Of a stretch of DNA of 64,000 bases, positions 1 through 64,000 are shown in pieces. The translations under genes were made by a program, and so were the position numbers. The stretch lies in contig NZ_JBAJII010000003.1 in assembly GCF_036867195.1 (NCBI RefSeq), forward strand, positions 1 through 64,000, in the 5' to 3' direction. Below the pieces are notes generated by a model. It made no database searches. It saw only the letters and a list, made by a program, of their open reading frames with translations, and had not been told where the DNA came from. Every line of letters starts with the position of its first letter. The first letter of the stretch is position 1. This DNA is from Arthrobacter sp. Soc17.1.1.1. Its GTDB lineage: Bacteria; Actinomycetota; Actinomycetes; Actinomycetales; Micrococcaceae.

Positions 1-72
1 TCGCCGACCCCCGCGCTGGCCGGGGGCGGACAGCTGGACGTAGATGCCATCTATGGCGCGCGTGATCGGCAT
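1..72 (-). CDS. possible 5' end of a gene running off the left edge
   Basis: An ATG on the minus strand opens a frame that leaves the window after 24 codons (MPITRAIDGIYVQLSAPGQR then GGRR). A perfect TATAAT lies six bases upstream of the ATG, so the transcript would be leaderless, which is common in actinobacteria. The plus strand is also open from base 1 to a stop at 295-297, so the coding strand is undecided. The product is not recognised. Confidence 0.3.
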   Translation of the reverse strand, partial: MPITRAIDGIYVQLSAPGQRGGRR

Positions 73-379
73 GCTTGGATTATAGGGTGGCGGGCAACCC
101 GTCCACGGGCAGCAGCGGCACCCGCGGAGACTGAAACGCAGCTCTTTGTTGCGTCTCAGCAGCTAAGTCACGGCATCAAGGTGAGCAGTGAAGCCTATCT
201 TCCGTGGTGGATGCGGGGCAGGCTGCGAAAGAGCCAGGCGAAGCAGATGAGCGACATGTCCCCTGCAAATCCCGCCGCATTTCATGGGGTTGGATAAGCC
301 CGCCGGTACATTGATTCAGGGCATACGTTTTGAGCTGCGGCCACTACCCGCGGCGGTCAACATACCGAGAGGCATCCCA

Positions 380-1033
380 TTGAACAGGAAACGGTCTCAG
401 GAGAACCAGGACCGTCAGGCACGCCTGGCCGCCATCCAGGCCGAGCAGCGTGCCAGTGAACGCAAGCGCAACGCCTTGATCTTCGGTGGGATCGGCGCCG
501 TGATCCTCGCCGTCATCATCGCGGTGACTCTCGTGATCGTGAACCAGGTCCAGGTGAACCGTGAGCGTGAGGCAGCCGCCGCGCAGCCCATCGAAGGCAT
601 CGAAGAATACTCCGACGTCACGTTCAACCACGTTGAGGGCGCCGTCGAGTACAACCAGTCACCCCCGGTCGGCGGTGACCATAGCCCGGTCTGGACCAAC
701 TGTGGCGTCTACACCGAGCCCGTCCCCAGCGAGAATTCGGTCCACTCCATGGAGCACGGCGCCGTGTGGATGATGTACAACCCGAACATCGGGCAGGGAG
801 ACATCGACAAACTCACCGGCCTCGTCGGAACTCGCTCTCACGTGCTACTGAGCCCCTTCCCGGGCCTCGACACCCCGATCGCGGCCAGCGCGTGGGGCCT
901 GCAGCTGAAGGTCGACTCCGCCGACGATGCTCGGCTCGGCACCTTCCTCGACAAGTACATCCAGGGCGAGCAGACCCGCGAGCCCGGTGCCACCTGCTCC
1001 GGCGGCATCACCCCAGCAGGCCAGGCCTCCTGA
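380..1033 (+). CDS. DUF3105 membrane-anchored protein
   Basis: A 217-residue protein. A charged, coiled-coil-like N-terminus rich in Arg, Gln and Glu is followed by one transmembrane helix (about residues 35-58) and an extracellular DUF3105 domain with the family signatures VEYNQSPPVGGDHSPVWTNC and VHSMEHGAVW. Conserved His and Cys residues suggest metal or redox chemistry, but the biochemical role is unknown. The frame is open from 284, but I prefer the TTG at 380: a GAGAGG ribosome site sits just upstream and the family normally begins with the RQARLAAIQAEQ segment. In Micrococcales DUF3105 genes often accompany copper genes. The copper block here is far away unless the molecule is circular. 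Confidence 0.85.
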   Translation: MNRKRSQENQDRQARLAAIQAEQRASERKRNALIFGGIGAVILAVIIAVTLVIVNQVQVNREREAAAAQPIEGIEEYSDVTFNHVEGAVEYNQSPPVGGDHSPVWTNCGVYTEPVPSENSVHSMEHGAVWMMYNPNIGQGDIDKLTGLVGTRSHVLLSPFPGLDTPIAASAWGLQLKVDSADDARLGTFLDKYIQGEQTREPGATCSGGITPAGQAS

Positions 1034-1627
1034 GGCTCCTCCATCCCGTTCTCTGTAGCGCCAGTCAGTGCCAGAATCCATGTTGCGTTTAGAGACCTTC
1101 GCACTGCTACCTACCGACAACGGACAAACCATAGTTATCAACCTCGCTGGCATATCAAAACATCGCATCACAAAACCAAAACTTGCGGGGACCTCCTAGT
1201 GAAGTTCGGCGCAAAACCAATGCACCCCGAAACGACGGAAATTCCCATGTCTCGGAATCCTGTTTTGCGCTGATATTCTCATGAGAACTCTGTCGCAGCG
1301 AATAAATAAATCAGAATAGAGGGTAAAGTATTCCAAGAGCCTACTAAAGTGCACCACCATTCACACCGGCGCGCAACCCGCCACTCAAACGCTCTACTAC
1401 CCTCCTGCTCAACACTGTGAGCCATGCTTGGGTCGAATTGTTCGATGAACGGCGCGTGCCGTCTTTCAAACCGCCTACGAAAGTGACGCTGAATGCGTCA
1501 GAGTGGTCCCCCTCAATCATCCTGCGTACTTTGCGACCGCCAGTTGGCGCCTGATCATGTCACTCATGAAGTCGGTCACGGCCGTTTCCTCTCGGATCAA
1601 GCCCTACCCTCACAGACTGCTTTCCAG

Positions 1628-1753
1628 TCATCTTTCGGGGGCAGCACCTGCCGCCCCCGAAACGAAAAGCTCAAGAGGACTTCGGACCTTCAACCGGTGG
1701 AAGACAATGCCGAACGCCACCGCAATCACCACTTGAACCCAGAACAGTTGCAC
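1628..1753 (-). pseudogene. short fragment resembling the start of a DctA-type transporter
   Basis: A GTG-started 41-codon frame whose first 22 residues (MQLFWVQVVIAVAFGIVFHR, then LK) look like the first helix of dicarboxylate/amino acid:cation symporters of the DctA/GltP family. The remainder does not match and the frame stops. If real it is only a remnant. The similarity is judged by eye and could be chance for a hydrophobic segment. Confidence 0.25.
1633..1662. terminator. strong GC hairpin
   Basis: A perfect 10-bp inverted repeat (TTTCGGGGGC ... GCCCCCGAAA) around a 10-nt loop. The stem begins with TTT and ends with AAA, so a terminator-like signal exists on both strands. No intact gene ends here, consistent with a leftover terminator in eroded DNA. 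Confidence 0.5.
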
Positions 1754-2058
1754 CGCTTAAGGTGATGGATTTAGTTGGTCGGCCAGACTTACAACGGCTA
1801 TCGACCCTCACACTTCAGGTAAGTACCGGAGATGAGCGGTGACCGGCCCCTGCTACGACCCATCTAGATCTCCAGGATTACGGGCCGGAGAGGCACGTCG
1901 GTGGAGCGCGGTCAGTACGGCAATATCACTGTGAATCAGCTATCACACGCACTTGTCTTTCAGCAGCTGCAAGTGCAAAACCCCACAAACCCCCCTCGTG
2001 ACTCCAGTAATTGACCTCATCTCAACGCATGTTGCAGATCTGTGTTGATGGCCTGTCC

Positions 2059-2532
2059 TCAAGGATGCGAGAACAGGTTAGAGGGTGCCGGGACAACAAG
2101 CAGGGGCTTGTTGGCCGGTGCGTGCTTTGTGGCTGTGCAACCCTTGAAGGGGCCCTTGCTATAGAAAAGGGCTCGCATCGTCGGGTCTGCGTAGTTCCGC
2201 CACCAATCAGCCATGCCCGTGCCCCCATCCAGCCGAAGGGTTTCCCAGGCCCTCCACAGGGCGCTGAGGCGGCTGACAGCCTCTGTGTGCGCCCACCAGC
2301 TGCTGCACCAGGTGAACTCCTTGTCATGCCCCATCGGATCCAAGGGGCGTGCATAGTGACTGACGAGGAAGTCAGTAACGAACACCTCGAGGTTCGGAAA
2401 GAACAGCCTGGGCTCATCCTGCGAGGCGTCAGCGCCTTCTGACGTCTCATCCTCGTCCCTGCCGTGGACGAGTCGGTCGAACTCGTCGTCAGGCTCGAAC
2501 TTCTCGGGCTGAAATGGCGAATGCATCTCCAT
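2059..2532 (-). CDS. DUF4913 protein, last gene of the conjugation operon
   Basis: A 157-residue protein with an acidic N-terminus and a DUF4913 domain, recognisable by FVTDFLVSHYARPLDP, WCSSWWAHTEAVSRLSALWR and ADPTMRALFYSKGPF. The Trp/His-rich core is typical of a family confined mostly to actinobacterial plasmids and integrative elements; its function is unknown. The ATG is six bases downstream of the coupling-protein stop, and the preceding AAGGAGT ribosome site overlaps that stop, so the two genes are probably translationally coupled. Its position at the end of the transfer operon suggests an accessory role in mating rather than a core channel component. Confidence 0.8.
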   Translation of the reverse strand: MEMHSPFQPEKFEPDDEFDRLVHGRDEDETSEGADASQDEPRLFFPNLEVFVTDFLVSHYARPLDPMGHDKEFTWCSSWWAHTEAVSRLSALWRAWETLRLDGGTGMADWWRNYADPTMRALFYSKGPFKGCTATKHAPANKPLLVVPAPSNLFSHP

Positions 2533-2538
2533 ACGCGG

Positions 2539-4365
2539 CTACTCCTTCACCATGGCCGACCAGCGGTTCCCACCGGCAGGTACGGTAGTTGGTTCTTGCA
2601 CCTCAACCACAGGTCCAGCTGCAGGTTTGACTGCAGGTTTAAGGGCAGCGGGAGGCGCGGACCGTATGGTCTCGAACCCCGCCACCTTGTCTGCGTAGGG
2701 CCGGTCGCTAATCGGCACTGTGCGGAGCAGGGCGGCGCGGGAGCCGGAACCGAGCATGACGGCCCGGCCCTTGGGCATCGCGGCGAGATCCGCGACGGAG
2801 AGGATGTCGTCAGTAGAGTCCTGGCGGCTCGTGGAGCGGCTGTCCTTCTGCCTCGAGGTCGACACCGCCGTGTACCGGTACTGGCCCACGAGGTCGGAGA
2901 GCATCTTCAAGAAGCCCTCTTCCTTCACGTTGCCGCCGTAGGTGAAGACGTTGGCCGTGGAAAACAGCTTTTTCATCCCTGACTCGCCCCACACATCCAC
3001 CCCTTGAGACCAGGATTGTAGGAATGTAGAAACCACGATCCCTCGGGAACCGTAATGGCTGTAGAGGTCGGGCAGGTTCCCCCACCGGCACACGTTCGCA
3101 GCCTCATCGAGAACACAGACCATCGGAACAGCCAGGCGGCCACCTGGCTGGGTGGCCGCGTATTCTTCGGCTGCGGTCGCCGTGGCCACGGTCAGGGACG
3201 TCACCAGCGGACCTGCAGTGCCGGCGCCTTCCTTGGACAGCGCATAGAGGGTGTTCTTGCCCTTAATGAACTCCTCGGGGATGAACTGCGGCCGCGGATC
3301 ATTCGGCCCGCTGGGGTTCACCCAGGGGGCGATCTTCTCGTTCTTCAGGCACGTGGCCATCTGCCGTGCGGTGCCGTAGACGCCTTCGCGCTGCTTGTCC
3401 GGGAGTGACATCGTGCTGCCCATGGAGTCGGCTTCTTTCAGCCACCCGGCCTCGAGGAGCAACGTGGAGGCTTCCCTTTCCTCGGGGTGGGACAGCCACG
3501 AGTGGACCTGGCTGATGGGCCGATCACCAGCCGCTGCAGCGAGCAGGTATCCGGCGAGCAGGTCCTTGCCGGCTGTGTCGAAGTACGCGTCAGCCTTGGC
3601 CCCTACGGGCCGGGAGCCGAGGGCGAAGTTGTTCGCCATCTCCGCGGCGCGTTCGGCGTCGATGACGTAGCTGAGGGGGTTCCACCACCAGGTGGGCTTT
3701 TCGTTCGCGACGCCCTGCGGGTCGAAGATCCACACGTCGCCATTCTCGGCGCGGATGTCGCGGGTCAAATCCGACAGGTCACGCTTGTTCGACGTTGCGA
3801 TCACAGGGCCGGGTGCCTCGATGATCGAGGGTGCGGCCTGCGTCGTGGTCTTACCGGTGCGGGTGCCCCAGATGTGCAGGAGGGTGTCCTCCCACGACGC
3901 GTAGAGCGTGTTCCCGCCGCGCACCATGCGCCCGATCATCACGCCGGATGACTGGTCAGCACTGAGGCCGAAGCGGGCGGCTTTGGCTTTGACCTGCTTC
4001 TCGGTGAAGGGTGCAACGTCTTTCAGGGACGCCATCTTCACGGCGGCGCGGTCGTGCTTGACGATCTTTTTGCCCTTGCGGATGCTCATGACGATATACA
4101 GGACGAACAGTGCCAGGAGCACGACGCCTGCGATGATCGCCAGAGTGATCTCGGTGGAACGCCACGGCATGATGCCGGTGAAGTTACCCAGAGACCGCGG
4201 CCAGAACCCGGTCGGGATTCCGTCGGGCCTTGGTGTGAGCTGGTGCCCGAGGGTGTTCAGCCCGTACAACGCTCCCGGGACGCCGACGAGAGCGACGATA
4301 AGAATGACCAGCAGTGCGGCCTCGCCGCCGAGTCCGGACGTGTGTTTGCGGTCCAGTGAGCTCAC
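2539..4365 (-). CDS. VirD4/TraG-type type IV coupling ATPase
   Basis: A 608-residue membrane ATPase. Two N-terminal transmembrane helices (about residues 12-35 and 70-95) are followed by a motor domain with Walker A GTRTGKTT near residue 165 and Walker B VPMVCVLDEAAN near 420, then a TraM-recognition/TraG-like C-terminus. Coupling proteins of this type bring DNA to the mating channel and energise its export. The start is the GTG whose last two bases fall in the TGA of the VirB4-like gene (GTGA overlap). The open frame extends further upstream, but there it only overlaps the neighbour in another frame. Length and architecture are normal for actinobacterial TraG/TraD proteins. Confidence 0.9.
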   Translation of the reverse strand: MSSLDRKHTSGLGGEAALLVILIVALVGVPGALYGLNTLGHQLTPRPDGIPTGFWPRSLGNFTGIMPWRSTEITLAIIAGVVLLALFVLYIVMSIRKGKKIVKHDRAAVKMASLKDVAPFTEKQVKAKAARFGLSADQSSGVMIGRMVRGGNTLYASWEDTLLHIWGTRTGKTTTQAAPSIIEAPGPVIATSNKRDLSDLTRDIRAENGDVWIFDPQGVANEKPTWWWNPLSYVIDAERAAEMANNFALGSRPVGAKADAYFDTAGKDLLAGYLLAAAAGDRPISQVHSWLSHPEEREASTLLLEAGWLKEADSMGSTMSLPDKQREGVYGTARQMATCLKNEKIAPWVNPSGPNDPRPQFIPEEFIKGKNTLYALSKEGAGTAGPLVTSLTVATATAAEEYAATQPGGRLAVPMVCVLDEAANVCRWGNLPDLYSHYGSRGIVVSTFLQSWSQGVDVWGESGMKKLFSTANVFTYGGNVKEEGFLKMLSDLVGQYRYTAVSTSRQKDSRSTSRQDSTDDILSVADLAAMPKGRAVMLGSGSRAALLRTVPISDRPYADKVAGFETIRSAPPAALKPAVKPAAGPVVEVQEPTTVPAGGNRWSAMVKE

Positions 4366-6146
4366 AGCTCGCCTCGTTCCTCTGCCGCGGTTCGCTTGGC
4401 CTTGTGCCACTTCTTCTCGGTGTCGTGGACGCGCGACCGGCGCTCGGTGGGTGTGAACTCCATCGAGAACGGGATGCCGGCCCGGGAGCCGACCTTGATG
4501 AAGAACTTGCCCTGGCCTGGTGGGGGCTGGGTGGAACGGTCGTCGTTGTACCAGGCGGCGTTGTCGTCGTCCTCGAGCCACGCAGCCAGCTCATCGTCCG
4601 TGAACGACTGATCGGTCCGCCGGAACACGTCGTCGTTGGTGTAGCGCATCGCGTCCTCGCCGGCCCGGTTCCAGGCGGGTGGGTCCTGCCATGCTGCGAG
4701 CTGTTCCTGCTCCCGGTTGCTCAACGGCACCGACTGGGTGAGCAGCGGCATCTCGGAGCGGGCGAGACCGCCCAGGATCTTGATGCCGCAGCGGTCCATG
4801 ATGCCCTGGGCTTTGTGCCGGTCCGCTTCGTCCTTGACGGCTTTGAGGTCCGATGGGGTGTGGGAGGCCATGATCTGCCCGACGCCCCACTCACGGTTCA
4901 GACGGGTGAGTGCGTTGACCTGATCCACGATGCCGGGACCGGCCGCGAGGGTGTTCCACAGCTCATCGAGGATCACCAGGAACCTTTGACGCTCGATCAC
5001 GCCATCGTCAGCGAGCATGTTCGAGGTCGTGACGGTCCCGAACCCGGCCGACCAGCACGCCATGAGCGTTGCCGCCCGCAGGTCATTCTCGGCCTGCGAG
5101 ATCCGGGACAGGTCAAACGCCATCGGCGTCGTCGCGTCGATCTTATGGGTGGACTGCTTGGAGAACATGTCCCCGAACGCGCCAGCGCCGCAGAGCGAGT
5201 TCAGCGAGGACTCTAGGCCTTCGGTGATCGTGTCGTACCGTTCGTCGCTGCCACGGTCCAGAGCGACCTCCCGCACCTGCGCGGGACGGCTTTTGAGGAC
5301 GGCCCGCAGGTCGTCCATGAGGGGGACGGTGCCGGCGGGGTTGTGTTCGGCTTCGAGGACCATCAGGCACCGGTCGAGGATCGACTCCTCACGCTCGTCG
5401 AGGGGCTTCTTGCGCAGGATGGCGATGAGCGCGGCGATGAGTCCGCGACGTCGTGCGTGGAGTTCGGTGAGCAGTTCTTCCCGCTTTACCGGGGACAGTC
5501 GGGTCGCAGCTTCCAGGGCGCCGGCATCATCGAGGGGGTTGATGTGGCCGATGCCGCGACCGAGTGGCAGGCCCTTGCCGCCGAGCTGCACGATCATGTC
5601 GATGTGTTCGCCCTTGATGTCCCCGAGGATCATCGGATTCACCCCGAACGCGCACAGCCCGATTGCCATGCGGCGCAGCAGCGAGGACTTCCCCAGACCG
5701 GGGTTCGCCATGACGAACGCGGACGGGTTCGAAATCAGGCGGACGTTCTGGAACCACGAAATCGGGTCACAGCACACCGGCTCGTTCGAGAGCAGGTTCC
5801 GGCCCAGCGGCACACCTTCCAGGGGTGCGCCGCCGCCCATCGGGAACGGGTACAACCCGCAGACCTGATAGTTCGTGCCGCGCATCTCCTTCACCGGGTG
5901 CAGCAGCTGCGCCTCACCCATCCCACGGCCCTTGAACCCACGGGGCCCCGGACGCATCGCGGCCTTCACCGCAGTGCTGCCGGTCCGAGCCTTCTTCGCA
6001 CCCTTGGTGCCGCTCTTGCCTCGGCCCTTCGCTTTCGACGGAGCCTTCGTGCCTAGCTTCGCGAGAACCCGAGCCCAGGCTCCGTCAGGAACCTGCCCCG
6101 GGCTGCCTGGGTTGAAGGAGCCGGCAGCGGGGTTGAGTGCGGCCAT
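4362..6146 (-). CDS. VirB4-like conjugation ATPase
   Basis: A 594-residue cytoplasmic ATPase. A basic Lys/Gly/Ala-rich N-terminus (about 80 residues) leads into a P-loop domain with Walker A ANPGLGKSSLLRR near residue 152, Walker B RFLVILDELWNTL near 385, and a downstream IMASHTPSDL segment that fits the VirB4/TraC sensor region. VirB4 ATPases power pilus or channel assembly in type IV secretion. The start ATG shares its A with the stop of the SCO6880-like gene (TAATG), indicating translational coupling. The protein lacks the long N-terminal VirB4 domain of proteobacteria; the neighbouring SCO6880-like protein may supply it, which is inference. Confidence 0.85.
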   Translation of the reverse strand: MAALNPAAGSFNPGSPGQVPDGAWARVLAKLGTKAPSKAKGRGKSGTKGAKKARTGSTAVKAAMRPGPRGFKGRGMGEAQLLHPVKEMRGTNYQVCGLYPFPMGGGAPLEGVPLGRNLLSNEPVCCDPISWFQNVRLISNPSAFVMANPGLGKSSLLRRMAIGLCAFGVNPMILGDIKGEHIDMIVQLGGKGLPLGRGIGHINPLDDAGALEAATRLSPVKREELLTELHARRRGLIAALIAILRKKPLDEREESILDRCLMVLEAEHNPAGTVPLMDDLRAVLKSRPAQVREVALDRGSDERYDTITEGLESSLNSLCGAGAFGDMFSKQSTHKIDATTPMAFDLSRISQAENDLRAATLMACWSAGFGTVTTSNMLADDGVIERQRFLVILDELWNTLAAGPGIVDQVNALTRLNREWGVGQIMASHTPSDLKAVKDEADRHKAQGIMDRCGIKILGGLARSEMPLLTQSVPLSNREQEQLAAWQDPPAWNRAGEDAMRYTNDDVFRRTDQSFTDDELAAWLEDDDNAAWYNDDRSTQPPPGQGKFFIKVGSRAGIPFSMEFTPTERRSRVHDTEKKWHKAKRTAAEERGEL

Positions 6147-7663
6147 TAGAGTGCGTCCCTTACAGTCTTGGGCAGTGCCAGGTGGTCGGGAATGACGATG
6201 CCCAGCGGCAGTCCGGCGGCGAAGGTCGAGTCCTGCGCCCCGTAAGCCTCCTCGAGGCGGATACGAGCCGACGCGCCAAGGTTCTCGATCGCGGCCTCTG
6301 CCTCGGGCAGGTCCTCCTTGTGCCGGACAGTCGCGGTGACGATCATCGCGAAGTTCAGCAGACCTGCTCCGTCGGCCTCTTCCTCCGCCGTGGCTTTCGC
6401 CGCCCGCGTCTCACGGCTGTCCCGCGACGTCGCGCGGTTCCGTGAAGAGGCGTTGAACGTTGCGGTGTTGACGTCGTTCTCGACCAGCTGCGCGGCGCGC
6501 GCCGGGTCGATGGGACGGTAGAGCATCGTCACGCGCTTACGCACGACCTCAGGAGTCGGCGCGACGAGGGACTGCAGCACGTTCGCCTGAATGGTGGAGC
6601 GGGGCGGCACGGACATCGCCCACGTCTTCGACCACGCGTTGTTGTGGTGGTAGGTGTCCCAAAACGCGTCAGCGGCCTGCGGTCCCACCTCGTTCCAGTC
6701 CAGCTGAGGTGCCTTGCCTTCGGAGTGGGCGCGGTCGAACAGGATCGCCTCGGCCGGGTCGTAGGCCACCCGAATGACCTCGCACAGCTCCTGTGCGGAC
6801 AAGGGGGTCGAGACGCCGGCCCCGGTATCCCCCAAGCTCAGGGTCAGGTTCGGCAGGCGCGCCGCGAGGTCGTTGGCGACCTCATCGGCCTTGCGAAGCT
6901 TCCCGCCCGGGCGCAGCGTGGCCTTGAACGTCACCGCGATGTACGCGCGGGTGACTGTCGCACCGGTGGGCAGGGCCCGTACGGTCTCGTTCATGATGTC
7001 GCGGGCGAACTGGGGTGCGTTCGGGTCCATCCGATTCTCGACCTTACGAGCGAGCCGGAACCCGGAATCCGGTGCGGTCTCGATCGTCGCGGACGCGGCA
7101 ATCAGGCCGGGCTCGTCGGTAAGCATGCCCAGCCAATGCGACCACCGGTCGACCCAGCGGTTGATCTGCTCCTGGTCGACCATCCCGCCACCGTCAGGCT
7201 CGGAGCCGAGCACCACGGTGTAGTGGTTCTTCACCGGGATGTGGAGCAGAGCGAAGGGGCGACCGTAGCCGTCGGTGTGCTCACTGATGGTCGAGCGAGC
7301 CGAAATACCCGGCAGCTGCGTCGTTCCCGAGGGGACACGGCTGATCGGTCCCGCCCGGTACACGTTCGCCCCGGCATAGCGGGCGTTCATCCACCCGAAG
7401 CGGCGCATGATGCGCTCGATCATCGTGCGGCCGTGCTTGTTCTTTTGCATTGACAGCAGGATCAACAGTCCGATCAGCAGCTCGAAGACCAGGGCCAGCA
7501 TCCACTGGCCGAGCATCATCAACACCACCCCGACGACGACGCCGAGGATCAGGATCACCGTGCCGGCCGTAGACAGCCCGGCCAGACCCTTGCTGGTCGG
7601 CAACCGGTAGTTGCCGTAGATGCGTGGTCGGACGTCGGGGGTCTTAGCTTCGGTTTGCGCCAT
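6146..7663 (-). CDS. SCO6880-like conjugation membrane protein
   Basis: A 505-residue protein with two close transmembrane helices (about residues 30-72) and a long soluble domain containing the IYGNYRLPTSKGLAGLSTAG start and the HIPVKNHYTVVLGSEPDGGG segment typical of the SCO6880 family. These proteins lie beside the VirB4-like ATPase in many actinobacterial conjugative elements and are thought to be the inner-membrane partner of the motor. The ATG lies inside the end of the VirB6-like gene (20-bp overlap), and the stop overlaps the VirB4 start. No catalytic motif is visible. Confidence 0.85.
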   Translation of the reverse strand: MAQTEAKTPDVRPRIYGNYRLPTSKGLAGLSTAGTVILILGVVVGVVLMMLGQWMLALVFELLIGLLILLSMQKNKHGRTMIERIMRRFGWMNARYAGANVYRAGPISRVPSGTTQLPGISARSTISEHTDGYGRPFALLHIPVKNHYTVVLGSEPDGGGMVDQEQINRWVDRWSHWLGMLTDEPGLIAASATIETAPDSGFRLARKVENRMDPNAPQFARDIMNETVRALPTGATVTRAYIAVTFKATLRPGGKLRKADEVANDLAARLPNLTLSLGDTGAGVSTPLSAQELCEVIRVAYDPAEAILFDRAHSEGKAPQLDWNEVGPQAADAFWDTYHHNNAWSKTWAMSVPPRSTIQANVLQSLVAPTPEVVRKRVTMLYRPIDPARAAQLVENDVNTATFNASSRNRATSRDSRETRAAKATAEEEADGAGLLNFAMIVTATVRHKEDLPEAEAAIENLGASARIRLEEAYGAQDSTFAAGLPLGIVIPDHLALPKTVRDAL

Positions 7664-9497
7664 CAGTGCGGTCCTCGTTCCCAGTGTTGTTCGAGACTTC
7701 GTTCTTCAACTGCTGTGCCTGCTTCTGAATCTGCGCAGCTCCCTGCCTCAGCGCAGCGCCCGCCGGGCCAGCTGCACCGGATGCACCCTTAGGTCCAGCT
7801 GCTCTCGCACCCGCCGGCCCTCCAGCTGTCTGGGGCGGAATAGCCCCCTGAGCCGAAGGCTTAGCCCCCGACTCCCCAGCTGACGGCGCGGGAGACTTCG
7901 GGAGGCTGCTCGAACCGCCCTGTCCGCTACCCGAACCGGTTTGAGCGCCTTCCTGGACGGCACCCTGGACGGCTTCGCCGCCCTTCTTGATTGCCTGCCC
8001 AGCAACCATCGCTGCAGCTACGGGAGGCGCGGCAGCAGCCGCACCAGCGCCTGCCCCTGCCCCTGCGGTACTGCCAGCCCCTGCCGTAGTGCTCGTTGCT
8101 GATCCGGTCGGGACTGCTTTCGAGCCGCCGCCGGTCACGTCTGCGCCCTTTGGTGCGGCACCGTCACCGCTACCGTCCCCGCCGCCCTTCGGAGCGGCTG
8201 ACGACTTCTCCGACTTCGCCGGAGGTCCTTGCGGTGGTGCCTGGCTACCGAATCCTTGTCCTCCACGCGGAGTGCGGGACGCACCCTGCGGGATCGCCGC
8301 ACCCAACGCAGCGAAGCCCATCGCGGCCCCACCACCGCCACCGGAGGACGCCATGGCGCCCAGCGCCGGGCTAAGAAACCCGATGAGAACCGGCAGAGCG
8401 ACAACGGACGCGAGGATCAGCATGAGGCCAGCGGAGAACTGAAGGAGCGCCTGACCCGAGAACAGGCCAGAGGTCGTCATCTGGATCCCGGTCGCATAAA
8501 TCAGTGCTGCGGCTGGCTTGTAGAAGGCAAAGGCGAGAGTCCACGCGATGATCTTGCTGAACCAGCTCTTACCCGTCTCGGTGTTCATGAACGCCGCCGA
8601 CAGTGGCAAGACACCTGCGATGAGGAACAGCATCGCCGTGCGCAGGACCATGAGCATGATCTGCACGATGTTCACCAGGACCGCGAGCAGCCCACCGACG
8701 ATGATGAGCATCTGGTTGCCCATCAGGAACGTCGCGCTGGACGTGCCAGTGTCCTCCATTCCCAGCAGCATCTGCACATCAGCCTGGAAATCATTCCCGA
8801 CACCAGCCTGAATGATCTGCTCGGCCAGAGCATCGGTCGCTCCGAGGAGCACGTTGAGGAGGGCGACACCCGAGGCGGTCACGATAGCCAGCGTCAGGAG
8901 TCCCTTGAGAAGGTCCTGCGCCGGTTCGGCGCGCTGGGACCACACCATCCGGACGCCGGCGACGATCATGCTGATAGCCGCCAGCGCGAGAGTCAGATAG
9001 AAGGTCTGATCCTGCACGAAGCCAACGGCCGGAGCCGACGAGGCTGCGCGTCGAGGAACGATATAGCCGACGAGAGAGGTGGCCCCACCAACAAGGGTTG
9101 CCCCACCGAACACGATCGTGGCCGTGTTTACCAGGCCCGCACCATCCCCACGTCGAGCATTCGTCACCAGCGCGATGCCCAGCAGGATGATGGCGATCGT
9201 GCTGATGCCCAACCCGATCCACGTCGCATAGCCGAGGATCGTGGCAACCTGATCGTTGAATGCGCCCCCAGCAGGAGCGTCCGCGGAACCAGTCTGACCT
9301 GTTGTCAGGTCACCAGCGTCGATCGTCGTCCACAGCGTGCCGAGCTGCGCGATCGTCGCGACGAGGGCAGCCTGAACGGCATCAGCAATGGCTTCGATGG
9401 CATTACCAGCTGCACCAGTGATTGCGTTGGATACGCCTTCCTTGACGGTGCAAAGGGGATCAAACCCATCACAAACATCCTTGGCAACTTCAGCCAC
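7644..9497 (-). CDS. VirB6/TrbL-like polytopic channel protein
   Basis: About 617 residues: six to eight hydrophobic segments over the first 400 residues, then a roughly 210-residue tail of Gly, Ala, Pro, Ser and Gln. This is the usual build of TrbL/VirB6 proteins in Gram-positive conjugation systems, where the membrane core forms part of the translocation channel. Two in-frame GTG starts are possible. I prefer the one whose GTGGCTGA overlaps the stop of the upstream gene, because every junction in this operon overlaps. The other GTG, 60 bases upstream, would add 20 residues. The low-complexity tail is encoded by imperfect short repeats and may vary between strains. Confidence 0.8.
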   Translation of the reverse strand: MAEVAKDVCDGFDPLCTVKEGVSNAITGAAGNAIEAIADAVQAALVATIAQLGTLWTTIDAGDLTTGQTGSADAPAGGAFNDQVATILGYATWIGLGISTIAIILLGIALVTNARRGDGAGLVNTATIVFGGATLVGGATSLVGYIVPRRAASSAPAVGFVQDQTFYLTLALAAISMIVAGVRMVWSQRAEPAQDLLKGLLTLAIVTASGVALLNVLLGATDALAEQIIQAGVGNDFQADVQMLLGMEDTGTSSATFLMGNQMLIIVGGLLAVLVNIVQIMLMVLRTAMLFLIAGVLPLSAAFMNTETGKSWFSKIIAWTLAFAFYKPAAALIYATGIQMTTSGLFSGQALLQFSAGLMLILASVVALPVLIGFLSPALGAMASSGGGGGAAMGFAALGAAIPQGASRTPRGGQGFGSQAPPQGPPAKSEKSSAAPKGGGDGSGDGAAPKGADVTGGGSKAVPTGSATSTTAGAGSTAGAGAGAGAAAAAPPVAAAMVAGQAIKKGGEAVQGAVQEGAQTGSGSGQGGSSSLPKSPAPSAGESGAKPSAQGAIPPQTAGGPAGARAAGPKGASGAAGPAGAALRQGAAQIQKQAQQLKNEVSNNTGNEDRTDGANRS

Positions 9498-10254
9498 TGG
9501 TGGGACCCCACACAATGTAGCCCGACAGGTCGGATACCTGTCCTTGGACAGGTCCACTTGATCCGTCGTTGTTGTACCTCACGTACCAGTCACCTTCGTG
9601 CCATTCCATGATTCCGGAGGTTGTGAAGTAGATAAGCTCAGAGCCCGAGTCGCCTGAGTAGACAATCTCAACTGTCGCTTCATCCTCGGCATAAGACAGA
9701 AGGCGAAAGCCTTCGATCTTGATCGGGGGAGCAGCTCCGTCATCGGATGCAATGCGCTGCTCAATCCGGTCAACACCGATGTCCTTACCAGGGCCTTCGA
9801 GTGAAAGGGCTTTGGTGGTTTCCAAGAACAACTCAGCGTCACCCCCGGAGGCCAGCCTTCCAGCCAATGAAAGAAGTGCCCCCTCCGGTGTGTGGGAGTA
9901 GCAGGAGCGGACCCCTGTCTGACCATCAACGACACCGGGGCCGTGTTCAACCGACTTAGGTGCTGCAATGCCTCCAAGGAACTCCCACTCGACCCCTTCG
10001 GGTGCAGAGGTCAGAGTCGTTCCTCCCGTGGCGTCTAAACCGCACACGGATTCGTCCGATGCCACCTGTGACGCAGATGGAGCGGGTGCTGCCGACTGCG
10101 TCTGAGCCGGTGGTGCGGCATCGGATTCGTCGTCGTTGCCAACCCAAACGAAGAGGATGATCCCGACGATGATGAGCAGCAGGACGGCAACCGCTGACAT
10201 GAGGAAGCGGGGTGCGGCCCACCAAACGTTCTCGGTTTCTTCGGTTTCGGCCAT
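9490..10254 (-). CDS. single-pass membrane protein of the conjugation operon
   Basis: A 254-residue protein: short acidic cytoplasmic N-terminus, one transmembrane helix (about residues 16-36), a linker rich in Ala, Pro and Ser, and an extracytoplasmic domain that starts with a Cys and ends in a compact Trp/Tyr-rich segment (GIMEWHEGDWYVRYNNDG). The topology (one helix plus NTF2-sized outer domain) fits VirB8-like assembly factors, but I cannot assign that from sequence alone. It lies between the pilin-sized protein and the VirB6-like protein, where a structural mating-pair protein would be expected. Confidence 0.65.
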   Translation of the reverse strand: MAETEETENVWWAAPRFLMSAVAVLLLIIVGIILFVWVGNDDESDAAPPAQTQSAAPAPSASQVASDESVCGLDATGGTTLTSAPEGVEWEFLGGIAAPKSVEHGPGVVDGQTGVRSCYSHTPEGALLSLAGRLASGGDAELFLETTKALSLEGPGKDIGVDRIEQRIASDDGAAPPIKIEGFRLLSYAEDEATVEIVYSGDSGSELIYFTTSGIMEWHEGDWYVRYNNDGSSGPVQGQVSDLSGYIVWGPTSG

Positions 10255-10291
10255 GACTACTCCTGTAGGTAGGGCTGATTCTGCAGGGTGG

Positions 10292-10594
10292 CTACGCCGT
10301 GCCGCCGCCGGAGATGAAGGTCAGCAGTGAAGCGCCGCCGGAGATGAGGGCGACGGCGAGGACGATCTTGATGATGCCGGAGATCTCCTGAGTGGTTTCG
10401 CCGCGGCTGGAGTCGAACGCCATCTTGCCGCCGACAACCAGCAGACCCAGGACGCAAATGCCCAGGGCAATCCACTTGCCGACACCGACCATCCGGTTCC
10501 ACGCATCCCCGATACCGGGAGGGGCCAGCGGTCCGCTGTCGGGCAGGGTGTTGGCGTTGATCAGGACATCCTGTGCGATGAGCAGCAGTTGCAT
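10292..10594 (-). CDS. small two-helix membrane protein, VirB2/pilin-like
   Basis: A 100-residue protein with a hydrophobic N-terminus and two transmembrane helices (WIALGICVLGLLVVGG and IIKIVLAVALISGGASLLTF) separated by a short charged loop. Size and topology match VirB2-like or TrbC-like subunits of type IV secretion systems. The ATG follows a strong GGAAGGAA ribosome site; the frame is open 14 codons upstream, but that would overlap the preceding gene. A high translation signal on a small membrane subunit fits an abundant structural component. The pilin assignment is inference from size and position. Confidence 0.7.
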   Translation of the reverse strand: MQLLLIAQDVLINANTLPDSGPLAPPGIGDAWNRMVGVGKWIALGICVLGLLVVGGKMAFDSSRGETTQEISGIIKIVLAVALISGGASLLTFISGGGTA

Positions 10595-10598
10595 GGTT

Positions 10599-11222
10599 CT
10601 AATTCCTTCCAGAATCACGGTGTTCAATGACCTCACTGAGACTGGTGAGGACTTTCCTTGGCTCGCGAGCCAGCGACTCAGGGTCGACTGTGCCTTCGAG
10701 CCGAAGCTCTTCTATCCACGGCAGCGTCCACGTCTGTGGGACACCGCCGGCGGTGATGCGGGTCAGGTTGTGCAGGACCCTCGGCAGCTTGCCGGGTGCA
10801 TCTGCAATCACGACGAGGCCGCGCAGTGTGATGGTCGGGTGCGAGCCTGCGGCCCAATCGCGGGCGGCGAGCTGAGCGGCTTTCAGCCCTCGATGGTTCT
10901 GCCGGGCGACGAGGAAAACATCGGCCGGTGGCACGGTCGGGTCAGCGTCCGAGCGAGAGGGCCAGCGGTGGTGGCAGGGGACGCCGCCCAGGAGGCCGGC
11001 CATGGTGTTCTCGCCGGCTCCGCCGTGCACACCAAGCCAAAAAACCTCGGGGTTGTCCGTGATGAAGCGGGCCATTCCTTCGCCAGCGGCGAGGCCAAGA
11101 ATGCCCTGCTGCGGACCTGCGACACCGCGTAGAACCTCAACGGCGTCGCGAATTTCGGTTTCTGTCACGACGAGTGCCTCGACGGACTCGCGCGTGACGA
11201 AGTCACCCCAACGATTGTTCAT
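10599..11222 (-). CDS. DUF6668-like P-loop protein, first gene of the conjugation operon
   Basis: A 207-residue protein resembling DUF6668: the sequence FWLGVHGGAGENTMAGLLGG is a divergent Walker-A-like loop in which the usual GK[ST] is replaced by GENT. A TVPPADVFLVARQNHRGL segment and a C-terminal helical tail follow. Related proteins occur in actinobacterial conjugative plasmids and are treated as degenerate MinD/ParA relatives. Its stop is four bases before the pilin-like start, so it opens the leftward transfer operon. The absence of the P-loop Lys suggests weak or no ATP hydrolysis. Confidence 0.65.
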   Translation of the reverse strand: MNNRWGDFVTRESVEALVVTETEIRDAVEVLRGVAGPQQGILGLAAGEGMARFITDNPEVFWLGVHGGAGENTMAGLLGGVPCHHRWPSRSDADPTVPPADVFLVARQNHRGLKAAQLAARDWAAGSHPTITLRGLVVIADAPGKLPRVLHNLTRITAGGVPQTWTLPWIEELRLEGTVDPESLAREPRKVLTSLSEVIEHRDSGRN

Positions 11223-11314
11223 TTAGCTATGCCCCCAGCGGCTTCCCATAGACTCGGCTTCGATCATAGTAGCTCACTTAATGAATGGAAAGGCCGTTGT
11301 GCGAACTGATGTGA

Positions 11315-11344
11315 ACCCTAGTGAATCAAAACGCAATTTAGGGT
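11315..11344. promoter_or_regulatory. inverted repeat in the divergent transfer promoter region
   Basis: ACCCTA and TAGGGT half-sites separated by 18 bases lie between the two divergent transfer operons, just before the HTH gene. The placement fits an operator controlling one or both operons, with the adjacent HTH protein as the obvious candidate ligand. Only the symmetry is seen; binding is inferred. Confidence 0.35.
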
Positions 11345-11377
11345 ATTGTTCCCGGCATGGGGGTTGGAGTGGTCATT

Positions 11378-11662
11378 GTGTCTAGAGCGCTTGATGTGCT
11401 TTTCGCTGACCTACCCGCGCGACTCAGTGTCGAACAGCTCACTGACGTTCTTGGTTTGTCTGACAAGACGGTCACGTACCGATGGCTGCGCGAGGGTCGG
11501 ATACCTGCAATCAGGCTCGGCGGGACATGGCTCATCTTTCGCGATGACATCAAGGATCACCTCGAGGCGCACTACAACACGCCCGGCCCCAGCTCTGCAC
11601 CGGAACCAGGTACAGAGTCCGATACCGAGGATGAGAAACCAGAGGATCTTGAGGGGACATGA
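11378..11662 (+). CDS. excisionase/MerR-type HTH DNA-binding protein
   Basis: About 94 residues. The N-terminal half is a winged HTH of the excisionase (HTH_17) type: LSVEQLTDVLGLSDKTVTYR, then WLREGRIPAIRLGGTWLIFRDDI. The C-terminus is an acidic Pro/Glu tail. I favour the GTG at 11378 because a TTGGAG ribosome site lies nine bases upstream; an ATG 21 bases earlier is possible. It is the first gene of the rightward transfer operon, directly at the divergent promoter, so a regulatory role is likely. Its stop overlaps the next start by ATGA. Confidence 0.75.
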   Translation: MSRALDVLFADLPARLSVEQLTDVLGLSDKTVTYRWLREGRIPAIRLGGTWLIFRDDIKDHLEAHYNTPGPSSAPEPGTESDTEDEKPEDLEGT

Positions 11663-13137
11663 TGACGACGGAAGCGCTGGCCAGACCTGTATGCACGGCA
11701 ACCATCGGCGATGACGACACCGTGAGCGTCACGGTCGATGGAGTCGACCAAGCATTCGGCTCCATGCCGGAAGCGATTGGCTTTTTCGCGAGCACGGCTG
11801 GCGATCTTGGCCGTCCCCTCAAAGTCACCGCCTACGATCCGTCATCGACAACGCAGCCGGAAACCTACCTCATCGTCAATGAGGACGGTTCTGTCGATGC
11901 AGACACCAGCGTGCCCGTGAAGAAGCGACCTCCCCGCCGCACCATTCCCCGTCCCGCCAAGGCCGCAGCTACAAGCCGGCCCGAGCACCCGGCAGAGCGT
12001 CCCATCACAGCAGACGTGGACCCGGCTCCCGTAGCCCCCGCACCTGTAATCAAGGATGCTCAGCCCGAATCAGCGGAGCCACAGGCCTCACGTCAGGTGC
12101 CTCAGCCGGCCGTTGACCAAACCCCTGACCTGCCCTCAACGGCATCCACTGAACCGGCTCGCACACCGCAGACCCCGCAAGCTTCGCAGGGTGCACCAGT
12201 GACGGTGCAGGTGGAGCCCGGCGATGAGCGGATCAAGCTACGCCCCGAGGTGAGGGCCGAGAAGACTGCAGCACCGGCCCGTGAGGGCTTCCGGGGCTGG
12301 CTGAACACCACCTTTAAGGCGAACCTCGCCGCGTCCCCTGCAGAGCAGGCAAGCAGGGCCCGCCGGGCACGCATCCAGCGGCCGCTAGAAACCCACTGCA
12401 CCATGGCCGTGGTCCAGCTCAAGGGCGGAGCGACGAAAACCACCGTCGCCTATCACCTGGCCGCGACTTACGGGCGGATCCGCGGAGGGAACATCCTCGC
12501 CGGTGAGTTCAACGAGAACCAGGGCACCCTCGGTGAGCGAGCCCTGGCAGGCTCGCACGACCGCACCACGCTGGACCTGATCCGGAACCTCGGCACCGTC
12601 ACCCGACGCACCAGCGACCTCGTGCGCTACATCCGCCCCCAGGGCGACGACAGGATCCACGTCCTCGCCTCCCCGCCCGAGGGAGCTGACCGCCGCCGCG
12701 TCGACGGCACCTCCGTGAAAGCCGCGCACGATGTGCTGCTCTCGCTCTACAACCTGATCCTTCTCGATACCGGCAACTCAGCCCAGGCATCGACCTGGCA
12801 GGCAGCCGTCGACGTCGCTGACTCGCTCGTGTTCGTCTCTCAGAACAAGGCCGATGACTTCCGGCTCCTCGAGGCGACCATCGAGGGCGTCAAAGCCCAG
12901 GGCCACGCCGCGAAGTTTGCCCGCTCGATCCTGGTCATCACCAACACCGCCCAACCCAACACTGAGCGCCTCGCCCAGCTGAAGGAGTACGGGGAGAGCA
13001 TCGGCCTCGCGGCCGTCGTCGTCGTGCCGTTCGACCGGTCCCTGCAGGAGGGCCAGAACTTCGACTACGACGCCCTGAACCCGGCCACCCGCCGGGCCTA
13101 CGAGGAAGCAACCGCCGCCCTCACCGACCAGCTCTAA
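11659..13137 (+). CDS. MinD/ParA-like ATPase with long Pro-rich N-terminus
   Basis: A 492-residue protein. The first 240 residues are low-complexity, rich in Pro, Ala and Thr, after a short folded-looking start. The C-terminal 250 residues form a deviant-Walker ATPase (VQLKGGATKTTVAYHLAATY; LILLDTGNSAQASTW; LVFVSQNKADD). It lies between transfer genes rather than beside the true partition pair, so a role in positioning or regulating the mating apparatus is more likely than plasmid segregation. Similar long-tailed ATPases occur in actinobacterial type IV and ESX-type loci. The ATG overlaps the HTH stop. Confidence 0.75.
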   Translation: MMTTEALARPVCTATIGDDDTVSVTVDGVDQAFGSMPEAIGFFASTAGDLGRPLKVTAYDPSSTTQPETYLIVNEDGSVDADTSVPVKKRPPRRTIPRPAKAAATSRPEHPAERPITADVDPAPVAPAPVIKDAQPESAEPQASRQVPQPAVDQTPDLPSTASTEPARTPQTPQASQGAPVTVQVEPGDERIKLRPEVRAEKTAAPAREGFRGWLNTTFKANLAASPAEQASRARRARIQRPLETHCTMAVVQLKGGATKTTVAYHLAATYGRIRGGNILAGEFNENQGTLGERALAGSHDRTTLDLIRNLGTVTRRTSDLVRYIRPQGDDRIHVLASPPEGADRRRVDGTSVKAAHDVLLSLYNLILLDTGNSAQASTWQAAVDVADSLVFVSQNKADDFRLLEATIEGVKAQGHAAKFARSILVITNTAQPNTERLAQLKEYGESIGLAAVVVVPFDRSLQEGQNFDYDALNPATRRAYEEATAALTDQL

Positions 13138-13206
13138 ACACACATCATCCGGTCTCACATTCGGTCTCTCAATCGGTCTCAGTTCAAACGCAGGGGTTAG
13201 GAAGGC

Positions 13207-14334
13207 ATGGCAGGGGGGAAAGCCATCGGGTGCGGCATCGCCGCGCTCACCCTCGCGCCCATCGGCGCGGTCGTGGCCATGACCATGCTCGTCGCCGGCA
13301 TAGCCGAGGACGAGGAAGCCAACCAGCTCGAACGAGCATCCTGCACCGTGTCCGCAGACACTCCCGGAGATGCGGGCGCGACGCCGGGTGCCCTGCAGGC
13401 TGTCCCCAACGGGTGGGGGCCCTTGGTCGACGCGGCGGCGAAGGAAGCAGGGCTTCCGGCCAGCGTTGTTGCCGCGCAGCTGAATCAGGAATCCGGGTGG
13501 AACGAGAACGCCACCAGTCCTGTCGGAGCGCAGGGCGTCGCCCAGTTCATGCCCGCAACGTGGGCGAGTTATGGCAACGGAGGCGACCCGTTCTCCGCGA
13601 AGGACGCCATTCCCGCCTACGGCCGGTACATGGCCGCGCTGAAGGGTGAAGTGCAGTCGATCGCAGGCAGTGATGCGAATCTGCTCGTGCAGCTCACCCT
13701 CGCCGCGTATAATGCCGGCCCGGGAGCCGTGCAGCAGTACAAGGGGATCCCGCCGTACCAGGAGACGCAGAAGTACGTCAGCTCCATCCTGGACTCCGCG
13801 CAGGGCGGGTTCTCCATGGACTGCAAGGCACCGACCGGTGGCAAGCCGTGGGACGGCGACCTCGGAGACGGCGAGTGGACCACTCCCCTGCCCGGAGGCG
13901 TCTTCACCTCCGGCTACGGGAAGCGCAACGTCATCGGCCTGCCTGCGTGGGCGCAGGATCACGTCGGCGTGGACATCTCGAGCCCCGGCGCCGGCTTCGG
14001 CAACGGCGGACCCGTCGTCGCGCCCACAGACTTGCGCGTCACCGGGTTCAATGACAAGGACGGGTGTGTGATCGCCAAGGAGGACGGCGACGATCCGGAC
14101 TTCGGGTTCGCGTTCTGCCATCTCAACGCCTACTCCGTGAAGGTGGGCGACAAGCTCGAACGCGGCGACATCGTCGGCACCGAGGGCAACAAGGCCGACC
14201 TCGGCAGCGTTCCTACACATCTACATTTCGAGATTTATACACCCGAAGCACCAGACGTCACCTTCCCGTACGAGGGCTTCAACATCGACCCCGAACCGAT
14301 CCTCAAAGAGAAAGGCGCGTGGCCATCATCATGA
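13207..14334 (+). CDS. lytic transglycosylase-M23 peptidase fusion (VirB1-like)
   Basis: A 375-residue cell-wall hydrolase. An N-terminal membrane anchor (about residues 8-32) precedes an SLT domain with the catalytic Glu in AAQLNQESGWNENATS, the GVAQFMPATWASYG motif and LAAYNAGPGAVQQY. An M23/LytM domain follows with the Zn ligands in DHVGVDIS and THLHFEIY. The bifunctional enzyme should cut glycan strands and peptide cross-links to open a path for the mating channel, the role of VirB1 or TcpG/Orf14-type proteins in Gram-positive plasmids. An AGGAAGG ribosome site precedes the ATG. All catalytic residues appear present. Confidence 0.9.
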   Translation: MAGGKAIGCGIAALTLAPIGAVVAMTMLVAGIAEDEEANQLERASCTVSADTPGDAGATPGALQAVPNGWGPLVDAAAKEAGLPASVVAAQLNQESGWNENATSPVGAQGVAQFMPATWASYGNGGDPFSAKDAIPAYGRYMAALKGEVQSIAGSDANLLVQLTLAAYNAGPGAVQQYKGIPPYQETQKYVSSILDSAQGGFSMDCKAPTGGKPWDGDLGDGEWTTPLPGGVFTSGYGKRNVIGLPAWAQDHVGVDISSPGAGFGNGGPVVAPTDLRVTGFNDKDGCVIAKEDGDDPDFGFAFCHLNAYSVKVGDKLERGDIVGTEGNKADLGSVPTHLHFEIYTPEAPDVTFPYEGFNIDPEPILKEKGAWPSS

Positions 14335-14990
14335 CCCCGACCTCCACGCACCACCGACCCACACGCCGGCACCTGCGCCAGTCACGCCACACGGTGGCTG
14401 CTCTGTGCCTGGTGGCACTGCCCCTGACGCTTTCAGCCGTCGCCTGCAGCAACAACGAGGGCCAAGCAGGGTCAACACCTGAGCCGACGCCCACGACCAT
14501 CTACGAGGGCTCCTACACGACGGCGGCCGCCGACGAGATAGCCGGCAACGGCACCTTCACCACGCCAGAGGACGCCGACCGGACCGACGTCGACTCCACG
14601 GCCGAGGTCGCCGCACTCATGCTGCACTCGTGGGACACGACGACCGATACCACCCAAACGGCCGCCGCCATCCGGGCAATTCCACTGATGAGCAATGAGT
14701 GGGCCTCCAACCAGGTTGAACCCGAGCGCAACGGTGCACAAGGTGAATGGCTGAAGCCATCAGAGCACCAGGCATACAGCGCACCCTCGATCGTCCCCGC
14801 CCCTGGCGACGTCTCCGAAGATGTGGCCGATGACAAGGCCATCCGTGCCTACGACGTCAGCTGGCGGTGGATCAGCCGCAACGGCACCGACCTCACAACC
14901 ACCGGCCGACAGATCGTCACGATCTACCTCGAAAAGCACGACAACCAGTGGGACGTCGTAGGCCACCAGTTCCAGAACATGGGCCTGTGA
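14331..14990 (+). CDS. lipoprotein of the transfer operon
   Basis: About 219 residues. A basic N-terminus with a hydrophobic stretch (VAALCLVALPLTLSAVAC) ends in a Cys that could be lipidated. Then comes an acidic Thr-rich domain with a conserved-looking C-terminus (AYDVSWRWISRNGTDLTTTG; IVTIYLEKHDNQWDVVGHQF) reminiscent of small outer domains attached to mating channels. The ATG overlaps the hydrolase stop (ATGA); a GTG 12 bases earlier is an alternative. Function unknown; secretion and operon position suggest a cell-envelope component of conjugation. Confidence 0.65.
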   Translation: MTPTSTHHRPTRRHLRQSRHTVAALCLVALPLTLSAVACSNNEGQAGSTPEPTPTTIYEGSYTTAAADEIAGNGTFTTPEDADRTDVDSTAEVAALMLHSWDTTTDTTQTAAAIRAIPLMSNEWASNQVEPERNGAQGEWLKPSEHQAYSAPSIVPAPGDVSEDVADDKAIRAYDVSWRWISRNGTDLTTTGRQIVTIYLEKHDNQWDVVGHQFQNMGL

Positions 14991-15070
14991 GCAGCGTTCG
15001 GGAAGAAATAAACCGCGACACGCCCGAACTTTTCGTGCTTAAGCCGTTTCAGAAACCTAGAGTGAACAGT

Positions 15071-15298
15071 ATGGCTATTCAGAGGCGCGCGTCAGGCGGA
15101 CGACCATCTAAGGGCGACCGCCATGTACTGACTACTCGCATTCCCACAGCCGAAGCGGAGAAGCTCTTCGCCGTGGCTGATGCACTGGGGACGTCAGCTA
15201 GCTCCTTCATCGCCGAAGTGATGGCGGAGAAGCTAGCCTCCATAGATTTGGACAAGCTAAGCGGCCAGGAGGCGTTGCCCTTCAGCAAGGCCTCATAA
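15071..15298 (+). CDS. small ribbon-helix-helix-like protein
   Basis: A 75-residue basic protein. The stretch RHVLTTRIPTAEAEKLFAVA, followed by DALGTSASSFIAEVMAEKLA, has the strand-helix-helix pattern of CopG/Arc-like repressors, and the N-terminus (MAIQRRASGGRPSKGDR) looks DNA-binding. A GTG nine bases upstream is another possible start. It sits between the transfer operon and the replication gene and is followed by a terminator, so it could be a copy-number or transfer repressor. The fold is inferred from residue pattern only. Confidence 0.6.
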   Translation: MAIQRRASGGRPSKGDRHVLTTRIPTAEAEKLFAVADALGTSASSFIAEVMAEKLASIDLDKLSGQEALPFSKAS

Positions 15299-15302
15299 AA
15301 AA

Positions 15303-15326
15303 GAAGGCCCGCCGTAGCGGGCCTTC
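15303..15326 (+). terminator. intrinsic terminator after the transfer operon
   Basis: A perfect 10-bp stem (GAAGGCCCGC ... GCGGGCCTTC) with a CGTA loop starts four bases after the stop of the small DNA-binding protein. Six A residues on the 5' side and TTCTCAT on the 3' side allow termination from either direction. Confidence 0.8.
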
Positions 15327-15411
15327 TCATATCCAAGAATCCAAGCTTCACACCGTCTTATCCGCCAAGACTGCCGGTGAGTAGCTCAACCGAGTACGGC
15401 CTTTTCAGGTC

Positions 15412-17325
15412 GTGCCCTTAGTTGAAAGTGTACACCGAGTGCTCGAAGCACCTCCAGCTCTTTATGCTGCGCCACGCCGTGATGATTCCCACCATGGTGC
15501 TGCATGGGTCCTCGCACCGCTGATCGCAGGTCAGCCGTCCTATCGCCTCGGGCGATGGAAGGACGGCCGGTTCCAGTACCCGCAGCCCACCACTGCCCTG
15601 CGGATCACCGGGACGCTGCCGGCAAGACCGGCCGCCGTGATGATCCACGACGTCGACGGCACCGTCCGCACGCTCTGCCTTGACCTCGACACGTCCAGGG
15701 CACGGAAAGCCGTCGTCGACGACGACGCCAACCGCCTTGGGGGTCTCCTGCAGGCGGCCGGCCTCGCCTATGTCGAGGACCAGTCCCTCAGCGGTGGCCG
15801 CCACCTGTATGTGCCACTGCAGGAAGCAATCAGTGCGGCCGAGGCACGCCAGCTCGTCGAAGCCCTCGGCCGGCGCGCGCCGAGCCTGGACCCGAGCCCG
15901 CACCAGAACGTCGTCCACGGTTGCATTCGCGTCCCCGGATCCGCCCACAAGTCCGGCGGGCACCAAACGCTCATCACGCCGCTCACCGACGCCTACGGCA
16001 TCCTCACCCGACGGAACCCCGCCACCGCTCTGGCCGCACTACGCAAAGCCCTCGCCCCCGAGCTCTACCGGCTCGAGCAGGACCGGCGACGCGCCCAGGC
16101 CCGCGCAGCAGCCGCCATGACCGCCCTGCACGCAGCAACCACACCGGGAACCAGGCCAAGCGTCGCCTCCATGGCCCGCAACGACTCTCCCCTGCGCACG
16201 GCCGCCCGCACCGGGCTGTACGACACGAACCGGTACGCCAGCGACTCAGAAGCCCGCATGGCCGTGCTGAACCACTTCGCTGCCTGCCACTGGACCGTCG
16301 ACCAGGTCCGCGCCGGCATGGCCGGCCCCTACGCCGGCCTCGCCGCCCTCTACGGCACCAAAGCCGAGCGGCTCCTGCCCCTCGAATGGGCCAAAGCCCA
16401 GGCCTGGACCGCCACCCGAACCTCCACCAAAAACCCCGCCCGGCGTCCACGGGAAACGACCGCGCATAACTTCAACACAAGCCATACTTCAATCACGGGG
16501 GGCAGCCCCAGCTCATCACCGGACCTTAGCCACCACTCCATCCACCAGCTCGTGAACGATCTCGAGAATGTCCTCTACGCGATCCTTGATCAACGCCTTC
16601 AGGCCCAAGGCAGGGTCGGTATCAGCCTGCGGTTCCTCATCCGGTCCGTCCTGGCGTACATGCGCACGAACCAAACCAATGTCCTCGACGTCGGCTGCCG
16701 CACCTTCGCTGTGGCACTGGGCAAGGACCACGTCACTATCTCCCGCCTCCTGCCAACCCTCGAGGCCGTATCAGCAGGCATCCTGACCCGCATCGACCGT
16801 GGCCGCGGACGCAACGCTGACACCTACGTCGTACAGCTCCCCCGGCAGTTCGAACAGCTCGCCCGCGAGTTCACCTGGCGCAAGGGCAAGATCCACGCCA
16901 TCCGGCCCGTCTTCCGGGTCCTAGGGGATGTTGCAGCCCTCGCCTACGAAGGCATCGAACGCGGCCGCCACTCCCCCACCACCGCAGACTTGGCCCGTAC
17001 TACTGGAATCTCGCGCCGCGCCCTCAGCTATCACCTGGCACGCATGGAGGCTCTGCAGATGATCCGCCGGCACCACGGCACCTGGGAAATCGTGGCCACC
17101 ACCGGCCTGGTGGAACTTGCGGAGCGTCTCGGCGCCACCGATGACCGTGAGCAGCAGATCACCCGCTACCGCAAGGAACGCGCCGCCTGGCACGCATGGC
17201 TCGACCGCCACCTACTCCCCCACCTCGAAGAACACGAGCTGTACGACCCCGAAGTAGACGAATACTGGCAACCGCCCATCGACGACGAACATCAACAACA
17301 ACGAATCCTCTGGCACGCTGCCTGA
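15412..17325 (+). CDS. replication initiator with AEP primase-like domain
   Basis: A 637-residue protein. The N-terminal half resembles an archaeo-eukaryotic primase domain: an acidic CLDLDTSRA motif near residue 85, SLSGGRHLYVPL near 122 (small-Gly-x-His type motif II), and NVVHGCIRVPGSAHKSGGHQ. The C-terminal half contains a helical linker and a winged-helix region (TTADLARTTGISRRALSYHL). Primase-helix-turn-helix proteins of this kind are replication initiators of actinobacterial plasmids. The gene directly precedes parA and the repeat field. The GTG start is uncertain because no clear ribosome site is seen. Confidence 0.75.
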   Translation: MPLVESVHRVLEAPPALYAAPRRDDSHHGAAWVLAPLIAGQPSYRLGRWKDGRFQYPQPTTALRITGTLPARPAAVMIHDVDGTVRTLCLDLDTSRARKAVVDDDANRLGGLLQAAGLAYVEDQSLSGGRHLYVPLQEAISAAEARQLVEALGRRAPSLDPSPHQNVVHGCIRVPGSAHKSGGHQTLITPLTDAYGILTRRNPATALAALRKALAPELYRLEQDRRRAQARAAAAMTALHAATTPGTRPSVASMARNDSPLRTAARTGLYDTNRYASDSEARMAVLNHFAACHWTVDQVRAGMAGPYAGLAALYGTKAERLLPLEWAKAQAWTATRTSTKNPARRPRETTAHNFNTSHTSITGGSPSSSPDLSHHSIHQLVNDLENVLYAILDQRLQAQGRVGISLRFLIRSVLAYMRTNQTNVLDVGCRTFAVALGKDHVTISRLLPTLEAVSAGILTRIDRGRGRNADTYVVQLPRQFEQLAREFTWRKGKIHAIRPVFRVLGDVAALAYEGIERGRHSPTTADLARTTGISRRALSYHLARMEALQMIRRHHGTWEIVATTGLVELAERLGATDDREQQITRYRKERAAWHAWLDRHLLPHLEEHELYDPEVDEYWQPPIDDEHQQQRILWHAA

Positions 17326-17394
17326 CCGTATTGCTCCCCCGTTCACCAGAGACACCGCACAGGGATGCAGAAACACGGGTGTCTGTACACACGG

Positions 17395-17420
17395 CTTTCT
17401 GTGTTTCAGTGATACGATCA
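17395..17420. promoter_or_regulatory. parA promoter/operator with ACACAGA-type half-sites
   Basis: The 80 bases before parA carry GTGTCTGTACAC and TTTCTGTGTTTCAG, the latter being an inverted copy of the ACACAGAAA word that recurs through the downstream repeat field. A site shared between the par promoter and the repeat field suggests autoregulation by the partition proteins; this is inference. Confidence 0.45.
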
Positions 17421-17424
17421 AGCT

Positions 17425-18018
17425 ATGAAAGTCGCCCTCGTGAATCTCAAAGGTGGAGTAGCGAAAACCACCAGTTCGATCTACATCGCGGCTGCGCTAG
17501 CCCGAAAAGGTACCGTCGTACTCCTCGACGGCGACCCCCAGGGATCTGCCTCAGACTGGACAGGCTTGGTCGAGGACAGCGGCGAGCCGATGCCTTTCAC
17601 TGTGAAAGTCGTCAATCAACGCACCATGAAAAAAGCTGCCCAAGGCTTTGACTACGGCGTGATTGACACTCCCCCGGGCAACCCACAAGTCATCGACGCG
17701 GCCATCGCCACCGCAGACATCGTCGTGATTCCCACCGATGCGTCAGCCATGGACATTCAGCGGGTCTGGCCCTCAATCGAAGCAGCCGCACGAGCAGGCA
17801 AGCCGGCGGCCGTGCTTATCGTCCGTGCGCGTCTGAACACCAGAAGTCTCGCCATCGCTGTCGAAACCTTTGAGCAAGCTGGAGCGGCTGTCATCGACGC
17901 CTACATTCCCTTGCGCGAGGACATAAAAAACGCCTACGGCACCATCCCAACCAACCTGCACGGCTACGACCAAGTAGCGACCGACCTACTGGAGGTACAC
18001 CATGGCATCGCCAGCTAA
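17425..18018 (+). CDS. parA: small ParA partition ATPase (type Ib)
   Basis: A 197-residue Walker-type ATPase without an N-terminal DNA-binding extension. Deviant Walker A is KGGVAKTTSS at residue 9, switch II is DGDPQGSASDW, and the DTPPGNP and VVIPTDASAMD motifs follow. Short ParAs of this class pair with a small ribbon-helix-helix ParB and move plasmids along the nucleoid. The next gene overlaps its end by 17 bases and has the expected size. Expression is probably autoregulated through the motif before the start. Confidence 0.9.
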   Translation: MKVALVNLKGGVAKTTSSIYIAAALARKGTVVLLDGDPQGSASDWTGLVEDSGEPMPFTVKVVNQRTMKKAAQGFDYGVIDTPPGNPQVIDAAIATADIVVIPTDASAMDIQRVWPSIEAAARAGKPAAVLIVRARLNTRSLAIAVETFEQAGAAVIDAYIPLREDIKNAYGTIPTNLHGYDQVATDLLEVHHGIAS

Positions 18019-18253
18019 GAAGCCATCACTCGCAGAACGAATGGCACCCAAGACGGCCACAACCACTTCCGCAGCTCCAGGTAATGGGCCCTCCGTGTCG
18101 ACATCCTTCAAGAGCGTCAACGAAGACTATGCCAAGCGCCTCACGCTCGACCTGACACTCGCGCAGCACCGCAAGCTGAAACTGCGCGCCATGGACACCG
18201 GAGTTCCCATGGCACAGATTTTGCGGGACTACATCGACGGAATCACCGACTAA
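18002..18253 (+). CDS. parB: small ParB-like centromere-binding protein
   Basis: An 83-residue protein: flexible basic N-terminus rich in Ser, Ala and Thr (the usual ATPase-stimulating arm), then FKSVNEDYAKRLTLDLTLAQ and HRKLKLRAMDTGVPMAQILR, a ribbon-helix-helix pattern. Its overlap with parA and its small size make it the cognate type Ib ParB. The repeat field immediately downstream is the natural candidate for its centromere. Confidence 0.8.
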   Translation: MASPAKKPSLAERMAPKTATTTSAAPGNGPSVSTSFKSVNEDYAKRLTLDLTLAQHRKLKLRAMDTGVPMAQILRDYIDGITD

Positions 18254-18384
18254 AATCACCACTCCACGCGGGACATTCCCCCGCTACCCGGCTGTCCCGC
18301 CAGCACTCGATGTGGGCACGGAAAAGCAGGAACACGGAAAGACTGCAGGCGATCAGCTGTGGGGTTAGTACTCCCCCAGCCTTA

Positions 18385-18445
18385 TGAGGGCCGGCCATAT
18401 GGCCGGTCCTCACCTGTCGGTAGGACGATCCGCCACTCCCCCGTG
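18385..18445 (+). repeat. repeat unit C, first copy of duplicated module
   Basis: Begins GAGGGCCGGCCATATGGCC, contains CTCACCTGTCGGTAGGACGAT and ends CCACTCCCCCGTGG. An imperfect second copy starts near 18709 in the same orientation. The first copy contains the palindrome GGCCATATGGCC, which is only partly kept in the second. Confidence 0.65.
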
Positions 18446-18589
18446 GCGAAGCTTCAACCCGCAGCCGAGAGCATTTCTAACGCTCGACCAGCAGAACAAG
18501 GCATGCCGTGAACGGCGGGTCACAGAACTAAAGATCACCGTAGCCACAGATACACAGATACACCCCACCGGTGGCCCGCAGCATCATAC

Positions 18590-18660
18590 TGATCTGTGGA
18601 GGCACATACACAGAAAAACTGAATCCTGTAAACACAGACCCCAAGGGTATGAAATGCAAA
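18590..18660 (+). repeat. repeat unit A, first copy of duplicated module
   Basis: Runs from GATCTGTGGA through CACATACACAGAA and CTGTAAACACAGACC to GAAATGC. The second copy (18936-19007) has the same order: GATCTGTGGATACGA, TACACAGAAGCACTG, CTGTAAACACAGACC, GAGATGC. Each copy holds two ACACAGA words 24 bases apart. Confidence 0.65.
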
Positions 18661-18708
18661 TCAACCATTGCAGGAGTTAGCCGCGGAATCGGCATTCCCC
18701 AGTCAAGT

Positions 18709-18768
18709 GAGAGCCTGACATATGGCTGGCCCTCACTTGTTGGACGATAATCCCCACTCCCCCACGGT
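18709..18768 (+). repeat. repeat unit C, second copy
   Basis: GAGAGCCTGACATATGGCTGG, CCTCACTTGTTGGACGAT and CCACTCCCCCACGG align with the first copy 324 bases upstream at about three bases in four. With unit A it shows that a roughly 325-bp module was tandemly duplicated. Confidence 0.6.
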
Positions 18769-18935
18769 TCAGCACCACCCCCGCTGTTCAGGGCGTCCCT
18801 GAAGCTCTACCTCAGGACGTGACATGCAGCAGGTGCGTATACACAGAAACACAGAGTATCGTGAACAAGGAGTTCCATAGACACAGAAATACAGACGCGC
18901 GGCATGCGTCGAATTCAGGTCGCGGAAGGGCTGAT

Positions 18936-19007
18936 GATCTGTGGATACGAATACACAGAAGCACTGCATCCTGTAAACACAGACCCTGAAGGTGTGAGAT
19001 GCGGACC
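18936..19007 (+). repeat. repeat unit A, second copy
   Basis: Direct, imperfect repeat of the 18590 unit, 346 bases downstream. Additional single ACACAGA words (18841, 18849 and 18881) lie between the second C and second A units, so the second module has extra sites. Confidence 0.6.
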
Positions 19008-20005
19008 AGTGACAGCAGGAATGCCAGGCAGAGGAGGTCAGGCAGAGGAGGTCAGACTGCCAGTTGCGCCGATAGGTGGGCCAGAGGATGGAGCATTTAG
19101 GGCAAGGCGGAGCACGCACAAGCCAGATGAGCGACGGGGGAGTACGTGCCGTACCCTGTTGGACCCCGGGGAAACGGTCATATATCTTGCACAGAAACAC
19201 GCTGATGCGGGGTATGTTTGCACAGAAATCTGTGTGGGGTTTACGGCTGTGGGCCCAACCAGCAACAACTCGGGCTCGTCGGGGATCTGTCATCCACTCC
19301 AGGACGCGGTTGCTCTGCACTTCGAGCTCCTGCCAGGAGTAATGTCGGTTCGATTCTGCGGGGCACTCGAGACGCCGCTCTTGATACACAGAAAAGCGTA
19401 ATCACGGAACGGGCGGGTGCTGAAGTACGTGAAAACAGAAAGACGTAAACACAGAAGCGCGACAGGTGGGGGAGTGCCGCTTCGGGGGACACTGCTGTTG
19501 ACTGTGTACTTCAGGCCTCACACAGGAACGGCATTCCATGTCGGGCCCTGAGTGTCTGAGAGCGGACCGGGGGAAGCTCATGTTGTAAACCGTGAGCATG
19601 GACCGGGCAGGCATAGTTGTCCAGGTTCGTTGCACCGGGGGAGTGGTATTAGTGAGTGACATGACATCGGCGGGCCATCCACGCGCCCCGCTCCCGCCGT
19701 CCGAGTGTTGAGTTGTCGCCACACTTCCGCCGCTCAGCAATCCGGCTGACACCAAAACTGAATTCTACATACACAGAAATAAAGATACACGGACGCCAAT
19801 AAAACTGTGTTTCTGTATTGGTGCTGAGTCCGGGCACAATCGGCGAACGACCGCGCTGGCCAGTCTCACCTGCTGGGTACGCAGAAGACAATCCAGCTGA
19901 GAAGATCCCGCGAGATCACGTGGTGTGGGCTAGCTGCCGCCCTTCAAGGCGACACCGGAGGAGCTGATCAGCGGCACAGCGTTTGGTGGCTGGGATGCTG
20001 GGTAT

Positions 20006-20269
20006 ATGACAGACCAATCCCTTGAGGAGCAGCCCAGGCGGCTGCGGTTCCTGACTCTGCAGCGGGTAGCCGATGAGTTGAATACCAAGCACAACACCAT
20101 CCGGGCCCTCATCGCTTCAGGGGAGCTGCCGGCCATCCAGATCGGCGGCCGCGGCCAGTGGCGCATCGAACGCGTCAAGCTCGAGGACTACATCAGCGCC
20201 GCCTATGCCAGAGCCCGCACTGACATTGCACGCGGCGCCATCGATGCTTCTGACAGTGCCGCAGAATGA
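20006..20269 (+). CDS. excisionase-type HTH protein, copy 1
   Basis: An 87-residue HTH_17/excisionase-family protein: LTLQRVADELNTKHNTIRAL, then IASGELPAIQIGGRGQWRIE, followed by a helix and a short acidic tail. It is about 85 percent identical over its first 75 residues to the protein at 24812, and the bases before both ATGs (TGGTGGCTGGGATGCTG) are also shared, so this is a recent duplication including the control region. The stop overlaps the start of a tiny membrane protein by ATGA. Target unknown. Confidence 0.8.
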   Translation: MTDQSLEEQPRRLRFLTLQRVADELNTKHNTIRALIASGELPAIQIGGRGQWRIERVKLEDYISAAYARARTDIARGAIDASDSAAE

Positions 20270-20415
20270 CGCAAGCCCCCGCCTGGGTTATTGCGGGCCT
20301 GGTGGTGGCTCTGCTGGCAGGCGTGGCGGTGGCGCTTCTCCAAGCCAACGGCGTGATCACTGATCCCGGGAGGCAGGTCTGCGAGACTGCGGTCCGTCGC
20401 AGGAACTGCGACTGA
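20266..20415 (+). CDS. 49-residue single-pass membrane microprotein
   Basis: The frame MTQAPAWVIAGLVVALLAGV continues AVALLQANGVITDPGRQVCE and ends TAVRRRNCD. It has one transmembrane helix (about residues 7-26) and a short basic tail with two Cys. The ATGA overlap with the HTH gene argues that it is translated. A different small hydrophobic protein occupies the same position after the second HTH copy. Function unknown. Confidence 0.55.
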   Translation: MTQAPAWVIAGLVVALLAGVAVALLQANGVITDPGRQVCETAVRRRNCD

Positions 20416-20503
20416 TCCACGCGGCGCGCTGGTGCGCCGGGTCGACGACTCGTGGGCGGCTGCCAGCTACCGCTGGCCGGTTGATCAGCCGGCGGTGTCC
20501 GGT

Positions 20504-21124
20504 TCAGGCGCCCGGTGGCGCTGTAGCGGCGAGGAAACGCCCCTGGCGGTGAAAGCTCCTGACCTGTAGGACCGCCAGGACGGCGAAGGCCGCGAAGAAG
20601 GTCAGGTACACCCAGTCCAGGTTTCCCACGGCCTGGCCGATGAAGTAGGTGTAGGCGGGGACGATCAGGAGCGTGGTGGCGGCGTCCTTACGGCTGCGCA
20701 CGGCAACGGCCCGTGCCACGCCGAGGTGATTTGCTGGTACCGGTTCCTTGCCGTTGATGCCGCGCATCAGGGCCTTCTGCTCGTCCTTCTCCAGGGGGAA
20801 GGTGATGGCAACGTCTGTGCCGAGTTTGACCCGGGGTTTGAGCCGCTGTGCGTTGTACACGAGCCCGCCGGTAAGAGCAGCGATGGCGAAAATGAACCAC
20901 CCGGCCTGCACGAGAGTCGGGACCTGTTCTGGCCCGTCCGGAATGACAATGGGGCCCAGCAGGGACAGGAGAAGGACGATGGCGAGGGCGCCGAGCGGCA
21001 GATAGCGGGTGTAGTAGACCCGCAAGGCCGCACCCATGCCGTTGTCGGCGTAGCCTTGCGCGTAGCGCCCGGCTTTCGCCCACCGGGCATCGGCTGCCGT
21101 TCTTGGATCCTCCACCCCGGCCAT
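20504..21124 (-). CDS. hypothetical four-helix membrane protein
   Basis: About 206 residues. Two helices near residues 40-95 (LPLGALAIVLLLSLLGPIVI; AGWFIFAIAALTGGLVYNAQ) and two near 155-195 enclose a charged soluble loop of about 60 residues. Not recognised. The ATG follows an AGGGGGGTG ribosome site; a GTG one codon upstream is possible. It lies 31 bases downstream of the Lsr2 gene on the same strand and is probably cotranscribed with it. Confidence 0.6.
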   Translation of the reverse strand: MAGVEDPRTAADARWAKAGRYAQGYADNGMGAALRVYYTRYLPLGALAIVLLLSLLGPIVIPDGPEQVPTLVQAGWFIFAIAALTGGLVYNAQRLKPRVKLGTDVAITFPLEKDEQKALMRGINGKEPVPANHLGVARAVAVRSRKDAATTLLIVPAYTYFIGQAVGNLDWVYLTFFAAFAVLAVLQVRSFHRQGRFLAATAPPGA

Positions 21125-21155
21125 CACCCCCCTGATCGATTGAGCCGGTCAGCTT

Positions 21156-21503
21156 CTAGTGGGCCTCGTTGTAGGCGTCGATGATGGACTGGGTGATGCG
21201 TCCGCGGGAGCTGGGGTTGTAGCCGTTGTCCTGCGCCCACTGGCGGATCTGCTGGGTGTCCTCACGCTTGGACCGGCCCGTCGAGGATGCGCCGGTAGCT
21301 TTCTGGCCGCCCTGGCCCCTGCGCCCGGTCTTGGCTTTACGGGCGTTGTCCACGTACTCGGACAGGGTTGAGCGCAGCTGCTGCGCGTTCTCCGTTGTCA
21401 GGTCGATCTCGTAGTCGGTGCCGTCGATCCCGAAACGGACCGTTTCCTGTGCGACGTCACCATTGAGGTCGTCGACCAATTGCACCTGTACGCGCTGCGC
21501 CAT
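21156..21503 (-). CDS. lsr2: Lsr2-type nucleoid-associated silencer
   Basis: A 115-residue Lsr2 homologue. The N-terminal dimerisation domain (VQLVDDLNGDVAQETVRFGI; YEIDLTTENAQQLRSTLSEY) is joined by a basic linker to a DNA-binding domain with WAQDNGYNPSSRGRI, whose SSRGR matches the family RGR AT-hook-like loop. Lsr2 binds AT-rich DNA and silences foreign genes. A plasmid copy may dampen the AT-richer cargo at 33-39 kb or limit host cost. The ribosome site is AGGAG. Confidence 0.92.
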   Translation of the reverse strand: MAQRVQVQLVDDLNGDVAQETVRFGIDGTDYEIDLTTENAQQLRSTLSEYVDNARKAKTGRRGQGGQKATGASSTGRSKREDTQQIRQWAQDNGYNPSSRGRITQSIIDAYNEAH

Positions 21504-21599
21504 TTCTACTCCTGAGTTATTGGATATGAATCATTGATCCCCAGCCTTCCACCCTATCGTGTCGAAAAATGCGGTCTGTGCCTGCAATCTGTCCCGGTT

Positions 21600-22067
21600 T
21601 CATTCACGGAAGCCGTTGTTCTTCTTTTTGTCGCGATCGCCGTTGTGATGGTCGTCGTGATTGCTGTGGTTGGTGCTATTGGGTACGGGTGTAACCGAAT
21701 TGAGCCACACCCAGCCCTCCCGCTGGATCTGAATGAGAGGTTCCAGGAAGCGGATCTTCACTGCAGTCCTGGTGTAGGCGATTGCGTGGGCCTGGATCCT
21801 GATGGCTTTGGAGGGGTCGCGGATCCACGCGTACACCCGGCGCGGTTCCGGGAAGTCGGTGGGCGGGGTGTTCTCGAGATCGAGTTCTGCGGCGGTGAGC
21901 ATGATCAGCTCCTCGCGCATGACGAACTCCTCAATCCGATCGTCCATCAGCCTTGCGTACCGTTTCGCGTATCTCTTGTTCTGACCCATGGCCCTGCGAT
22001 TCGCCTCGCGACCGGCTCGTCCTACCCAGTGACGTGGATGTGGTCGGTCAATGCGCTGAATGCTCAA
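21600..22067 (-). CDS. hypothetical protein with a decayed paralogue at 25.3 kb
   Basis: A 155-residue basic protein, unrecognised. The centre contains PTDFPEPRRVYAWIRDPSKA and AIRIQAHAIAYTRTAVKIRF, followed by a Trp-containing strand and a His/Asn/Asp/Lys-rich tail (NHSNHDDHHNGDRDKKKNN). The start is TTG or an ATG at 21989 (MGQNKRYAKRYARLMDD), which would give a more ordinary N-terminus. A degenerate copy downstream confirms that the family was once coding in both places. Confidence 0.6.
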   Translation of the reverse strand: MSIQRIDRPHPRHWVGRAGREANRRAMGQNKRYAKRYARLMDDRIEEFVMREELIMLTAAELDLENTPPTDFPEPRRVYAWIRDPSKAIRIQAHAIAYTRTAVKIRFLEPLIQIQREGWVWLNSVTPVPNSTNHSNHDDHHNGDRDKKKNNGFRE

Positions 22068-22094
22068 TGACTGATCAGTAGCCCTCTGTAGTCG

Positions 22095-22583
22095 TTAGTA
22101 GCCGTCGATGGTCGTGACGCGACGCAGCCGCCAGTCCTCCCACCGGGCATCGGCGTTCATGTCGAACTCCAGGACCGGGGACGCCGGCCCGGTCTGAGCC
22201 CGGAACCGCCAGAACCGGGTCGTCACAACACTGCCCAGACCGCTCAGGCCGCTCAGAGTGTTGTGCCCGCCCACGCTGCCGACGCTGCCATGGCGGGTCT
22301 GGCGAGCGTGGCTGTTGTCTGTGCCTGGGGGAGTGGTGTCGGATTCTGGCCAGGTGTCGGAGCTGGACCAGGCGAGGGGTTCGCCGATGACCTGCCAGAT
22401 GCTGCCCCGCCAGCGCAGCGCCAACGGTGTGCCGGAAGGTAGGAACCGGACGGCTGCCGGCTCGTCCAGGACATGCCACGCACTTGCCCGTGCACCCTCG
22501 CGTGCAGCTTCCTGGGTCGTTTGCTGGGCTGTGTTGTGGGCTGGTTCTGTGGGTGGCGTGGTGTCCACTGGTTGCGCTGTCAT
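22095..22583 (-). CDS. hypothetical protein, DUF6504-like
   Basis: A 162-residue soluble protein. RFLPSGTPLALRWRGSIWQV, IGEPLAW, VTTRFWRFRAQTG and WEDWRLRRVTTIDGY follow the order of motifs in DUF6504 proteins, a family encoded beside DNA polymerase IV-type genes in actinobacteria, though no such gene is present here. I place the start at the ATG after GGGAGAAG; the frame runs 18 codons further upstream. A low-complexity Ser/Gly insert divides the domain. Family assignment is tentative. Confidence 0.5.
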   Translation of the reverse strand: MTAQPVDTTPPTEPAHNTAQQTTQEAAREGARASAWHVLDEPAAVRFLPSGTPLALRWRGSIWQVIGEPLAWSSSDTWPESDTTPPGTDNSHARQTRHGSVGSVGGHNTLSGLSGLGSVVTTRFWRFRAQTGPASPVLEFDMNADARWEDWRLRRVTTIDGY

Positions 22584-22945
22584 CGGCTGCTTCTCCCTTG
22601 CCCTGGTGGTCCTTGTGCAGGCTTTAAAATAGAACACAGGTTCGATTATTTGGGAAGCCGGGATGCGGACGGGGGTGCGGGTTGCGGGTCATCCACCTGT
22701 GGGCGGGTGGAGCCCGGAGGAATGAGCTCAAAGCCGTCCACCTGTGGATGAGCCGCCCGCGACGCAAGTTGCGAACGTTGGTTACTGTCAACACCATGCA
22801 TCGCACGCCGCCCGGGTCCAACGAAGGAGGGGTACGTTCGGTCCGTCGTGATCTTTTGCCGAGGTCGGACGCTGTGCAACGCTGGCCGGGGGACGGCCTG
22901 GGGTTGGGGGAGTAGCGGTGGCTGATCGGACAGGCGCGGGGCATC
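22584..22945. other. intergenic region with a 63-bp palindrome
   Basis: Holds the upstream region of the leftward DUF6504-like gene and the first copy of the interspersed palindrome. Bases 22790-22925 contain a frame on each strand but nothing recognisable. Confidence 0.5.
22689..22751 (-). repeat. 63-bp interspersed palindromic repeat, copy 1 (inverted)
   Basis: Read on the minus strand: TCATCCACAGGTGGACGGC, TTTGAGCTCATTCCTCCGGG, CTCCACCCGCCCACAGGTGG and ATGA. It is the reverse orientation of copies 2 and 3 and differs from them at only a few bases. Long terminal arms plus inner GAGC/GCTC complementarity allow a cruciform or RNA hairpin. Confidence 0.8.
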
Positions 22946-23653
22946 ATGCGTTTTGATGACTTGATTCTGGCCGAGGACGACTATTCGCAGGGGGCGTGTG
23001 AGAGCCGGCAGGAGTGGCTGCTGATGTACTCCCGCGGGGTCCCGCCGGCGGTGATCGCCGCATGGTGCAGGGTCGACGTCCGCCGCGTCCACCGGACCAT
23101 CAACCGGCAGGCGGAAAGGTGTCCGGGATGGTTCGGCCGGTGCTGGGTGCTCCACGACCAGCCCGCCCCCAGTGGCAACCGGCGCCGCCTCCGGCGGAGC
23201 CGGGAGCAGGTGTGGTGGGAGCACTACGCCCACATGAATTCGTATGTGGCCCGGGTGGGTGGGGTGCCGGCGCAGAACGACAGTACGGAGGCCCGGGTGT
23301 TGTACCGGTGGTTGGAGAACCAGCGCCGGAACCACGACATGGACCGGCTTGCCCAGGACAAGGTTGAGGCCCTGGACAGGCTGGGGGAGTGGATCGGTAG
23401 CCGGAAAGGCAACCCGGAGGAGTTGTGGGCGTTGCGTCTCGAGCAGGTGCAGCAGTTCCGGGACGAGGCCGGCCGGTTCCCGGTCTATGACCCGCAGCGC
23501 CACCCGGGTGAGAAGGTCCTCGCGGTATGGCTGGGCCGCCAACGCACCTGGTTGCGGAAGGGTCGGCTCCGCGCCGACCGGCAGGAGATCCTGCATCAGG
23601 TGTTGTCCGGCTGGGACAGGGTGGCCAGTGTTGGTGTGCTGTGCACCATCTAG
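22946..23653 (+). CDS. helicase-associated-domain protein
   Basis: A 235-residue protein containing repeats of the helicase-associated (HA) type: conserved Trp and charged residues in WWEHYAHMNSYVARVGGVPA, LYRWLENQRRNHDMDRLAQD and PVYDPQRHPGEKVLAVWLGR, then QRTWLRKGRL. HA repeats are nucleic-acid-binding helical hairpins. Stand-alone versions are frequent in Arthrobacter, of unknown role. A truncated N-terminus of the same family (MQRFDDLVLA) is at 33437. The gene ends by overlapping the stop of the convergent methyltransferase. Confidence 0.75.
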   Translation: MRFDDLILAEDDYSQGACESRQEWLLMYSRGVPPAVIAAWCRVDVRRVHRTINRQAERCPGWFGRCWVLHDQPAPSGNRRRLRRSREQVWWEHYAHMNSYVARVGGVPAQNDSTEARVLYRWLENQRRNHDMDRLAQDKVEALDRLGEWIGSRKGNPEELWALRLEQVQQFRDEAGRFPVYDPQRHPGEKVLAVWLGRQRTWLRKGRLRADRQEILHQVLSGWDRVASVGVLCTI

Positions 23654-24387
23654 GTGCGGCTGAGGACGATCAGCCAGGATCGATAGTGTTCCACGACAGA
23701 ACCTCCTGCCTCCACGGCTGCTGCCGCCGCTTCGAGGACCTCCTGCCCATTCCAATCGCTGAACGTGCTGAAGAGATTCTGCACCTGTTGTGCATCAAGG
23801 GTCACTTCCCACCTGAACTCGCTGACCTCGTCGACACTGAAAAGGCCGGTCCGGACCAGCTCCCGTCCGGTGGTTCCGGCGTCCTCGGCGTCGGGACCTG
23901 GCCGTGGAGGTCCTGTCCGTGCGGCGACGATCCGTCCTATCTTGGTCCGGAACGGCGTCGGGTAGGTGGGATCGCCGAAGACGTTGCGCCATACCAGCAG
24001 CTTTCCCCCGGGGCGGAGGCTGGCGTGGACCTTCGGCAGCAGCTCATCGAGGTTCATCCAGTGGATGGATGTCGCGGCAACAGCGATGTCGAAGGCTTGT
24101 TCGGGCAGGTCGGCGTCTTCGGTGCGGCTCACGATGACCGATGCTGCCGGGTGATTCATCTTTAGCAGGGCTGCCAGACGCGCTCCGGGTTCGACCGCGG
24201 TCACCGTCAGACCGGCTTCAAGAAGCCGTCCGGTTGCCTGCCCTGTCCCGGCGCCCAGGTCCACGGCGTGACGGCCGGCTGTCAGTAGCCCGAGGTCCTC
24301 TAGCCTGTGCCACAGCGCCTCGGGGTAGGGCGGCCGGGCCTGCTCGTAGTTCGCGGCCTGGCGATCGAAATGCAGGGGGTCCACCAT
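23650..24387 (-). CDS. class I SAM-dependent methyltransferase
   Basis: A 245-residue Rossmann methyltransferase: motif I HAVDLGAGTGQATG near residue 40, acidic VTAVEPG at the end of strand 2, FDIAVAATSIHWMN, and LRPGGKLLVW as motif IV/post region. It resembles UbiE/Tam-like small-molecule methyltransferases that start with FDRQAANYEQARPPYPEALW. Substrate unknown. The four-base convergent overlap with the HA-domain gene suggests tight packing of unrelated cargo. Confidence 0.85.
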   Translation of the reverse strand: MVDPLHFDRQAANYEQARPPYPEALWHRLEDLGLLTAGRHAVDLGAGTGQATGRLLEAGLTVTAVEPGARLAALLKMNHPAASVIVSRTEDADLPEQAFDIAVAATSIHWMNLDELLPKVHASLRPGGKLLVWRNVFGDPTYPTPFRTKIGRIVAARTGPPRPGPDAEDAGTTGRELVRTGLFSVDEVSEFRWEVTLDAQQVQNLFSTFSDWNGQEVLEAAAAAVEAGGSVVEHYRSWLIVLSRT

Positions 24388-24811
24388 CGGCGCAACCTAT
24401 CACCCCACATCCTGGTCCGGCCCAAGGGGTGGGCCAGCGTGCCCGGCCGCGGCGTTGTCCGCTTATAGGCAGACGCCGGCGGATGACGGGCGGGCTCCCC
24501 ATCAGGCTTCTGCCTGGTTGGCAGCTGTCCCGTCGAACGTTTCCTTCCTCGGACGGGTCCAACTGCAGGGGACGCGGGGGGTTCAGGCGGGTCTAGGTGG
24601 GTTTAATGGTTCGCGGCACGGACGTGACGCCGGGGGCTCATCCACCTGTGGACGGCTTTGAGCTCCACCCTTCGGGCTCCACCCGCCCACAGGTGGATGA
24701 CCTCAATGGGGCGACGTGGGCATGAACGGGAGGGGGGCACGCGGGGGTGTCAGTCGACGTGGGTGGCGGGGTTCCTTCGTTGCCGCGTGTGGTGGCTGGG
24801 ATGCTGTGTAC
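24388..24811. other. intergenic region with palindrome copy 2
   Basis: Contains the second 63-bp palindrome and the promoter region shared with the first excisionase-like copy (TGGTGGCTGGGATGCTG before the ATG). No gene is visible. Confidence 0.5.
24638..24700 (+). repeat. 63-bp interspersed palindromic repeat, copy 2
   Basis: Starts TCATCCACCTGTGGACGGC and ends CCGCCCACAGGTGGATGA; the outermost 14 bases of each arm are perfectly complementary. The middle has CTCCACCCTTCGGGCTCCAC. Same orientation as copy 3, 16.6 kb away, and opposite to copy 1. Confidence 0.85.
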
Positions 24812-25087
24812 ATGACAGACCAACCCCTCCAGGAGCAGCCCAGGCCGCTGCGGTTCCTGACCCTGCAGCAGGTGGCCGATGAGCTGAACACCAAGCACAA
24901 CACCATCCGAAGCCTTATCGCCTCAGGGGATCTGCCGGCCATCCAGATCGGTGGCCGTGGGCAGTGGCGCATCGAACGCGCCAAGCTCGAGGACTACATT
25001 AGCGCCGCTTACGCCAAAGTCCGGATAGACGTCGCACGCGGCGACCTCGAGGTCGGCGGGACGTCTGCGCCCCTCACGCCGGAGTGA
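24812..25087 (+). CDS. excisionase-type HTH protein, copy 2
   Basis: A 91-residue paralogue of the 20006 protein: LTLQQVADELNTKHNTIRSL, then IASGDLPAIQIGGRGQWRIE and KLEDYISAAYAKVRIDVARG. The frame is open upstream to 24716, but the ATG matching copy 1 is preferred because identity begins exactly there (MTDQ). The stop overlaps a GTG start of a second small membrane protein, repeating the gene pair seen at 20 kb. Confidence 0.8.
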   Translation: MTDQPLQEQPRPLRFLTLQQVADELNTKHNTIRSLIASGDLPAIQIGGRGQWRIERAKLEDYISAAYAKVRIDVARGDLEVGGTSAPLTPE

Positions 25088-25275
25088 GCGGCCTCGATAT
25101 GTACTACGGGCTGTGCCTGGTCGGGGGGCTAGGGCTGGCCATCTACGGGGCTGTTTCTATGCGCCGGCCTCGGCGGAAGCCTGAGACGCCGAACAGCTAC
25201 CCGCAAGGCATGATCCCCATGATGCTCGGGAGTGCCCTGTTCTTCCTCGCCGTGTGGAACGCAGTAGGGCTCTAG
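25084..25275 (+). CDS. 63-residue two-helix membrane protein
   Basis: MSGLDMYYGLCLVGGLGLAI, YGAVS, a basic Pro-rich loop (MRRPRRKPETPNSYPQG) and a second helix MIPMMLGSALFFLAVWNAVG. The GTG start overlaps the HTH stop (GTGA). It is dissimilar in sequence to the 49-residue protein after copy 1, but occupies the same genetic place. Function unknown. Confidence 0.55.
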   Translation: MSGLDMYYGLCLVGGLGLAIYGAVSMRRPRRKPETPNSYPQGMIPMMLGSALFFLAVWNAVGL

Positions 25276-25280
25276 GGTGC

Positions 25281-25465
25281 CGGAGTAACAGCATGGAGCC
25301 AGGCCCAGCCCTTTCGGTGAGTCGTGATCATGAGTTCCAGGAATCGGATCTTCACCGCTATGCGCGTGTAGGCGATCGCAAGGGCCTGGACCTGGATGGC
25401 CTTGCAGGGCTAGCGGACCCGCGCGTACGCCCGGCGTGGTTCCGGGAAGTCGGTGGGCCGGCAGT
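25281..25465 (-). pseudogene. degenerate copy of the 21600 gene
   Basis: Minus-strand reading gives RPTDFPEPRRAYARVR, then an in-frame TAG, then CKAIQVQALAIAYTRIAVKI and RFLE, against PTDFPEPRRVYAWIR and KAIRIQAHAIAYTRTAVKIR in the intact gene. The N-terminus is not visible. With the duplicated HTH-membrane pair it shows that a multi-gene segment around 20-22 kb was copied and is decaying here. Confidence 0.75.
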
Positions 25466-25623
25466 TCTCGACAGAAGCAAACGAGAGCGCCCATGAAGCT
25501 CCAGAGGTTGACCTCGCTGACCTTCGTCCGTCCAAGCAGGCCGAGGAAGAAGCAGGCAAGCCAGTCCCAGATGAGACGTTTAAGGGGTACACCGAGCGTC
25601 ATAAGGACGACTAGGGGCATGAT

Positions 25624-25668
25624 GTTGAGGCTTCAAGAAGCAAAGTTGATGCTTCTAGGGGCCTCAAC
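25624..25668. repeat. nested stem-loop
   Basis: Outer arms GTTGAGGC/GCCTCAAC enclose inner arms GAAGC/GCTTC around AAAGTTGAT. A two-tier stem in DNA without a gene suggests an RNA structure or a protein-binding site. Confidence 0.45.
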
Positions 25669-25947
25669 ACACCCGGAAGCCCCTTGAGTCCGTCAGGAAG
25701 CCCTACAGCGCCCCTACAGCGCCTCATAGTGTCTGATACTGCCGTGGTTCAGTCTGCACACCGTGGTTCAACGGTCCTCAGAGGCTCTACAACGGCGTGT
25801 TACAAGCCACAAACCTCTAGTTCCACCTGTCAACCGATGCTACAGTTTCAGTGTTGTCAGATTCAGCAGAGAAAAATTTCCATGGATTCATGGAAGTCAG
25901 AATCTTCGAAAATCTGACAGCAGGAAAAATCAGAGATGTTAAAACAG

Positions 25948-25977
25948 TGATGGCCCAAGCGCGAACTTGGACCATCA
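25948..25977. repeat. 12-bp stem-loop
   Basis: TGATGGCCCAAG and CTTGGACCATCA pair with one mismatch around the six-base loop CGCGAA. No poly-T follows on either side, so this is a poor terminator and more probably a structural or recombination site. Confidence 0.45.
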
Positions 25978-26029
25978 CCAGATTGAGGGACTAGTTAAAC
26001 AGGTCTTTCAGCTTCCAAGCAGAGTGCAC

Positions 26030-26087
26030 AAGAGCCGTAATCACGTATACGACGTCGCCAAACAAACGTATACGCGGTGCGGCTCTT
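26030..26087. repeat. double inverted repeat with CGTATACG arms
   Basis: AAGAGCCG ... CGGCTCTT as outer arms and CGTATACG ... CGTATACG as inner arms, with ACGTCGCCAAACAAA in the loop. CGTATACG is itself palindromic, so the site could bind a dimer twice or fold into a 58-base hairpin. Confidence 0.5.
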
Positions 26088-26695
26088 TGCGTTCCCGCAG
26101 ACGTAGCCTTCATCACATGCTTTCCCATCCCACCCCCTTTCACTAGACACCGCCCCTGCCCAAGCGCGAGGGCGGTGCAGTCCCGGAAAGTGGAGACAGA
26201 CCGATTCTACTGTGCAGATCGGATGATTTGGGGCGTGGTCACTTCCAAACTTGGACAAATTTCGCAGACGCAAGTTGGACAGAGAAAATTCGGCATCACG
26301 CTTGCCTTTTTTGCCTTGATCTGCTTTAGGCAGGGTAGGCAACATGGCGGCTGGCGGCTGGCGGCGGGTGAGGGTTTATCCGTCGAAGTGGGTGCAGGGG
26401 GGGTGCCTGTCCGATGGATGTAACAACTTTCGCGGCGACGGCGTTGAGTTTCATGTTCCGGCGGCTGGAGGCGGCTTTGAGGATGGTCATGGCCGTGTTG
26501 TGGCTGCACCGGTTCTGAACCATCGATCTCGTCGGTGTGCCGGTGTCCACGTTCCCGCCGCCAAGATTCAAAACCCGGAGGTTCACCTCGCGGAGTTGGT
26601 GCTCCTCGGCCCGAAACATAACTCGGGCCCCTAGTATTTACAGGGAATCGGCTGGCTGCACGGTGAATTTCATCTGCACAGGAATCGGGGGTCTC

Positions 26696-28990
26696 GTGGG
26701 TTTTTTGAGTTGGTTGCGGTCTTTATCGGGTGAAGCTGAGCGTCCGAAGGTGTTCTCATCCCCGGAGGCGCCGCCGGCTGTGGATCGCCCTCTTGCGGTA
26801 CGCCGTGCATCGAATGCCCCTCCCGCACCCCAGAAGTCCAGCCGTGTTTCGGGTAAGGCGCGCTGGTATGGGTACGGCGAGGCGGCACGGGTCGGCGATT
26901 ACCTGATCTCGGGTGGATTGATTTATGTCGGTTCAGTCCTGCCCTCTCCCAAGGGTGGCACGGAACCGTCCCTGATTAATCCCGCACTGAGGATTAATTC
27001 GCAGAACCCGGACTGGGCAGGGCAATCCCTGGACTACTGGCCTTCGTACGAATCCATCGCCCCGGCGGCGCGGGCCGCGTACCTCACTTGGCAGGCGGAT
27101 GGACGGCGGTACCCTGAAGTGCCGATCGGCTATGTGTTCCTGTTCATGTACGGGCTTGAGCGGCGAGTCCTCATGGATATCGCTAAGGACCCTTCCCTGG
27201 CAGGTGAGCTGGTCCCGATCAGGGCTGAGATGCTCTCCTTGATCGAACTGCACGGTGACCGCAGCGATTCCTTTTCCGGGTATGCGTCCCGATTCCTGGA
27301 ACTCATCGACTTCATTTTGATGCAGGCCCCCGCATCGGCGGAATGGGAACCGCCGGCCTTGACCGAGTCGCGGTGGCTGGTTCCGATCAGTCTCAGGGTC
27401 GGGCTGGGCGACCTGGCAGCGGACGGCAAACCGATTCCTGCGCAGTGGGCTCTGGCTTGGGCGTGGTTCCACCCCGACATCCCGGTGCGAACGCCTGCCT
27501 CCCGGTGCACCGAGGAGTTCACCCGGCTTTTCACTCTCAGGTACCGGCAGAAGTTCGCGGATGGGTTTATCGTGCGCCCGGGCAAGACCACAATTAAAAC
27601 CAGCTATTACACGGCCAGTTCCCAGATCGGCCAGGCCAATCTGGAAATGGACAACATCCCGGATGTGTTCGCCCAGCAGGCACCGCTTAGGAAGCTCGCG
27701 GCACTCTTTGACAGTGTGACCGCTGAGCTGGAAGCCTACAGCCGGTGGCTCGGGCGCAACCCGGACAAGGCAGGAACCCTGGCCGCCGCCGCGCTTTTGC
27801 CGGGGGACCTGATCGACAGCAGTACCGGGGCCGTCCGGGACTTTCAAAACTGGTTGATGGAAAAACTAATACCTTCGGGGACTGCGCTGATCTCCGGAGC
27901 AGAGCTGTTCAACCACTGGCCCGCCGGTGTAACCGGCAAACTCAGCAAGCCCGAAACCGTTAATCTCGCGACCCTGCTGGACAGTTTGGGTGCCGCTCTG
28001 GAGCCCGATGTCCGCTTCGGGGGCGCTGCGGTCAGCGAGCTGACTCCAGTCGTGATCTTCCGGGTTCAACCCGGTAGCCCACACTCTCCAACCCCTGCCT
28101 ACAGCACCGCCCTGACGATGATGCACCTGGCTGCTGCGGTGACCGCCGCCGACGGCCATATCCTGCCGGCCGAACTTGATCACCTCACCGCTCATCTGGA
28201 ATCATCCCTGCAGTTGACCACGCCCGAACGCACCCGGCTCCGGGCGCATCTGCAGTGGCTTGGTGCCACCGGTGTGAAACTGACTGGACTGACCAAACGC
28301 TTGGAGAGCCTTTCGGGTGCACAGAAGGCCGCGGTGGGCGACATGCTCGTCACTGTCGCCGCAGCCGACGGACACATCGCACCGGCCGAAGTTACAACCT
28401 TGCAAAAAATCTACAAACTGCTGGGCCTGGAAGCATCAACGGTCTCCAGCAGGCTTCACGCCGCCCTGACGGGCTCCCTCGCTCCCGCTGGGGGGCCTGT
28501 GACGGTCCGACCCGCCGGAGAGCCGGAACCTGGCTACCCCATTCCCGTACCTCCGACCGCCGCCCCGGCCGAAACCGGCTTCGTGCTGGACCCGACGGTC
28601 ATTCAAGCCAAGATGAGCGAAACGGCTGCAGTGTCAGCCCTGCTGAGCGGAATCTTCGACGAGGACCAAGCCCCGCCCACCCCGGGGCAGGGCGAACCGG
28701 AATGGCCGCAACAGCCCGGACCCAAGGAGCCAGCCGGGACCGGCTCTGGCGCTGCCTCCTCAGTGGCAGGCCTCGATCAAGCACACTCCTCGATGCTGCA
28801 CGCTCTGGCAGGACGCAACCAGTTGGACCGCAACGAGTTCGACGACCTGGCCGCCCACCATGGGCTGCTGCCGGACGGGGCTTTGGACACGCTGAACGAA
28901 GCAGCCCTTGACGCCTCCGATGAACCTCTCATCGAAGGCGATGAGATCCTCACCATCAATGCCTACGCTCTGAAGGAGCTTCGCTCATGA
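26696..28990 (+). CDS. TerB_N-TerB-TerB_C protein of a three-gene defence operon
   Basis: About 764 residues from the GTG following GGGGG; the frame is open to 26537 without a better start. TerB_N (about residues 55-200) shows WYGYGEAARVGDYLISGGLI, YVGSVLP and IGYVFLFMYGLERR. A TerB helical domain (about 470-580) has two internal repeats with the conserved AADGHILPAE and AADGHIAPAE motifs (Asp/Glu metal-binding type). TerB_C (about 630-764) carries LLPDGALDTLNEAALD. The family was originally linked to tellurite resistance and is predicted to be a Ca2+/metal-dependent scaffold; with the two following genes a DNA-processing defence role is likely. ATGA overlap with the next gene. Confidence 0.85.
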   Translation: MGFLSWLRSLSGEAERPKVFSSPEAPPAVDRPLAVRRASNAPPAPQKSSRVSGKARWYGYGEAARVGDYLISGGLIYVGSVLPSPKGGTEPSLINPALRINSQNPDWAGQSLDYWPSYESIAPAARAAYLTWQADGRRYPEVPIGYVFLFMYGLERRVLMDIAKDPSLAGELVPIRAEMLSLIELHGDRSDSFSGYASRFLELIDFILMQAPASAEWEPPALTESRWLVPISLRVGLGDLAADGKPIPAQWALAWAWFHPDIPVRTPASRCTEEFTRLFTLRYRQKFADGFIVRPGKTTIKTSYYTASSQIGQANLEMDNIPDVFAQQAPLRKLAALFDSVTAELEAYSRWLGRNPDKAGTLAAAALLPGDLIDSSTGAVRDFQNWLMEKLIPSGTALISGAELFNHWPAGVTGKLSKPETVNLATLLDSLGAALEPDVRFGGAAVSELTPVVIFRVQPGSPHSPTPAYSTALTMMHLAAAVTAADGHILPAELDHLTAHLESSLQLTTPERTRLRAHLQWLGATGVKLTGLTKRLESLSGAQKAAVGDMLVTVAAADGHIAPAEVTTLQKIYKLLGLEASTVSSRLHAALTGSLAPAGGPVTVRPAGEPEPGYPIPVPPTAAPAETGFVLDPTVIQAKMSETAAVSALLSGIFDEDQAPPTPGQGEPEWPQQPGPKEPAGTGSGAASSVAGLDQAHSSMLHALAGRNQLDRNEFDDLAAHHGLLPDGALDTLNEAALDASDEPLIEGDEILTINAYALKELRS

Positions 28991-30396
28991 CCGGTCCCTC
29001 CGCTGCCGCCATCCGCCCCCGTGAACGGGACGCGCTGCTGCAGTCCCTGCGTGCAGGCGTGGTCCCGCGGATGGGTCAGCAGCATGTTCAGGTGGGCCGG
29101 GTCAACGAAGTGCAGGCGCTGCTGTCGGACATTAACCGCATCAATGACGGCGGATCCGGCAGCCGCTTCATCATCGGCGACTACGGCTCCGGGAAAACCT
29201 TCTTTCTGCACCTGATCCGCTCGATTGCCCTGCAGCAAAAACTCGTCACGGTCCACGCCGATCTCTCACCGGACCGGCGCCTGCAGGCCACCGGTGGGCA
29301 GGCCAGAAGCCTGTACGCCGAACTGATGCGCAACATGTCCACCCGAGCCAAGGCCGACGGCGGCGCCATGTCCAGCGTGGTGGAACGCTTCGTCACGCAG
29401 GCCCTTACAGAGTCCCGGGCCTCCGGCGAGGCCGTGGAAACCATCATCCGCCGCAACCTCGATCAGCTTTCCGAACTCACCGGCGGATACGACTTCGCCG
29501 AAGTGATCGCCAAATACTGGCAAGGACACGACACCGGGAATGAACAGCTCAAGGCCGACGCCGTTCGGTGGCTGCGCGGAGAATTCACCACCCGCACCGA
29601 TGCGCGCGCCGCCCTGGGCGTGCGAACCATCGTGGATGACTCCAACTTCTATGACCAGCTCAAGCTGCTGGCCCTGTTCGTCCGTCTTGCCGGTTTCGGA
29701 GGTGTCCTGGTCTGCCTCGACGAAATGGTGAACCTGTACAAGCTGGCCAACAGCCAAGCCCGCAATTCCAACTACGAACAGATCCTCCGGATCCTCAATG
29801 ACTCCACCCAGGGCACCGCATCCGGTCTGGGCTTCGTTTTCGGCGGTACGCCCGACTTCCTCCTGGATCCGCGCCGTGGCCTCTACTCATACGCTGCACT
29901 GCAGTCCCGGCTGGAGGAAAACAGTTACGCCGTCGACGGGCTCGTGGACTACTCCGGGCCCGTGCTGCGCCTGACCAGCCTGACCCCGGAAGACTTCTAT
30001 GTCCTGCTGACCAAGCTCCGGCACGTCCAGGCCGGAGGGGAGGAATCGGCGTATCTCATCCCCGATGAAGGAATCACCGCCTACATGCATCACTGCGCCC
30101 AGCGCATTGGTGACGCCTATTTCCGCACCCCCCGCAACACCATCAAGAGCTTCCTGGACCTGCTCGCGGTACTGGAACAAAACCCCGGGCGGCAATGGGA
30201 AGACCTTCTCGTGGGAGTAAAACTCGAACACGAGTCCAACCCCGACCTCGCCCCCCTGGCACCCGCGGAGCCGACGCCACACCCCACGACGCCCACGCAG
30301 ACCGTAGAGACAGCGGCCAATTCAGGGTCCGGCACTCCACAAGGCAATTCGCTGGCTGACAGGGACGATGACGAACTGTCCGCCTTCAGGCTGTGA
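28987..30396 (+). CDS. BrxD-like (DUF2791) P-loop ATPase
   Basis: A 469-residue AAA-type ATPase: Walker A FIIGDYGSGKTFFLHLIRSI near residue 62-72, Walker B GVLVCLDEMVNLYKL near 245, the sensor-like GLGFVFGGTPDFLLDPRRGL, and a C-terminal RTPRNTIKSFLDLLAVLEQN that resembles the BREX ATP-binding (BrxD/DUF2791) family. The last 50 residues are a Pro/Thr/Asp-rich linker. In BREX type 2 and 3 systems this ATPase is encoded with an Lhr-like helicase, as here, but no PglX methyltransferase, PglZ or BrxC is present in this window. Starts inside the TerB gene stop. Confidence 0.85.
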   Translation: MTGPSAAAIRPRERDALLQSLRAGVVPRMGQQHVQVGRVNEVQALLSDINRINDGGSGSRFIIGDYGSGKTFFLHLIRSIALQQKLVTVHADLSPDRRLQATGGQARSLYAELMRNMSTRAKADGGAMSSVVERFVTQALTESRASGEAVETIIRRNLDQLSELTGGYDFAEVIAKYWQGHDTGNEQLKADAVRWLRGEFTTRTDARAALGVRTIVDDSNFYDQLKLLALFVRLAGFGGVLVCLDEMVNLYKLANSQARNSNYEQILRILNDSTQGTASGLGFVFGGTPDFLLDPRRGLYSYAALQSRLEENSYAVDGLVDYSGPVLRLTSLTPEDFYVLLTKLRHVQAGGEESAYLIPDEGITAYMHHCAQRIGDAYFRTPRNTIKSFLDLLAVLEQNPGRQWEDLLVGVKLEHESNPDLAPLAPAEPTPHPTTPTQTVETAANSGSGTPQGNSLADRDDDELSAFRL

Positions 30397-30400
30397 GTTC

Positions 30401-33337
30401 ATGAGCGATCCCGCCGCCGCGTTCGAAAGGCTGCACCGCCGTGTCCAGACCTGGATCTGGGAACAGAAATGGCAGCAGCTGCGGCCCGCTCAGGCCCAAG
30501 CAGTGGATCCCATCCTGGCCGCTGACACGGACGTCATTATCAGCGCCGCAACCGCCAGCGGGAAGACCGAAGCCGCCTGGTTGCCGATCCTCTCGGCCCT
30601 GGCCAGCGCAGCTGAGAACGGGCCCGTGCCCGCAGGGGTCAAGGCTCTCTACATTTCACCGCTGAAGGCCCTGATCAATGACCAGTACGAACGTCTCAGC
30701 AACCTCGCGGAACACGTCGAAGTCCCAGTACACCGCCGACACGGAGACGTCACCGGGGCGGCCCGCAAAACCCTCAGGGAATCACCCGACGGGCTGCTCC
30801 TGATCACCCCGGAATCGCTCGAAGCACTCTTCATCACTCAAGGCACCCGCATCCCGGCACTGCTGCACGGGCTGCAGTACATCGTGGTCGATGAATTGCA
30901 CTCCTTCATCGGAACCGAACGCGGGGCGCAGCTGCAGTCCCTGCTCCACCGGGTGGAATTGGCGGTTCGCCGGAAAGTTCCGCGCATAGGTCTCTCCGCT
31001 ACGCTCTCGGACCTGTCCGTGGCCGCGGACTTCCTCCGGCCGGACCGGGCCCTGCCGGTGTGCCTGATCGGTGGAACGGACGATGATCGTGCGGAGCTGC
31101 GCATGCAACTGCGCGGCTACCTTACCGCCGGCACCGGCCCTGATCCGGAAGCTTCCTCCCCGGGGGACGAGGAGGAAACGCAGAGCGACATCGATAAACG
31201 CGCGATAGCCGAACATCTCTTCCGTAACCTCCGCGGCCGGGACAATCTGGTCTTCGCCAACTCACGCGCCAATGTGGAAACCTATGCCGATCTTCTCCAA
31301 GAGATCAGTGAACACAACCGGGTAGCCAACGAGTTCTTCCCCCACCACGGGAACCTGTCCAAGGAATTCCGCGAAGATGTCGAATCCAAGCTTCGGAGGA
31401 CCGAAACCCCAGCAACGGCCATCTGCACCTCTACTCTGGAGATGGGCATCGACATCGGATCGGCCGACACGGTCGCGCAGATAGGGTCTCCCGGCAGTGT
31501 CTCCGCCCTGCGCCAGCGGCTGGGCCGATCGGGACGGCGAAACGGTCCGGCGACCCTGCGCCTCTACGTGTCCGAACAGCCTCTGAACGAACGAACGCCG
31601 CCGGTGGATCAGCTGCGTACAGGAACCTTCGAAACCCTCGCGATCGTTGAACTGCTGCTCGAGAAATGGTACGAGCCCCCCAACACCTCCGGTCTGCACC
31701 TCTCCACCCTGATCCAACAAGTCCTGTCCGTGATAGCCCAGCATGGAGGCGCCCAAGCGGCCGAACTTTTCAGTGCCCTCTGCCAGGCTGGGCCGTTCCG
31801 GCATGTTGACCAAGGCATGTTCATCCAACTGCTCCGAACCTTGGGCAGCAAGGGGATCCTCACGCAGGCCTCGGACGGGACCCTGCTGCCGGGGCGAATC
31901 GGTGAGCGGTTGGTGAACCACTACAGCTTTTACAGCGCGTTCCAAACCGCCGAGGAATACCGCCTCGTGGCCTCGGGCCGGACCCTTGGATCCATTCCCA
32001 TCGACCACCCGGTCACCGAAGGCAGCCTGCTCATTTTTGCAGGACGACGTTGGCGGGTCCTAGATGTGGACCTCGCCGGCAAAGTCATCAATCTCGCCAA
32101 GGCATCGGGCGGAAGACCTCCCACGTTTACGGGGGCGGGAGCGCGAATCGCCGACGGCATCCGCCGACGTATGCAGCGGCTCTATGAAAATGACACGGTG
32201 CCTGCTTACCTCGATCACACCGGCCGGCTCTTCGCTTCCCAAGGGCGCGAAGCCTACAGGCGCCTAGGTCTGCACCACCGGGCGATACTCCCCTGGGGCG
32301 ATGACACGCTCCTCTTCCCATGGGCCGGGGACCGGATCATGAACACCCTCCATGTCCTGCTCTCCAGTGAAGGCATCGCGGCCAGCCAGGACGGGGTCGC
32401 TCTGAACTGCCGGAAAATCTCCCCCGCCGAACTCGCCGGTCTTCTCCACCAACTAGCAGCATCCGAGCAACCGACCCCCACCGGACTCGCCCAGACCGTA
32501 CTGGTTAAAACCCAGGACAAACACGACGTCCACCTGAATGATGACCTGCTCACCCACTCCTACGCCGCCAGCTCACTGGACATACCGGGAGCATGGTCCA
32601 CCCTGCAACGACTCGCTCAAATCGACCCCGACATACCCTCGGGCGAAAAACGCACCGGGCCTGCCAAACTCTTCCGGCCATCATCACCGGGGCTCCCGGT
32701 CGTGCCTGGGAAGACTCCCTTCGCGGTAATCGACGTCGAAACCACCGGATTCTCCCCACACAGGCACCGCGTCGTTGAGATCACGATCATCCGGCTGAAT
32801 GCTGAAGGCGTGCGAGAGGGCAGCTGGACCACCCTCATCAACCCCTACCAACCCACCGGGCCCAGTCATATCCACGGCATAACCTCCGCAGACATCGCCG
32901 ACGCTCCCGGCTTCGCCGACGTGCTGAATGAGATCGCCGCACAGCTCTCAGGTGCCGTTGTTGTTGCCCACAACGCCGCCTTCGACTTGAGCTTCCTGAC
33001 AGCAGAATTCGAGCGGGCTGGCCTCACAGCACCGGCATGGCCGGTGCTGTGCACCATGCAGCTCAGCCGATACTTTCAACCCGGCGTCCCTGTCACTCTT
33101 GCTGCGGTATGCCAGCGGCTGGGAATCGATACCGGCAACGCGCACACCGCTTCTGCCGATGCGGCTGCTGCAGCAGAAATACTGCGGACCTACCTCCAGC
33201 AGATAGCGGACGAGAACCGGCACCTGTTCCAACCTAAGCCAGCAATCCTCCCTAATGCATGGAGCGACGAACGGGGTAGTGGAGGCTTAAGCCACCCGGG
33301 GAAACCGCGTGAAGACCAGCAGCACATCCTCTTTTGA
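30401..33337 (+). CDS. Lhr-like superfamily II helicase fused to a DEDDh exonuclease
   Basis: About 978 residues. The helicase domain has ATASGKTEAAWLPIL near residue 50, DELHSF near 163, SATLSDL near 200 and the C-terminal lobe LEMGIDIGSADTVAQIGSPG then RQRLGRSGRR near 350-385; an Lhr-like winged helix and core follow. The last 210 residues are a DnaQ-type exonuclease with FAVIDVETTGF (DxE), HNAAFDLSFL and HTASADAAAAAEI (H and last D). All four acidic residues and the His are intact. The product should unwind and trim DNA. The ATG lies four bases after the ATPase stop; 11 codons upstream are open. Confidence 0.88.
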   Translation: MSDPAAAFERLHRRVQTWIWEQKWQQLRPAQAQAVDPILAADTDVIISAATASGKTEAAWLPILSALASAAENGPVPAGVKALYISPLKALINDQYERLSNLAEHVEVPVHRRHGDVTGAARKTLRESPDGLLLITPESLEALFITQGTRIPALLHGLQYIVVDELHSFIGTERGAQLQSLLHRVELAVRRKVPRIGLSATLSDLSVAADFLRPDRALPVCLIGGTDDDRAELRMQLRGYLTAGTGPDPEASSPGDEEETQSDIDKRAIAEHLFRNLRGRDNLVFANSRANVETYADLLQEISEHNRVANEFFPHHGNLSKEFREDVESKLRRTETPATAICTSTLEMGIDIGSADTVAQIGSPGSVSALRQRLGRSGRRNGPATLRLYVSEQPLNERTPPVDQLRTGTFETLAIVELLLEKWYEPPNTSGLHLSTLIQQVLSVIAQHGGAQAAELFSALCQAGPFRHVDQGMFIQLLRTLGSKGILTQASDGTLLPGRIGERLVNHYSFYSAFQTAEEYRLVASGRTLGSIPIDHPVTEGSLLIFAGRRWRVLDVDLAGKVINLAKASGGRPPTFTGAGARIADGIRRRMQRLYENDTVPAYLDHTGRLFASQGREAYRRLGLHHRAILPWGDDTLLFPWAGDRIMNTLHVLLSSEGIAASQDGVALNCRKISPAELAGLLHQLAASEQPTPTGLAQTVLVKTQDKHDVHLNDDLLTHSYAASSLDIPGAWSTLQRLAQIDPDIPSGEKRTGPAKLFRPSSPGLPVVPGKTPFAVIDVETTGFSPHRHRVVEITIIRLNAEGVREGSWTTLINPYQPTGPSHIHGITSADIADAPGFADVLNEIAAQLSGAVVVAHNAAFDLSFLTAEFERAGLTAPAWPVLCTMQLSRYFQPGVPVTLAAVCQRLGIDTGNAHTASADAAAAAEILRTYLQQIADENRHLFQPKPAILPNAWSDERGSGGLSHPGKPREDQQHILF

Positions 33338-33436
33338 GTTCGGGTTCCCGCATCCAGGACGGTCATTTCGGCCGTTGTGGCGCTGGTACCCAAGGCGTGA
33401 AGCTTGCTCAAAGGGGTGTGAAGAAGCACTTAATAC

Positions 33437-33508
33437 ATGCAGAGGTTTGACGACCTAGTTCTTGCGTCAAGTACGCCGGACAAAGAAGGGATCGACTATG
33501 TCGAGTAG
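33437..33508 (+). pseudogene. truncated start of a helicase-associated-domain gene
   Basis: ATG followed by QRFDDLVLASSTPDKEGIDY and then VE and TAG. The first ten residues match the N-terminus of the intact HA protein at 22946 (RFDDLILAE). Probably a breakpoint scar left by recombination at the right edge of the TerB operon. Confidence 0.5.
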
Positions 33509-33613
33509 GTCAGTCTCGCCAGCGGTCATTCCCGAACGATAGCTGACACGAGTCTATGGGTGTCGGTACATTGCAGAAATGGAGCGGGGCCACCACTGCA
33601 GTATGCTCAATTG

Positions 33614-34438
33614 ATGAAAATTGGAGAGCGAATAGTTGGACTTGACCATGCCGTGACGACTGGACGGTATGCTTCATGGCATTTTGATGAGCTGGAGCTT
33701 CGTGCCTTCCTGCTGACGAGTGCGAAAGGTATGAGTGCCTGGTTCAAGTCAAAGGAGGAGGAAGCCGAGCGCGAGGTGCGGGGCTGTAGCGAACCAGACA
33801 TTCACCAAGGTCCTGAGGCATACGACCACTTTATGGACGAGACAGGTATCTTCTGGGATCAGTACTGGCAGCAGCTGGCCGCGGCCGTGATCAAGGATGC
33901 CTTCACTCTCTTCGAGGTGTTCCTCGAGGAGTCGGCGCATGATCTGCTCCGCCGGTATGGATCCGGGCTAAAGAAGCTTTCCACCGAGGGAACATGGCTG
34001 CTCCAGCAGTGCAACGACTTTTACAGGGACTACTTGGGCGTCACTATCACAACGTCTGAGATTGATGACATCCAATGGATCCGGAACAAGCTGTCGCACC
34101 TTCGAAATTCCTTCCGAACAGTAGAGGGGAAAGGTGAGTTCGCCCAGAAGGTCGCGGCTCTCGGTATCCGCGGTGCAGAGACCAAGGACGAGGAGTGGTG
34201 GGGTCTTCCCAACCAGGAACACGACGGAAGTTCGCTGATGACGGGCTCCCTCGTGCTCACTCCTTTGGAGTCATGGCGCATCCTTGACATCATCAGGAAG
34301 AAGATAGAGGCACTCACCTTGGTGTTTCATGGCATCCAGTACGGATCCAACACGACGCCCGCCTTAAACGATCTGAGGGCAGGCAGAACCGTTCAGAGGA
34401 AGCGTGATGAGAAGCTTTTGTCCGTTCCGGTGCCGTAG
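33614..34438 (+). CDS. HEPN-motif hypothetical protein 1
   Basis: About 274 residues, mostly helical, with no membrane segment. Residues 157-162 read RNKLSH inside IDDIQWIRNKLSHLRNSF, which matches the RX4-6H signature of HEPN ribonucleases. The earlier segment IKDAFTLFEVFLEESAHDLL is a plausible partner helix. The ATG at 33614 is chosen over an upstream start because the preceding 18 codons look non-coding. It lies between two defence loci. A toxin or abortive-infection RNase is a reasonable reading, but the family is not otherwise recognised. Confidence 0.6.
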   Translation: MKIGERIVGLDHAVTTGRYASWHFDELELRAFLLTSAKGMSAWFKSKEEEAEREVRGCSEPDIHQGPEAYDHFMDETGIFWDQYWQQLAAAVIKDAFTLFEVFLEESAHDLLRRYGSGLKKLSTEGTWLLQQCNDFYRDYLGVTITTSEIDDIQWIRNKLSHLRNSFRTVEGKGEFAQKVAALGIRGAETKDEEWWGLPNQEHDGSSLMTGSLVLTPLESWRILDIIRKKIEALTLVFHGIQYGSNTTPALNDLRAGRTVQRKRDEKLLSVPVP

Positions 34439-34648
34439 GTTCGGCGAGTCAGGCGGTGATGCCGGCGACAGGACGTGGCATTCGACCGCAAACAAGATGA
34501 TTCATCGAGCTGCAGCTATGTCGCCTCTGAGACGCCACGACAGTATTTACGTCGTCGTGCTCAGCTCGCGTTGACGTTCCCGCTACTGAACATATATGAA
34601 AACTAAGGTAGGGGACCCACATCGCACACCCACTAGGGAGGGCAGAGC

Positions 34649-35398
34649 TTAGTTCGTGTCGTAGCTAGTGGAAGCGGTCAGAGGGGGAGAGTTGATAGTG
34701 GTCAGCCGCGTCGACATCGCCGCGCACCAAGCCAACCATTCCGGTGCTTCACCCCGAGGACGGCCTAGAAGATGTTCAAGCGCATCTACAGCTGCCATGT
34801 ACGCGTCGGTCGCATTCTCGACTGTGTAGGTCACAAACCTGCCTTCAAGTGCCACCCGGAACACCGGGTGACCCACCGGATCAACGAAGTCTGCCGAGGC
34901 GTGGACAGCCGCGTTTCGCAGCGCGAAAATTTGCTTTAGTGTGTTTTTAGTATTCGCGCTATTGGTGTTCGTGAGACGAAAAGCGCCGGTCCAAATCTGG
35001 TGATGACGAGCAGCCGCTGATGATTGACCGCCGTTGGATCTCACGATCGAAGGTCGTTGGACGTGGGGGTAACGCGCGACGACAGAGTTCGTGAAGGCTT
35101 CTAGCGTGAACGCAACTGCACAGATGCAAATCATGGCACTGCGGTACTCATGAAGGACAGCATTATCGAATTCCGAACCAGCATCGAGTCCCGGGTTGGC
35201 ATCGCGCGCATCGCGGGCCGATGCCAACTCCTCACGGGCGGTTATCAACCACTGAGGCCATACTTCCGACCGAACAGTCACTCTGCCCGGGTGCAAGGCA
35301 GCGTCGTCAGCGTTGTAGGCGAAACTGTCGAGTCGGATCTGGCCATCCTCGAGGAGCCTTACCCCAACTCCCCGGCTAGGCTCCCCTATGTTCTGCAT
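34649..35398 (-). CDS. HEPN-motif hypothetical protein 2
   Basis: A 249-residue protein. YRSAMICICAVAFTLEAFTN, then NTLKQIFALRNAAVHASADF: the LRNAAVH block (Arg161 to His166) is the classical RX4H HEPN motif and the first segment the expected preceding helix. The ribosome site GGAG is well placed. It lies 106 bases after the UvrD-like gene on the same strand, so it may be the third gene of the Gabija-like operon. Substrate unknown; similarity to protein 1 is limited to the motif. Confidence 0.6.
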   Translation of the reverse strand: MQNIGEPSRGVGVRLLEDGQIRLDSFAYNADDAALHPGRVTVRSEVWPQWLITAREELASARDARDANPGLDAGSEFDNAVLHEYRSAMICICAVAFTLEAFTNSVVARYPHVQRPSIVRSNGGQSSAAARHHQIWTGAFRLTNTNSANTKNTLKQIFALRNAAVHASADFVDPVGHPVFRVALEGRFVTYTVENATDAYMAAVDALEHLLGRPRGEAPEWLAWCAAMSTRLTTINSPPLTASTSYDTN

Positions 35399-35504
35399 AT
35401 TTGATCTCCGATCAACTCTGCTATGGCAAGATATCCTAGGTCTCCAAGAAAAGTATGAAAGCTATTCCTAGTGAGCACACTTTAACGACTTTGAACAAAA
35501 GAAG

Positions 35505-37334
35505 TCATTCGAAAGCATCCACCCCTAATTGCTTTGTTAACTCGAGATACGGTGATGGAGTTGTAACCCTCTGGCCATACCGGGTCTTACGTCGAAGTGC
35601 CCTAGACAGAAGAAGTACCCTTCGGGCTCTAGTGACAGCAACATAGAAGATGCGCAGTTCACTCTCGCGCTCTTTTTGCGACTTTGCCCGAAAATCGGGG
35701 ATCTGGCCTTCGTTCAAACCGACAATCGCAACCGCACGAAACTCTCTTCCCTGAGCCTTATGTACTGTAAGAAGTTGAACACCCTGGGTAGCTGAACCTC
35801 GTTGCCGACGTGAGCAAAAAAGATGGAAGTCTGCCCAGGATCGAGATTCTCTATCTACAGATTCTAAGTATTCACTCCATGCGTTCTCTATTTCCGTAAG
35901 ATCAGCACTCCACGAAGCGAGCCCCGATGTACCTGAGTCACGTTCAGTAATGAGGCTAGACAAGCTCAGCATGAATTGCAGTAGATTAGTTTCGCTAACC
36001 AGATCTGCTAATGCATTAACGAGTGGATTAGTATGAGCGCGAAATACACTGGCGACCTGATCGCGGGATTTCAGGCTATCAGGATCCTCATCGATAAGTC
36101 TTGCCAACTGCCATTGTGGTGCTACACGTCGCTCGGCGGCATTCAAGGCGATTAACTCTAACACTACTTTGCCCGCTAAACCCTCGAGCCAATCTCCGGC
36201 GTCGCTACTCGTTGAATGAATGATATTTCGCGCTGCTAGCTCTTTCGAGATTTCTCGAAGAGCTGAAGCAGACCGACCCAAAATAGCGATTTCTTCTGCT
36301 CGAACTGTTGGCGATTCTCCATTGGCGAGGGCGGCCTTGGGTATTCCATTGAGTATCAATCCACTCACCCAATCGCCTAGTTGCCTCGCCTCGTCACTCT
36401 CATCCTCCCCGCAAACCAACTGGATATGTCCTCGTGCTGCGTGGGGTTGCACATGCGACTGCTGCTGACCAAGTTCGCTCGCAATAACGCTTGAGAACTC
36501 GCTTATTAGTGCCGCTGATCTGAAATTCACATCGAGCGCGATGACTTCTGCCTGGTACCTCTGTGCGAACTGGTGCATCAACGATGGGTCAGCTCCTGCG
36601 AAACTGATTATGGACTGCTTATCGTCCCCGACAAGCATCGCCGCGGGACCCTCACCCGCCTCTCCTAACATCATGGTGAGGAGCCGATATTGAGCTGGTG
36701 TCAGATTCTGTGCTTCATCGACCACGACGTGCGTGTACGTGCGCCCTAGTTGTCTGCGAACCGATTTCAGCGTAAGTAGTTCGCTAGCCGCGTCAAGAAG
36801 ACCCGGGTAGTCGAGAGCCGGAAGGCTGGCTAGCGCTCTACGCCAATCCTCCACCTCCGGACTTTCGATCAATCGTGCGCGGTCAAGATCGATGCGCCGG
36901 AGTTGCTCGAGGGGATCGTGAGCGGCCTCAAGGCCTTGACTGCCTAGCCACTGGCTGAACAGTTCAACTCGGTCCTCATCTCTCGACAGGATCTCCGGCT
37001 CGATAGGTAGTCCGATTCTTGTGGAATGCTGGCGAAGCAGTGAGTGCGCGAACCCGTGGATCGTTTCGGTTGTAACCCGCTCCGACTCAGCTCCAACACG
37101 CTTTCTGAATCGCTCAGCTAGCTCTTCCGCGCTTTTATTTGTATAAGACAAAGCAAGGACGCGCCCTAAACCCTGTTGCATAGTCAGCAATCGCTGTACT
37201 CGCCGCGCTAGCACCTCTGTCTTGCCGCTACCTGCGCCGGCTAGGACCACGATCGAACGCGCGTCTGAATCGATCGCTCTGTGCTGGAGAGAACTGAGGG
37301 AGACCTCGACACCATGGTCGTCAGATTGCATCAT
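35505..37334 (-). CDS. UvrD/Rep-type helicase, GajB-like
   Basis: About 609 residues with all superfamily I motifs: Q motif LSSLQHRAI, Walker A LAGAGSGKTEVLARRV, LSYTNKSAEELAERF, VVVDEAQNLT, LVGDDKQSI, VNFRSAALI, LLTVHKAQGREFRAVAIVGL and FYVAVTRARRVLLLS. It is coupled to the OLD-family nuclease, which overlaps its start; that pairing defines Gabija systems, where GajB is a UvrD-like helicase. It is longer than the reference GajB (about 500 residues). Local GC is much lower than in the plasmid backbone, so acquisition was probably recent. Two ATGs at 37334 and 37331 are possible starts. Confidence 0.8.
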   Translation of the reverse strand: MMQSDDHGVEVSLSSLQHRAIDSDARSIVVLAGAGSGKTEVLARRVQRLLTMQQGLGRVLALSYTNKSAEELAERFRKRVGAESERVTTETIHGFAHSLLRQHSTRIGLPIEPEILSRDEDRVELFSQWLGSQGLEAAHDPLEQLRRIDLDRARLIESPEVEDWRRALASLPALDYPGLLDAASELLTLKSVRRQLGRTYTHVVVDEAQNLTPAQYRLLTMMLGEAGEGPAAMLVGDDKQSIISFAGADPSLMHQFAQRYQAEVIALDVNFRSAALISEFSSVIASELGQQQSHVQPHAARGHIQLVCGEDESDEARQLGDWVSGLILNGIPKAALANGESPTVRAEEIAILGRSASALREISKELAARNIIHSTSSDAGDWLEGLAGKVVLELIALNAAERRVAPQWQLARLIDEDPDSLKSRDQVASVFRAHTNPLVNALADLVSETNLLQFMLSLSSLITERDSGTSGLASWSADLTEIENAWSEYLESVDRESRSWADFHLFCSRRQRGSATQGVQLLTVHKAQGREFRAVAIVGLNEGQIPDFRAKSQKERESELRIFYVAVTRARRVLLLSRALRRKTRYGQRVTTPSPYLELTKQLGVDAFE

Positions 37335-39159
37335 CAATTTTCCGAATCAGTTCTTGTAGTGGTGTCGGCCATGTTTGCCAGTCGTCGTACAACTCGATCA
37401 TAGATCGTGCAAGGAACGTGCCCGAACTTCCTTTGAGCTTTTTCATTTGGTTCAACGTGTTCCCCGACAAGCCGGGCTGGATGGCTTGACAGGCTGCCAA
37501 ACACATGTCTTGGTCAAACGTCATGAGCATAGATTCAATCGCCCCTGCCACAGGGCGACCCTCCCCGTCCATGCCATTGATCCAAATTACGTCAGGGGGC
37601 TTAACAGCATGAATACGCTGAAGCGACTGAACAGCAGTCGCTCCGTCCTGGTCACTATCTGCAAAAATAAAGCACGGCGTGTCTGTCATCACGGAGAACT
37701 TAACTGCGGCTGTAGCAAGCTCATTCGATAGACTTCCTGGGTCCACCACGGTGATACCGTGCGATTTTCCGCCAAGCGCGTGTCGGAGTGCAATGGGCAG
37801 GAAAGCTCGTTCGGTAGCTCCATCTCCAATCACTATGCAACTGGAGAAGAGAAGCTCCCCGAACGGCCGCTCGACCAGTCGTCGCAGCTTCTCCATCTCC
37901 TGTTTATGGAGACTCGGACGGAATGCGCGATGGACGGCCAACTCATCATCGGACGCTGGCCCAAGATCAACAATCTTGGTCGCGCTGCCTAGAGCCTGTA
38001 CTAGACGAATTGAAGAGGGATCAACCGATGTGACTAGGTGGGCGGAGTGAGTGCTTACGACTTTCTGCCCTCGCATGCCCACCAAAAGTTCGGCCAGCTC
38101 CATGGCTGCTTGAGGATGAAGGTGTGCCTCTGGTTCCTCAACAAGAGTAATGGGTGTAGGAGGAACGGCGCTTCCATCGCGACTCAATCGCCGCTCGTAG
38201 AGGATGCCCTGCACCTGTAGCGACGATAGGCTTCGAGATCCAGCGCCATGGAAGCGGATAGGAAGTGGCCCTGCGCCGGTGTCTAAGTCGATAGATATGA
38301 GCCTGCCTAGTTCCTCAAGGTTTGTTGGAAGGGGATTGAGGGCTGGAGATCCCACACTTCCAACAAGTGAGTGCAGTCTTGCTAGCTCTGCGTCGACTGA
38401 CTTCAACGTCTCACTGCCATCAAATATCTGCGAACTCAATTGACTAAGTTGTAACTCAAGGGACTCGCGATGGCTTTCTGGAATCTCGAGGTCTGAAAGC
38501 ACTTTCCGTATTATTGACCCTTGCCGACCTAGCTCGTCGCGTAAGTCCCGCCCTGTATTTATCAAATCCACGGCGAAGGCTCTCCGTTGCCTAGCCGATA
38601 GGGCTGTCGGCGATATTACTTGCACCCATTTACTACTCGTGGTGTCGAATGTTAGAAAATAAGAGTCCGATCGTGCTCCAGTTCCGTCCCCCGACCGAGA
38701 TATTCTAGTACGCCATGCTATCCGTTCGCGAATGGGTGTTTCACTCAACACCTGAGTTTTATTCTCAAACAGTTGCGTAAAACTCGGCTCGAACTCTTCA
38801 TCATCTCCTGGGTCGGCGGGAGAACCAGGGGAGACGATCACATCGATTTCCGGCAAGGATTCGTTTCCGACAGTGAAATCGTCGGTATCGGCGGACCGCC
38901 CGCCAAGAGCAACTTGTAGAGCGGAAATAATTCTGGATTTACCTGCATTGTTACGCCCGGCCAGCACCGTCACCCGTGGTTCTAGCTCAACCTCGCAGGA
39001 TGAGATTCCTCGGTAGTTTCGGATGATAATTTTCTCAATGTAAGGCCCGTTCGGACGAACAACATCCAATGGCCCGGCTGGCGTCGGGTTCATCCACCCA
39101 ACATAGCCGTTCGTGGCTACCCGCGTATTCATCAACGCTAGCTGTCTTGGCGGTGACAT
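37321..39159 (-). CDS. OLD-family ATPase-TOPRIM nuclease, GajA-like
   Basis: Up to 612 residues; in-frame ATGs at 39132 and 39093 are alternatives, and the conserved start is IEKIIIRNYRGISSCEVELE. The ABC-type ATPase has Walker A GRNNAGKSRII, a Walker B LVEEPEAHLHPQAAMELA and STHSAHLVTS. The TOPRIM nuclease (about residues 440-500) shows CIVIGDGATERAFLPIAL with its catalytic Glu and FIFADSDQDG with the DxD. OLD nucleases paired with UvrD helicases form Gabija, an anti-phage nicking system. Reference GajA is about 580 residues, in line with the shorter starts. Confidence 0.82.
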   Translation of the reverse strand: MSPPRQLALMNTRVATNGYVGWMNPTPAGPLDVVRPNGPYIEKIIIRNYRGISSCEVELEPRVTVLAGRNNAGKSRIISALQVALGGRSADTDDFTVGNESLPEIDVIVSPGSPADPGDDEEFEPSFTQLFENKTQVLSETPIRERIAWRTRISRSGDGTGARSDSYFLTFDTTSSKWVQVISPTALSARQRRAFAVDLINTGRDLRDELGRQGSIIRKVLSDLEIPESHRESLELQLSQLSSQIFDGSETLKSVDAELARLHSLVGSVGSPALNPLPTNLEELGRLISIDLDTGAGPLPIRFHGAGSRSLSSLQVQGILYERRLSRDGSAVPPTPITLVEEPEAHLHPQAAMELAELLVGMRGQKVVSTHSAHLVTSVDPSSIRLVQALGSATKIVDLGPASDDELAVHRAFRPSLHKQEMEKLRRLVERPFGELLFSSCIVIGDGATERAFLPIALRHALGGKSHGITVVDPGSLSNELATAAVKFSVMTDTPCFIFADSDQDGATAVQSLQRIHAVKPPDVIWINGMDGEGRPVAGAIESMLMTFDQDMCLAACQAIQPGLSGNTLNQMKKLKGSSGTFLARSMIELYDDWQTWPTPLQELIRKIDDAI

Positions 39160-39673
39160 CGACTTGGGCCCTGTCTGCTGTCAAGTTGTCATGAGAAACC
39201 TAATGGCTGATCAGAAGCGTCGATTGTAGTAGCTGCATGCCCCGCCAGAGTGAGCGAGATGAAGTTGAGTAGAGGTGTCATGAGACCGATGGGTTGCGAG
39301 ACGAGAGGATGAGACACTGCCGCCGCCCGTTATCGTTCCTCCATTGTCTTGCTACCGTGGCTTCGCATCATGGGCAAACCTTGCCGAGAGGTCCAATCGT
39401 TGCGAGACGACGTGCAGCGACGCTGACGTAGTACAGATAGCGAGACTGGGAACAGCCGGAACCGTGGGACTCCCCTGTTCGTCTGCCGAGCCGTCAGTTC
39501 AGTCCAGCCAAAGGATCCTTTGATAGGACGAATCTGATGCTGAGTTGGTGGAGGAGAAGAACCCAGCCAACGCGGCAATCTCCATCCCAGCGCGTCGTCT
39601 CATTAATGCGTCTCACTTCCTCTATTCTCAGTAAAACTGAACTGTGCCTTTGATGAGCATGAGGAGTGTGGGA
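39160..39673. other. divergent intergenic region, probable recombination site and promoters
   Basis: Lies between the leftward Gabija-like operon and the rightward recombinase. Several related short words recur: TGTCATGAGA at 39187 and 39276, TTGCGAGACGA at 39294 and 39400, and GTCTCATTAATGCGTCTCA near 39598. Serine resolvases bind clustered sites just upstream of their own gene, so this is the expected place for a res site. Confidence 0.45.
39276..39304. promoter_or_regulatory. candidate resolvase crossover site
   Basis: TGTCATGAGACC, a GATG centre and GGTTGCGAGACGA form an imperfect inverted repeat of about 29 bases, the length of a res subsite I for serine resolvases. Related half-sites lie on both sides. 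Only the symmetry and position are seen. Confidence 0.35.
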
Positions 39674-40249
39674 GTGGGAAGCATCGGATACGCCAGGGTC
39701 AGCACCTTGGAGCAAAACGCGGATCTGCAGCACGCGGCACTTACGGCAGCGGGTTGCGACCGGATCTTTACCGATCATGGCGTAAGCGGAACGAGGGCCA
39801 GTCGGCCGGAGCTCGACAAGCTGCTCGATCACTTGCGGAAGGGTGACGAGGTCGTGGTGTGGAAGCTGGACAGGCTGGGACGCAACACTCGAAATCTCCT
39901 CGCACTGATCGACGACCTGGAGCGCAGGGGGGTGCACTTCCGCAGCGTCACCGAAGGCATCAGCACCACCGGTCCCATGGGGAAGGCCATGCTCACGGTG
40001 ATGTCCGCATTCGCCCAGCTCGAGCGAGACCAGCTCGCCGAGAGGACCAGAGCTGGCATGGCTGCGGCATCAGAACATGGGCGGAAGGCCGGCCGACCGG
40101 AAGTCACCATCGACCACGCCAAGGTCAAACGTGCCAGGGACCTAAAGGCCCAAGGCCTCGCTCCAGCGGACATCGGCAAGATCATCGGCGCGAGCCGCGC
40201 GACCGTGTACCGCTACCTCCACATCGAAGCTCGACAGGCTTCGCAATGA
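39674..40249 (+). CDS. serine recombinase (resolvase/invertase family)
   Basis: About 191 residues. The catalytic Ser lies in GSIGYARVSTLEQNADLQ; the Arg pair is in WKLDRLGRNTRNLLALIDDL; the E helix has MLTVMSAFAQLERDQLAERT; a C-terminal HTH (LAPADIGKIIGASRATVYRY) binds DNA. It is of the short resolvase/invertase type. The GTG at 39674 has an AGGAG seven bases upstream; the frame is open from 39644 with further possible starts. It heads a three-gene run and lies near the right-hand copy of the 63-bp palindrome, so it may act on plasmid multimers, on cargo exchange, or both. Confidence 0.9.
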   Translation: MGSIGYARVSTLEQNADLQHAALTAAGCDRIFTDHGVSGTRASRPELDKLLDHLRKGDEVVVWKLDRLGRNTRNLLALIDDLERRGVHFRSVTEGISTTGPMGKAMLTVMSAFAQLERDQLAERTRAGMAAASEHGRKAGRPEVTIDHAKVKRARDLKAQGLAPADIGKIIGASRATVYRYLHIEARQASQ

Positions 40250-40262
40250 CCAGGAGGACGTG

Positions 40263-40562
40263 ATGATCCGGCTCATCCGCTGGCTGCTCACCTCGAGCAT
40301 CCGGTACAGCTACCTATTCGTCCGCGCCGTCCTCCGACTTCCGCTGCTACTGCTGCCCATTCCATCGCGGGTCCGCAACCAGGTCGCCGGCGCCCTGGCG
40401 ATCGCCCTCTGGTTCTTCCTGCTGCTCGTTCCAGTCGCCGTCTCCGACAGCCCATGGTGGGCCGAGTGGCTGGTCGCTGGCGCGGCCGCTCTGGTTATCG
40501 TCGGCGTGGTGCGAATGGAGGGCCGGCGGCCGATCCTCCGCCGACCTGTCCGGGTCCGATGA
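40263..40562 (+). CDS. small two-helix membrane protein
   Basis: About 99 residues: a basic amphipathic N-terminus (MIRLIRWLLTSSIRYSYLFV), two transmembrane helices (about residues 41-60 and 69-87) and a basic tail. The AGGAGG ribosome site lies directly before a GTG/ATG pair; the ATG has the better spacing. It sits 13 bases after the recombinase stop and is probably cotranscribed. Not recognised. Confidence 0.6.
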   Translation: MIRLIRWLLTSSIRYSYLFVRAVLRLPLLLLPIPSRVRNQVAGALAIALWFFLLLVPVAVSDSPWWAEWLVAGAAALVIVGVVRMEGRRPILRRPVRVR

Positions 40563-40585
40563 CGTCCTCGCGGAGGTAGTCGGTG

Positions 40586-41071
40586 ATGAGGCAGCGCAGG
40601 GGAGAGGCTGACCGGTTCTGGGAGAAAGTCGTCAAGGGCCCGCGGCCGCATGACTGCTGGATCTGGACCGGCGCCGTCGCCGACGACGGGTACGGACGGT
40701 TCTGGGTCGCGCGCGACGGCGCGCAACGCGCCCTGCGGCCGCAACGCTACGCCTACGAACACCTCACCGGAGAGACCCTGCACCCCGGCATCGCGCTCAT
40801 GCATGTCTGCGACGTCCCGCTCTGCGTGCACGCCAGCATCGGGATCGACACGCACCTGCTGCCGGGAACGCAGGCGTTGAACATGCTTGACCGGTCCCAA
40901 AAGGGCCGGCATGCCAACGCCTCGACCTTCCGGTGGCGCAGCGTCGGCCGCGCCCAGTTCCGCGCCCAATCCGTCCAGCTGCGCACAGCTCTCCTCGAGC
41001 ACGGATGGAACGAACCGATCATCCGTCCCCTACTCACCGGCATCGACCCCGAAGCCCCAACCCTGTTCTAG
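40586..41071 (+). CDS. HNH endonuclease
   Basis: About 161 residues. RFWEKVVKGPRPHDCWIWTG followed by DGYGRFWV, then RYAYEHLTGETLHPGIALMH and VCDVPLCVH, is the HNH_3-like layout seen in phage and plasmid homing-type nucleases. A C-terminal helical segment (QFRAQSVQLRTALLEHGWNE) may read DNA. Metal-binding His and Cys residues are present. It follows the recombinase and the small membrane protein on the same strand with a GGAGG ribosome site. A role in element mobility or in exclusion of competitors is possible. Confidence 0.75.
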   Translation: MRQRRGEADRFWEKVVKGPRPHDCWIWTGAVADDGYGRFWVARDGAQRALRPQRYAYEHLTGETLHPGIALMHVCDVPLCVHASIGIDTHLLPGTQALNMLDRSQKGRHANASTFRWRSVGRAQFRAQSVQLRTALLEHGWNEPIIRPLLTGIDPEAPTLF

Positions 41072-41242
41072 GGTTTCCCCAATTTGCACTATCAAGGTTG
41101 CTCGCAGTACACAGCTTCCGTACACGGCTCATGAGACACGACTACCGCTCCGGATGCAGCTACTGCTGGATGTCCTATGGACGGTCGTCTGTGAGAACCC
41201 GAGATTGAGGCTTGATCGGCAAACAATCGAGTCGGGGTTCGT

Positions 41243-41305
41243 TCACCCACAGGTGGACGGCTTTGAGCTCATTCCTTCGGGCTCTACCCGCCCACAGGTG
41301 GATGA
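41243..41305 (+). repeat. 63-bp interspersed palindromic repeat, copy 3
   Basis: TCACCCACAGGTGGACGGC, TTTGAGCTCATTCCTTCGGG and CTCTACCCGCCCACAGGTGG, ending ATGA. It differs from copy 2 at a handful of positions and matches copy 1 in the left arm (ACAGGTGG). It lies between the HNH gene and the MFS gene, at the right boundary of the defence and recombinase segment. Confidence 0.85.
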
Positions 41306-41344
41306 CCGACGTGGGGGCTGGTGCGCTGACTCTAGGGTTGTCGA

Positions 41345-42553
41345 GTGATTAGTGGTGGACAGGATCGGCCTCGCGGGGGCCTGGCGGCGATGTGCGTCGC
41401 GCAGACGACGAGCTGGGGGCTGCTGTATTACTCGTTGCCGGTGGCTTTGGTGCCGATCAGCGCGGACACTGGGTGGTCCGTACCTGCGATGACCGCAGCG
41501 TTCTCGGCCGGCCTGATCGTGTCGGCAATCGCCGGGGTCCGGGTCGGACGCTTGCTGGACCGCACGGGGCCGAAGCTCCTGATGACGGCGGGGAGCGTCG
41601 TTGGTGTCCTTGCACTGCTGCTGGTCGGGGCTGCATCAAACTTCGTCGTGTTTGCGGCCGCATGGTTGGTCGCGGGATTCGCGCAGGCCGCTGTGTTTTA
41701 CCAACCGGCGTTCGTGGTCCTCACCCGCTGGTACGGAAGCCATCGGGTACGGGCGTTGACGACGCTGACCCTCGTGGCCGGGTTCGCGTCGACGATCTTC
41801 GCGCCCATCACGGCCGCCCTGGTCGACGGGCTCGGGTGGCGTACCGCCTACATCGTGCTAGCCGGGATCCTGGCCGTAGTGACGATCCCGCTGCACTGGT
41901 TCTTTCTCAACGCCCAGTGGACGCACCGAGCCACCGAGCTCTCCCAGTCCACGGATAGTGGGCCGGTGCAGGACGTTCGGGCTGTGGTGCGTAGTGCCCC
42001 GTTCCGGTTCCTACAGGCGACGATGGCTCTGTCCACACTTGCCCTGTATGCGGTGACGTTCAACCTGATCGCCCTGTTCCTCGAGCGGGGAGTGGATTAC
42101 CAAACCGCTGCTGTCGCTTTCGGTTTGATCGGCGTGGGTCAGGTCATCGGGCGGGTCGCTTACTCGGCACTGCCCTCGAGCACCTCCACCATCACGCGAA
42201 CCGTGGTCTTGACGGCTGCCGGCGCCGTAAGTGTGTGGGCTTTGGCCCTGGTGCCAGGGCCCACCGGCCTGCTCATCGTGGTGGCGGTCCTCGCCGGCAT
42301 GGTGCGCGGCTGCAACACCTTGCTGCAGGCCACCGCCGTGTCCGAGCGGTGGGGCACCCGGAATTTCGGATCCCTGCAGGGTGTTTTCGCCGCCCCCGTC
42401 ACCATCGTGGGTGCGCTGGCTCCCGCGGCCGGTCCAGCACTGGCCGTCGTACTCGGCGGCTACCCGGTCATGGGTGTGATCATGGCGGTCCTCGCCACGG
42501 TCGGCGTCGCAACCGCAACCCGCACCCGGACGACCGCCCAGCCGCAGAACTGA
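41345..42553 (+). CDS. MFS transporter
   Basis: A 402-residue protein with 12 predicted helices. The conserved loop 2-3 motif appears as RVGRLLDRTGPKLLMTAGSV, and helix 5 has the AGFASTIFAPITAALVDGLG type. Closest by appearance to the oxalate/formate or monocarboxylate-like branch of MFS; substrate cannot be deduced. It is convergent with arsB and ends 84 bases from it, so it could be part of arsenic detoxification, but no gapdh-like partner of ArsJ is present. GTG start with no strong ribosome site. Confidence 0.8.
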   Translation: MISGGQDRPRGGLAAMCVAQTTSWGLLYYSLPVALVPISADTGWSVPAMTAAFSAGLIVSAIAGVRVGRLLDRTGPKLLMTAGSVVGVLALLLVGAASNFVVFAAAWLVAGFAQAAVFYQPAFVVLTRWYGSHRVRALTTLTLVAGFASTIFAPITAALVDGLGWRTAYIVLAGILAVVTIPLHWFFLNAQWTHRATELSQSTDSGPVQDVRAVVRSAPFRFLQATMALSTLALYAVTFNLIALFLERGVDYQTAAVAFGLIGVGQVIGRVAYSALPSSTSTITRTVVLTAAGAVSVWALALVPGPTGLLIVVAVLAGMVRGCNTLLQATAVSERWGTRNFGSLQGVFAAPVTIVGALAPAAGPALAVVLGGYPVMGVIMAVLATVGVATATRTRTTAQPQN

Positions 42554-42637
42554 CGTCCATGACCGCGGCCACGTTCGCCCGGACACGGTGACCAAGGGTG
42601 ACCACGGGAGCGACCGTTCCCGTGGTCCTGCCGACTC

Positions 42638-44221
42638 CTAGACGCCGATGATGGTGAGCCAGCCGGCGAGGGCGAGGAGGGTGATGATCAGGACGGGGAT
42701 GGTGAGGACGATGCCGGTGCGGAAGTACTGGCCCCAGCCGATGTGGATGCCCTTGCGGTCCAGGACGTGCAGCCAGAGCAGAGTGGCGAGACTGCCGATC
42801 GGGGTGATCTTCGGGCCGAGGTCCGAGCCGATCACGTTGGCGTAGATCATCGCCTCCTGCGTCAGCCCTGTGGCCCCGGCTGCTCCGATGGCCAGCGAGG
42901 CGATCAGGACGGTGGGCATGTTATTCATCAACGACGCGAGGACGGCGACGATCACACCGACGCCCAGGGCCGTGATGAGGACTCCGTTGGTGCTGATGTT
43001 CGAGAACACGCCGGCGAGTTCGTCGGTGAGGCCCTGATTCCTGAGCCCGTAGACGACGAGGTACATGCCGATGGAGAACAGGACGATCTGCCAGGGGGCT
43101 TCCCGCAGGATCCGGGGTACCGAGATCCGACCGTTCGGGAGTGCCGCAGCTCCACCAGTTGAGAGGGACATTCCGTCGCTCGCGTCCGCGTCGGAGGTCT
43201 TCATATCGGCGGTGGAATGAGCGCTGCTCGCGGTGCCGCCGGTGGAGCGGTGAGCTGCGCCGACGGTTTCGTAGTCGAGGTCCGCTGCCCGATCATCAGC
43301 ATCAGCTGCAGGCGTCACCACCTGCTTTGTCGACGCTGTCACCGATGTGGTCACCGGTGCTGCCACTGAGGCTGCTACTGGGACTGCAGCCCGGGGGAAC
43401 AGGAACGCGGGTTTGCGGGACGCGACGAGCATGAGGACCACGGCGCCGAGGCCTGCCACAGCCGAGAGAGGAATGTTGAGTGGCTCGGCGGCGAAGTAGC
43501 CGATGAGCAGGACACCGAGGATCACCCATCCGGTCTTGAACGTCAGGGGGTCCGCAATAGCTGATTTCGGTGTTCCCAGAACGCTCATGTCATAGGTACG
43601 GGGGATGGCTTTCCTGAAGAACAGGAACAGGACCCCGAGGCTCGCGGCCACCGACACGATGCCGACGGGAACCATGACGACGGCGTAGCGCGCGAAGCTG
43701 ATGTCGAAGAAGTCGGCAGTGATGATGTTCACCAGGTTCGACACGACCAGGGGCAGGCTCCCGGCGTCGGCGATGAAACCACACGCGATCACGAACGCGA
43801 GGGACGCCTTGGCGGGGAACTTCAGGGCGATGAGCATCTGGATGACGATCGGCGTGAGGATCAGCGCCGCTCCGTCGTTCGCGAACACGGCCGCGATTGC
43901 GGCCCCGAGCAGCACGATCAGCGCGAACAGCAAACGCCCGTTGCCCCTGCCCCACCGGGCGACGTGCAGCGCCGCCCACGTGAAGAACCCCGACTCGTCC
44001 AGGATGAGGGAGATGATCACGATCGCGACGAACGCGAACGTCGCATTCCACACGATGTCCCACACCACCGGAATGTCGGACAGGCTCACCACCGTGGTCA
44101 GAAGCGCGAGGACCGCGCCGCCGAGGGCGGACCAGCCGATGCCGAGGCCTTTGGGTTGCCAGATGACCAGGGTCAGGGTGGCGAGGAAGATCAGAACAGC
44201 GACCACGGTCATGGCAGTCAT
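42638..44221 (-). CDS. arsB: arsenite efflux permease ArsB with enlarged central loop
   Basis: A 527-residue ion-transporter-superfamily permease. The N half has [20 protein letters not shown] and [20 protein letters not shown], the C half [20 protein letters not shown] and [20 protein letters not shown], all classical ArsB motifs. Normal ArsB is about 430 residues; here a hydrophilic insert of about 90 residues rich in Ala, Ser, Thr and Asp separates the two halves. It exports As(III) produced by the ArsC enzymes. AGGAG precedes the ATG. A strong terminator hairpin lies between it and the upstream arsC. Confidence 0.9.
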
Positions 44222-44250
44222 AGCAGCAGGGCTCCTAACAGGAGGGCAGG

Positions 44251-44290
44251 AAAAAACGCACCGGTGAACTCGCTCATGAGCTCACCGGTG
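44251..44290 (-). terminator. intrinsic terminator between arsC and arsB
   Basis: On the minus strand a perfect 9-bp stem (CACCGGTGA ... TCACCGGTG) is followed two bases later by six T residues. It comes directly after the arsC stop and before the arsB ribosome site, so arsB transcription must depend on read-through or on its own promoter. Confidence 0.8.
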
Positions 44291-44305
44291 AGGAGGTGCT
44301 GGGGG

Positions 44306-44740
44306 TCAGCGTGTGGTGAGGGTGGTGTGAAGAGTGGTGACGCGCTCGAGGATGTCATCGCGGACCAGGCGCATCCGTTCGATACCGTCGATGCCGCGTT
44401 CGCTGGGTTCGTCGGTCTCCCACCGCTCGTACAGGGTGCCTTCGACCTCGTCGACCTGCGCCTCGGCGCCGAGGATGACGACGAGGTCCGCCTTCTCCTG
44501 GTCCTCGCGGGTGATCTGGCGGGGGACGTTCTGGCTGATGTCGACCCCTACCTCGGCCAGGACCTCGGCAGACAGGGCATTGACGGAGGATCCGGGCTTC
44601 GACCCGGCAGAGGCGGTGGTCACGGAGTCTCCTGCGACCTTGTCCATCAAACCGGCGGCCATCTGAGACTTCCCCCCGTTCTTCACACACACGAACAGGA
44701 CAGAGGGCTTATCAGCCTTGAAACTCACAGGAATACTCAC
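44306..44740 (-). CDS. arsC: ArsC-like arsenate reductase with CX5K active site
   Basis: About 144 residues of the low-molecular-weight phosphatase fold: SVLFVCVKNGGKSQMAAGLM is the P-loop, and ERWETDEPSERGIDGIERMR carries the downstream acidic region. The phosphatase signature CX5R is CX5K here (CVKNGGK), a form also seen in actinobacterial arsenate-mycothiol transferase relatives. The GTG at 44740 is a compromise start; a GTG at 44725 (VSFKADKPS) is equally plausible, and the open frame begins at a TTG at 44791. It lies between arsR and arsB in a leftward unit. Confidence 0.8.
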   Translation of the reverse strand: MSIPVSFKADKPSVLFVCVKNGGKSQMAAGLMDKVAGDSVTTASAGSKPGSSVNALSAEVLAEVGVDISQNVPRQITREDQEKADLVVILGAEAQVDEVEGTLYERWETDEPSERGIDGIERMRLVRDDILERVTTLHTTLTTR

Positions 44741-44821
44741 TTCTGGTCGGTAAGGAGGAAAGCAGGAATCAGGCAGGGGTCGGGCAGGCAACGGGCAGGA
44801 CCCGGAGGGGCTGCTGGGGTG

Positions 44822-45211
44822 TTACTTGGGTTCGGTGAGGACGCCGGCGAGGGCGTCCAGGGCGCCGGGGACGATCGAGAAATACGCCCACACGCCGCGC
44901 TTTTCCCGGTGCAGGATCCCGGCGTCGACGAGGATCTTCAGATGATGCGACACGGTTGGCTGCCCGAGGTTCAGCGGCTCGGTGAGGTCACACACGCACG
45001 CCTCGTTCTCGGCGCTGGCAGAGATCAGTGAGACCAGGCGCAGCCGGTTCGGGTCGGCGATCGCCTTGAACTGCCTGGACAGCTCCTCAGCCCGCTGCGC
45101 GCTCATCGCCGGCGTCCCGGACGGCACGCAGCACGGGCCCTCATCAACCATCTCAGTGGTCGCGAGGTCCGTGGTTGCAGCCATGGTTCGGGGCTCGGAG
45201 ATCGTCGTCAT
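44822..45211 (-). CDS. arsR: ArsR-family arsenic-responsive repressor
   Basis: A 129-residue winged-helix repressor: FKAIADPNRLRLVSLI, the metal-binding NEACVCDLTEPLNLGQPTVS (Cys-x-Cys in helix 3 region), HHLKILVDAGILHREKRGVW and AYFSIVPGALDALAGVL. The N-terminus has a further CC pair (GPCCVPSG) that could be a third ligand. As(III) binding releases it from the divergent ars promoters. Start at the ATG that begins MTTISEPRT; the frame runs 18 codons upstream into the operator. Followed 81 bases later by arsC. Confidence 0.9.
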   Translation of the reverse strand: MTTISEPRTMAATTDLATTEMVDEGPCCVPSGTPAMSAQRAEELSRQFKAIADPNRLRLVSLISASAENEACVCDLTEPLNLGQPTVSHHLKILVDAGILHREKRGVWAYFSIVPGALDALAGVLTEPK

Positions 45212-45232
45212 GCCACCCAGCATACCCGCACA

Positions 45233-45271
45233 TTGACAACCATCGATATAGCTCCGCATACTCAATATCGA
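45233..45271. promoter_or_regulatory. divergent ars promoter and ArsR operator
   Basis: TCGATAT and ATATCGA half-sites form an inverted repeat with a 15-base spacer, and a TTGACA -35 box with CATACT 18 bases downstream fits a rightward promoter. The site lies between arsR and the rightward arsC operon, as expected for ArsR control of both. Confidence 0.65.
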
Positions 45272-45391
45272 AGCTAGTCAATCTCTTCTGGGTGTCCGTA
45301 CAGGCGCGTACCCGGGAGCTGTTCGACTCCTATCCACCACTTATCAGGACCCGTCCGGATTGTCGGCGGGGTGAGAACCAAAGGATTCCCC

Positions 45392-45892
45392 ATGGCCACT
45401 GAAACAGCCACTGAAACAGCAGAGACCACCTCCAAGACGACGAACGCGACGGACACCGTGAGTGGTAAGAAGCCCTCGGTGCTGTTCGTCTGTGTCCACA
45501 ACGCGGGCCGGTCTCAGATGGCTGCGGCGTATCTGCAGCATCTCTCCGAGGGCCGCATCGAGGTCCTGTCCGCTGGTTCTCAGCCTGCCGACCAGATCAA
45601 CCCTTCAGCGGTGGAGGCGATGAAGGAGGAGGGTATCGACATCACTGCGGAGACCCCGAAGATCCTCACGACCGAAGCCGTGAAAGCCTCCGATGTCGTC
45701 GTGACGATGGGTTGCGGGGATGAGTGCCCGTACTTCCCGGGCAAGCGGTACGAGGACTGGGTCCTCGAGGACCCCGCCGGTAAGGGCGTGGAATCGGTCC
45801 GCCCGATCCGGGATGAGATCAAGGGCCGTATTCAGCAGCTCATCAGTGAACTTCTGCCCACCGATGCCGGCACCGGTATGCAGAGCGCCTGA
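45392..45892 (+). CDS. arsC: arsenate reductase ArsC (thioredoxin-coupled LMW-PTP type)
   Basis: About 166 residues. A 25-residue Thr/Ala-rich N-terminus precedes PSVLFVCVHNAGRSQMAAAY, a complete CX5R active site, and VVTMGCGDECPYFPGKRYED, which holds the two resolving Cys region of thioredoxin-dependent ArsC proteins. It reduces As(V) to As(III). The next gene is a thioredoxin reductase, which fits a Trx-coupled cycle. The start is the ATG after the open frame's first seven codons (MATETATE). First gene of the rightward ars operon. Confidence 0.9.
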   Translation: MATETATETAETTSKTTNATDTVSGKKPSVLFVCVHNAGRSQMAAAYLQHLSEGRIEVLSAGSQPADQINPSAVEAMKEEGIDITAETPKILTTEAVKASDVVVTMGCGDECPYFPGKRYEDWVLEDPAGKGVESVRPIRDEIKGRIQQLISELLPTDAGTGMQSA

Positions 45893-45941
45893 CCCTCAGC
45901 CCTTCCCGTTCGTCGCTTCCAGGATCCGAAAGGCACGCATC

Positions 45942-46928
45942 ATGACAGAGCTGCAGCAGGAGAAAATCATCATCGTGGGATCCGGCCCTGCCGGGTACAC
46001 GGCGGCGATCTACGCCGCCCGTGCCGGCCTGAACCCGAGGGTCATCGCCGGCGCGGTGACTGCAGGGGGTGCGCTGATGAACACGACGGAGGTCGAGAAC
46101 TTCCCCGGGTTCACCGACGGCATCCAGGGACCGGAGCTGATGGAGAACCTCCGCGGCCAGGCCGAACGCTTCGGCGCGGTCATCGAGTACGACGACGCAG
46201 CCACGGTCGAACTCACCGGCACCCTGAAGACCGTCACCACCCTGAGCGGTCACACCTACCAAGCACCGGCGGTAATCCTCGCGACCGGCTCCGCCTACAA
46301 GGAACTCGGACTCGCGGACGAGAAGCGCCTCACCGGCCGGGGTGTGTCGTGGTGTGCGACGTGTGACGGGTTCTTCTTCCGCAATCAGAACATCATCGTC
46401 GTCGGCGGCGGGGACTCGGCCATGGAGGAAGCCCTGTTCCTCACCCGTTTCGCGGCCACCGTCACCGTCGTCGTTCGTGGCTCGAGCCTGCGGGCGTCGA
46501 AGATCATGGCGCAGCGGGCCATGGACAACGAAAAGATCCGGTTCGAGTACACCAGCGCCATCTCCGCGATCCACGGGGATGAGAAGGTCACCGGCGTCAC
46601 CCTCACCGACACCATCACCGGGGACATCAGGGACCTCGCTGCGACCGGGATCTTCGTGGCCATCGGTCACCTGCCCCGCACCGACCTCGTCCAGAGCCAG
46701 GTCACCCTCGATGACGAGGGTTACATCGTCGTCGACGCACCCACCACCCTGACGAACCTGTCCGGTGTCTTCGCCTGCGGCGACGCCGTCGACCACCGGT
46801 ACCGGCAAGCCATTACCGCCGCAGGATCCGGCTGCGCCGCAGCCCTGGACGCCGAACGGTACCTCGCCGCACTCGAGGACGCCCCCAGCATCGCCACCGC
46901 TCTCATCGAGGAGAACGCCCATGTCTGA
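45942..46928 (+). CDS. trxB: thioredoxin reductase-like flavoprotein
   Basis: A 328-residue low-molecular-weight TrxR: FAD-binding IIIVGSGPAGYTAAIYAARA, redox-active WCATCDG near residue 140, NADPH-binding IIVVGGGDSAMEEALFLTRF, and the C-terminal FACGDAVDHRYRQAITAAGS. It reduces thioredoxin with NADPH and should regenerate the ArsC next to it. The ATG is 49 bases after arsC; the frame is open far upstream only because it overlaps arsC. The following gene overlaps its end by eight bases. Confidence 0.92.
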   Translation: MTELQQEKIIIVGSGPAGYTAAIYAARAGLNPRVIAGAVTAGGALMNTTEVENFPGFTDGIQGPELMENLRGQAERFGAVIEYDDAATVELTGTLKTVTTLSGHTYQAPAVILATGSAYKELGLADEKRLTGRGVSWCATCDGFFFRNQNIIVVGGGDSAMEEALFLTRFAATVTVVVRGSSLRASKIMAQRAMDNEKIRFEYTSAISAIHGDEKVTGVTLTDTITGDIRDLAATGIFVAIGHLPRTDLVQSQVTLDDEGYIVVDAPTTLTNLSGVFACGDAVDHRYRQAITAAGSGCAAALDAERYLAALEDAPSIATALIEENAHV

Positions 46929-48435
46929 CACCACCACCAACTCAGCTACCAACGGCTCGACCGGGATCACTGATCTACCGGTCGCCGTCATCGGGGCCGG
47001 GCCAACAGGGCTGTCCGCGGCCGCGAACCTCCTCGAGCAGGGCCTGACCCCGATCGTGTTCGAGCAGGGAGAGAGCGTCGGAGCCGCTGTTCGGCAGTGG
47101 GCGCACATCCGCCTGTTCTCGCCCTGGCAGTACAACATCGACCCCGCCGCCCGACGCCTCCTCGAGACCGCCGGCTGGGCCGAGCCCCGCCAGACCGCCC
47201 TGCCCTACGGGCGGGAACTCGTGGAGGCCTACCTTGAACCCCTCGCCTGCCTCCCGGTCATCAAGGAGACCTTGCACTTCGACAGTCGCGTTACCGCGGT
47301 CACCCGACTCGGCATGGACAAGACCCGAACGAAAGACCGCGACACCACACCGTTTCTCGTCCGCGTCAGCAGCCCCGAGGGCACCACCGATCACCTCGTG
47401 CGCGCGGTCATCGACGCCTCGGGTACCTGGGACCAGCCCAACCCCCTCGGCCAGGCCGGACTGAAGGCTTCGGGTGAAGGCAGGGCATCCCGATTCATTA
47501 CGAAGCCGTTGCCCGATGTTGTTGGCACCGAACGGGTCCGCTTTGCTGGTAGGACGGTCATGGTCGTCGGAGCAGGTCATTCCGCCGCGAACACCCTCAT
47601 CAATCTCGGCCAGGTCGCCAGGAACGAACCCGGTACCCGCATCCTCTGGGCCGTCCGCGGCAGCGGATCCGCGCAGAAACTTTACGGAGGTGGGGACCTC
47701 GACGGCCTGCCCGCCCGCGGGCAGCTCGGCAGCCGCCTGCGCACCCTCGTCGGCGACGGCGTCGTCGAGCTCATCACCAACTTCACCATCACCAGCTTCA
47801 ACACGACCGACACGGGTCTGGCCGTCACCGCGTCGACGCCGGACGGGCCCCGCACCATCGACGTCGACGTCCTCGTTCCCGCCACCGGATTCCGGCCGGA
47901 TCTGAGCATGCTGCGCGAGCTGCGCCTGGAACTGGATCCCGCCGTGGAGGCACCGCGCGCCCTCGGACCCCTCATCGACCCGGAGTTCCATTCCTGCGGA
48001 ACAGTCCCCGCCCACGGGGCCGACGTCCTGGCCCACCCGGAAAAGGATTTCTACCTCGTCGGAATGAAGTCCTACGGACGAGCACCGACGTTCCTGCTCG
48101 CAACCGGGTACGAGCAGGTCCGCTCCGTGACCGCCGCGATCGCCGGCGACACCGAAGCCGCATCCCGCCTGCAGCTCGAGCTACCCGAAACCGGGGTCTG
48201 CAGCACCGACCTCGGCGGATCCTGCGACACCCCCGCCGCAACCACACTCACCGCAAACACTGGGGCCGCCGGTGCGTCCTGTGGGACCGACGCAGCAGGT
48301 GAAGCGGCAAGCGACGCAGCATCTGAGATGGACGCTGTTGCTGGCGGGTGCTGCTCCGCGCCCGAGCCACAACTGGTCATGATCGGGTTCCCCACCGGCA
48401 CCGCGCACGGCCGCTCCGGCGACTCCGACTACTGA
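46921..48435 (+). CDS. ArsO-like flavin-dependent monooxygenase with Cys-rich tail
   Basis: A 504-residue flavoprotein: LPVAVIGAGPTGLSAAANLL for FAD, RTVMVVGAGHSAANTLINLG for NAD(P)H, and PATGFRPDLSMLRELRLELD near the C-terminus. Flavoproteins of this group in ars operons are called ArsO; their exact chemistry with arsenic is unsettled. The last 90 residues contain six to seven Cys (GVCSTDLGGSCDTP, GASCGTD, AGGCCSAPEPQ) in low-complexity sequence, as if to bind As(III) or another thiophilic metal. ATG overlaps trxB. Confidence 0.75.
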   Translation: MSDTTTNSATNGSTGITDLPVAVIGAGPTGLSAAANLLEQGLTPIVFEQGESVGAAVRQWAHIRLFSPWQYNIDPAARRLLETAGWAEPRQTALPYGRELVEAYLEPLACLPVIKETLHFDSRVTAVTRLGMDKTRTKDRDTTPFLVRVSSPEGTTDHLVRAVIDASGTWDQPNPLGQAGLKASGEGRASRFITKPLPDVVGTERVRFAGRTVMVVGAGHSAANTLINLGQVARNEPGTRILWAVRGSGSAQKLYGGGDLDGLPARGQLGSRLRTLVGDGVVELITNFTITSFNTTDTGLAVTASTPDGPRTIDVDVLVPATGFRPDLSMLRELRLELDPAVEAPRALGPLIDPEFHSCGTVPAHGADVLAHPEKDFYLVGMKSYGRAPTFLLATGYEQVRSVTAAIAGDTEAASRLQLELPETGVCSTDLGGSCDTPAATTLTANTGAAGASCGTDAAGEAASDAASEMDAVAGGCCSAPEPQLVMIGFPTGTAHGRSGDSDY

Positions 48436-48548
48436 CACCGACCACCGATTGGGGCCGGCAGATTTGGACCATAGCCGGCAAGCAGGTTGAAGGAGGACCC
48501 GGCAGGCGGACCCGCCTACCGGTCAGAGCACCAGGAAGGACGGACACC

Positions 48549-49193
48549 ATGAGCACGCTCTCGCCAGCTGATGATCCCACCGGCACCCACGAGCACGTCC
48601 TACACCGTATCTGCGACGAGCTCGCCGCCTCCTTCGATGGTGTGTTCGGGCCCGAAATGGTTGAACGCTACGTCTTCGAGTCCTACACGGCCCTCGCCCG
48701 CACAGCGAAGATCAAGACCTACCTGCCGATCATCACGCGCCGATTCGCCCGCGACCGGCTCAACGCCCTCGCCCACGCGCAGGGCAAACGCCCCAGCGGA
48801 GTTCCCGAAATCCTCTTCGTCTGCGTCCAGAACGCCGGCCGCTCCCAGATGGCTGCAGCCCTCCTCAAGGACCTCACCCAGGGTGCAATAAACGTCCGCT
48901 CCGCAGGCTCGATGCCGGCTGAGCACCTCGACGAGAACGTCGTCACGGCCATGAACGAGATCGGGATCAGCCTCGGCGAGGAGTTCCCCAAACCCCTCAC
49001 CGACGACGTCGTCCGGGCAGCCGACGTCGTAATCACCATGGGCTGCGGGGACACCTGCCCCATCTACCCGGGCAAGAAGTACGAGGACTGGCAGATATCT
49101 GATCCCGCAACGATGACACTCGACGGAGTCAGGGAAGTCCGCGATGCTCTCCGAGCCCGCGTCGAAGGTCTCGTCTCACAACTCGTTAGCTAA
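48549..49193 (+). CDS. arsC: ArsC with N-terminal three-helix dimerisation domain
   Basis: A 214-residue protein. The first 80 residues (LHRICDELAASFDGVFGPEM; TYLPIITRRFARDRLNALAH) are the three-helix bundle found fused to actinobacterial ArsC. The rest is an LMW-PTP-type reductase with EILFVCVQNAGRSQMAAALL (CX5R intact), VVITMGCGDTCPIYPGKKYE and DWQISDPA. The N-terminal part resembles a stand-alone adaptor found with mycothiol-type ArsC. It is the last gene of the rightward ars operon and the third ArsC in 5 kb. Confidence 0.88.
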   Translation: MSTLSPADDPTGTHEHVLHRICDELAASFDGVFGPEMVERYVFESYTALARTAKIKTYLPIITRRFARDRLNALAHAQGKRPSGVPEILFVCVQNAGRSQMAAALLKDLTQGAINVRSAGSMPAEHLDENVVTAMNEIGISLGEEFPKPLTDDVVRAADVVITMGCGDTCPIYPGKKYEDWQISDPATMTLDGVREVRDALRARVEGLVSQLVS

Positions 49194-49522
49194 GTTCCCG
49201 CTGTTTGGTGCCAGTTGTAGCTGCGAAGCCAACGCCACTTACCGCTGCACCGCACACGCTCGGCACGATACCGCCTCATTTGTCTGCCGTCAGACAGGTC
49301 GGCGACTCGGCTAGTGCTGAAACCCCGAGGAGTCAGAAAGACCTGCCGTGACAGCGGTGTGCTTGCTACACCGAGCCCCGCCCGGAGCAGTGGTGGCAGG
49401 GAGTGGTGGTGTCTCGTCGTGGTGTCTCGCATCCAACTATCGATTACAAGACAGGGAGGAGGAGACGCACCAGTTCGGTGCTCTCGAGTGAGTAGGTGGA
49501 AGTGCGATTAGCCCTGCTGGGT
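49194..49522. other. intergenic region between ars operon and AraC gene
   Basis: Convergent spacer of about 330 bases. No gene or strong hairpin is seen; small frames on both strands have no family resemblance. Confidence 0.4.
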
Positions 49523-50455
49523 TCATGGTGCGAGTGCGGGGCGGCGTTGACGGTATTCGGTGGGGGTTGTTCCGCTCTGGCGTTTGAAGGCTGTGCTGAA
49601 GGCGTAGGCGTTGTTGTATCCGACGCTGTGGGCAACTGTTGCGACGGTGGTGTCAGGAGTGTGGAGTAAGTCGCCCGCGAGTGTGAGGCGCCATCGGGTG
49701 AGGTAGGCCATTGGTGGTTCTCCGACGCTCGTTCGGAAGCGGGCCGCGAGTGAGGCCCGTGAGATGTTCACCTGGCGGGCGAGAGTGTCCACAGTCCAGG
49801 GGGCCGCGGGCTCGGAGTGCAGGCACTCAAGGGCGCGGACAATCAACGGGTCATTGCAGGTGAGCCAGGTGGCTTCGACCGGGCGGTCAGGGTCGGCGAT
49901 CCAGCTGCGGATGGTGTTGACGACGAGGACGTCGAGGAGGCGGTCGACGACGATCTGGGCTGCTGGGTCCTCGTTGGCGAGCTCACGCCTCAGCAGGTGG
50001 ATAAGGGTGTTGTCGGCACGTTCGCGCGGGACGACAGCGAGACGAGGTAAGGCGCGTGTGACGAGACCGCCGGCGTTGTCAGGGCGTTGATACGTGCCGA
50101 CAAGGATCGCGGTTTCCCCGTCCACCGCATTGCCCCATCGACGGACGCCATGCCGGAATTCTTCGCGGAGGTCTCGACCGTCGAGGGTGGTGCAGTGCTG
50201 TCCGGTACCGATCTCGATCGAGGGCGTGCTCGTGGCTGCGTCGGTCACTGCATAGGGCTCAGGGCCGCGTATCAGAGCTACATCGCCGGCGTTGAGGCGC
50301 GTCCCGTCCACGCGGGCCTCCCCACGGGTAACGACCAGGACGGTGAGAGCGGCACCATCGCGGACGGTAATGCCCCAGGGGGCACTCATACTCATGGCGA
50401 GAGCGAAGGCGTTGGCTGCTCGAGGGCCATCAAGGAAATGCGTCAGCGGATCCAC
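49523..50455 (-). CDS. AraC-family regulator with cupin_6 domain
   Basis: A 310-residue protein. The N-terminal cupin (residues 10-180: VTRGEARVDGTRLNAGDVAL; IRGPEPYAVTD) is joined to two HTH motifs (WTVDTLARQVNISRASLAAR; VATVAHSVGYNNAYAFSTAF) ending KRQSGTTPTEYRQRR. It is divergent from an NmrA-like oxidoreductase gene 81 bases away, which is its likely target. The inducer is not deducible. Confidence 0.88.
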   Translation of the reverse strand: MDPLTHFLDGPRAANAFALAMSMSAPWGITVRDGAALTVLVVTRGEARVDGTRLNAGDVALIRGPEPYAVTDAATSTPSIEIGTGQHCTTLDGRDLREEFRHGVRRWGNAVDGETAILVGTYQRPDNAGGLVTRALPRLAVVPRERADNTLIHLLRRELANEDPAAQIVVDRLLDVLVVNTIRSWIADPDRPVEATWLTCNDPLIVRALECLHSEPAAPWTVDTLARQVNISRASLAARFRTSVGEPPMAYLTRWRLTLAGDLLHTPDTTVATVAHSVGYNNAYAFSTAFKRQSGTTPTEYRQRRPALAP

Positions 50456-50536
50456 GCGGGCAACGCTAGACGATAACGAAGGTCATAGCGAGCTTCGCCC
50501 ATTCACCATCTAATCTCCTGCCGCTGTACTGGATGT

Positions 50537-51343
50537 ATGACTACTCTCATCCTCGGCGGGGCCGGACGATCCGGCTCCCGCATCATCGACCGACTTGTCA
50601 CCGCCGGACTACCGGTACGGTCCGCATCACGCCGCACCGGCTTCGATTGGGATGACCGCTCCACCTGGGAAGTCTCCTTACGCGGCGCCTCCGCGGCCTA
50701 CGTCTGCTTCACGCCCGACCTCGCCTTCCCCGGGGTGCCGGAAAAGATGAAAGCGCTGGGCGAGCTAGCGGCGAAAGAAGGCCTCGAGCGGCTGGTTCTG
50801 CTCTCGGGCCGCGGAGAAGAAGGCGCTCGGATGAGCGAGGAAGCACTGCGCAAGGGCGGCGTGCCGACCACGGTTCTACGCTGTTCGTGGTTCCAGCAGA
50901 ATTTCTCAGAACATTTCCTCACCGGCCCAGTCCGCAGGGGTCACTTGCGCCTACCCGCCCCTGATGTTCCGGAAGCTTTCGTGGACTTGGAGGACGTAGC
51001 CGACGCGGCAGTCGTTGCCCTGACCAGAACACCCCCGGAAGATGCGACGTACGAGCTATCAGGGCCGGAACTGCTGACCTTCGCCCAGGCAGCTGCAATC
51101 CTGGGTAACGCTTGCGGTAGACCGGTCGCCTTCGAGGCGGTTGACGTGGTGACTTTCGTTGACGATCTTGCAGCCGACGACGTACCGACCGCCGAAGCCG
51201 AACCGCTGGCCTACTTGTTCACCGACATTCTTGATGGACGCAACGCATCATTGGCAGATGGCGTCGAACAACTGCTCGGCCGCCCTCCCGCATCCTTGGC
51301 TTCCTACGCGCGGCGGACCGCCGACTTAGGAGTCTGGTCATGA
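50537..51343 (+). CDS. NmrA/SDR-type NAD(P)-binding protein
   Basis: A 268-residue Rossmann protein of the atypical SDR (NmrA-like) class: TLILGGAGRSGSRIIDRLVT at the start, then LVLLSGRGEEG, VLRCSWFQQNFSEHFLTGPV and AFVDLEDVADAAVVALTRTP. It probably senses or reduces with NAD(P)H, like QOR2-type quinone reductases. The stop overlaps the DUF1772 gene by four bases (ATGA), and the AraC regulator is divergent. Confidence 0.85.
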   Translation: MTTLILGGAGRSGSRIIDRLVTAGLPVRSASRRTGFDWDDRSTWEVSLRGASAAYVCFTPDLAFPGVPEKMKALGELAAKEGLERLVLLSGRGEEGARMSEEALRKGGVPTTVLRCSWFQQNFSEHFLTGPVRRGHLRLPAPDVPEAFVDLEDVADAAVVALTRTPPEDATYELSGPELLTFAQAAAILGNACGRPVAFEAVDVVTFVDDLAADDVPTAEAEPLAYLFTDILDGRNASLADGVEQLLGRPPASLASYARRTADLGVWS

Positions 51344-51786
51344 TTCAAGTCACCGCAGTAGTCGGAGCCGGGGTGGTCGGCGGCATCTATGCGGCCTTCT
51401 CGACTATGGTCATACCCGCACTCGGACGGCTCAACAAACACGATGCAACTGCCGCGATGCTCCTCATCAACCGCAAAGCCGAACGCGGCACCTTCATCCT
51501 GCTCTTCGGATCCGCCACCGCAGCTGCCATCGGCCTAGCGATCAGCGCGGTACCGCGCGGCGCAGTCACCGACATGGTCATCGCCGGCACATCCCTGGCA
51601 AGCACCGTCGTGACCATGACCATCAATGTCCCCCTCAACCGCCAACTCGCACGAGAAGGTGCAGACTTCTGGGCCGAGTACCGCCGCCGCTGGACAACCG
51701 CAAACACGGCACGAGCCGCACTCGCCACAGCCGCGGTAGTTGTTGCGAGCACCCACTGGATCCATAACACCGAAAGCAACGCATAG
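51340..51786 (+). CDS. DUF1772 (anthrone oxygenase-like) membrane protein
   Basis: A 148-residue protein with four transmembrane segments. VVGGIYAAFSTMVIPALGRL, then INVPLNRQLAREGADFWAEY and RRRWTTANTARAALATAAVV match DUF1772. Pairing of DUF1772 with an NmrA-like protein under an AraC regulator is common in actinobacteria and suggests quinone or aromatic stress, which is inference. Confidence 0.85.
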   Translation: MIQVTAVVGAGVVGGIYAAFSTMVIPALGRLNKHDATAAMLLINRKAERGTFILLFGSATAAAIGLAISAVPRGAVTDMVIAGTSLASTVVTMTINVPLNRQLAREGADFWAEYRRRWTTANTARAALATAAVVVASTHWIHNTESNA

Positions 51787-51814
51787 CGCCGTGGTCTACT
51801 GCCTCTTCAAACCC

Positions 51815-51929
51815 CTAGATTTTCGAGACTCGGGCGTACCTGCTCGGGGTGGTGCCGGTGATGCGGGTGAAGTGGGCCTGATCGGCGTAGCCCAACAGTA
51901 CGGAGGTCCCGGCGAGAGTTCCTTGTAAG
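51815..51929 (-). pseudogene. C-terminal remnant of a second AraC-type regulator
   Basis: The minus strand reads LQGTLAGTSVLLGYADQAHF, TRITGTTPSRYARVSKI and stop, which is the second HTH and tail of an AraC protein (GYADQAHFTRI-TG-TP). No start or upstream domain exists. A truncated regulator next to an NmrA-DUF1772 pair suggests rearrangement. Confidence 0.65.
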
Positions 51930-51963
51930 GGATCAGTGCTGCCTGGCTAAGTGATGCTAGGTG

Positions 51964-52266
51964 TTAGCCCTCGCACTCGGCGCAGTACTTATCGCCGTTC
52001 ACCTCACGCGCTAGCTGGGTGCGGTGATGGACGAGGAAGCAGGACATGCACGTAAATTCGTCCTCCTGCACGGGGACCACGGTCACCGTGAGCTCGTCCT
52101 CGAGGATGGCACCTGGTAGATCGAAACCCTCGGCCGTATCCGTGTCCTCGGCGTCGATGACGGAAGTCTGAGTAGTGCTGCTGCGCTGGGCTTGAATCGC
52201 CTCGAGCGATTCGTTCGCCGGCATGTCCTCGGGCTTGACGCGTGGCTCGTCGTAGTCGGTTGCCAT
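51964..52266 (-). CDS. DUF4193 protein
   Basis: A 100-residue actinobacterial protein: MATDYDEPRVKPEDMPANES, GFDLPGAILEDELTVTVVPV and the zinc-ribbon-like FTCMSCFLVHHRTQLAREVN followed by YCAECEG (CxxC ... CxxC). The start at MATDYDEP is family-typical, although the frame extends 43 codons upstream. The family is normally chromosomal and highly conserved in Actinobacteria; function unknown. A copy on an accessory element is unusual. Confidence 0.92.
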   Translation of the reverse strand: MATDYDEPRVKPEDMPANESLEAIQAQRSSTTQTSVIDAEDTDTAEGFDLPGAILEDELTVTVVPVQEDEFTCMSCFLVHHRTQLAREVNGDKYCAECEG

Positions 52267-52701
52267 GGTGGTACTCAGTCCTTCTGTAGTGGGGGAGACG
52301 CAACAGAGTACATGCGCAAACAGGGGCTCTTGGTTATCAAGTCCAAGAACATGACCGACGCCACCTGCTGTACTGTGCCCAATCCTCTGCCTCACAAACC
52401 CCTGTCACCAGCACGTCACAGACGAAACATGGTGAGGCAAGTTGTCGAGACAGACGACAGCGCATGAGTCCTGACCCGCACTCGTGGAGGCTGTGCACGT
52501 CCACCGTTCGCTCGAGGTGAGCTATCCGGTGCGGTGACTCAAGGTGGGTGTGTGCAGGCGGTCCTTCGCTTCCTGCTGTCCAGGTGTGTGCGGGAAAAGC
52601 AGCGGAGCGTGGGGGAGCTTTTGCCGTGCACGGGTGGTCAGGAGGAGCGTCGACCATTGACTCGGTGGTAACCCGGCTTGCTTATGGGTGTTGGGCCAGT
52701 C
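52267..52701. other. intergenic region upstream of DUF4193
   Basis: Holds an inverted repeat TGCCTCAC (52388-52395) ... GTGAGGCA (52432-52439) with a 36-base loop, otherwise nothing clear. The leftward promoter for DUF4193 is probably here. Confidence 0.4.
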
Positions 52702-53577
52702 CTAGGGCGCGGCGAGGGTCTGGAAGGTTGTTCCGTTGTCGCTGGAAACTTCGATACCTTCGGCGGTGGCGACCCAGATGCGGTGTGTGTCATCACCAGT
52801 GTGGGCTGCGGCGATGGCTGCCGGTTTCCCCTGAACGGAGCCTTGCTGTGGCCAGGTGAGGCCGGCATCGACGCTGGTGTGGACTGTTCCGTCGGGGGTG
52901 ACGCCGATGGCGGTGTCGCCGGCGAAGGTCGTGAAGATCAGCAGGGGAGCGTCCGGCACGTTCTCCCAGGTTGTTCCGCTGTCCTCGGATCGATACAGGC
53001 CTTTTTCGGTCGTGGCCAGAACGGTGCCATTGCTGGCGGCGGCCAGGTTGTAGGCGGGGATATCGTCGGCTGTGACGGTCCAGTGCTGCCCGTCGGGGCT
53101 GGTGACAATCCGTCCTTCGTGACCGATGAGGCCGTCACTGGTCGCGGCGAGGGCGTGGAAGTCCGTTTCGCCCTGCCGGGACACAGGTTCCCAGGTGCGG
53201 CCGTCGTCGGTGCTCGTGATCAGACCGACAGGGTCAGGTAGGTCGGTGCCCGGCCCGGGGTGTCCTGATGCGTACAGGGTTCCGTCGCTGGTGGTGGTGA
53301 AGCCCATGAGATCGATCGTCGGCCCGATCCGCTGCGCAGGGGATCGGCTGACATCGAACAGTCCGTCGTGGGTGGCGAGCAGGATGCGGTTCGTGCCCGG
53401 ATCGACGCTCATGCCGTGGACATGCCCGGACGGGTAGTCCGGCGCTGACGCGGACTCCGTTGGTGCATCCGCTGGTGCGTTCTGGGAGGTCGAGGCCGGG
53501 GTGGTGCAGGCGCTGAGCAGTACGGCGAGGGCGGTGATCGAGCCAAGGTGTGCGATGCGGGACAGGGACGAAGACAA
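52702..53577 (-). CDS. BNR-repeat lipoprotein of the copper block (F510_1955 type)
   Basis: About 291 residues from a TTG preceded by AAGGA. A signal peptide ends in LLSAC, so the protein is probably lipid-anchored. The mature part has sialidase/BNR-like Asp-box repeats (SVDPGTNRILLATHDGLFDV; STDDGRTWEPVS; SEDSGTTWENVP; SVDAGLTWPQQG; SSDNGTTFQTLA), indicating a beta-propeller. Homologues annotated F510_1955 sit with copper resistance genes in Micrococcales and other actinobacteria; catalytic activity is doubtful. Last gene of the leftward run. Confidence 0.8.
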   Translation of the reverse strand: MSSSLSRIAHLGSITALAVLLSACTTPASTSQNAPADAPTESASAPDYPSGHVHGMSVDPGTNRILLATHDGLFDVSRSPAQRIGPTIDLMGFTTTSDGTLYASGHPGPGTDLPDPVGLITSTDDGRTWEPVSRQGETDFHALAATSDGLIGHEGRIVTSPDGQHWTVTADDIPAYNLAAASNGTVLATTEKGLYRSEDSGTTWENVPDAPLLIFTTFAGDTAIGVTPDGTVHTSVDAGLTWPQQGSVQGKPAAIAAAHTGDDTHRIWVATAEGIEVSSDNGTTFQTLAAP

Positions 53578-53800
53578 CAGGCAGTCCTTAGAAGATAGCG
53601 TCGAAAAAACAGTCGATACAGGAACGGTCGCTGAGTAACTGACCGGTGATCCGAGGAATCGGGGAGTGGTCAAAACGGTGCCGGTGTGGAGGGAACGGGG
53701 CCCCCACACCGGCACCTGTCAGAGGGCAATCACATGCCTCGAATCAGGTCCTTGGAGGACACCAGATCAGAGGGTGGACTGCGTGGTGGAGCTGGTGCGG

Positions 53801-54517
53801 TCAGAGGCCCGCGAGGAGCTCTTTCATCTGGTCAATTTCGGCCTGCTGGGTGTCGACGATGGTTTCGGCCAGCTCGATCGCTTCGGGGTTCTCACCGTCG
53901 TTGATCTCGGTCTGGGCCATGCCGATCGCGCCCTCGTGGTGGGCGGTCATGGACTCCAGGAACAGGCGGGACGCCTCGGTGCCTTCGGCGGATTCGAGGT
54001 CGGACATCTGGTCCTCGCTCATCATGCCGCCCATGCTGCCCATGGATCCTGCGTCAGAGTCGGAGCCCATGTTGCCCATGTCGTGGCCCTCGGACCCATC
54101 GTCGGAGCCGCCTTCGGGCTCCATGGGCTCACCCCAGGCTTCGAGCCAGCCGGTCATCGTTTCGATCTCGGGGCCCTGGGCGTCCTTGATCTTCGTGGCG
54201 AGGTCCGTGATTTCGGGGCTGATGCCGTCCTTGGTGAGCATCATGTCGCTCATCTCCACGGCCTGCTGGTGGTGGGGAATCATCATCTGCGCGAACATGA
54301 CGTCCGCGTCGTTGTGTTCCTCAGACACGGCATCAGCACTGGGGGTCGCTGACGCGTCAGCGGACGGCGAGGTTTCAGCAGCTGCGCTCGAGGCAGGAGC
54401 AGCAGCTTCGGTGCTGGTCGTGTCGGTGCTGGTGGTGCTGCCGGAGTCGGTGCCGCAGCCGGAGAGAGTGAGTCCGGTTGCGAGGCTCAGTGCGGCAAGG
54501 GAAAGGTAATGCTTCAT
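53801..54517 (-). CDS. DUF305 copper-resistance lipoprotein
   Basis: About 238 residues. Signal peptide with lipobox LTLSGC, a Ser/Thr/Ala linker, then DUF305: DVMFAQMMIPHHQQAVEMSD, MTGWLEAWGEP, a Met/Gly/Asp-rich insert (MGNMGSDSDAGSMGSMGGMM), FLESMTAHHEGAIGMAQTEI and EIDQMKELL. The paired His-His and Met residues are those thought to bind copper. It is an extracytoplasmic copper-binding protein, in keeping with the copper ATPase two genes upstream. The start is the second ATG of the frame. Confidence 0.9.
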   Translation of the reverse strand: MKHYLSLAALSLATGLTLSGCGTDSGSTTSTDTTSTEAAAPASSAAAETSPSADASATPSADAVSEEHNDADVMFAQMMIPHHQQAVEMSDMMLTKDGISPEITDLATKIKDAQGPEIETMTGWLEAWGEPMEPEGGSDDGSEGHDMGNMGSDSDAGSMGSMGGMMSEDQMSDLESAEGTEASRLFLESMTAHHEGAIGMAQTEINDGENPEAIELAETIVDTQQAEIDQMKELLAGL

Positions 54518-54699
54518 GATGGTCAGATCCTTCAAAGCTCAAAGTGGGTGTTGTGTCAGTCGCTCACCCCGCCCGGACAGGGCCAAGGGATGAGGCAGTG
54601 CCGGCTGCGCCGTCAATGAACATCGAGACGTCGAGGGCGCGCGAGCATACGAGAGAGCTGGCCCTGCCACCGGTTATGCCGGGGTGTGGGCCGCGGATT

Positions 54700-55221
54700 C
54701 TATGTGCGACTGATGCAGAGTTGAGTCAATGAAGGAGTAGGAGCTGGTCGGGATGCCCGGTGCGAGACGGGTGGTCCGCGGCGGAGCAGTGAGGACGTGA
54801 GGGCGCGTCCGGTCGGGGTGAGGAGCCAGGCGATACCGACGAGGACCATGGCCAGCACACACATGCTGAGTGCCATCTCGTCCGCGCAGTCCCCGCCGCA
54901 CCCTGCAAGCACTCCCTGATCTGATGAGTCGCTGGCCTGCGTCAGGGCGGGCAGTAGTTGCGTAGTGGGCTGGTTGTGGTTGTGGTTGTGGCTGGACGAC
55001 ACTGTGGCGGAGGCGAGATGGACATCCGTGGTAATCAGCGTCGTGGGGCCGGTGGTGTGGTGGGTTGTGGCTCCGTGGCCGCCCATCCAGACGTGCATGG
55101 CGAGGATTCCGACGATCACAGCGGTTAACCCGACGAACGAGAGCATGGCAGGAAGCAGAGAGGTCAACGGCGACCGGAGCGTGGCGCGATGATGCATTCC
55201 GGTGTTGATTTCCGTCCTCAC
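54700..55221 (-). CDS. DUF6153 membrane protein
   Basis: About 173 residues from a GTG with AAGGAAGG upstream. One helix (LLPAMLSFVGLTAVIVGILA) leads into a His/Thr-rich outer segment (MHVWMGGHGATTHHTTG; SSSHNHNHNQ), then GCGGDCADEMALSMCVLAMV with a second helix and a basic tail. DUF6153 proteins are found with copper genes in actinobacteria; the His cluster and three Cys suggest metal binding near the membrane. Function unproven. Confidence 0.8.
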   Translation of the reverse strand: MRTEINTGMHHRATLRSPLTSLLPAMLSFVGLTAVIVGILAMHVWMGGHGATTHHTTGPTTLITTDVHLASATVSSSHNHNHNQPTTQLLPALTQASDSSDQGVLAGCGGDCADEMALSMCVLAMVLVGIAWLLTPTGRALTSSLLRRGPPVSHRASRPAPTPSLTQLCISRT

Positions 55222-55443
55222 CGACCCCACCTTCCTTTCGCTTCCGGTACTGCCGTTCATGCGCTTGATGTCACTTCACGCCAGGTCACACCACGTCGGA
55301 TCGTTCATTCGGTGCTGGTGTTCCGCGTTCTTGTCTTTCCTTCCAGCGTAACCAGATGCCGCTGCGAGCATTGACCCTGATCAACGAACAGATCGTCGAG
55401 CAGGTTCGATGCTCGGGTGAAACACTCACTGGCAGCGGTGACT

Positions 55444-57648
55444 TCAGTCGGCGCTGATCCGTTGTGGGCTGAGATCGATCCGCCGCAGCAGTTGGGCGTT
55501 GAGGGCGACAACGATGGTTGACACGCTCATCAGGACTGCGCCGGCGGCGGGGGAGAGGAGGATCCCTGCGAATGCCAGGACTCCTGCGGCCAGGGGGACG
55601 GCGAGCACGTTGTACCCGGTGGCCCAGATGAGGTTCTGGATCATCTTGCGGTAGCTCGCCCGGGACAGGTCGATCAGGGCCAGAACCGATCGTGGGTCGT
55701 TTCCGGCGAGAACCACGCCGGCGGACTCCATGGCGACGTCGGTTCCGGCGCCGATGGCGATGCCGACCTCGGCGCGGGCCAGGGCCGGTGCGTCGTTCAC
55801 GCCGTCGCCGACCATCGCGACCTTCAGGCCGCGGGACTGCAGCTCGGTGACCTTGGTGTCCTTGTCCTGCGGCAGGACGTCGGCGAACACCTCGTCGATG
55901 CCGAGTTCCTTACCGACGACGTCGGCGACCTGGCGTGCGTCCCCCGTGATCATTGCGACTTTCACCCCACGGGCCTGCAGCGCCTTGACTGCTGCCCTGG
56001 ATTCCTCGCGGACCTTGTCCTCGAGCCGAACCGCACCGATCACCGAGCCGTTGCGGATGACGTGGAGCACAGACGCACCACGGCCCACCCATTCGTCCAC
56101 GGTCGTGGCGATGTCGGCCGGAGTGGTGAGGCCGAGCTCTGCGAGCATGTTCGGTCCGCCCACCGCCACGTCATGGCCGCTGACGGTGGCCCGGACACCG
56201 CGGCCGGTCATCGAACTGAATCCGGTCCCCGTGTAGCCAAGATGCGTTGCTGCGGAGTTGGATTGTGCGGCGGTGACGATGGCCCGGGCGACCGGGTGTT
56301 CACTGTCGGCTTCCGCGGCACCGGCCAGAGCCAGGAGCTCTGGCTCTGTGACACCGGTGACAGTGGTGGTCGCGGTGACGGCGTGCCGGCCCTCGGTGAG
56401 GGTGCCGGTCTTGTCGAACAGGACGACGTCGACGGTGCGCATGCGCTCCAGGGCGATCCGGTTCTTAATCAGCACCCCGGTCTTCGCGGCCCGCTCGGTC
56501 GAAATAGCGATCACCAAGGGGATTGCCAGGCCCAGGGCGTGGGGGCAGGCAATCACCAGGACGGTGACAGTGCGGATCACTGCATCATCCGGGCTCCCCA
56601 GGAGCATCCAACTGATGAAGGTCAGGATGCCGGCGCCGAGGGCGAAGTAGAACAGCAGGGCTGCAGCCCGGTCCGCGAGTGCCTGCGCCCTCGAGGAGGA
56701 AGCTTGCGCTTCGGCGACCAGACGCTGGATCCCTGCGAGGGTTGTTTCCGACCCGACAGCGTTCACTTGCACGCGGACCGCGTTATCAGTGGCTACTGTG
56801 CCGGCGACGACGGTCTCACCGATGGTGCGAGACACGGTGCGGGATTCGCCGGTGATCATCGACTCGTCGAACTCGGCCGTCCCGTCGGTGATTTGCCCAT
56901 CGGCCGGTACACGGGCGCCGGAGCGTACGAGCACCACGTCACCGACGACCAAGGCACTGACCGGCACGGTCTCGGTGCCAGTGCCGGTCACTCTGTCAGC
57001 CTCGTCGGGGAGCAGGGCCGCCAGGGCATCCAGGGCCCCGGCGGCCGAGCCGAGGGCACGCATCTCCATCCAATGCCCGAGGAGCATGATGACGACCAAA
57101 AGGGCGAGCTCCCACCAGAAGTCCAGATCAAACCCGCCGATGCCGAGGGTCGTGATCCAGGAGGCGATGAACGCGACGCTGATCGCCATCGCGATCAGCA
57201 GCATCATGCCCGGCTGCCGGGACTTCAGCTCCGTCAGCCCGCCCTTCAGAAACGGTGCACCACCGTAGACGAAGATGACCGTACCCAGGATCGGAGCGAT
57301 CAACGCAGAGCCGGGAAACTCGGGCGGCATGGCCCCGAACAGCATGGTGAACATGGGGCTGAAACCCACAACGGGGATCGCGAGGACCAGGTTGATCCAG
57401 AACCGGTTCTTGAACATCGCGGTCGAGTGCCCGGCATGCTCCCCATGGGAGTGCACCTGATGATCATCGTCCATCCCATGACCTTCATGACCCGCATGTC
57501 CGTGGTGATCCGCGTGCTGACCACTCGCAAGTTGTTCCTGGGTGGAAATTGCTGAGTGGGCGTGCTCGTCGGGCATGGCCTGACCGTGCGTTGATTCCGG
57601 TCGGCCCGGGTGATGCTGCTGGTTGTTGATGTTCTGGTTCTTGCTCAT
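55444..57648 (-). CDS. copB: CopB-like copper/silver P1B-type ATPase
   Basis: A 734-residue P-type ATPase. The N-terminus is His-rich (HADHHGHAGHEGHGMDDDHQ) and has no CxxC domain. Then transmembrane helices, the TGES actuator (FDESMITGESRTVSRTIGET), the ion site CPHALGLAIP, phosphorylation DKTGTLTEG, SEHPVARAI, and MVGDGVNDAPALARAEVGIA. CPH with a His-rich N-terminus defines the CopB/P1B-3 subgroup, which exports copper (probably Cu(I)/Cu(II) or Ag). GGAAG precedes the ATG. Downstream of the CopZ-like gene. Confidence 0.93.
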   Translation of the reverse strand: MSKNQNINNQQHHPGRPESTHGQAMPDEHAHSAISTQEQLASGQHADHHGHAGHEGHGMDDDHQVHSHGEHAGHSTAMFKNRFWINLVLAIPVVGFSPMFTMLFGAMPPEFPGSALIAPILGTVIFVYGGAPFLKGGLTELKSRQPGMMLLIAMAISVAFIASWITTLGIGGFDLDFWWELALLVVIMLLGHWMEMRALGSAAGALDALAALLPDEADRVTGTGTETVPVSALVVGDVVLVRSGARVPADGQITDGTAEFDESMITGESRTVSRTIGETVVAGTVATDNAVRVQVNAVGSETTLAGIQRLVAEAQASSSRAQALADRAAALLFYFALGAGILTFISWMLLGSPDDAVIRTVTVLVIACPHALGLAIPLVIAISTERAAKTGVLIKNRIALERMRTVDVVLFDKTGTLTEGRHAVTATTTVTGVTEPELLALAGAAEADSEHPVARAIVTAAQSNSAATHLGYTGTGFSSMTGRGVRATVSGHDVAVGGPNMLAELGLTTPADIATTVDEWVGRGASVLHVIRNGSVIGAVRLEDKVREESRAAVKALQARGVKVAMITGDARQVADVVGKELGIDEVFADVLPQDKDTKVTELQSRGLKVAMVGDGVNDAPALARAEVGIAIGAGTDVAMESAGVVLAGNDPRSVLALIDLSRASYRKMIQNLIWATGYNVLAVPLAAGVLAFAGILLSPAAGAVLMSVSTIVVALNAQLLRRIDLSPQRISAD

Positions 57649-57707
57649 GATGACTCTTCCTTGGGCCCCTCGAGTAAAGGCGTGCTCGTGCCTAGGCGCG
57701 GTGGCTA

Positions 57708-58067
57708 CTAGGCGGTCGCGAGCTGATAGCCGGCCTTCTCGACGGCGTCCTGAACGGACGACTCGACGAAGGGCTGGCTGCTGGTAACACTGACGGTTGA
57801 TACGCCGCCAGGAACGAGAGCAACCTGGACATCCTCCACGCCGTCCAAGGCGCTGATGGCGCTGCTGACGCGGGCGGCGCAGGAACCACAGGTCAGGCCA
57901 GCCACTGAATAGTCAGCAGACACGCTGCCTTCGGTTGCCGGTTGCGCTGCAGTCACCTGCTGAGACGCGCAACACGCACATGAGCCACCCGTAGGAGGGG
58001 TTGCGTCGGAGTTCTGGATTCCGCTGATGTCGGTGAGGTTCATCGGGGTCCGGACAGTGTCGGTCAT
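57708..58067 (-). CDS. CopZ-like HMA copper chaperone with N-terminal Cys cluster
   Basis: A 119-residue protein. The C-terminal 70 residues form an HMA domain with the metal site GLTCGSCAARVSSAISALDG (CxxC). The 45-residue N-terminus adds GGSCACCASQ, three more Cys, giving a second soft-metal site not found in simple CopZ. It passes Cu(I) to the ATPase encoded next. AGGAGA ribosome site. First gene of the copper operon behind the palindromic operator. Confidence 0.88.
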   Translation of the reverse strand: MTDTVRTPMNLTDISGIQNSDATPPTGGSCACCASQQVTAAQPATEGSVSADYSVAGLTCGSCAARVSSAISALDGVEDVQVALVPGGVSTVSVTSSQPFVESSVQDAVEKAGYQLATA

Positions 58068-58371
58068 GGTGGTCTCCTGCAGTCGGTGAGCAGCGAAATT
58101 GTTGAGGGAGTCGCAGCGCAGAAAGGGAAGCCTTGATGAGGCCCGATTCCATCGCGCGGTGCAGTCGACCTGTACGGCGTATATCCCGGAAGCGGGAGAC
58201 TACCTTCTGAGGTAGCACCAAATTTATACCCCCCGGGGGTATGGGTCAAGGTGTAGTAAGTCACAGGGGGAGTCCGCTGGTATCTGGTTCTGGGCGCGCG
58301 AGAAGAAGGTTCGGAGCATAAGATGCGTGCTGCTTGTGGGTCTGGGTGTGGGGCTCAGGTAGTGGTGGGTG
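58068..58371. other. copper operon control region and spacer
   Basis: Includes the palindromic operator and a smaller stem CTACCT-TCTG-AGGTAG at 58200-58215, then about 130 bases before the end of the truncated CsoR-like gene. No additional coding frame is credible. Confidence 0.5.
58226..58242. promoter_or_regulatory. CsoR-type operator upstream of the copper genes
   Basis: ATACCCCCCGGGGGTAT, a C-tract/G-tract palindrome of the kind bound by CsoR-family copper sensors, lies about 160 bases upstream of the CopZ-like start. Assignment is by pattern and context. Confidence 0.65.
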
Positions 58372-58650
58372 TTAGCGCAGGAGCCGGCTGATGGCCTGGG
58401 TTGCTTCCTCCACCCTTGCGTCGACAGCAGCGGATAAGGCGCTGGTCACAGCTTCGTGGGCTGCGTCGACGACGAAGTGCTGCAGGTGGTCCTCCAGCAG
58501 GTCAAGGCTGACGGCGCGCATGGCGCTGTTGACGGTGGTCGCGCACACATCAGCACAGTCCGAGTCGGTGCGGATAGCACGCTGACCAGCATCACGTCTT
58601 CGGGCTGCTGGCACAGGCTGGTAGAAGGAAACCCCGGATCTCCTGCTCAC
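58372..58650 (-). pseudogene. truncated CsoR-family repressor
   Basis: The last 60 residues (CADVCATTVNSAMRAVSLDL, LEDHLQHFVVDAAHEAVTSA) follow helices 2 and 3 of CsoR/CstR proteins. The N-terminal RLRRIEGQVRG helix is absent, replaced by unrelated sequence, and the conserved Cys of the HxxxC metal motif is Phe (HLQHFV). It overlaps the MFS stop by four bases. Either a relic or a shortened derivative; it is unlikely to sense copper in the usual manner. Confidence 0.6.
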
Positions 58651-59996
58651 CTCGAGGTGTGGTCATCGCCGCGCATTCGGACCGCGACCACGATGCCGGA
58701 GGCCGCTGTGAGTACGGCGACGGTAGTGATGGCTGCGGGGATCCCGTACCGGTCTGCGAGGAGTCCCGCGAGGAGGGCTCCGATGGCGAAGCCGCCGTCA
58801 CGCCATAACCGGTAGATCCCGACGGAGCGGGCCCGCCACAGGGGGTGTGCGACGTCTCCGATCGCGGCCAGCAGTGCGGGGTAGACCATGGCTGTTCCTA
58901 GTCCCAGGAGGATCGCGGCGAACAGCCAGGGTCGAAACGTGTGGGCTGCGGCTACTGTTGCGAGTCCTGCGGCTTGGACGAGCATGCCGGCGACGATGAG
59001 CCATTTGCGGCCCCACTTGTCGGAGGCTGCCCCGGTGACGAGTTGTCCTGCGCCCCAGACCGCGGGATAGACGGCGGCAAGGATCCCTACCTGGTGCAGG
59101 CTCAGCCCGGAGCTGATGAACAGGACGGGGAAGAGACCCCAGGCGAGGCCGTCGTTGAGGTTGTTGACCAGTCCGGCCTGGCTCGCCGCGGAGAGCGAGC
59201 GGTCTTTGAAGCTGGTGAGCGCGAAGACCTGTCCCGTGGTGAGGTCGGCGTGCGCACCGCCTTGCGCACCGCCGGGTACATTTCCGCGTGCATGGATATA
59301 GGTGGCGTCGTGTTGGGAGGCTTCGGTTTTTGCGTGGTGGTGGGTTTCGCGGACGAAGAGGACGGATAGGCCCAGTCCGAGGGCGATGTAGGCGGCGCCG
59401 AGGAGGAATGGGCCGGGCCGCAGCCCGTGTTCGGCGGCGATGTAGCCGGTCGCGAGGGCTGTGATGGAGACTCCGAGGTAGCCGGCTGCTTCGTTCAGTC
59501 CCATGGCGAGGCCGCGTTGCTTCGGGCCGACGAGGTCCATTTTCATGATGACCGCTGTGGACCAGGTCAGGCCTTGGCTGACGCCCAGGAACACGTTCGC
59601 GGCCACGATCCATGCCCAGGTCGGCCCGAGGATGAGCATGAGTGGGACGGGGATCGCGACAAGCCAGCCTGCGACGAGGATGGGTTTGCGGCCGTATCGG
59701 TCCGAGAGGGTGCCGGCGAAGTAGTTCATCGCGGCCTTGGAGAGGCCGAAAGCGATGATGTATGTCAGCGCGCTTGTGTATTGGTCCAGGTGGAATGTCT
59801 GGGAGGCAAGAAGGGGCAGGACGGTGCGTTCCTGGCCCAACGTCCCGCCGACCAAGGCGTTGACTGCCACGAGCAGCATGAACTGCGCCAGGTTCTGCCG
59901 TAGCCCGAGCACCGCGCCCCGTGATCCTGATTGGTAGCGCGGGTGATAGCGCGGGTGATTGCGCGGGTGATGGTGTGGGTGTGTGCTGCCCGGCAT
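58647..59996 (-). CDS. MFS transporter of the sulfur block
   Basis: A 449-residue protein with 12 helices: NYFAGTLSDRYGRKPILVAG (loop 2-3 motif), KMDLVGPKQRGLAMGLNEAA and SDKWGRKWLIVAGMLVQAAG (its repeat in the C half). The His/Arg/Pro-rich first 25 residues come from a short tandem repeat and may not be translated, since later starts exist. MFS members of this type often follow persulfide dioxygenase genes in actinobacteria, possibly as sulfite or sulfur-compound exporters; the substrate is not known. Confidence 0.8.
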   Translation of the reverse strand: MPGSTHPHHHPRNHPRYHPRYQSGSRGAVLGLRQNLAQFMLLVAVNALVGGTLGQERTVLPLLASQTFHLDQYTSALTYIIAFGLSKAAMNYFAGTLSDRYGRKPILVAGWLVAIPVPLMLILGPTWAWIVAANVFLGVSQGLTWSTAVIMKMDLVGPKQRGLAMGLNEAAGYLGVSITALATGYIAAEHGLRPGPFLLGAAYIALGLGLSVLFVRETHHHAKTEASQHDATYIHARGNVPGGAQGGAHADLTTGQVFALTSFKDRSLSAASQAGLVNNLNDGLAWGLFPVLFISSGLSLHQVGILAAVYPAVWGAGQLVTGAASDKWGRKWLIVAGMLVQAAGLATVAAAHTFRPWLFAAILLGLGTAMVYPALLAAIGDVAHPLWRARSVGIYRLWRDGGFAIGALLAGLLADRYGIPAAITTVAVLTAASGIVVAVRMRGDDHTSR

Positions 59997-60106
59997 GCGT
60001 GGTGCTCCGTTCAGGTGGCGGGCGTGGAAGAGCCCGGGCGCGTGGGGGCGGGCCCGGGCTCAGTGCCCGGAGCCGGTGGAGGCCGGCCCCGGGCGGTCTA
60101 GGGGGA

Positions 60107-61519
60107 TTAGTTCGCGGCGGGTGCGTCCTGGTGGGCCTGCTGGTAGGCGTTCCAGGCGTTGTAGCTGCCGTCGAGTTCGACGATGTCGTAGCCTGCCCGG
60201 CGGAGCGCACTGGCGGCGACGGAGTTCCTTAGGCCGCTCTGGCAGTAGGTGACGATCGTTCCTTCGGTGGGGAGTTCGTCGAGGTGCCACATGACGCGGC
60301 CGCCGTTGAGCTGGTGGGCTCCGGGGACGTGGCCTGCGCTGTGTTCGGTGCGGTTGCGGACGTCGAGGATCATCGCGGCGTCGACCTCTGGAAGGTCTTC
60401 GGGCTGCACGAGGGCGGGTGTGGTGGTGGGCAGCCCGTCGATGTTGGTGACGTATCCGGCGACGTTGTCGATGCCGACGCGGACGAGGTGGTCCCAGATC
60501 TCCTGTGCGTGGTCCTGGCTGGTGGCGAGGAGGACGAGCGGGTTCTTGTCGGTCTCGGGGTTCACGACCCACGCCCCGTAGGTCGCGATCGCAGCAGCGG
60601 TGGGGATGTTCAGGGAGCGAGTCACCGTCCCGGTGTGGACCTCGTTCGCGGAGCGGGTGTCGATGAACGTCATCGTGTCCGCGGCGATACCAGCGGCGAT
60701 CTGGTTCTTGTCGAGTTCGGTCAGGGGTGCACGCTCACCCATGACGGCCGGTCCCTGCCGGTTCTCGCGCTTCATGCGTCCGAAGTAGGCGTGGGCGTCG
60801 GGCTGGCCGTCGAGGAGTTCGTTGATGAAGCCCTGCTCGTCGTTCGCGGCGAGGTAGGGGCCCCACCAGGAGTAGAGGCGCTCGTATCCAACGGTGGTGG
60901 ACGGGATCGCGCCGAGTGCTTTGCCGCAGGCGCTGCCCGCACCGTGGGCGGGGTGGACCTGGACGTGGTCGGGCAGGGTCAGGAACTTCTCCTGCAGACT
61001 CTTGAACAGCTGCTTCGCACCCTCGAAACGGGTGTCCACGCCGCCGGCGGCCTCGTCGAGAAGGTCGGGGCGGCCGAGGTCGCCGGAGAACACGAAGTCA
61101 CCTGAGAGCAGGTAACCGGGTGCGTCGCTGAACGCGCCGTCGGTGACGAGGAAGGACAGGTGCTCGGGGGTGTGTCCGGGGGTGTGAACGGCCTGGATGC
61201 TGATGTTGCCGACGGTGATCTTGTCGCCGTCGAAGAGGCGCTTGCCCTCGAACTCGTACTGCCAGTCTTCTCCGCCTTCACCGGAGACGTAGATCTCCGC
61301 CCCGGTCGCCGCGGCGAGTTCGCGGGTGCCCGAGAGGTAGTCGGCGTGGATGTGGGTCTCGGTGACGGCGACGATCTTCATGTTGTTCTTCGCCGCGAGG
61401 TCCTGGTAGACCGCGATGTCGCGGCGGCCGTCGACCACGACGGCGGTGCCGTTGGCCTGGCAGCCGATGAGGTAGCTGGCCTGGGCGAGGTCTTCGTCGT
61501 AAATCCGTTCGATCAGCAT
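60107..61519 (-). CDS. persulfide dioxygenase-rhodanese fusion (CstB-like)
   Basis: About 470 residues. The metallo-beta-lactamase domain (1-240) has THIHADYLSG, HTPGHTPEHLSF, GDFVFSGDLGRPDL and HPAHGAGSACGKAL, the iron ligands of ETHE1-type persulfide dioxygenases. Two rhodanese-like domains follow: the first lacks a Cys, the second has the active loop YCQSGLRNS. The enzyme should oxidise glutathione- or mycothiol/coenzyme A-type persulfide to sulfite and move sulfane sulfur to thiosulfate. It starts at MLIERIYDED, just downstream of two palindromic operators. Confidence 0.92.
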   Translation of the reverse strand: MLIERIYDEDLAQASYLIGCQANGTAVVVDGRRDIAVYQDLAAKNNMKIVAVTETHIHADYLSGTRELAAATGAEIYVSGEGGEDWQYEFEGKRLFDGDKITVGNISIQAVHTPGHTPEHLSFLVTDGAFSDAPGYLLSGDFVFSGDLGRPDLLDEAAGGVDTRFEGAKQLFKSLQEKFLTLPDHVQVHPAHGAGSACGKALGAIPSTTVGYERLYSWWGPYLAANDEQGFINELLDGQPDAHAYFGRMKRENRQGPAVMGERAPLTELDKNQIAAGIAADTMTFIDTRSANEVHTGTVTRSLNIPTAAAIATYGAWVVNPETDKNPLVLLATSQDHAQEIWDHLVRVGIDNVAGYVTNIDGLPTTTPALVQPEDLPEVDAAMILDVRNRTEHSAGHVPGAHQLNGGRVMWHLDELPTEGTIVTYCQSGLRNSVAASALRRAGYDIVELDGSYNAWNAYQQAHQDAPAAN

Positions 61520-61547
61520 CTGGTGCTCCTTCAATTCGAGAAGTTGG

Positions 61548-61563
61548 ATACCCCCTGGGGTAT
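61548..61563. promoter_or_regulatory. CstR/CsoR-type operator 1
   Basis: ATACCCCCTGGGGTAT, nearly perfect palindrome about 30 bases upstream of the persulfide dioxygenase start. C4-5/G4 palindromes of this form are bound by persulfide-sensing CstR repressors in sulfide-oxidation loci. Confidence 0.7.
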
Positions 61564-61577
61564 CGCTCTGGTGTCTA

Positions 61578-61603
61578 GCGTAATACCCCTAGGGGTATTA
61601 CGC
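61578..61603. promoter_or_regulatory. CstR/CsoR-type operator 2 (26-bp perfect palindrome)
   Basis: The centre is ATACCCCTAGGGGTAT and the symmetry extends perfectly through five more bases on each side (GCGTA/TACGC). It is 15 bases from operator 1. Two close sites suggest cooperative repression of the leftward dioxygenase transcript. Confidence 0.75.
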
Positions 61604-61624
61604 AAGGCGGGAGATGCCTGCGGG

Positions 61625-62149
61625 TCAGGGTGCTGGGAGGAGGGTGCGTGACCGGGCCCGGGACGGGCCGGGTCCGGGCACGCACCCGGCTTGTGGGGTC
61701 CGTCGCCGCGTCTTCAGCGGCCTGCCCAACCTGCCTAAACCTGCCCGGTTGGCCCGGTGTGCCTGGTCTGCCTGGCCTGCCTGGTGTGGTGGGGGCGGCG
61801 TGTAGATGACGGGGTGGCCGCCTCGGTACCATTCGGTGATTCCGCCGGCGACGTTGACGGTGGCGTAGCCGCCGCTGGTGAGCATCCGGGCGGCCTGGCT
61901 GCTGCGCTTACCGGAGCCGCACAGCAGATACACCGCGGTGTCGGGTAGGTCGGGTAGGTCGGTGAGGCGGGAGGGCAGTTCCTCGAGTGGGATGTTGAGG
62001 CTGCCGGGGATGAAGGCCGTGGAATACTCCTGCCTGCTCCGGACATCCACCAGTGCGACACCGGGCCAGAGTTCAGCCAGGCTGTCGGCCGTGATCGCGC
62101 GCAACGGCCCGGGGGCCAAGCCCCTGTCAGGCGTTGTGTGGTGTGGCAT
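61625..62149 (-). CDS. rhodanese-domain sulfurtransferase with repetitive tail
   Basis: A 174-residue protein. Rhodanese domain (residues 15-115) with VALVDVRSRQEYSTAFIPGS, LNIPLEELP and active-site loop LLCGSGKRSSQAARMLTSGG. The C-terminal 55 residues (HQAGQADQAHRANRAGLGRL onward) are basic and low-complexity, from CCTGCCTGG-type repeats, and have no homologue that I recognise. It overlaps the thioredoxin gene by 23 bases. A sulfur carrier in the persulfide pathway. Confidence 0.85.
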   Translation of the reverse strand: MPHHTTPDRGLAPGPLRAITADSLAELWPGVALVDVRSRQEYSTAFIPGSLNIPLEELPSRLTDLPDLPDTAVYLLCGSGKRSSQAARMLTSGGYATVNVAGGITEWYRGGHPVIYTPPPPHQAGQADQAHRANRAGLGRLGRPLKTRRRTPQAGCVPGPGPSRARSRTLLPAP

Positions 62150-62528
62150 CCGCGCGGAGTGTGTCCAGGTCCAGGTTTTTCACGGCCTGGACGAGTTCTT
62201 CCAGTCCTGCGGCGTTCAGGGCTCCGGGCTGGGAGAAGACCAGGGTCTTGTTCTTGAAGGCCATCAGGGTGGGGATGGAGGTGATGTTCGCGGCGGCGGC
62301 GAGGGCCTGCTCGGCTTCGGTATCCACCTTGGCGAAGACGACATCCGGGTGCCTTTCGGCAGCGGCACCGTAGGTGGGGGCGAACATGCGGCAGGGCCCG
62401 CACCATGCTGCCCAGAAGTCGACGAACACGATGTCGTTGCTCTCCAGGGTCTGCGCGAAGCTCTGTTCCGTGACGTCGATCGTGGTCGTCGTGGTGGTCG
62501 TGGTGGTCGTGGTGGTCGTGGTTGTCAT
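62127..62528 (-). CDS. thioredoxin with poly-Thr N-terminus
   Basis: A 133-residue thioredoxin: IVFVDFWAAWCGPCRMFAPT (redox WCGPCR), KVDTEAEQALAAAANITSIP (cis-Pro) and the usual C-terminal helix. The first 16 residues are M followed by 15 Thr encoded by ACC/ACG repeats, not part of the fold. It lies among rhodanese genes, and could reduce persulfides on them or release sulfane sulfur. Confidence 0.9.
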   Translation of the reverse strand: MTTTTTTTTTTTTTTTIDVTEQSFAQTLESNDIVFVDFWAAWCGPCRMFAPTYGAAAERHPDVVFAKVDTEAEQALAAAANITSIPTLMAFKNKTLVFSQPGALNAAGLEELVQAVKNLDLDTLRADATPHNA

Positions 62529-62585
62529 GGTCGTGTTCTGTCCTTTCCGGGTTCTTTTGGGGCGGGGCGTGGTCGTACGGCGGGT

Positions 62586-62882
62586 TCAGGTAGTGGGCAG
62601 GCCCGCACGGGTCCAGGCGGTCATGCCACCGGCCATGGTGTCGGCGCTGAAACCGGCGCTGTTGAGGGCGTCCGCGACGCGGGCTGAGCGATTACCGCTG
62701 CGGCACACCACGATGACCGGGGTGTTCTGCTCGAGCTCATCAACGCGAGTGGGTAAGTCACCCATGGGCATGTGCAGGGCGCCGGGGATCATGCCTTCGG
62801 CGACTTCGAAGTCCTCACGGACGTCGAGGATCTGCGCTGACGGGCGGCGGGTATTGGTGTCATTGATCGTGATCTCTGCCAT
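62586..62882 (-). CDS. single-domain rhodanese
   Basis: A 98-residue sulfurtransferase: QILDVREDFEVAEGMIPGAL, HMPMGDLPTRVDEL and active-site VVCRSGNRSARVADALNSAG (CRSGNRS), WTRAGLP at the end. GlpE/PspE size. AAGGAC ribosome site. Third rhodanese domain protein in the block. Confidence 0.9.
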   Translation of the reverse strand: MAEITINDTNTRRPSAQILDVREDFEVAEGMIPGALHMPMGDLPTRVDELEQNTPVIVVCRSGNRSARVADALNSAGFSADTMAGGMTAWTRAGLPTT

Positions 62883-62944
62883 GGAGAGGTCCTTTCTGGG
62901 TGGGATGGGGTCGAACGCTGTAGGTGAGGTGGTGTTGGGATGGA

Positions 62945-63889
62945 TCAGGCGGGTGTGGGTGTGTTGCGGCGCCGACCCCGCCGGCCCTGATCGTCCTGAT
63001 CGTTACCGGTGCGGTGGCGGTTGCGGGTGTTCAGGGGGCATGCCGGGATGATGAATCGGCAGGCAATGAGAGCGGCGAGGGCGACGCCTGCGACGATTGC
63101 GGCGAGGACGAGGCGGCTGTCCGCGGGTGCCTGCTGGATGAGGACGAACGCACCCATGACCAGAACGAACCAGCCGAAACCCTTGCGCAGGGCAGCTTCG
63201 GGGATCCGGCCGGCGAGCTGGGCGCCGATCAGGGACCCAACGATCGCAGCAGCGGTCACGGCCAAGGTCAGCGGCCAGTTGATCTCCACGGTGGTGAGGT
63301 ACCCGGCGAGGCCCGCGAAGGACTTCATGGAAATCACGACCAGCGACGTGCCGACGGCCACCGACATCGGCAGTCCACCGAGCAAGGCCAGGGCGGGGAC
63401 GACGAGGAACCCGCCACCGGCCCCGACGAGGCCGGTGACCAGGCCGACGACCACACCATCGAGGATGACCCGCTTCAGGGGCAGCTCACGCTTCACACCC
63501 TCAGATGGGGTGGAGCTGGTGGTTTTTTTGCGGCCGCGGATCATCGCGATCGAGGTGGCGACCATCATGAGGGCGAATGCGACGAGCAGGATCTGTCCGG
63601 GGATGTACCCGCCGAGCAGCCCGCCGATGAACGCACCAGCCATGCCGGCGGCGCCGAAGATCAGGCCGGTCCGCCACATCACGCGTCCGTTCCGGGCGTG
63701 GCTGATGACGCTGATCGCCGAGGTGACACCGACGACGAACAGGGACGCCGCGATCGCTTCCTTGGCCTCGAACCCGGCCACGTACACCAGGATCGGGACG
63801 GTCAGGATCGACCCGCCACCGCCCAGGACACCCAGGGACAGGCCGATCAGGATCGACAGGGCCAGAACGAGGATCAGGGTCAAACTCAC
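62945..63889 (-). CDS. TauE/SafE-family sulfite or sulfur-compound exporter
   Basis: A 314-residue protein with eight to nine helices. The duplicated family motif appears as LSLGVLGGGGSILTVPILVY and TGLVGAGGGFLVVPALALLG, with GTSLVVISMKSFAGLAGYLT in the second half; the C-terminus is hydrophilic and basic. Members next to persulfide dioxygenases are thought to export sulfite or take part in thiosulfate traffic. The GTG start overlaps the stop of an upstream gene that leaves the window (GTGA). Confidence 0.88.
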   Translation of the reverse strand: MSLTLILVLALSILIGLSLGVLGGGGSILTVPILVYVAGFEAKEAIAASLFVVGVTSAISVISHARNGRVMWRTGLIFGAAGMAGAFIGGLLGGYIPGQILLVAFALMMVATSIAMIRGRKKTTSSTPSEGVKRELPLKRVILDGVVVGLVTGLVGAGGGFLVVPALALLGGLPMSVAVGTSLVVISMKSFAGLAGYLTTVEINWPLTLAVTAAAIVGSLIGAQLAGRIPEAALRKGFGWFVLVMGAFVLIQQAPADSRLVLAAIVAGVALAALIACRFIIPACPLNTRNRHRTGNDQDDQGRRGRRRNTPTPA

Positions 63890-64000
63890 GCCACACCAAC
63901 CGTTTCATCAGCCTTGCCGTCAGCCGAGTTCGCGGCCTGGGTGCTCTGGGCTGATGTGGCCGAGGTGGTGGTGGGGAGGGTGTGGATCGCGGATTCGCGG
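63886..64000 (-). CDS. C-terminal end of a gene cut by the right edge
   Basis: An open frame on the minus strand enters from the edge and ends TGA overlapping the TauE/SafE GTG. The visible 37 residues (RESAIHTLPTTTSATSAQST onward) are a Ser/Thr/Ala-rich tail with no diagnostic motif. Overlap shows it belongs to the sulfur operon; a CstR-type repressor, rhodanese or further enzyme are possible, none provable here. Confidence 0.5.
   Translation of the reverse strand, partial: RESAIHTLPTTTSATSAQSTQAANSADGKADETVGVA

Follow-up and report, generated by a model that had tools for sequence, protein, structure and literature searches.

What kind of system is encoded by three tightly packed plus-strand genes in the genome of an Arthrobacter relative, and what might an exonuclease domain at the end of the last gene add to it? 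The genes, here called sngA, sngB and sngC, occupy 26696-33337 of the window, the whole 64,000-nucleotide stretch of DNA that was analysed (Table 1). The first-pass annotation had described a three-gene operon with ATGA or four-base junctions, and the coordinates agree with this, sngA and sngB overlapping in an ATGA and the ATG of sngC lying four bases past the sngB stop. Its domain calls, TerB_N-TerB-TerB_C, a DUF2791/BrxD-like ATPase and an SF2 helicase with a DEDDh exonuclease, were borne out by Pfam. The start of sngA is a GTG, with the first start codon of the open frame upstream at 26537, and the 978-aa form of SngC is that of the protein database (P0001), the frame in the list of open reading frames starting 33 bases earlier at 30368 and giving 989 aa. 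The leader ahead of sngA is presumed to hold the promoter and ribosome-binding region, and a scan of its 78 bases for the sigma-70 consensus found no site.

Table 1. Features of the window and their coordinates
Feature	Position	Strand	Remarks
TraD/TraG-type coupling protein	2539-4581		
Transglycosylase/M23 protein	13207-14334		
ParA-type ATPase	17425-18018		
5' leader	26618..26695	+	78 bases ahead of sngA start; similarity to L016 begins at 26618
sngA	26696..28990	+	TerB_N-TerB-TerB_C protein, 764 aa
SngA domains	TerB_N 26876-27499; TerB 28112-28441; TerB_C 28559-28984	+	Pfam
sngB	28987..30396	+	BrxC/BrxD-family AAA+ ATPase (PF10923), 469 aa
sngC	30401..33337	+	Lhr/BrxHI-like SF2 helicase with C-terminal DEDDh exonuclease, 978 aa
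DEDDh 3'-5' exonuclease domain of sngC	32711..33220	+	Pfam RNase_T; about residues 771-940 (978-aa numbering)
Gabija-like pair	35505..39159	-	points to the operon; not part of Shango
gajB-like	35505-37337	-	PADLOC GajB, 317.4 bits
gajA-like	37321-39159	-	PADLOC GajA, 248.3 bits
ArsB-type arsenical pump	42638-44221	-	
P-type (E1-E2) ATPase	55444-57648	-	
tRNA-Leu	61665-61745	-	anticodon aag

Identity of the operon

The best PADLOC models for all three proteins are those of Shango, with SngA matched at 8.8e-94, SngB at 5.4e-179 (593.9 bits, profile positions 4-426 of 439) and SngC at 6.2e-272 (902.6 bits, profile positions 4-718 of 720). The TerB-protein gene, the adjoining ATPase gene and the adjoining same-strand DEAD/DEAH helicase gene by which Shango is recognised are all present, and on these matches the locus is almost certainly Shango, a system that already has a name. 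The first-pass annotation had called the system undescribed, a reading ruled out by the match to the Shango models together with the literature.

Shango in E. coli was reportedly described by Millman in 2022. In the available text of PMC10250203 Shango consists of three genes with TerB, helicase and ATPase domains, and the operon of PA14, when put into Pseudomonas aeruginosa PAO1, is anti-phage, changing plating 10-100-fold for many phages, though not all, with protection in liquid culture generally strong; the same text notes that Shango had lately been found in immune islands of E. coli as well, with two phages affected modestly (10-fold). The first-pass annotation had taken the operon for a defence system directed at DNA, which is probably correct. 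Like the Shango of PA14 (cDHS1) and of E. coli, the locus has genes for a TerB protein, an ATPase and a DEAD/DEAH helicase, but its SngC carries an extra C-terminal DEDDh domain compared with the Shango models (978 aa against a profile of 720 positions), and this copy is found on a plasmid-like contig.

The domains of SngA all lie above the Pfam cut-offs (TerB_N 4e-51, TerB 5.8e-13, TerB_C 2e-25) and its final 75 or so residues are modelled as winged-helix-like from weak matches. A Foldseek search for a nuclease fold, which covered mainly part of SngA, gave no match at E 0.001 or better, and the rows from VIA-align were 2h5n and winged-helix ones. SngB matches BrxC_BrxD (PF10923, 2.5e-150), earlier known as DUF2791, and has a Walker A region at G64/G67/G69/K70 and a Walker B region at D245/E246. 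The model of SngB is that of an ORC/TnsC-like AAA+ protein, its fold matching the ORC/Cdc6/TnsC type across both the ATPase and the lid. SngC has DEAD (5.8e-32), Helicase_C (7e-16) and RNase_T/DEDDh (5.7e-24) domains within a single open reading frame and matches a solved 'ATP-dependent DNA helicase' (5v9x, 3.7e-28); the available part of PMC12278908 groups SngC with BrxHI, DruE and DpdJ in what may be a distinct clade.

A DEDDh exonuclease fused to SngC

Whilst Shango itself is known, it is the exonuclease-fused SngC that, judging by the sequence, sets this copy apart. The PADLOC match to SngC covers residues 17-747 of the 989-aa frame and stops before the DEDDh domain, which occupies about 783-950 and lies outside the Shango SngC profile. 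The five residues expected to be catalytic are present (D778, E780, D862, H915 and D920 in the 978-aa numbering). Of the best 120 of 7,989 database matches to SngC, 104 are fused proteins, 98 of which retain all five residues, and the other 16 are unfused proteins of 740-794 aa. That 104 of these 120 share the domain rules out an assembly artefact, a reading further countered by a copy on the Arthrobacter crystallopoietes plasmid pLDW-10. It is the fusion that may be novel, a literature search, mostly at record level, having found no DEDDh fusion of Shango in print; the 2012 work of Anantharaman on Ter systems may have covered helicases and exonucleases that partner TerB.

Between the window and a genome of the same genus (L016) dN/dS is 0.147 for the DEDDh domain, close to the values for the remainder of SngC (0.09 for residues 1-430, 0.131 for residues 431-745), and 0.63 for the linker (25 codons), all from one pair, as a second (L114) is saturated for the DEDDh domain. 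In the one usable pair the domain is, by this measure, under purifying selection.

Among the best 80 of 573 loci in named genomes the fusion is found in 6 of 17 from Actinomycetota, which may be an undercount as 4 of these 17 SngC frames stop less than 300 bases from the edge of a contig, and in none of the 63 others. A tree of 119 SngC rows, built by a quick method and with long branches, takes in loci whose aligned residues number 600 or more, the full set of 16 unfused top matches and one in every five of the 104 fused ones. It puts all 30 fused rows inside one branch of 57 rows (SH-aLRT 96) and requires eight changes between the fused and unfused states, at least six of them forced by well-supported branches, so that within this branch the domain was repeatedly gained or lost.

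Of the PADLOC matches listed (25 of 54), the top-scoring DEDDh-type model against the exonuclease domain is PDC-S48 (229.6 bits), a DEDDh protein named as a candidate in PADLOC-DB, whose model does not include the SngC helicase. In a genome of the same order (L018) a separate DEDDh protein matching PDC-S48 is encoded at 13039-14919 on the plus strand, with a divergent group of Shango-like genes some 2 kb away; it may be related to the protein from which the fused domain came.

A fusion restricted to Actinomycetota is ruled out by a plasmid of Rhodobacter xanthinilyticus (L115), which bears genes for a TerB protein and an ATPase as well as a frame of 928 aa with a helicase and a C-terminal DEDDh domain, of which the record annotates the 3' part only, as an 'exonuclease domain-containing protein'. 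By precomputed Pfam assignments the exonuclease domain is present in 7 and absent in 113 of the 120 best matches to this protein. In a helicase tree of 54 rows the Rhodobacter-type branch (26 rows, SH-aLRT 100) stands apart from the actinobacterial proteins, its fused rows lying within a sub-branch of 10 rows, two of which lack the fusion (one is named 'partial'). In a tree of the exonuclease domains, with four comparison domains, long branches and no row for L110, another RNase_T site of the genome that the domain search did not recover, the Rhodobacter-type domains cluster with two further DEDDh domains from the genome of the window (support 99/97) and not with those of the actinobacterial SngC. 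A tree uniting all SngC-fused DEDDh domains is disfavoured (AU p 0.009, a value that is not clean because the group was picked after an earlier, cruder tree). The Rhodobacter-type fusion is likely, though not proven, to be an independent capture, and on the present trees fusion seems to have arisen more than once.

Tentatively, the C-terminus of SngC may be an effector slot into which DEDDh domains of different sources were captured at least twice, in the actinobacterial and in the Rhodobacter lineages, giving a helicase-exonuclease subtype of Shango that would destroy and not only remodel invading DNA and would be used by plasmid-like elements against phages or rival plasmids.

Distribution and genomic context

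The first-pass annotation had proposed a check of whether the three genes occur together, and this they do. An alignment search with SngB found 573 relatives in named genomes, the best 80 of which, a sample leaning to near relatives of the SngB of the window, were analysed; sngA, sngB and sngC are contiguous and in the same order in 74 of the 80, spread over nine named phyla, where contiguous means domain-to-ORF gaps below 300 bases and contig ends truncate some of the 74. In five of the exceptions one gene was undetected (two of these have a contig end within 130 bases of sngB) and in the sixth sngA lies 1.5 kb away. The 80 loci belong to Pseudomonadota (44), Actinomycetota (17), Cyanobacteriota (5) and six further phyla (12 together), with 2 lacking an assigned phylum.

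When the window is compared with L016 there is a single block of similarity, 26618-33296, at 90.6% identity, which stops 41 bases short of the sngC stop. Upstream of it there are short scattered matches only, and downstream there is no similarity across the 2.8 kb available in L016. The operon therefore behaves as a cassette of three genes and a leader of 78 bases, which, going by this alignment, travels with it, and the block together with the contiguity in 74 of 80 loci takes the gene cluster beyond chance. The distribution of Shango is patchy, a match to SngA being found in 4 of 97 relatives (one of these matches, at 2.7e-8, is weak) and in 12 of 296 genomes drawn from across the phylum, with the genome of the window counted in both.

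The contig, of 125,547 bases, looks plasmid-like. It encodes a coupling protein, a transglycosylase and a ParA-type ATPase (Table 1), and outside Shango its backbone is similar to a plasmid of Arthrobacter sp. MN05-02 over 18% of a 24-kb query, at 85.6%; a tRNA-Leu gene counts against plasmid nature. The Gabija-like pair beside Shango provides, by its model matches, a defence-island context. The two open reading frames between them, at 33560-34438 (plus strand, 292 aa) and 34649-35398 (minus strand, 249 aa), had no match in Pfam, PADLOC or NCBIfam and could be further defence genes.

Shango-like genes are also seen on other plasmids. In a plasmid collection 698 records have a SngC-like match, 462 from Klebsiella and 144 from Salmonella, with 553 typed as conjugative; of four records examined, one from Salmonella (L116) has SngC in several frames and looks broken. 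Plasmid phalar01 of the halophilic archaeon DL31 (L117) carries a Shango-like triad; downstream of it, in the same orientation, come genes for a metallophosphoesterase, an SMC protein and a NurA-domain protein, which resemble a DNA-end-resection set. Within the phylum a deep branch of Shango (L019-L028) scores about 426-442 bits for SngB and about 520-810 bits for SngC, some of these being cut, and its SngA is detected by PADLOC and missed by the model built here; in several of these loci 2.5-7 kb separate SngC from SngB, and one of the intervening genes is MAD3/MAD8-like.

How the system may act

A literature search, mostly at record level, found no established mechanism for Shango. The reading preferred here, and thought somewhat probable, is that the locus is an actinobacterial variety of Shango in which SngC has become fused to a DEDDh 3'-5' exonuclease, with SngB and SngA loading SngC so that DNA is unwound and its 3' ends are trimmed. 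Beyond what the sequences themselves give, which is Shango membership, the ATPase, helicase and exonuclease motifs and the conservation of the three-gene cassette, we infer the loading, the adaptor role, the choice of target and the degradation. SngB would assemble on invading DNA that is replicating or has free ends, SngA, with its TerB domains and possible winged helix, would be the adaptor that links recognition to loading, and SngC, once loaded by SngB, would unwind the DNA whilst the fused DEDDh domain trims the 3' ends exposed. Phage DNA would thereby be damaged or its replication intermediates made unusable. In unfused Shango the nuclease step would be absent or be supplied by host exonucleases.

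The loading step is proposed by analogy with BrxD and BrxHI, as in the available part of PMC12839542 BrxD is classed as an ORC-Cdc6 AAA+ protein that may load or activate BrxHI. The trimming step is proposed by analogy with the exonuclease MrfB, which accompanies the helicase MrfA (PMC12458937, in the portion available). A natural helicase-exonuclease fusion would offer a direct handle on the mechanism of Shango, as it suggests that SngC presents the 3' ends of its target DNA and allows point mutants in which unwinding and degradation could be told apart. The locus also shows Shango on plasmid-like elements, and there the system could take part in conflicts with phages or with other plasmids.

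The main rival, which is possible though the less probable of the two, is that Shango works without degrading DNA, with SngB and SngC remodelling or stalling phage replication or blocking circularisation and the exonuclease being an accessory that widens the range or tidies ends. It arises because most copies seen outside Actinomycetota lack the exonuclease, none of the 63 non-actinobacterial loci described above carrying the fusion. Also in its favour, directly 3' of unfused sngC no common nuclease family emerged among the 33 ORFs scanned with Pfam, these being the ones of at least 120 aa from 40 loci with a same-strand ORF of at least 100 aa starting -40 to +250 bases from the sngC end, called heuristically without a gene finder. 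Three of the 33 match SngC itself and are pieces of interrupted sngC genes. A precedent is Druantia III, which in the available text of PMC13316683 blocks circularisation and replication of phage DNA. Against this, the retention of the catalytic residues, the purifying selection in the one pair and the apparent double capture argue that exonuclease activity matters where the domain is present. As a separate observation, the commonest Pfam domain downstream of sngC is an ion-channel domain (PF00520), in 3 of the 33 ORFs.

It is improbable that the operon is instead a module for DNA repair or replicon maintenance, similar to MrfAB and serving its element and not phage defence. The plasmid-like contig would suit such a module, yet the patchy distribution and the Gabija-like genes nearby do not. 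MrfAB is not known to have a TerB protein or an ORC-type ATPase. In the portion available of PMC12458937 MrfAB, a YprA-family helicase and a 3'-5' exonuclease, acts in DNA repair, and its make-up is likewise an SF2 helicase working with a 3'-5' exonuclease, but as separate proteins; the comparison is one of working alike only. That canonical Shango blocks phages (PMC10250203, available text) also counts against a repair role and favours defence.

Very unlikely indeed is a reduced BREX type 2, that is BrxD and BrxHI without methyltransferase or PglZ, which also has a pair of an ORC-type ATPase and an SF2 helicase and whose PADLOC models do detect homology in SngB (BrxD, 132.2 bits, 7.1e-39) and SngC (BrxHI, 384.7 bits, 2e-115), but it is ruled out because SngB falls short of the curated NCBIfam BrxD cut-off (NF033438, 129.6 against 350 bits), PglZ (PF08665) has no match across the whole 4.2-Mb assembly (98.79% complete; the search was positive for 2 of the 14 control genomes), the first gene of the operon is for a TerB protein and the BREX type 2 models score far below those of Shango. 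The first-pass annotation had likewise set the operon apart from BREX.
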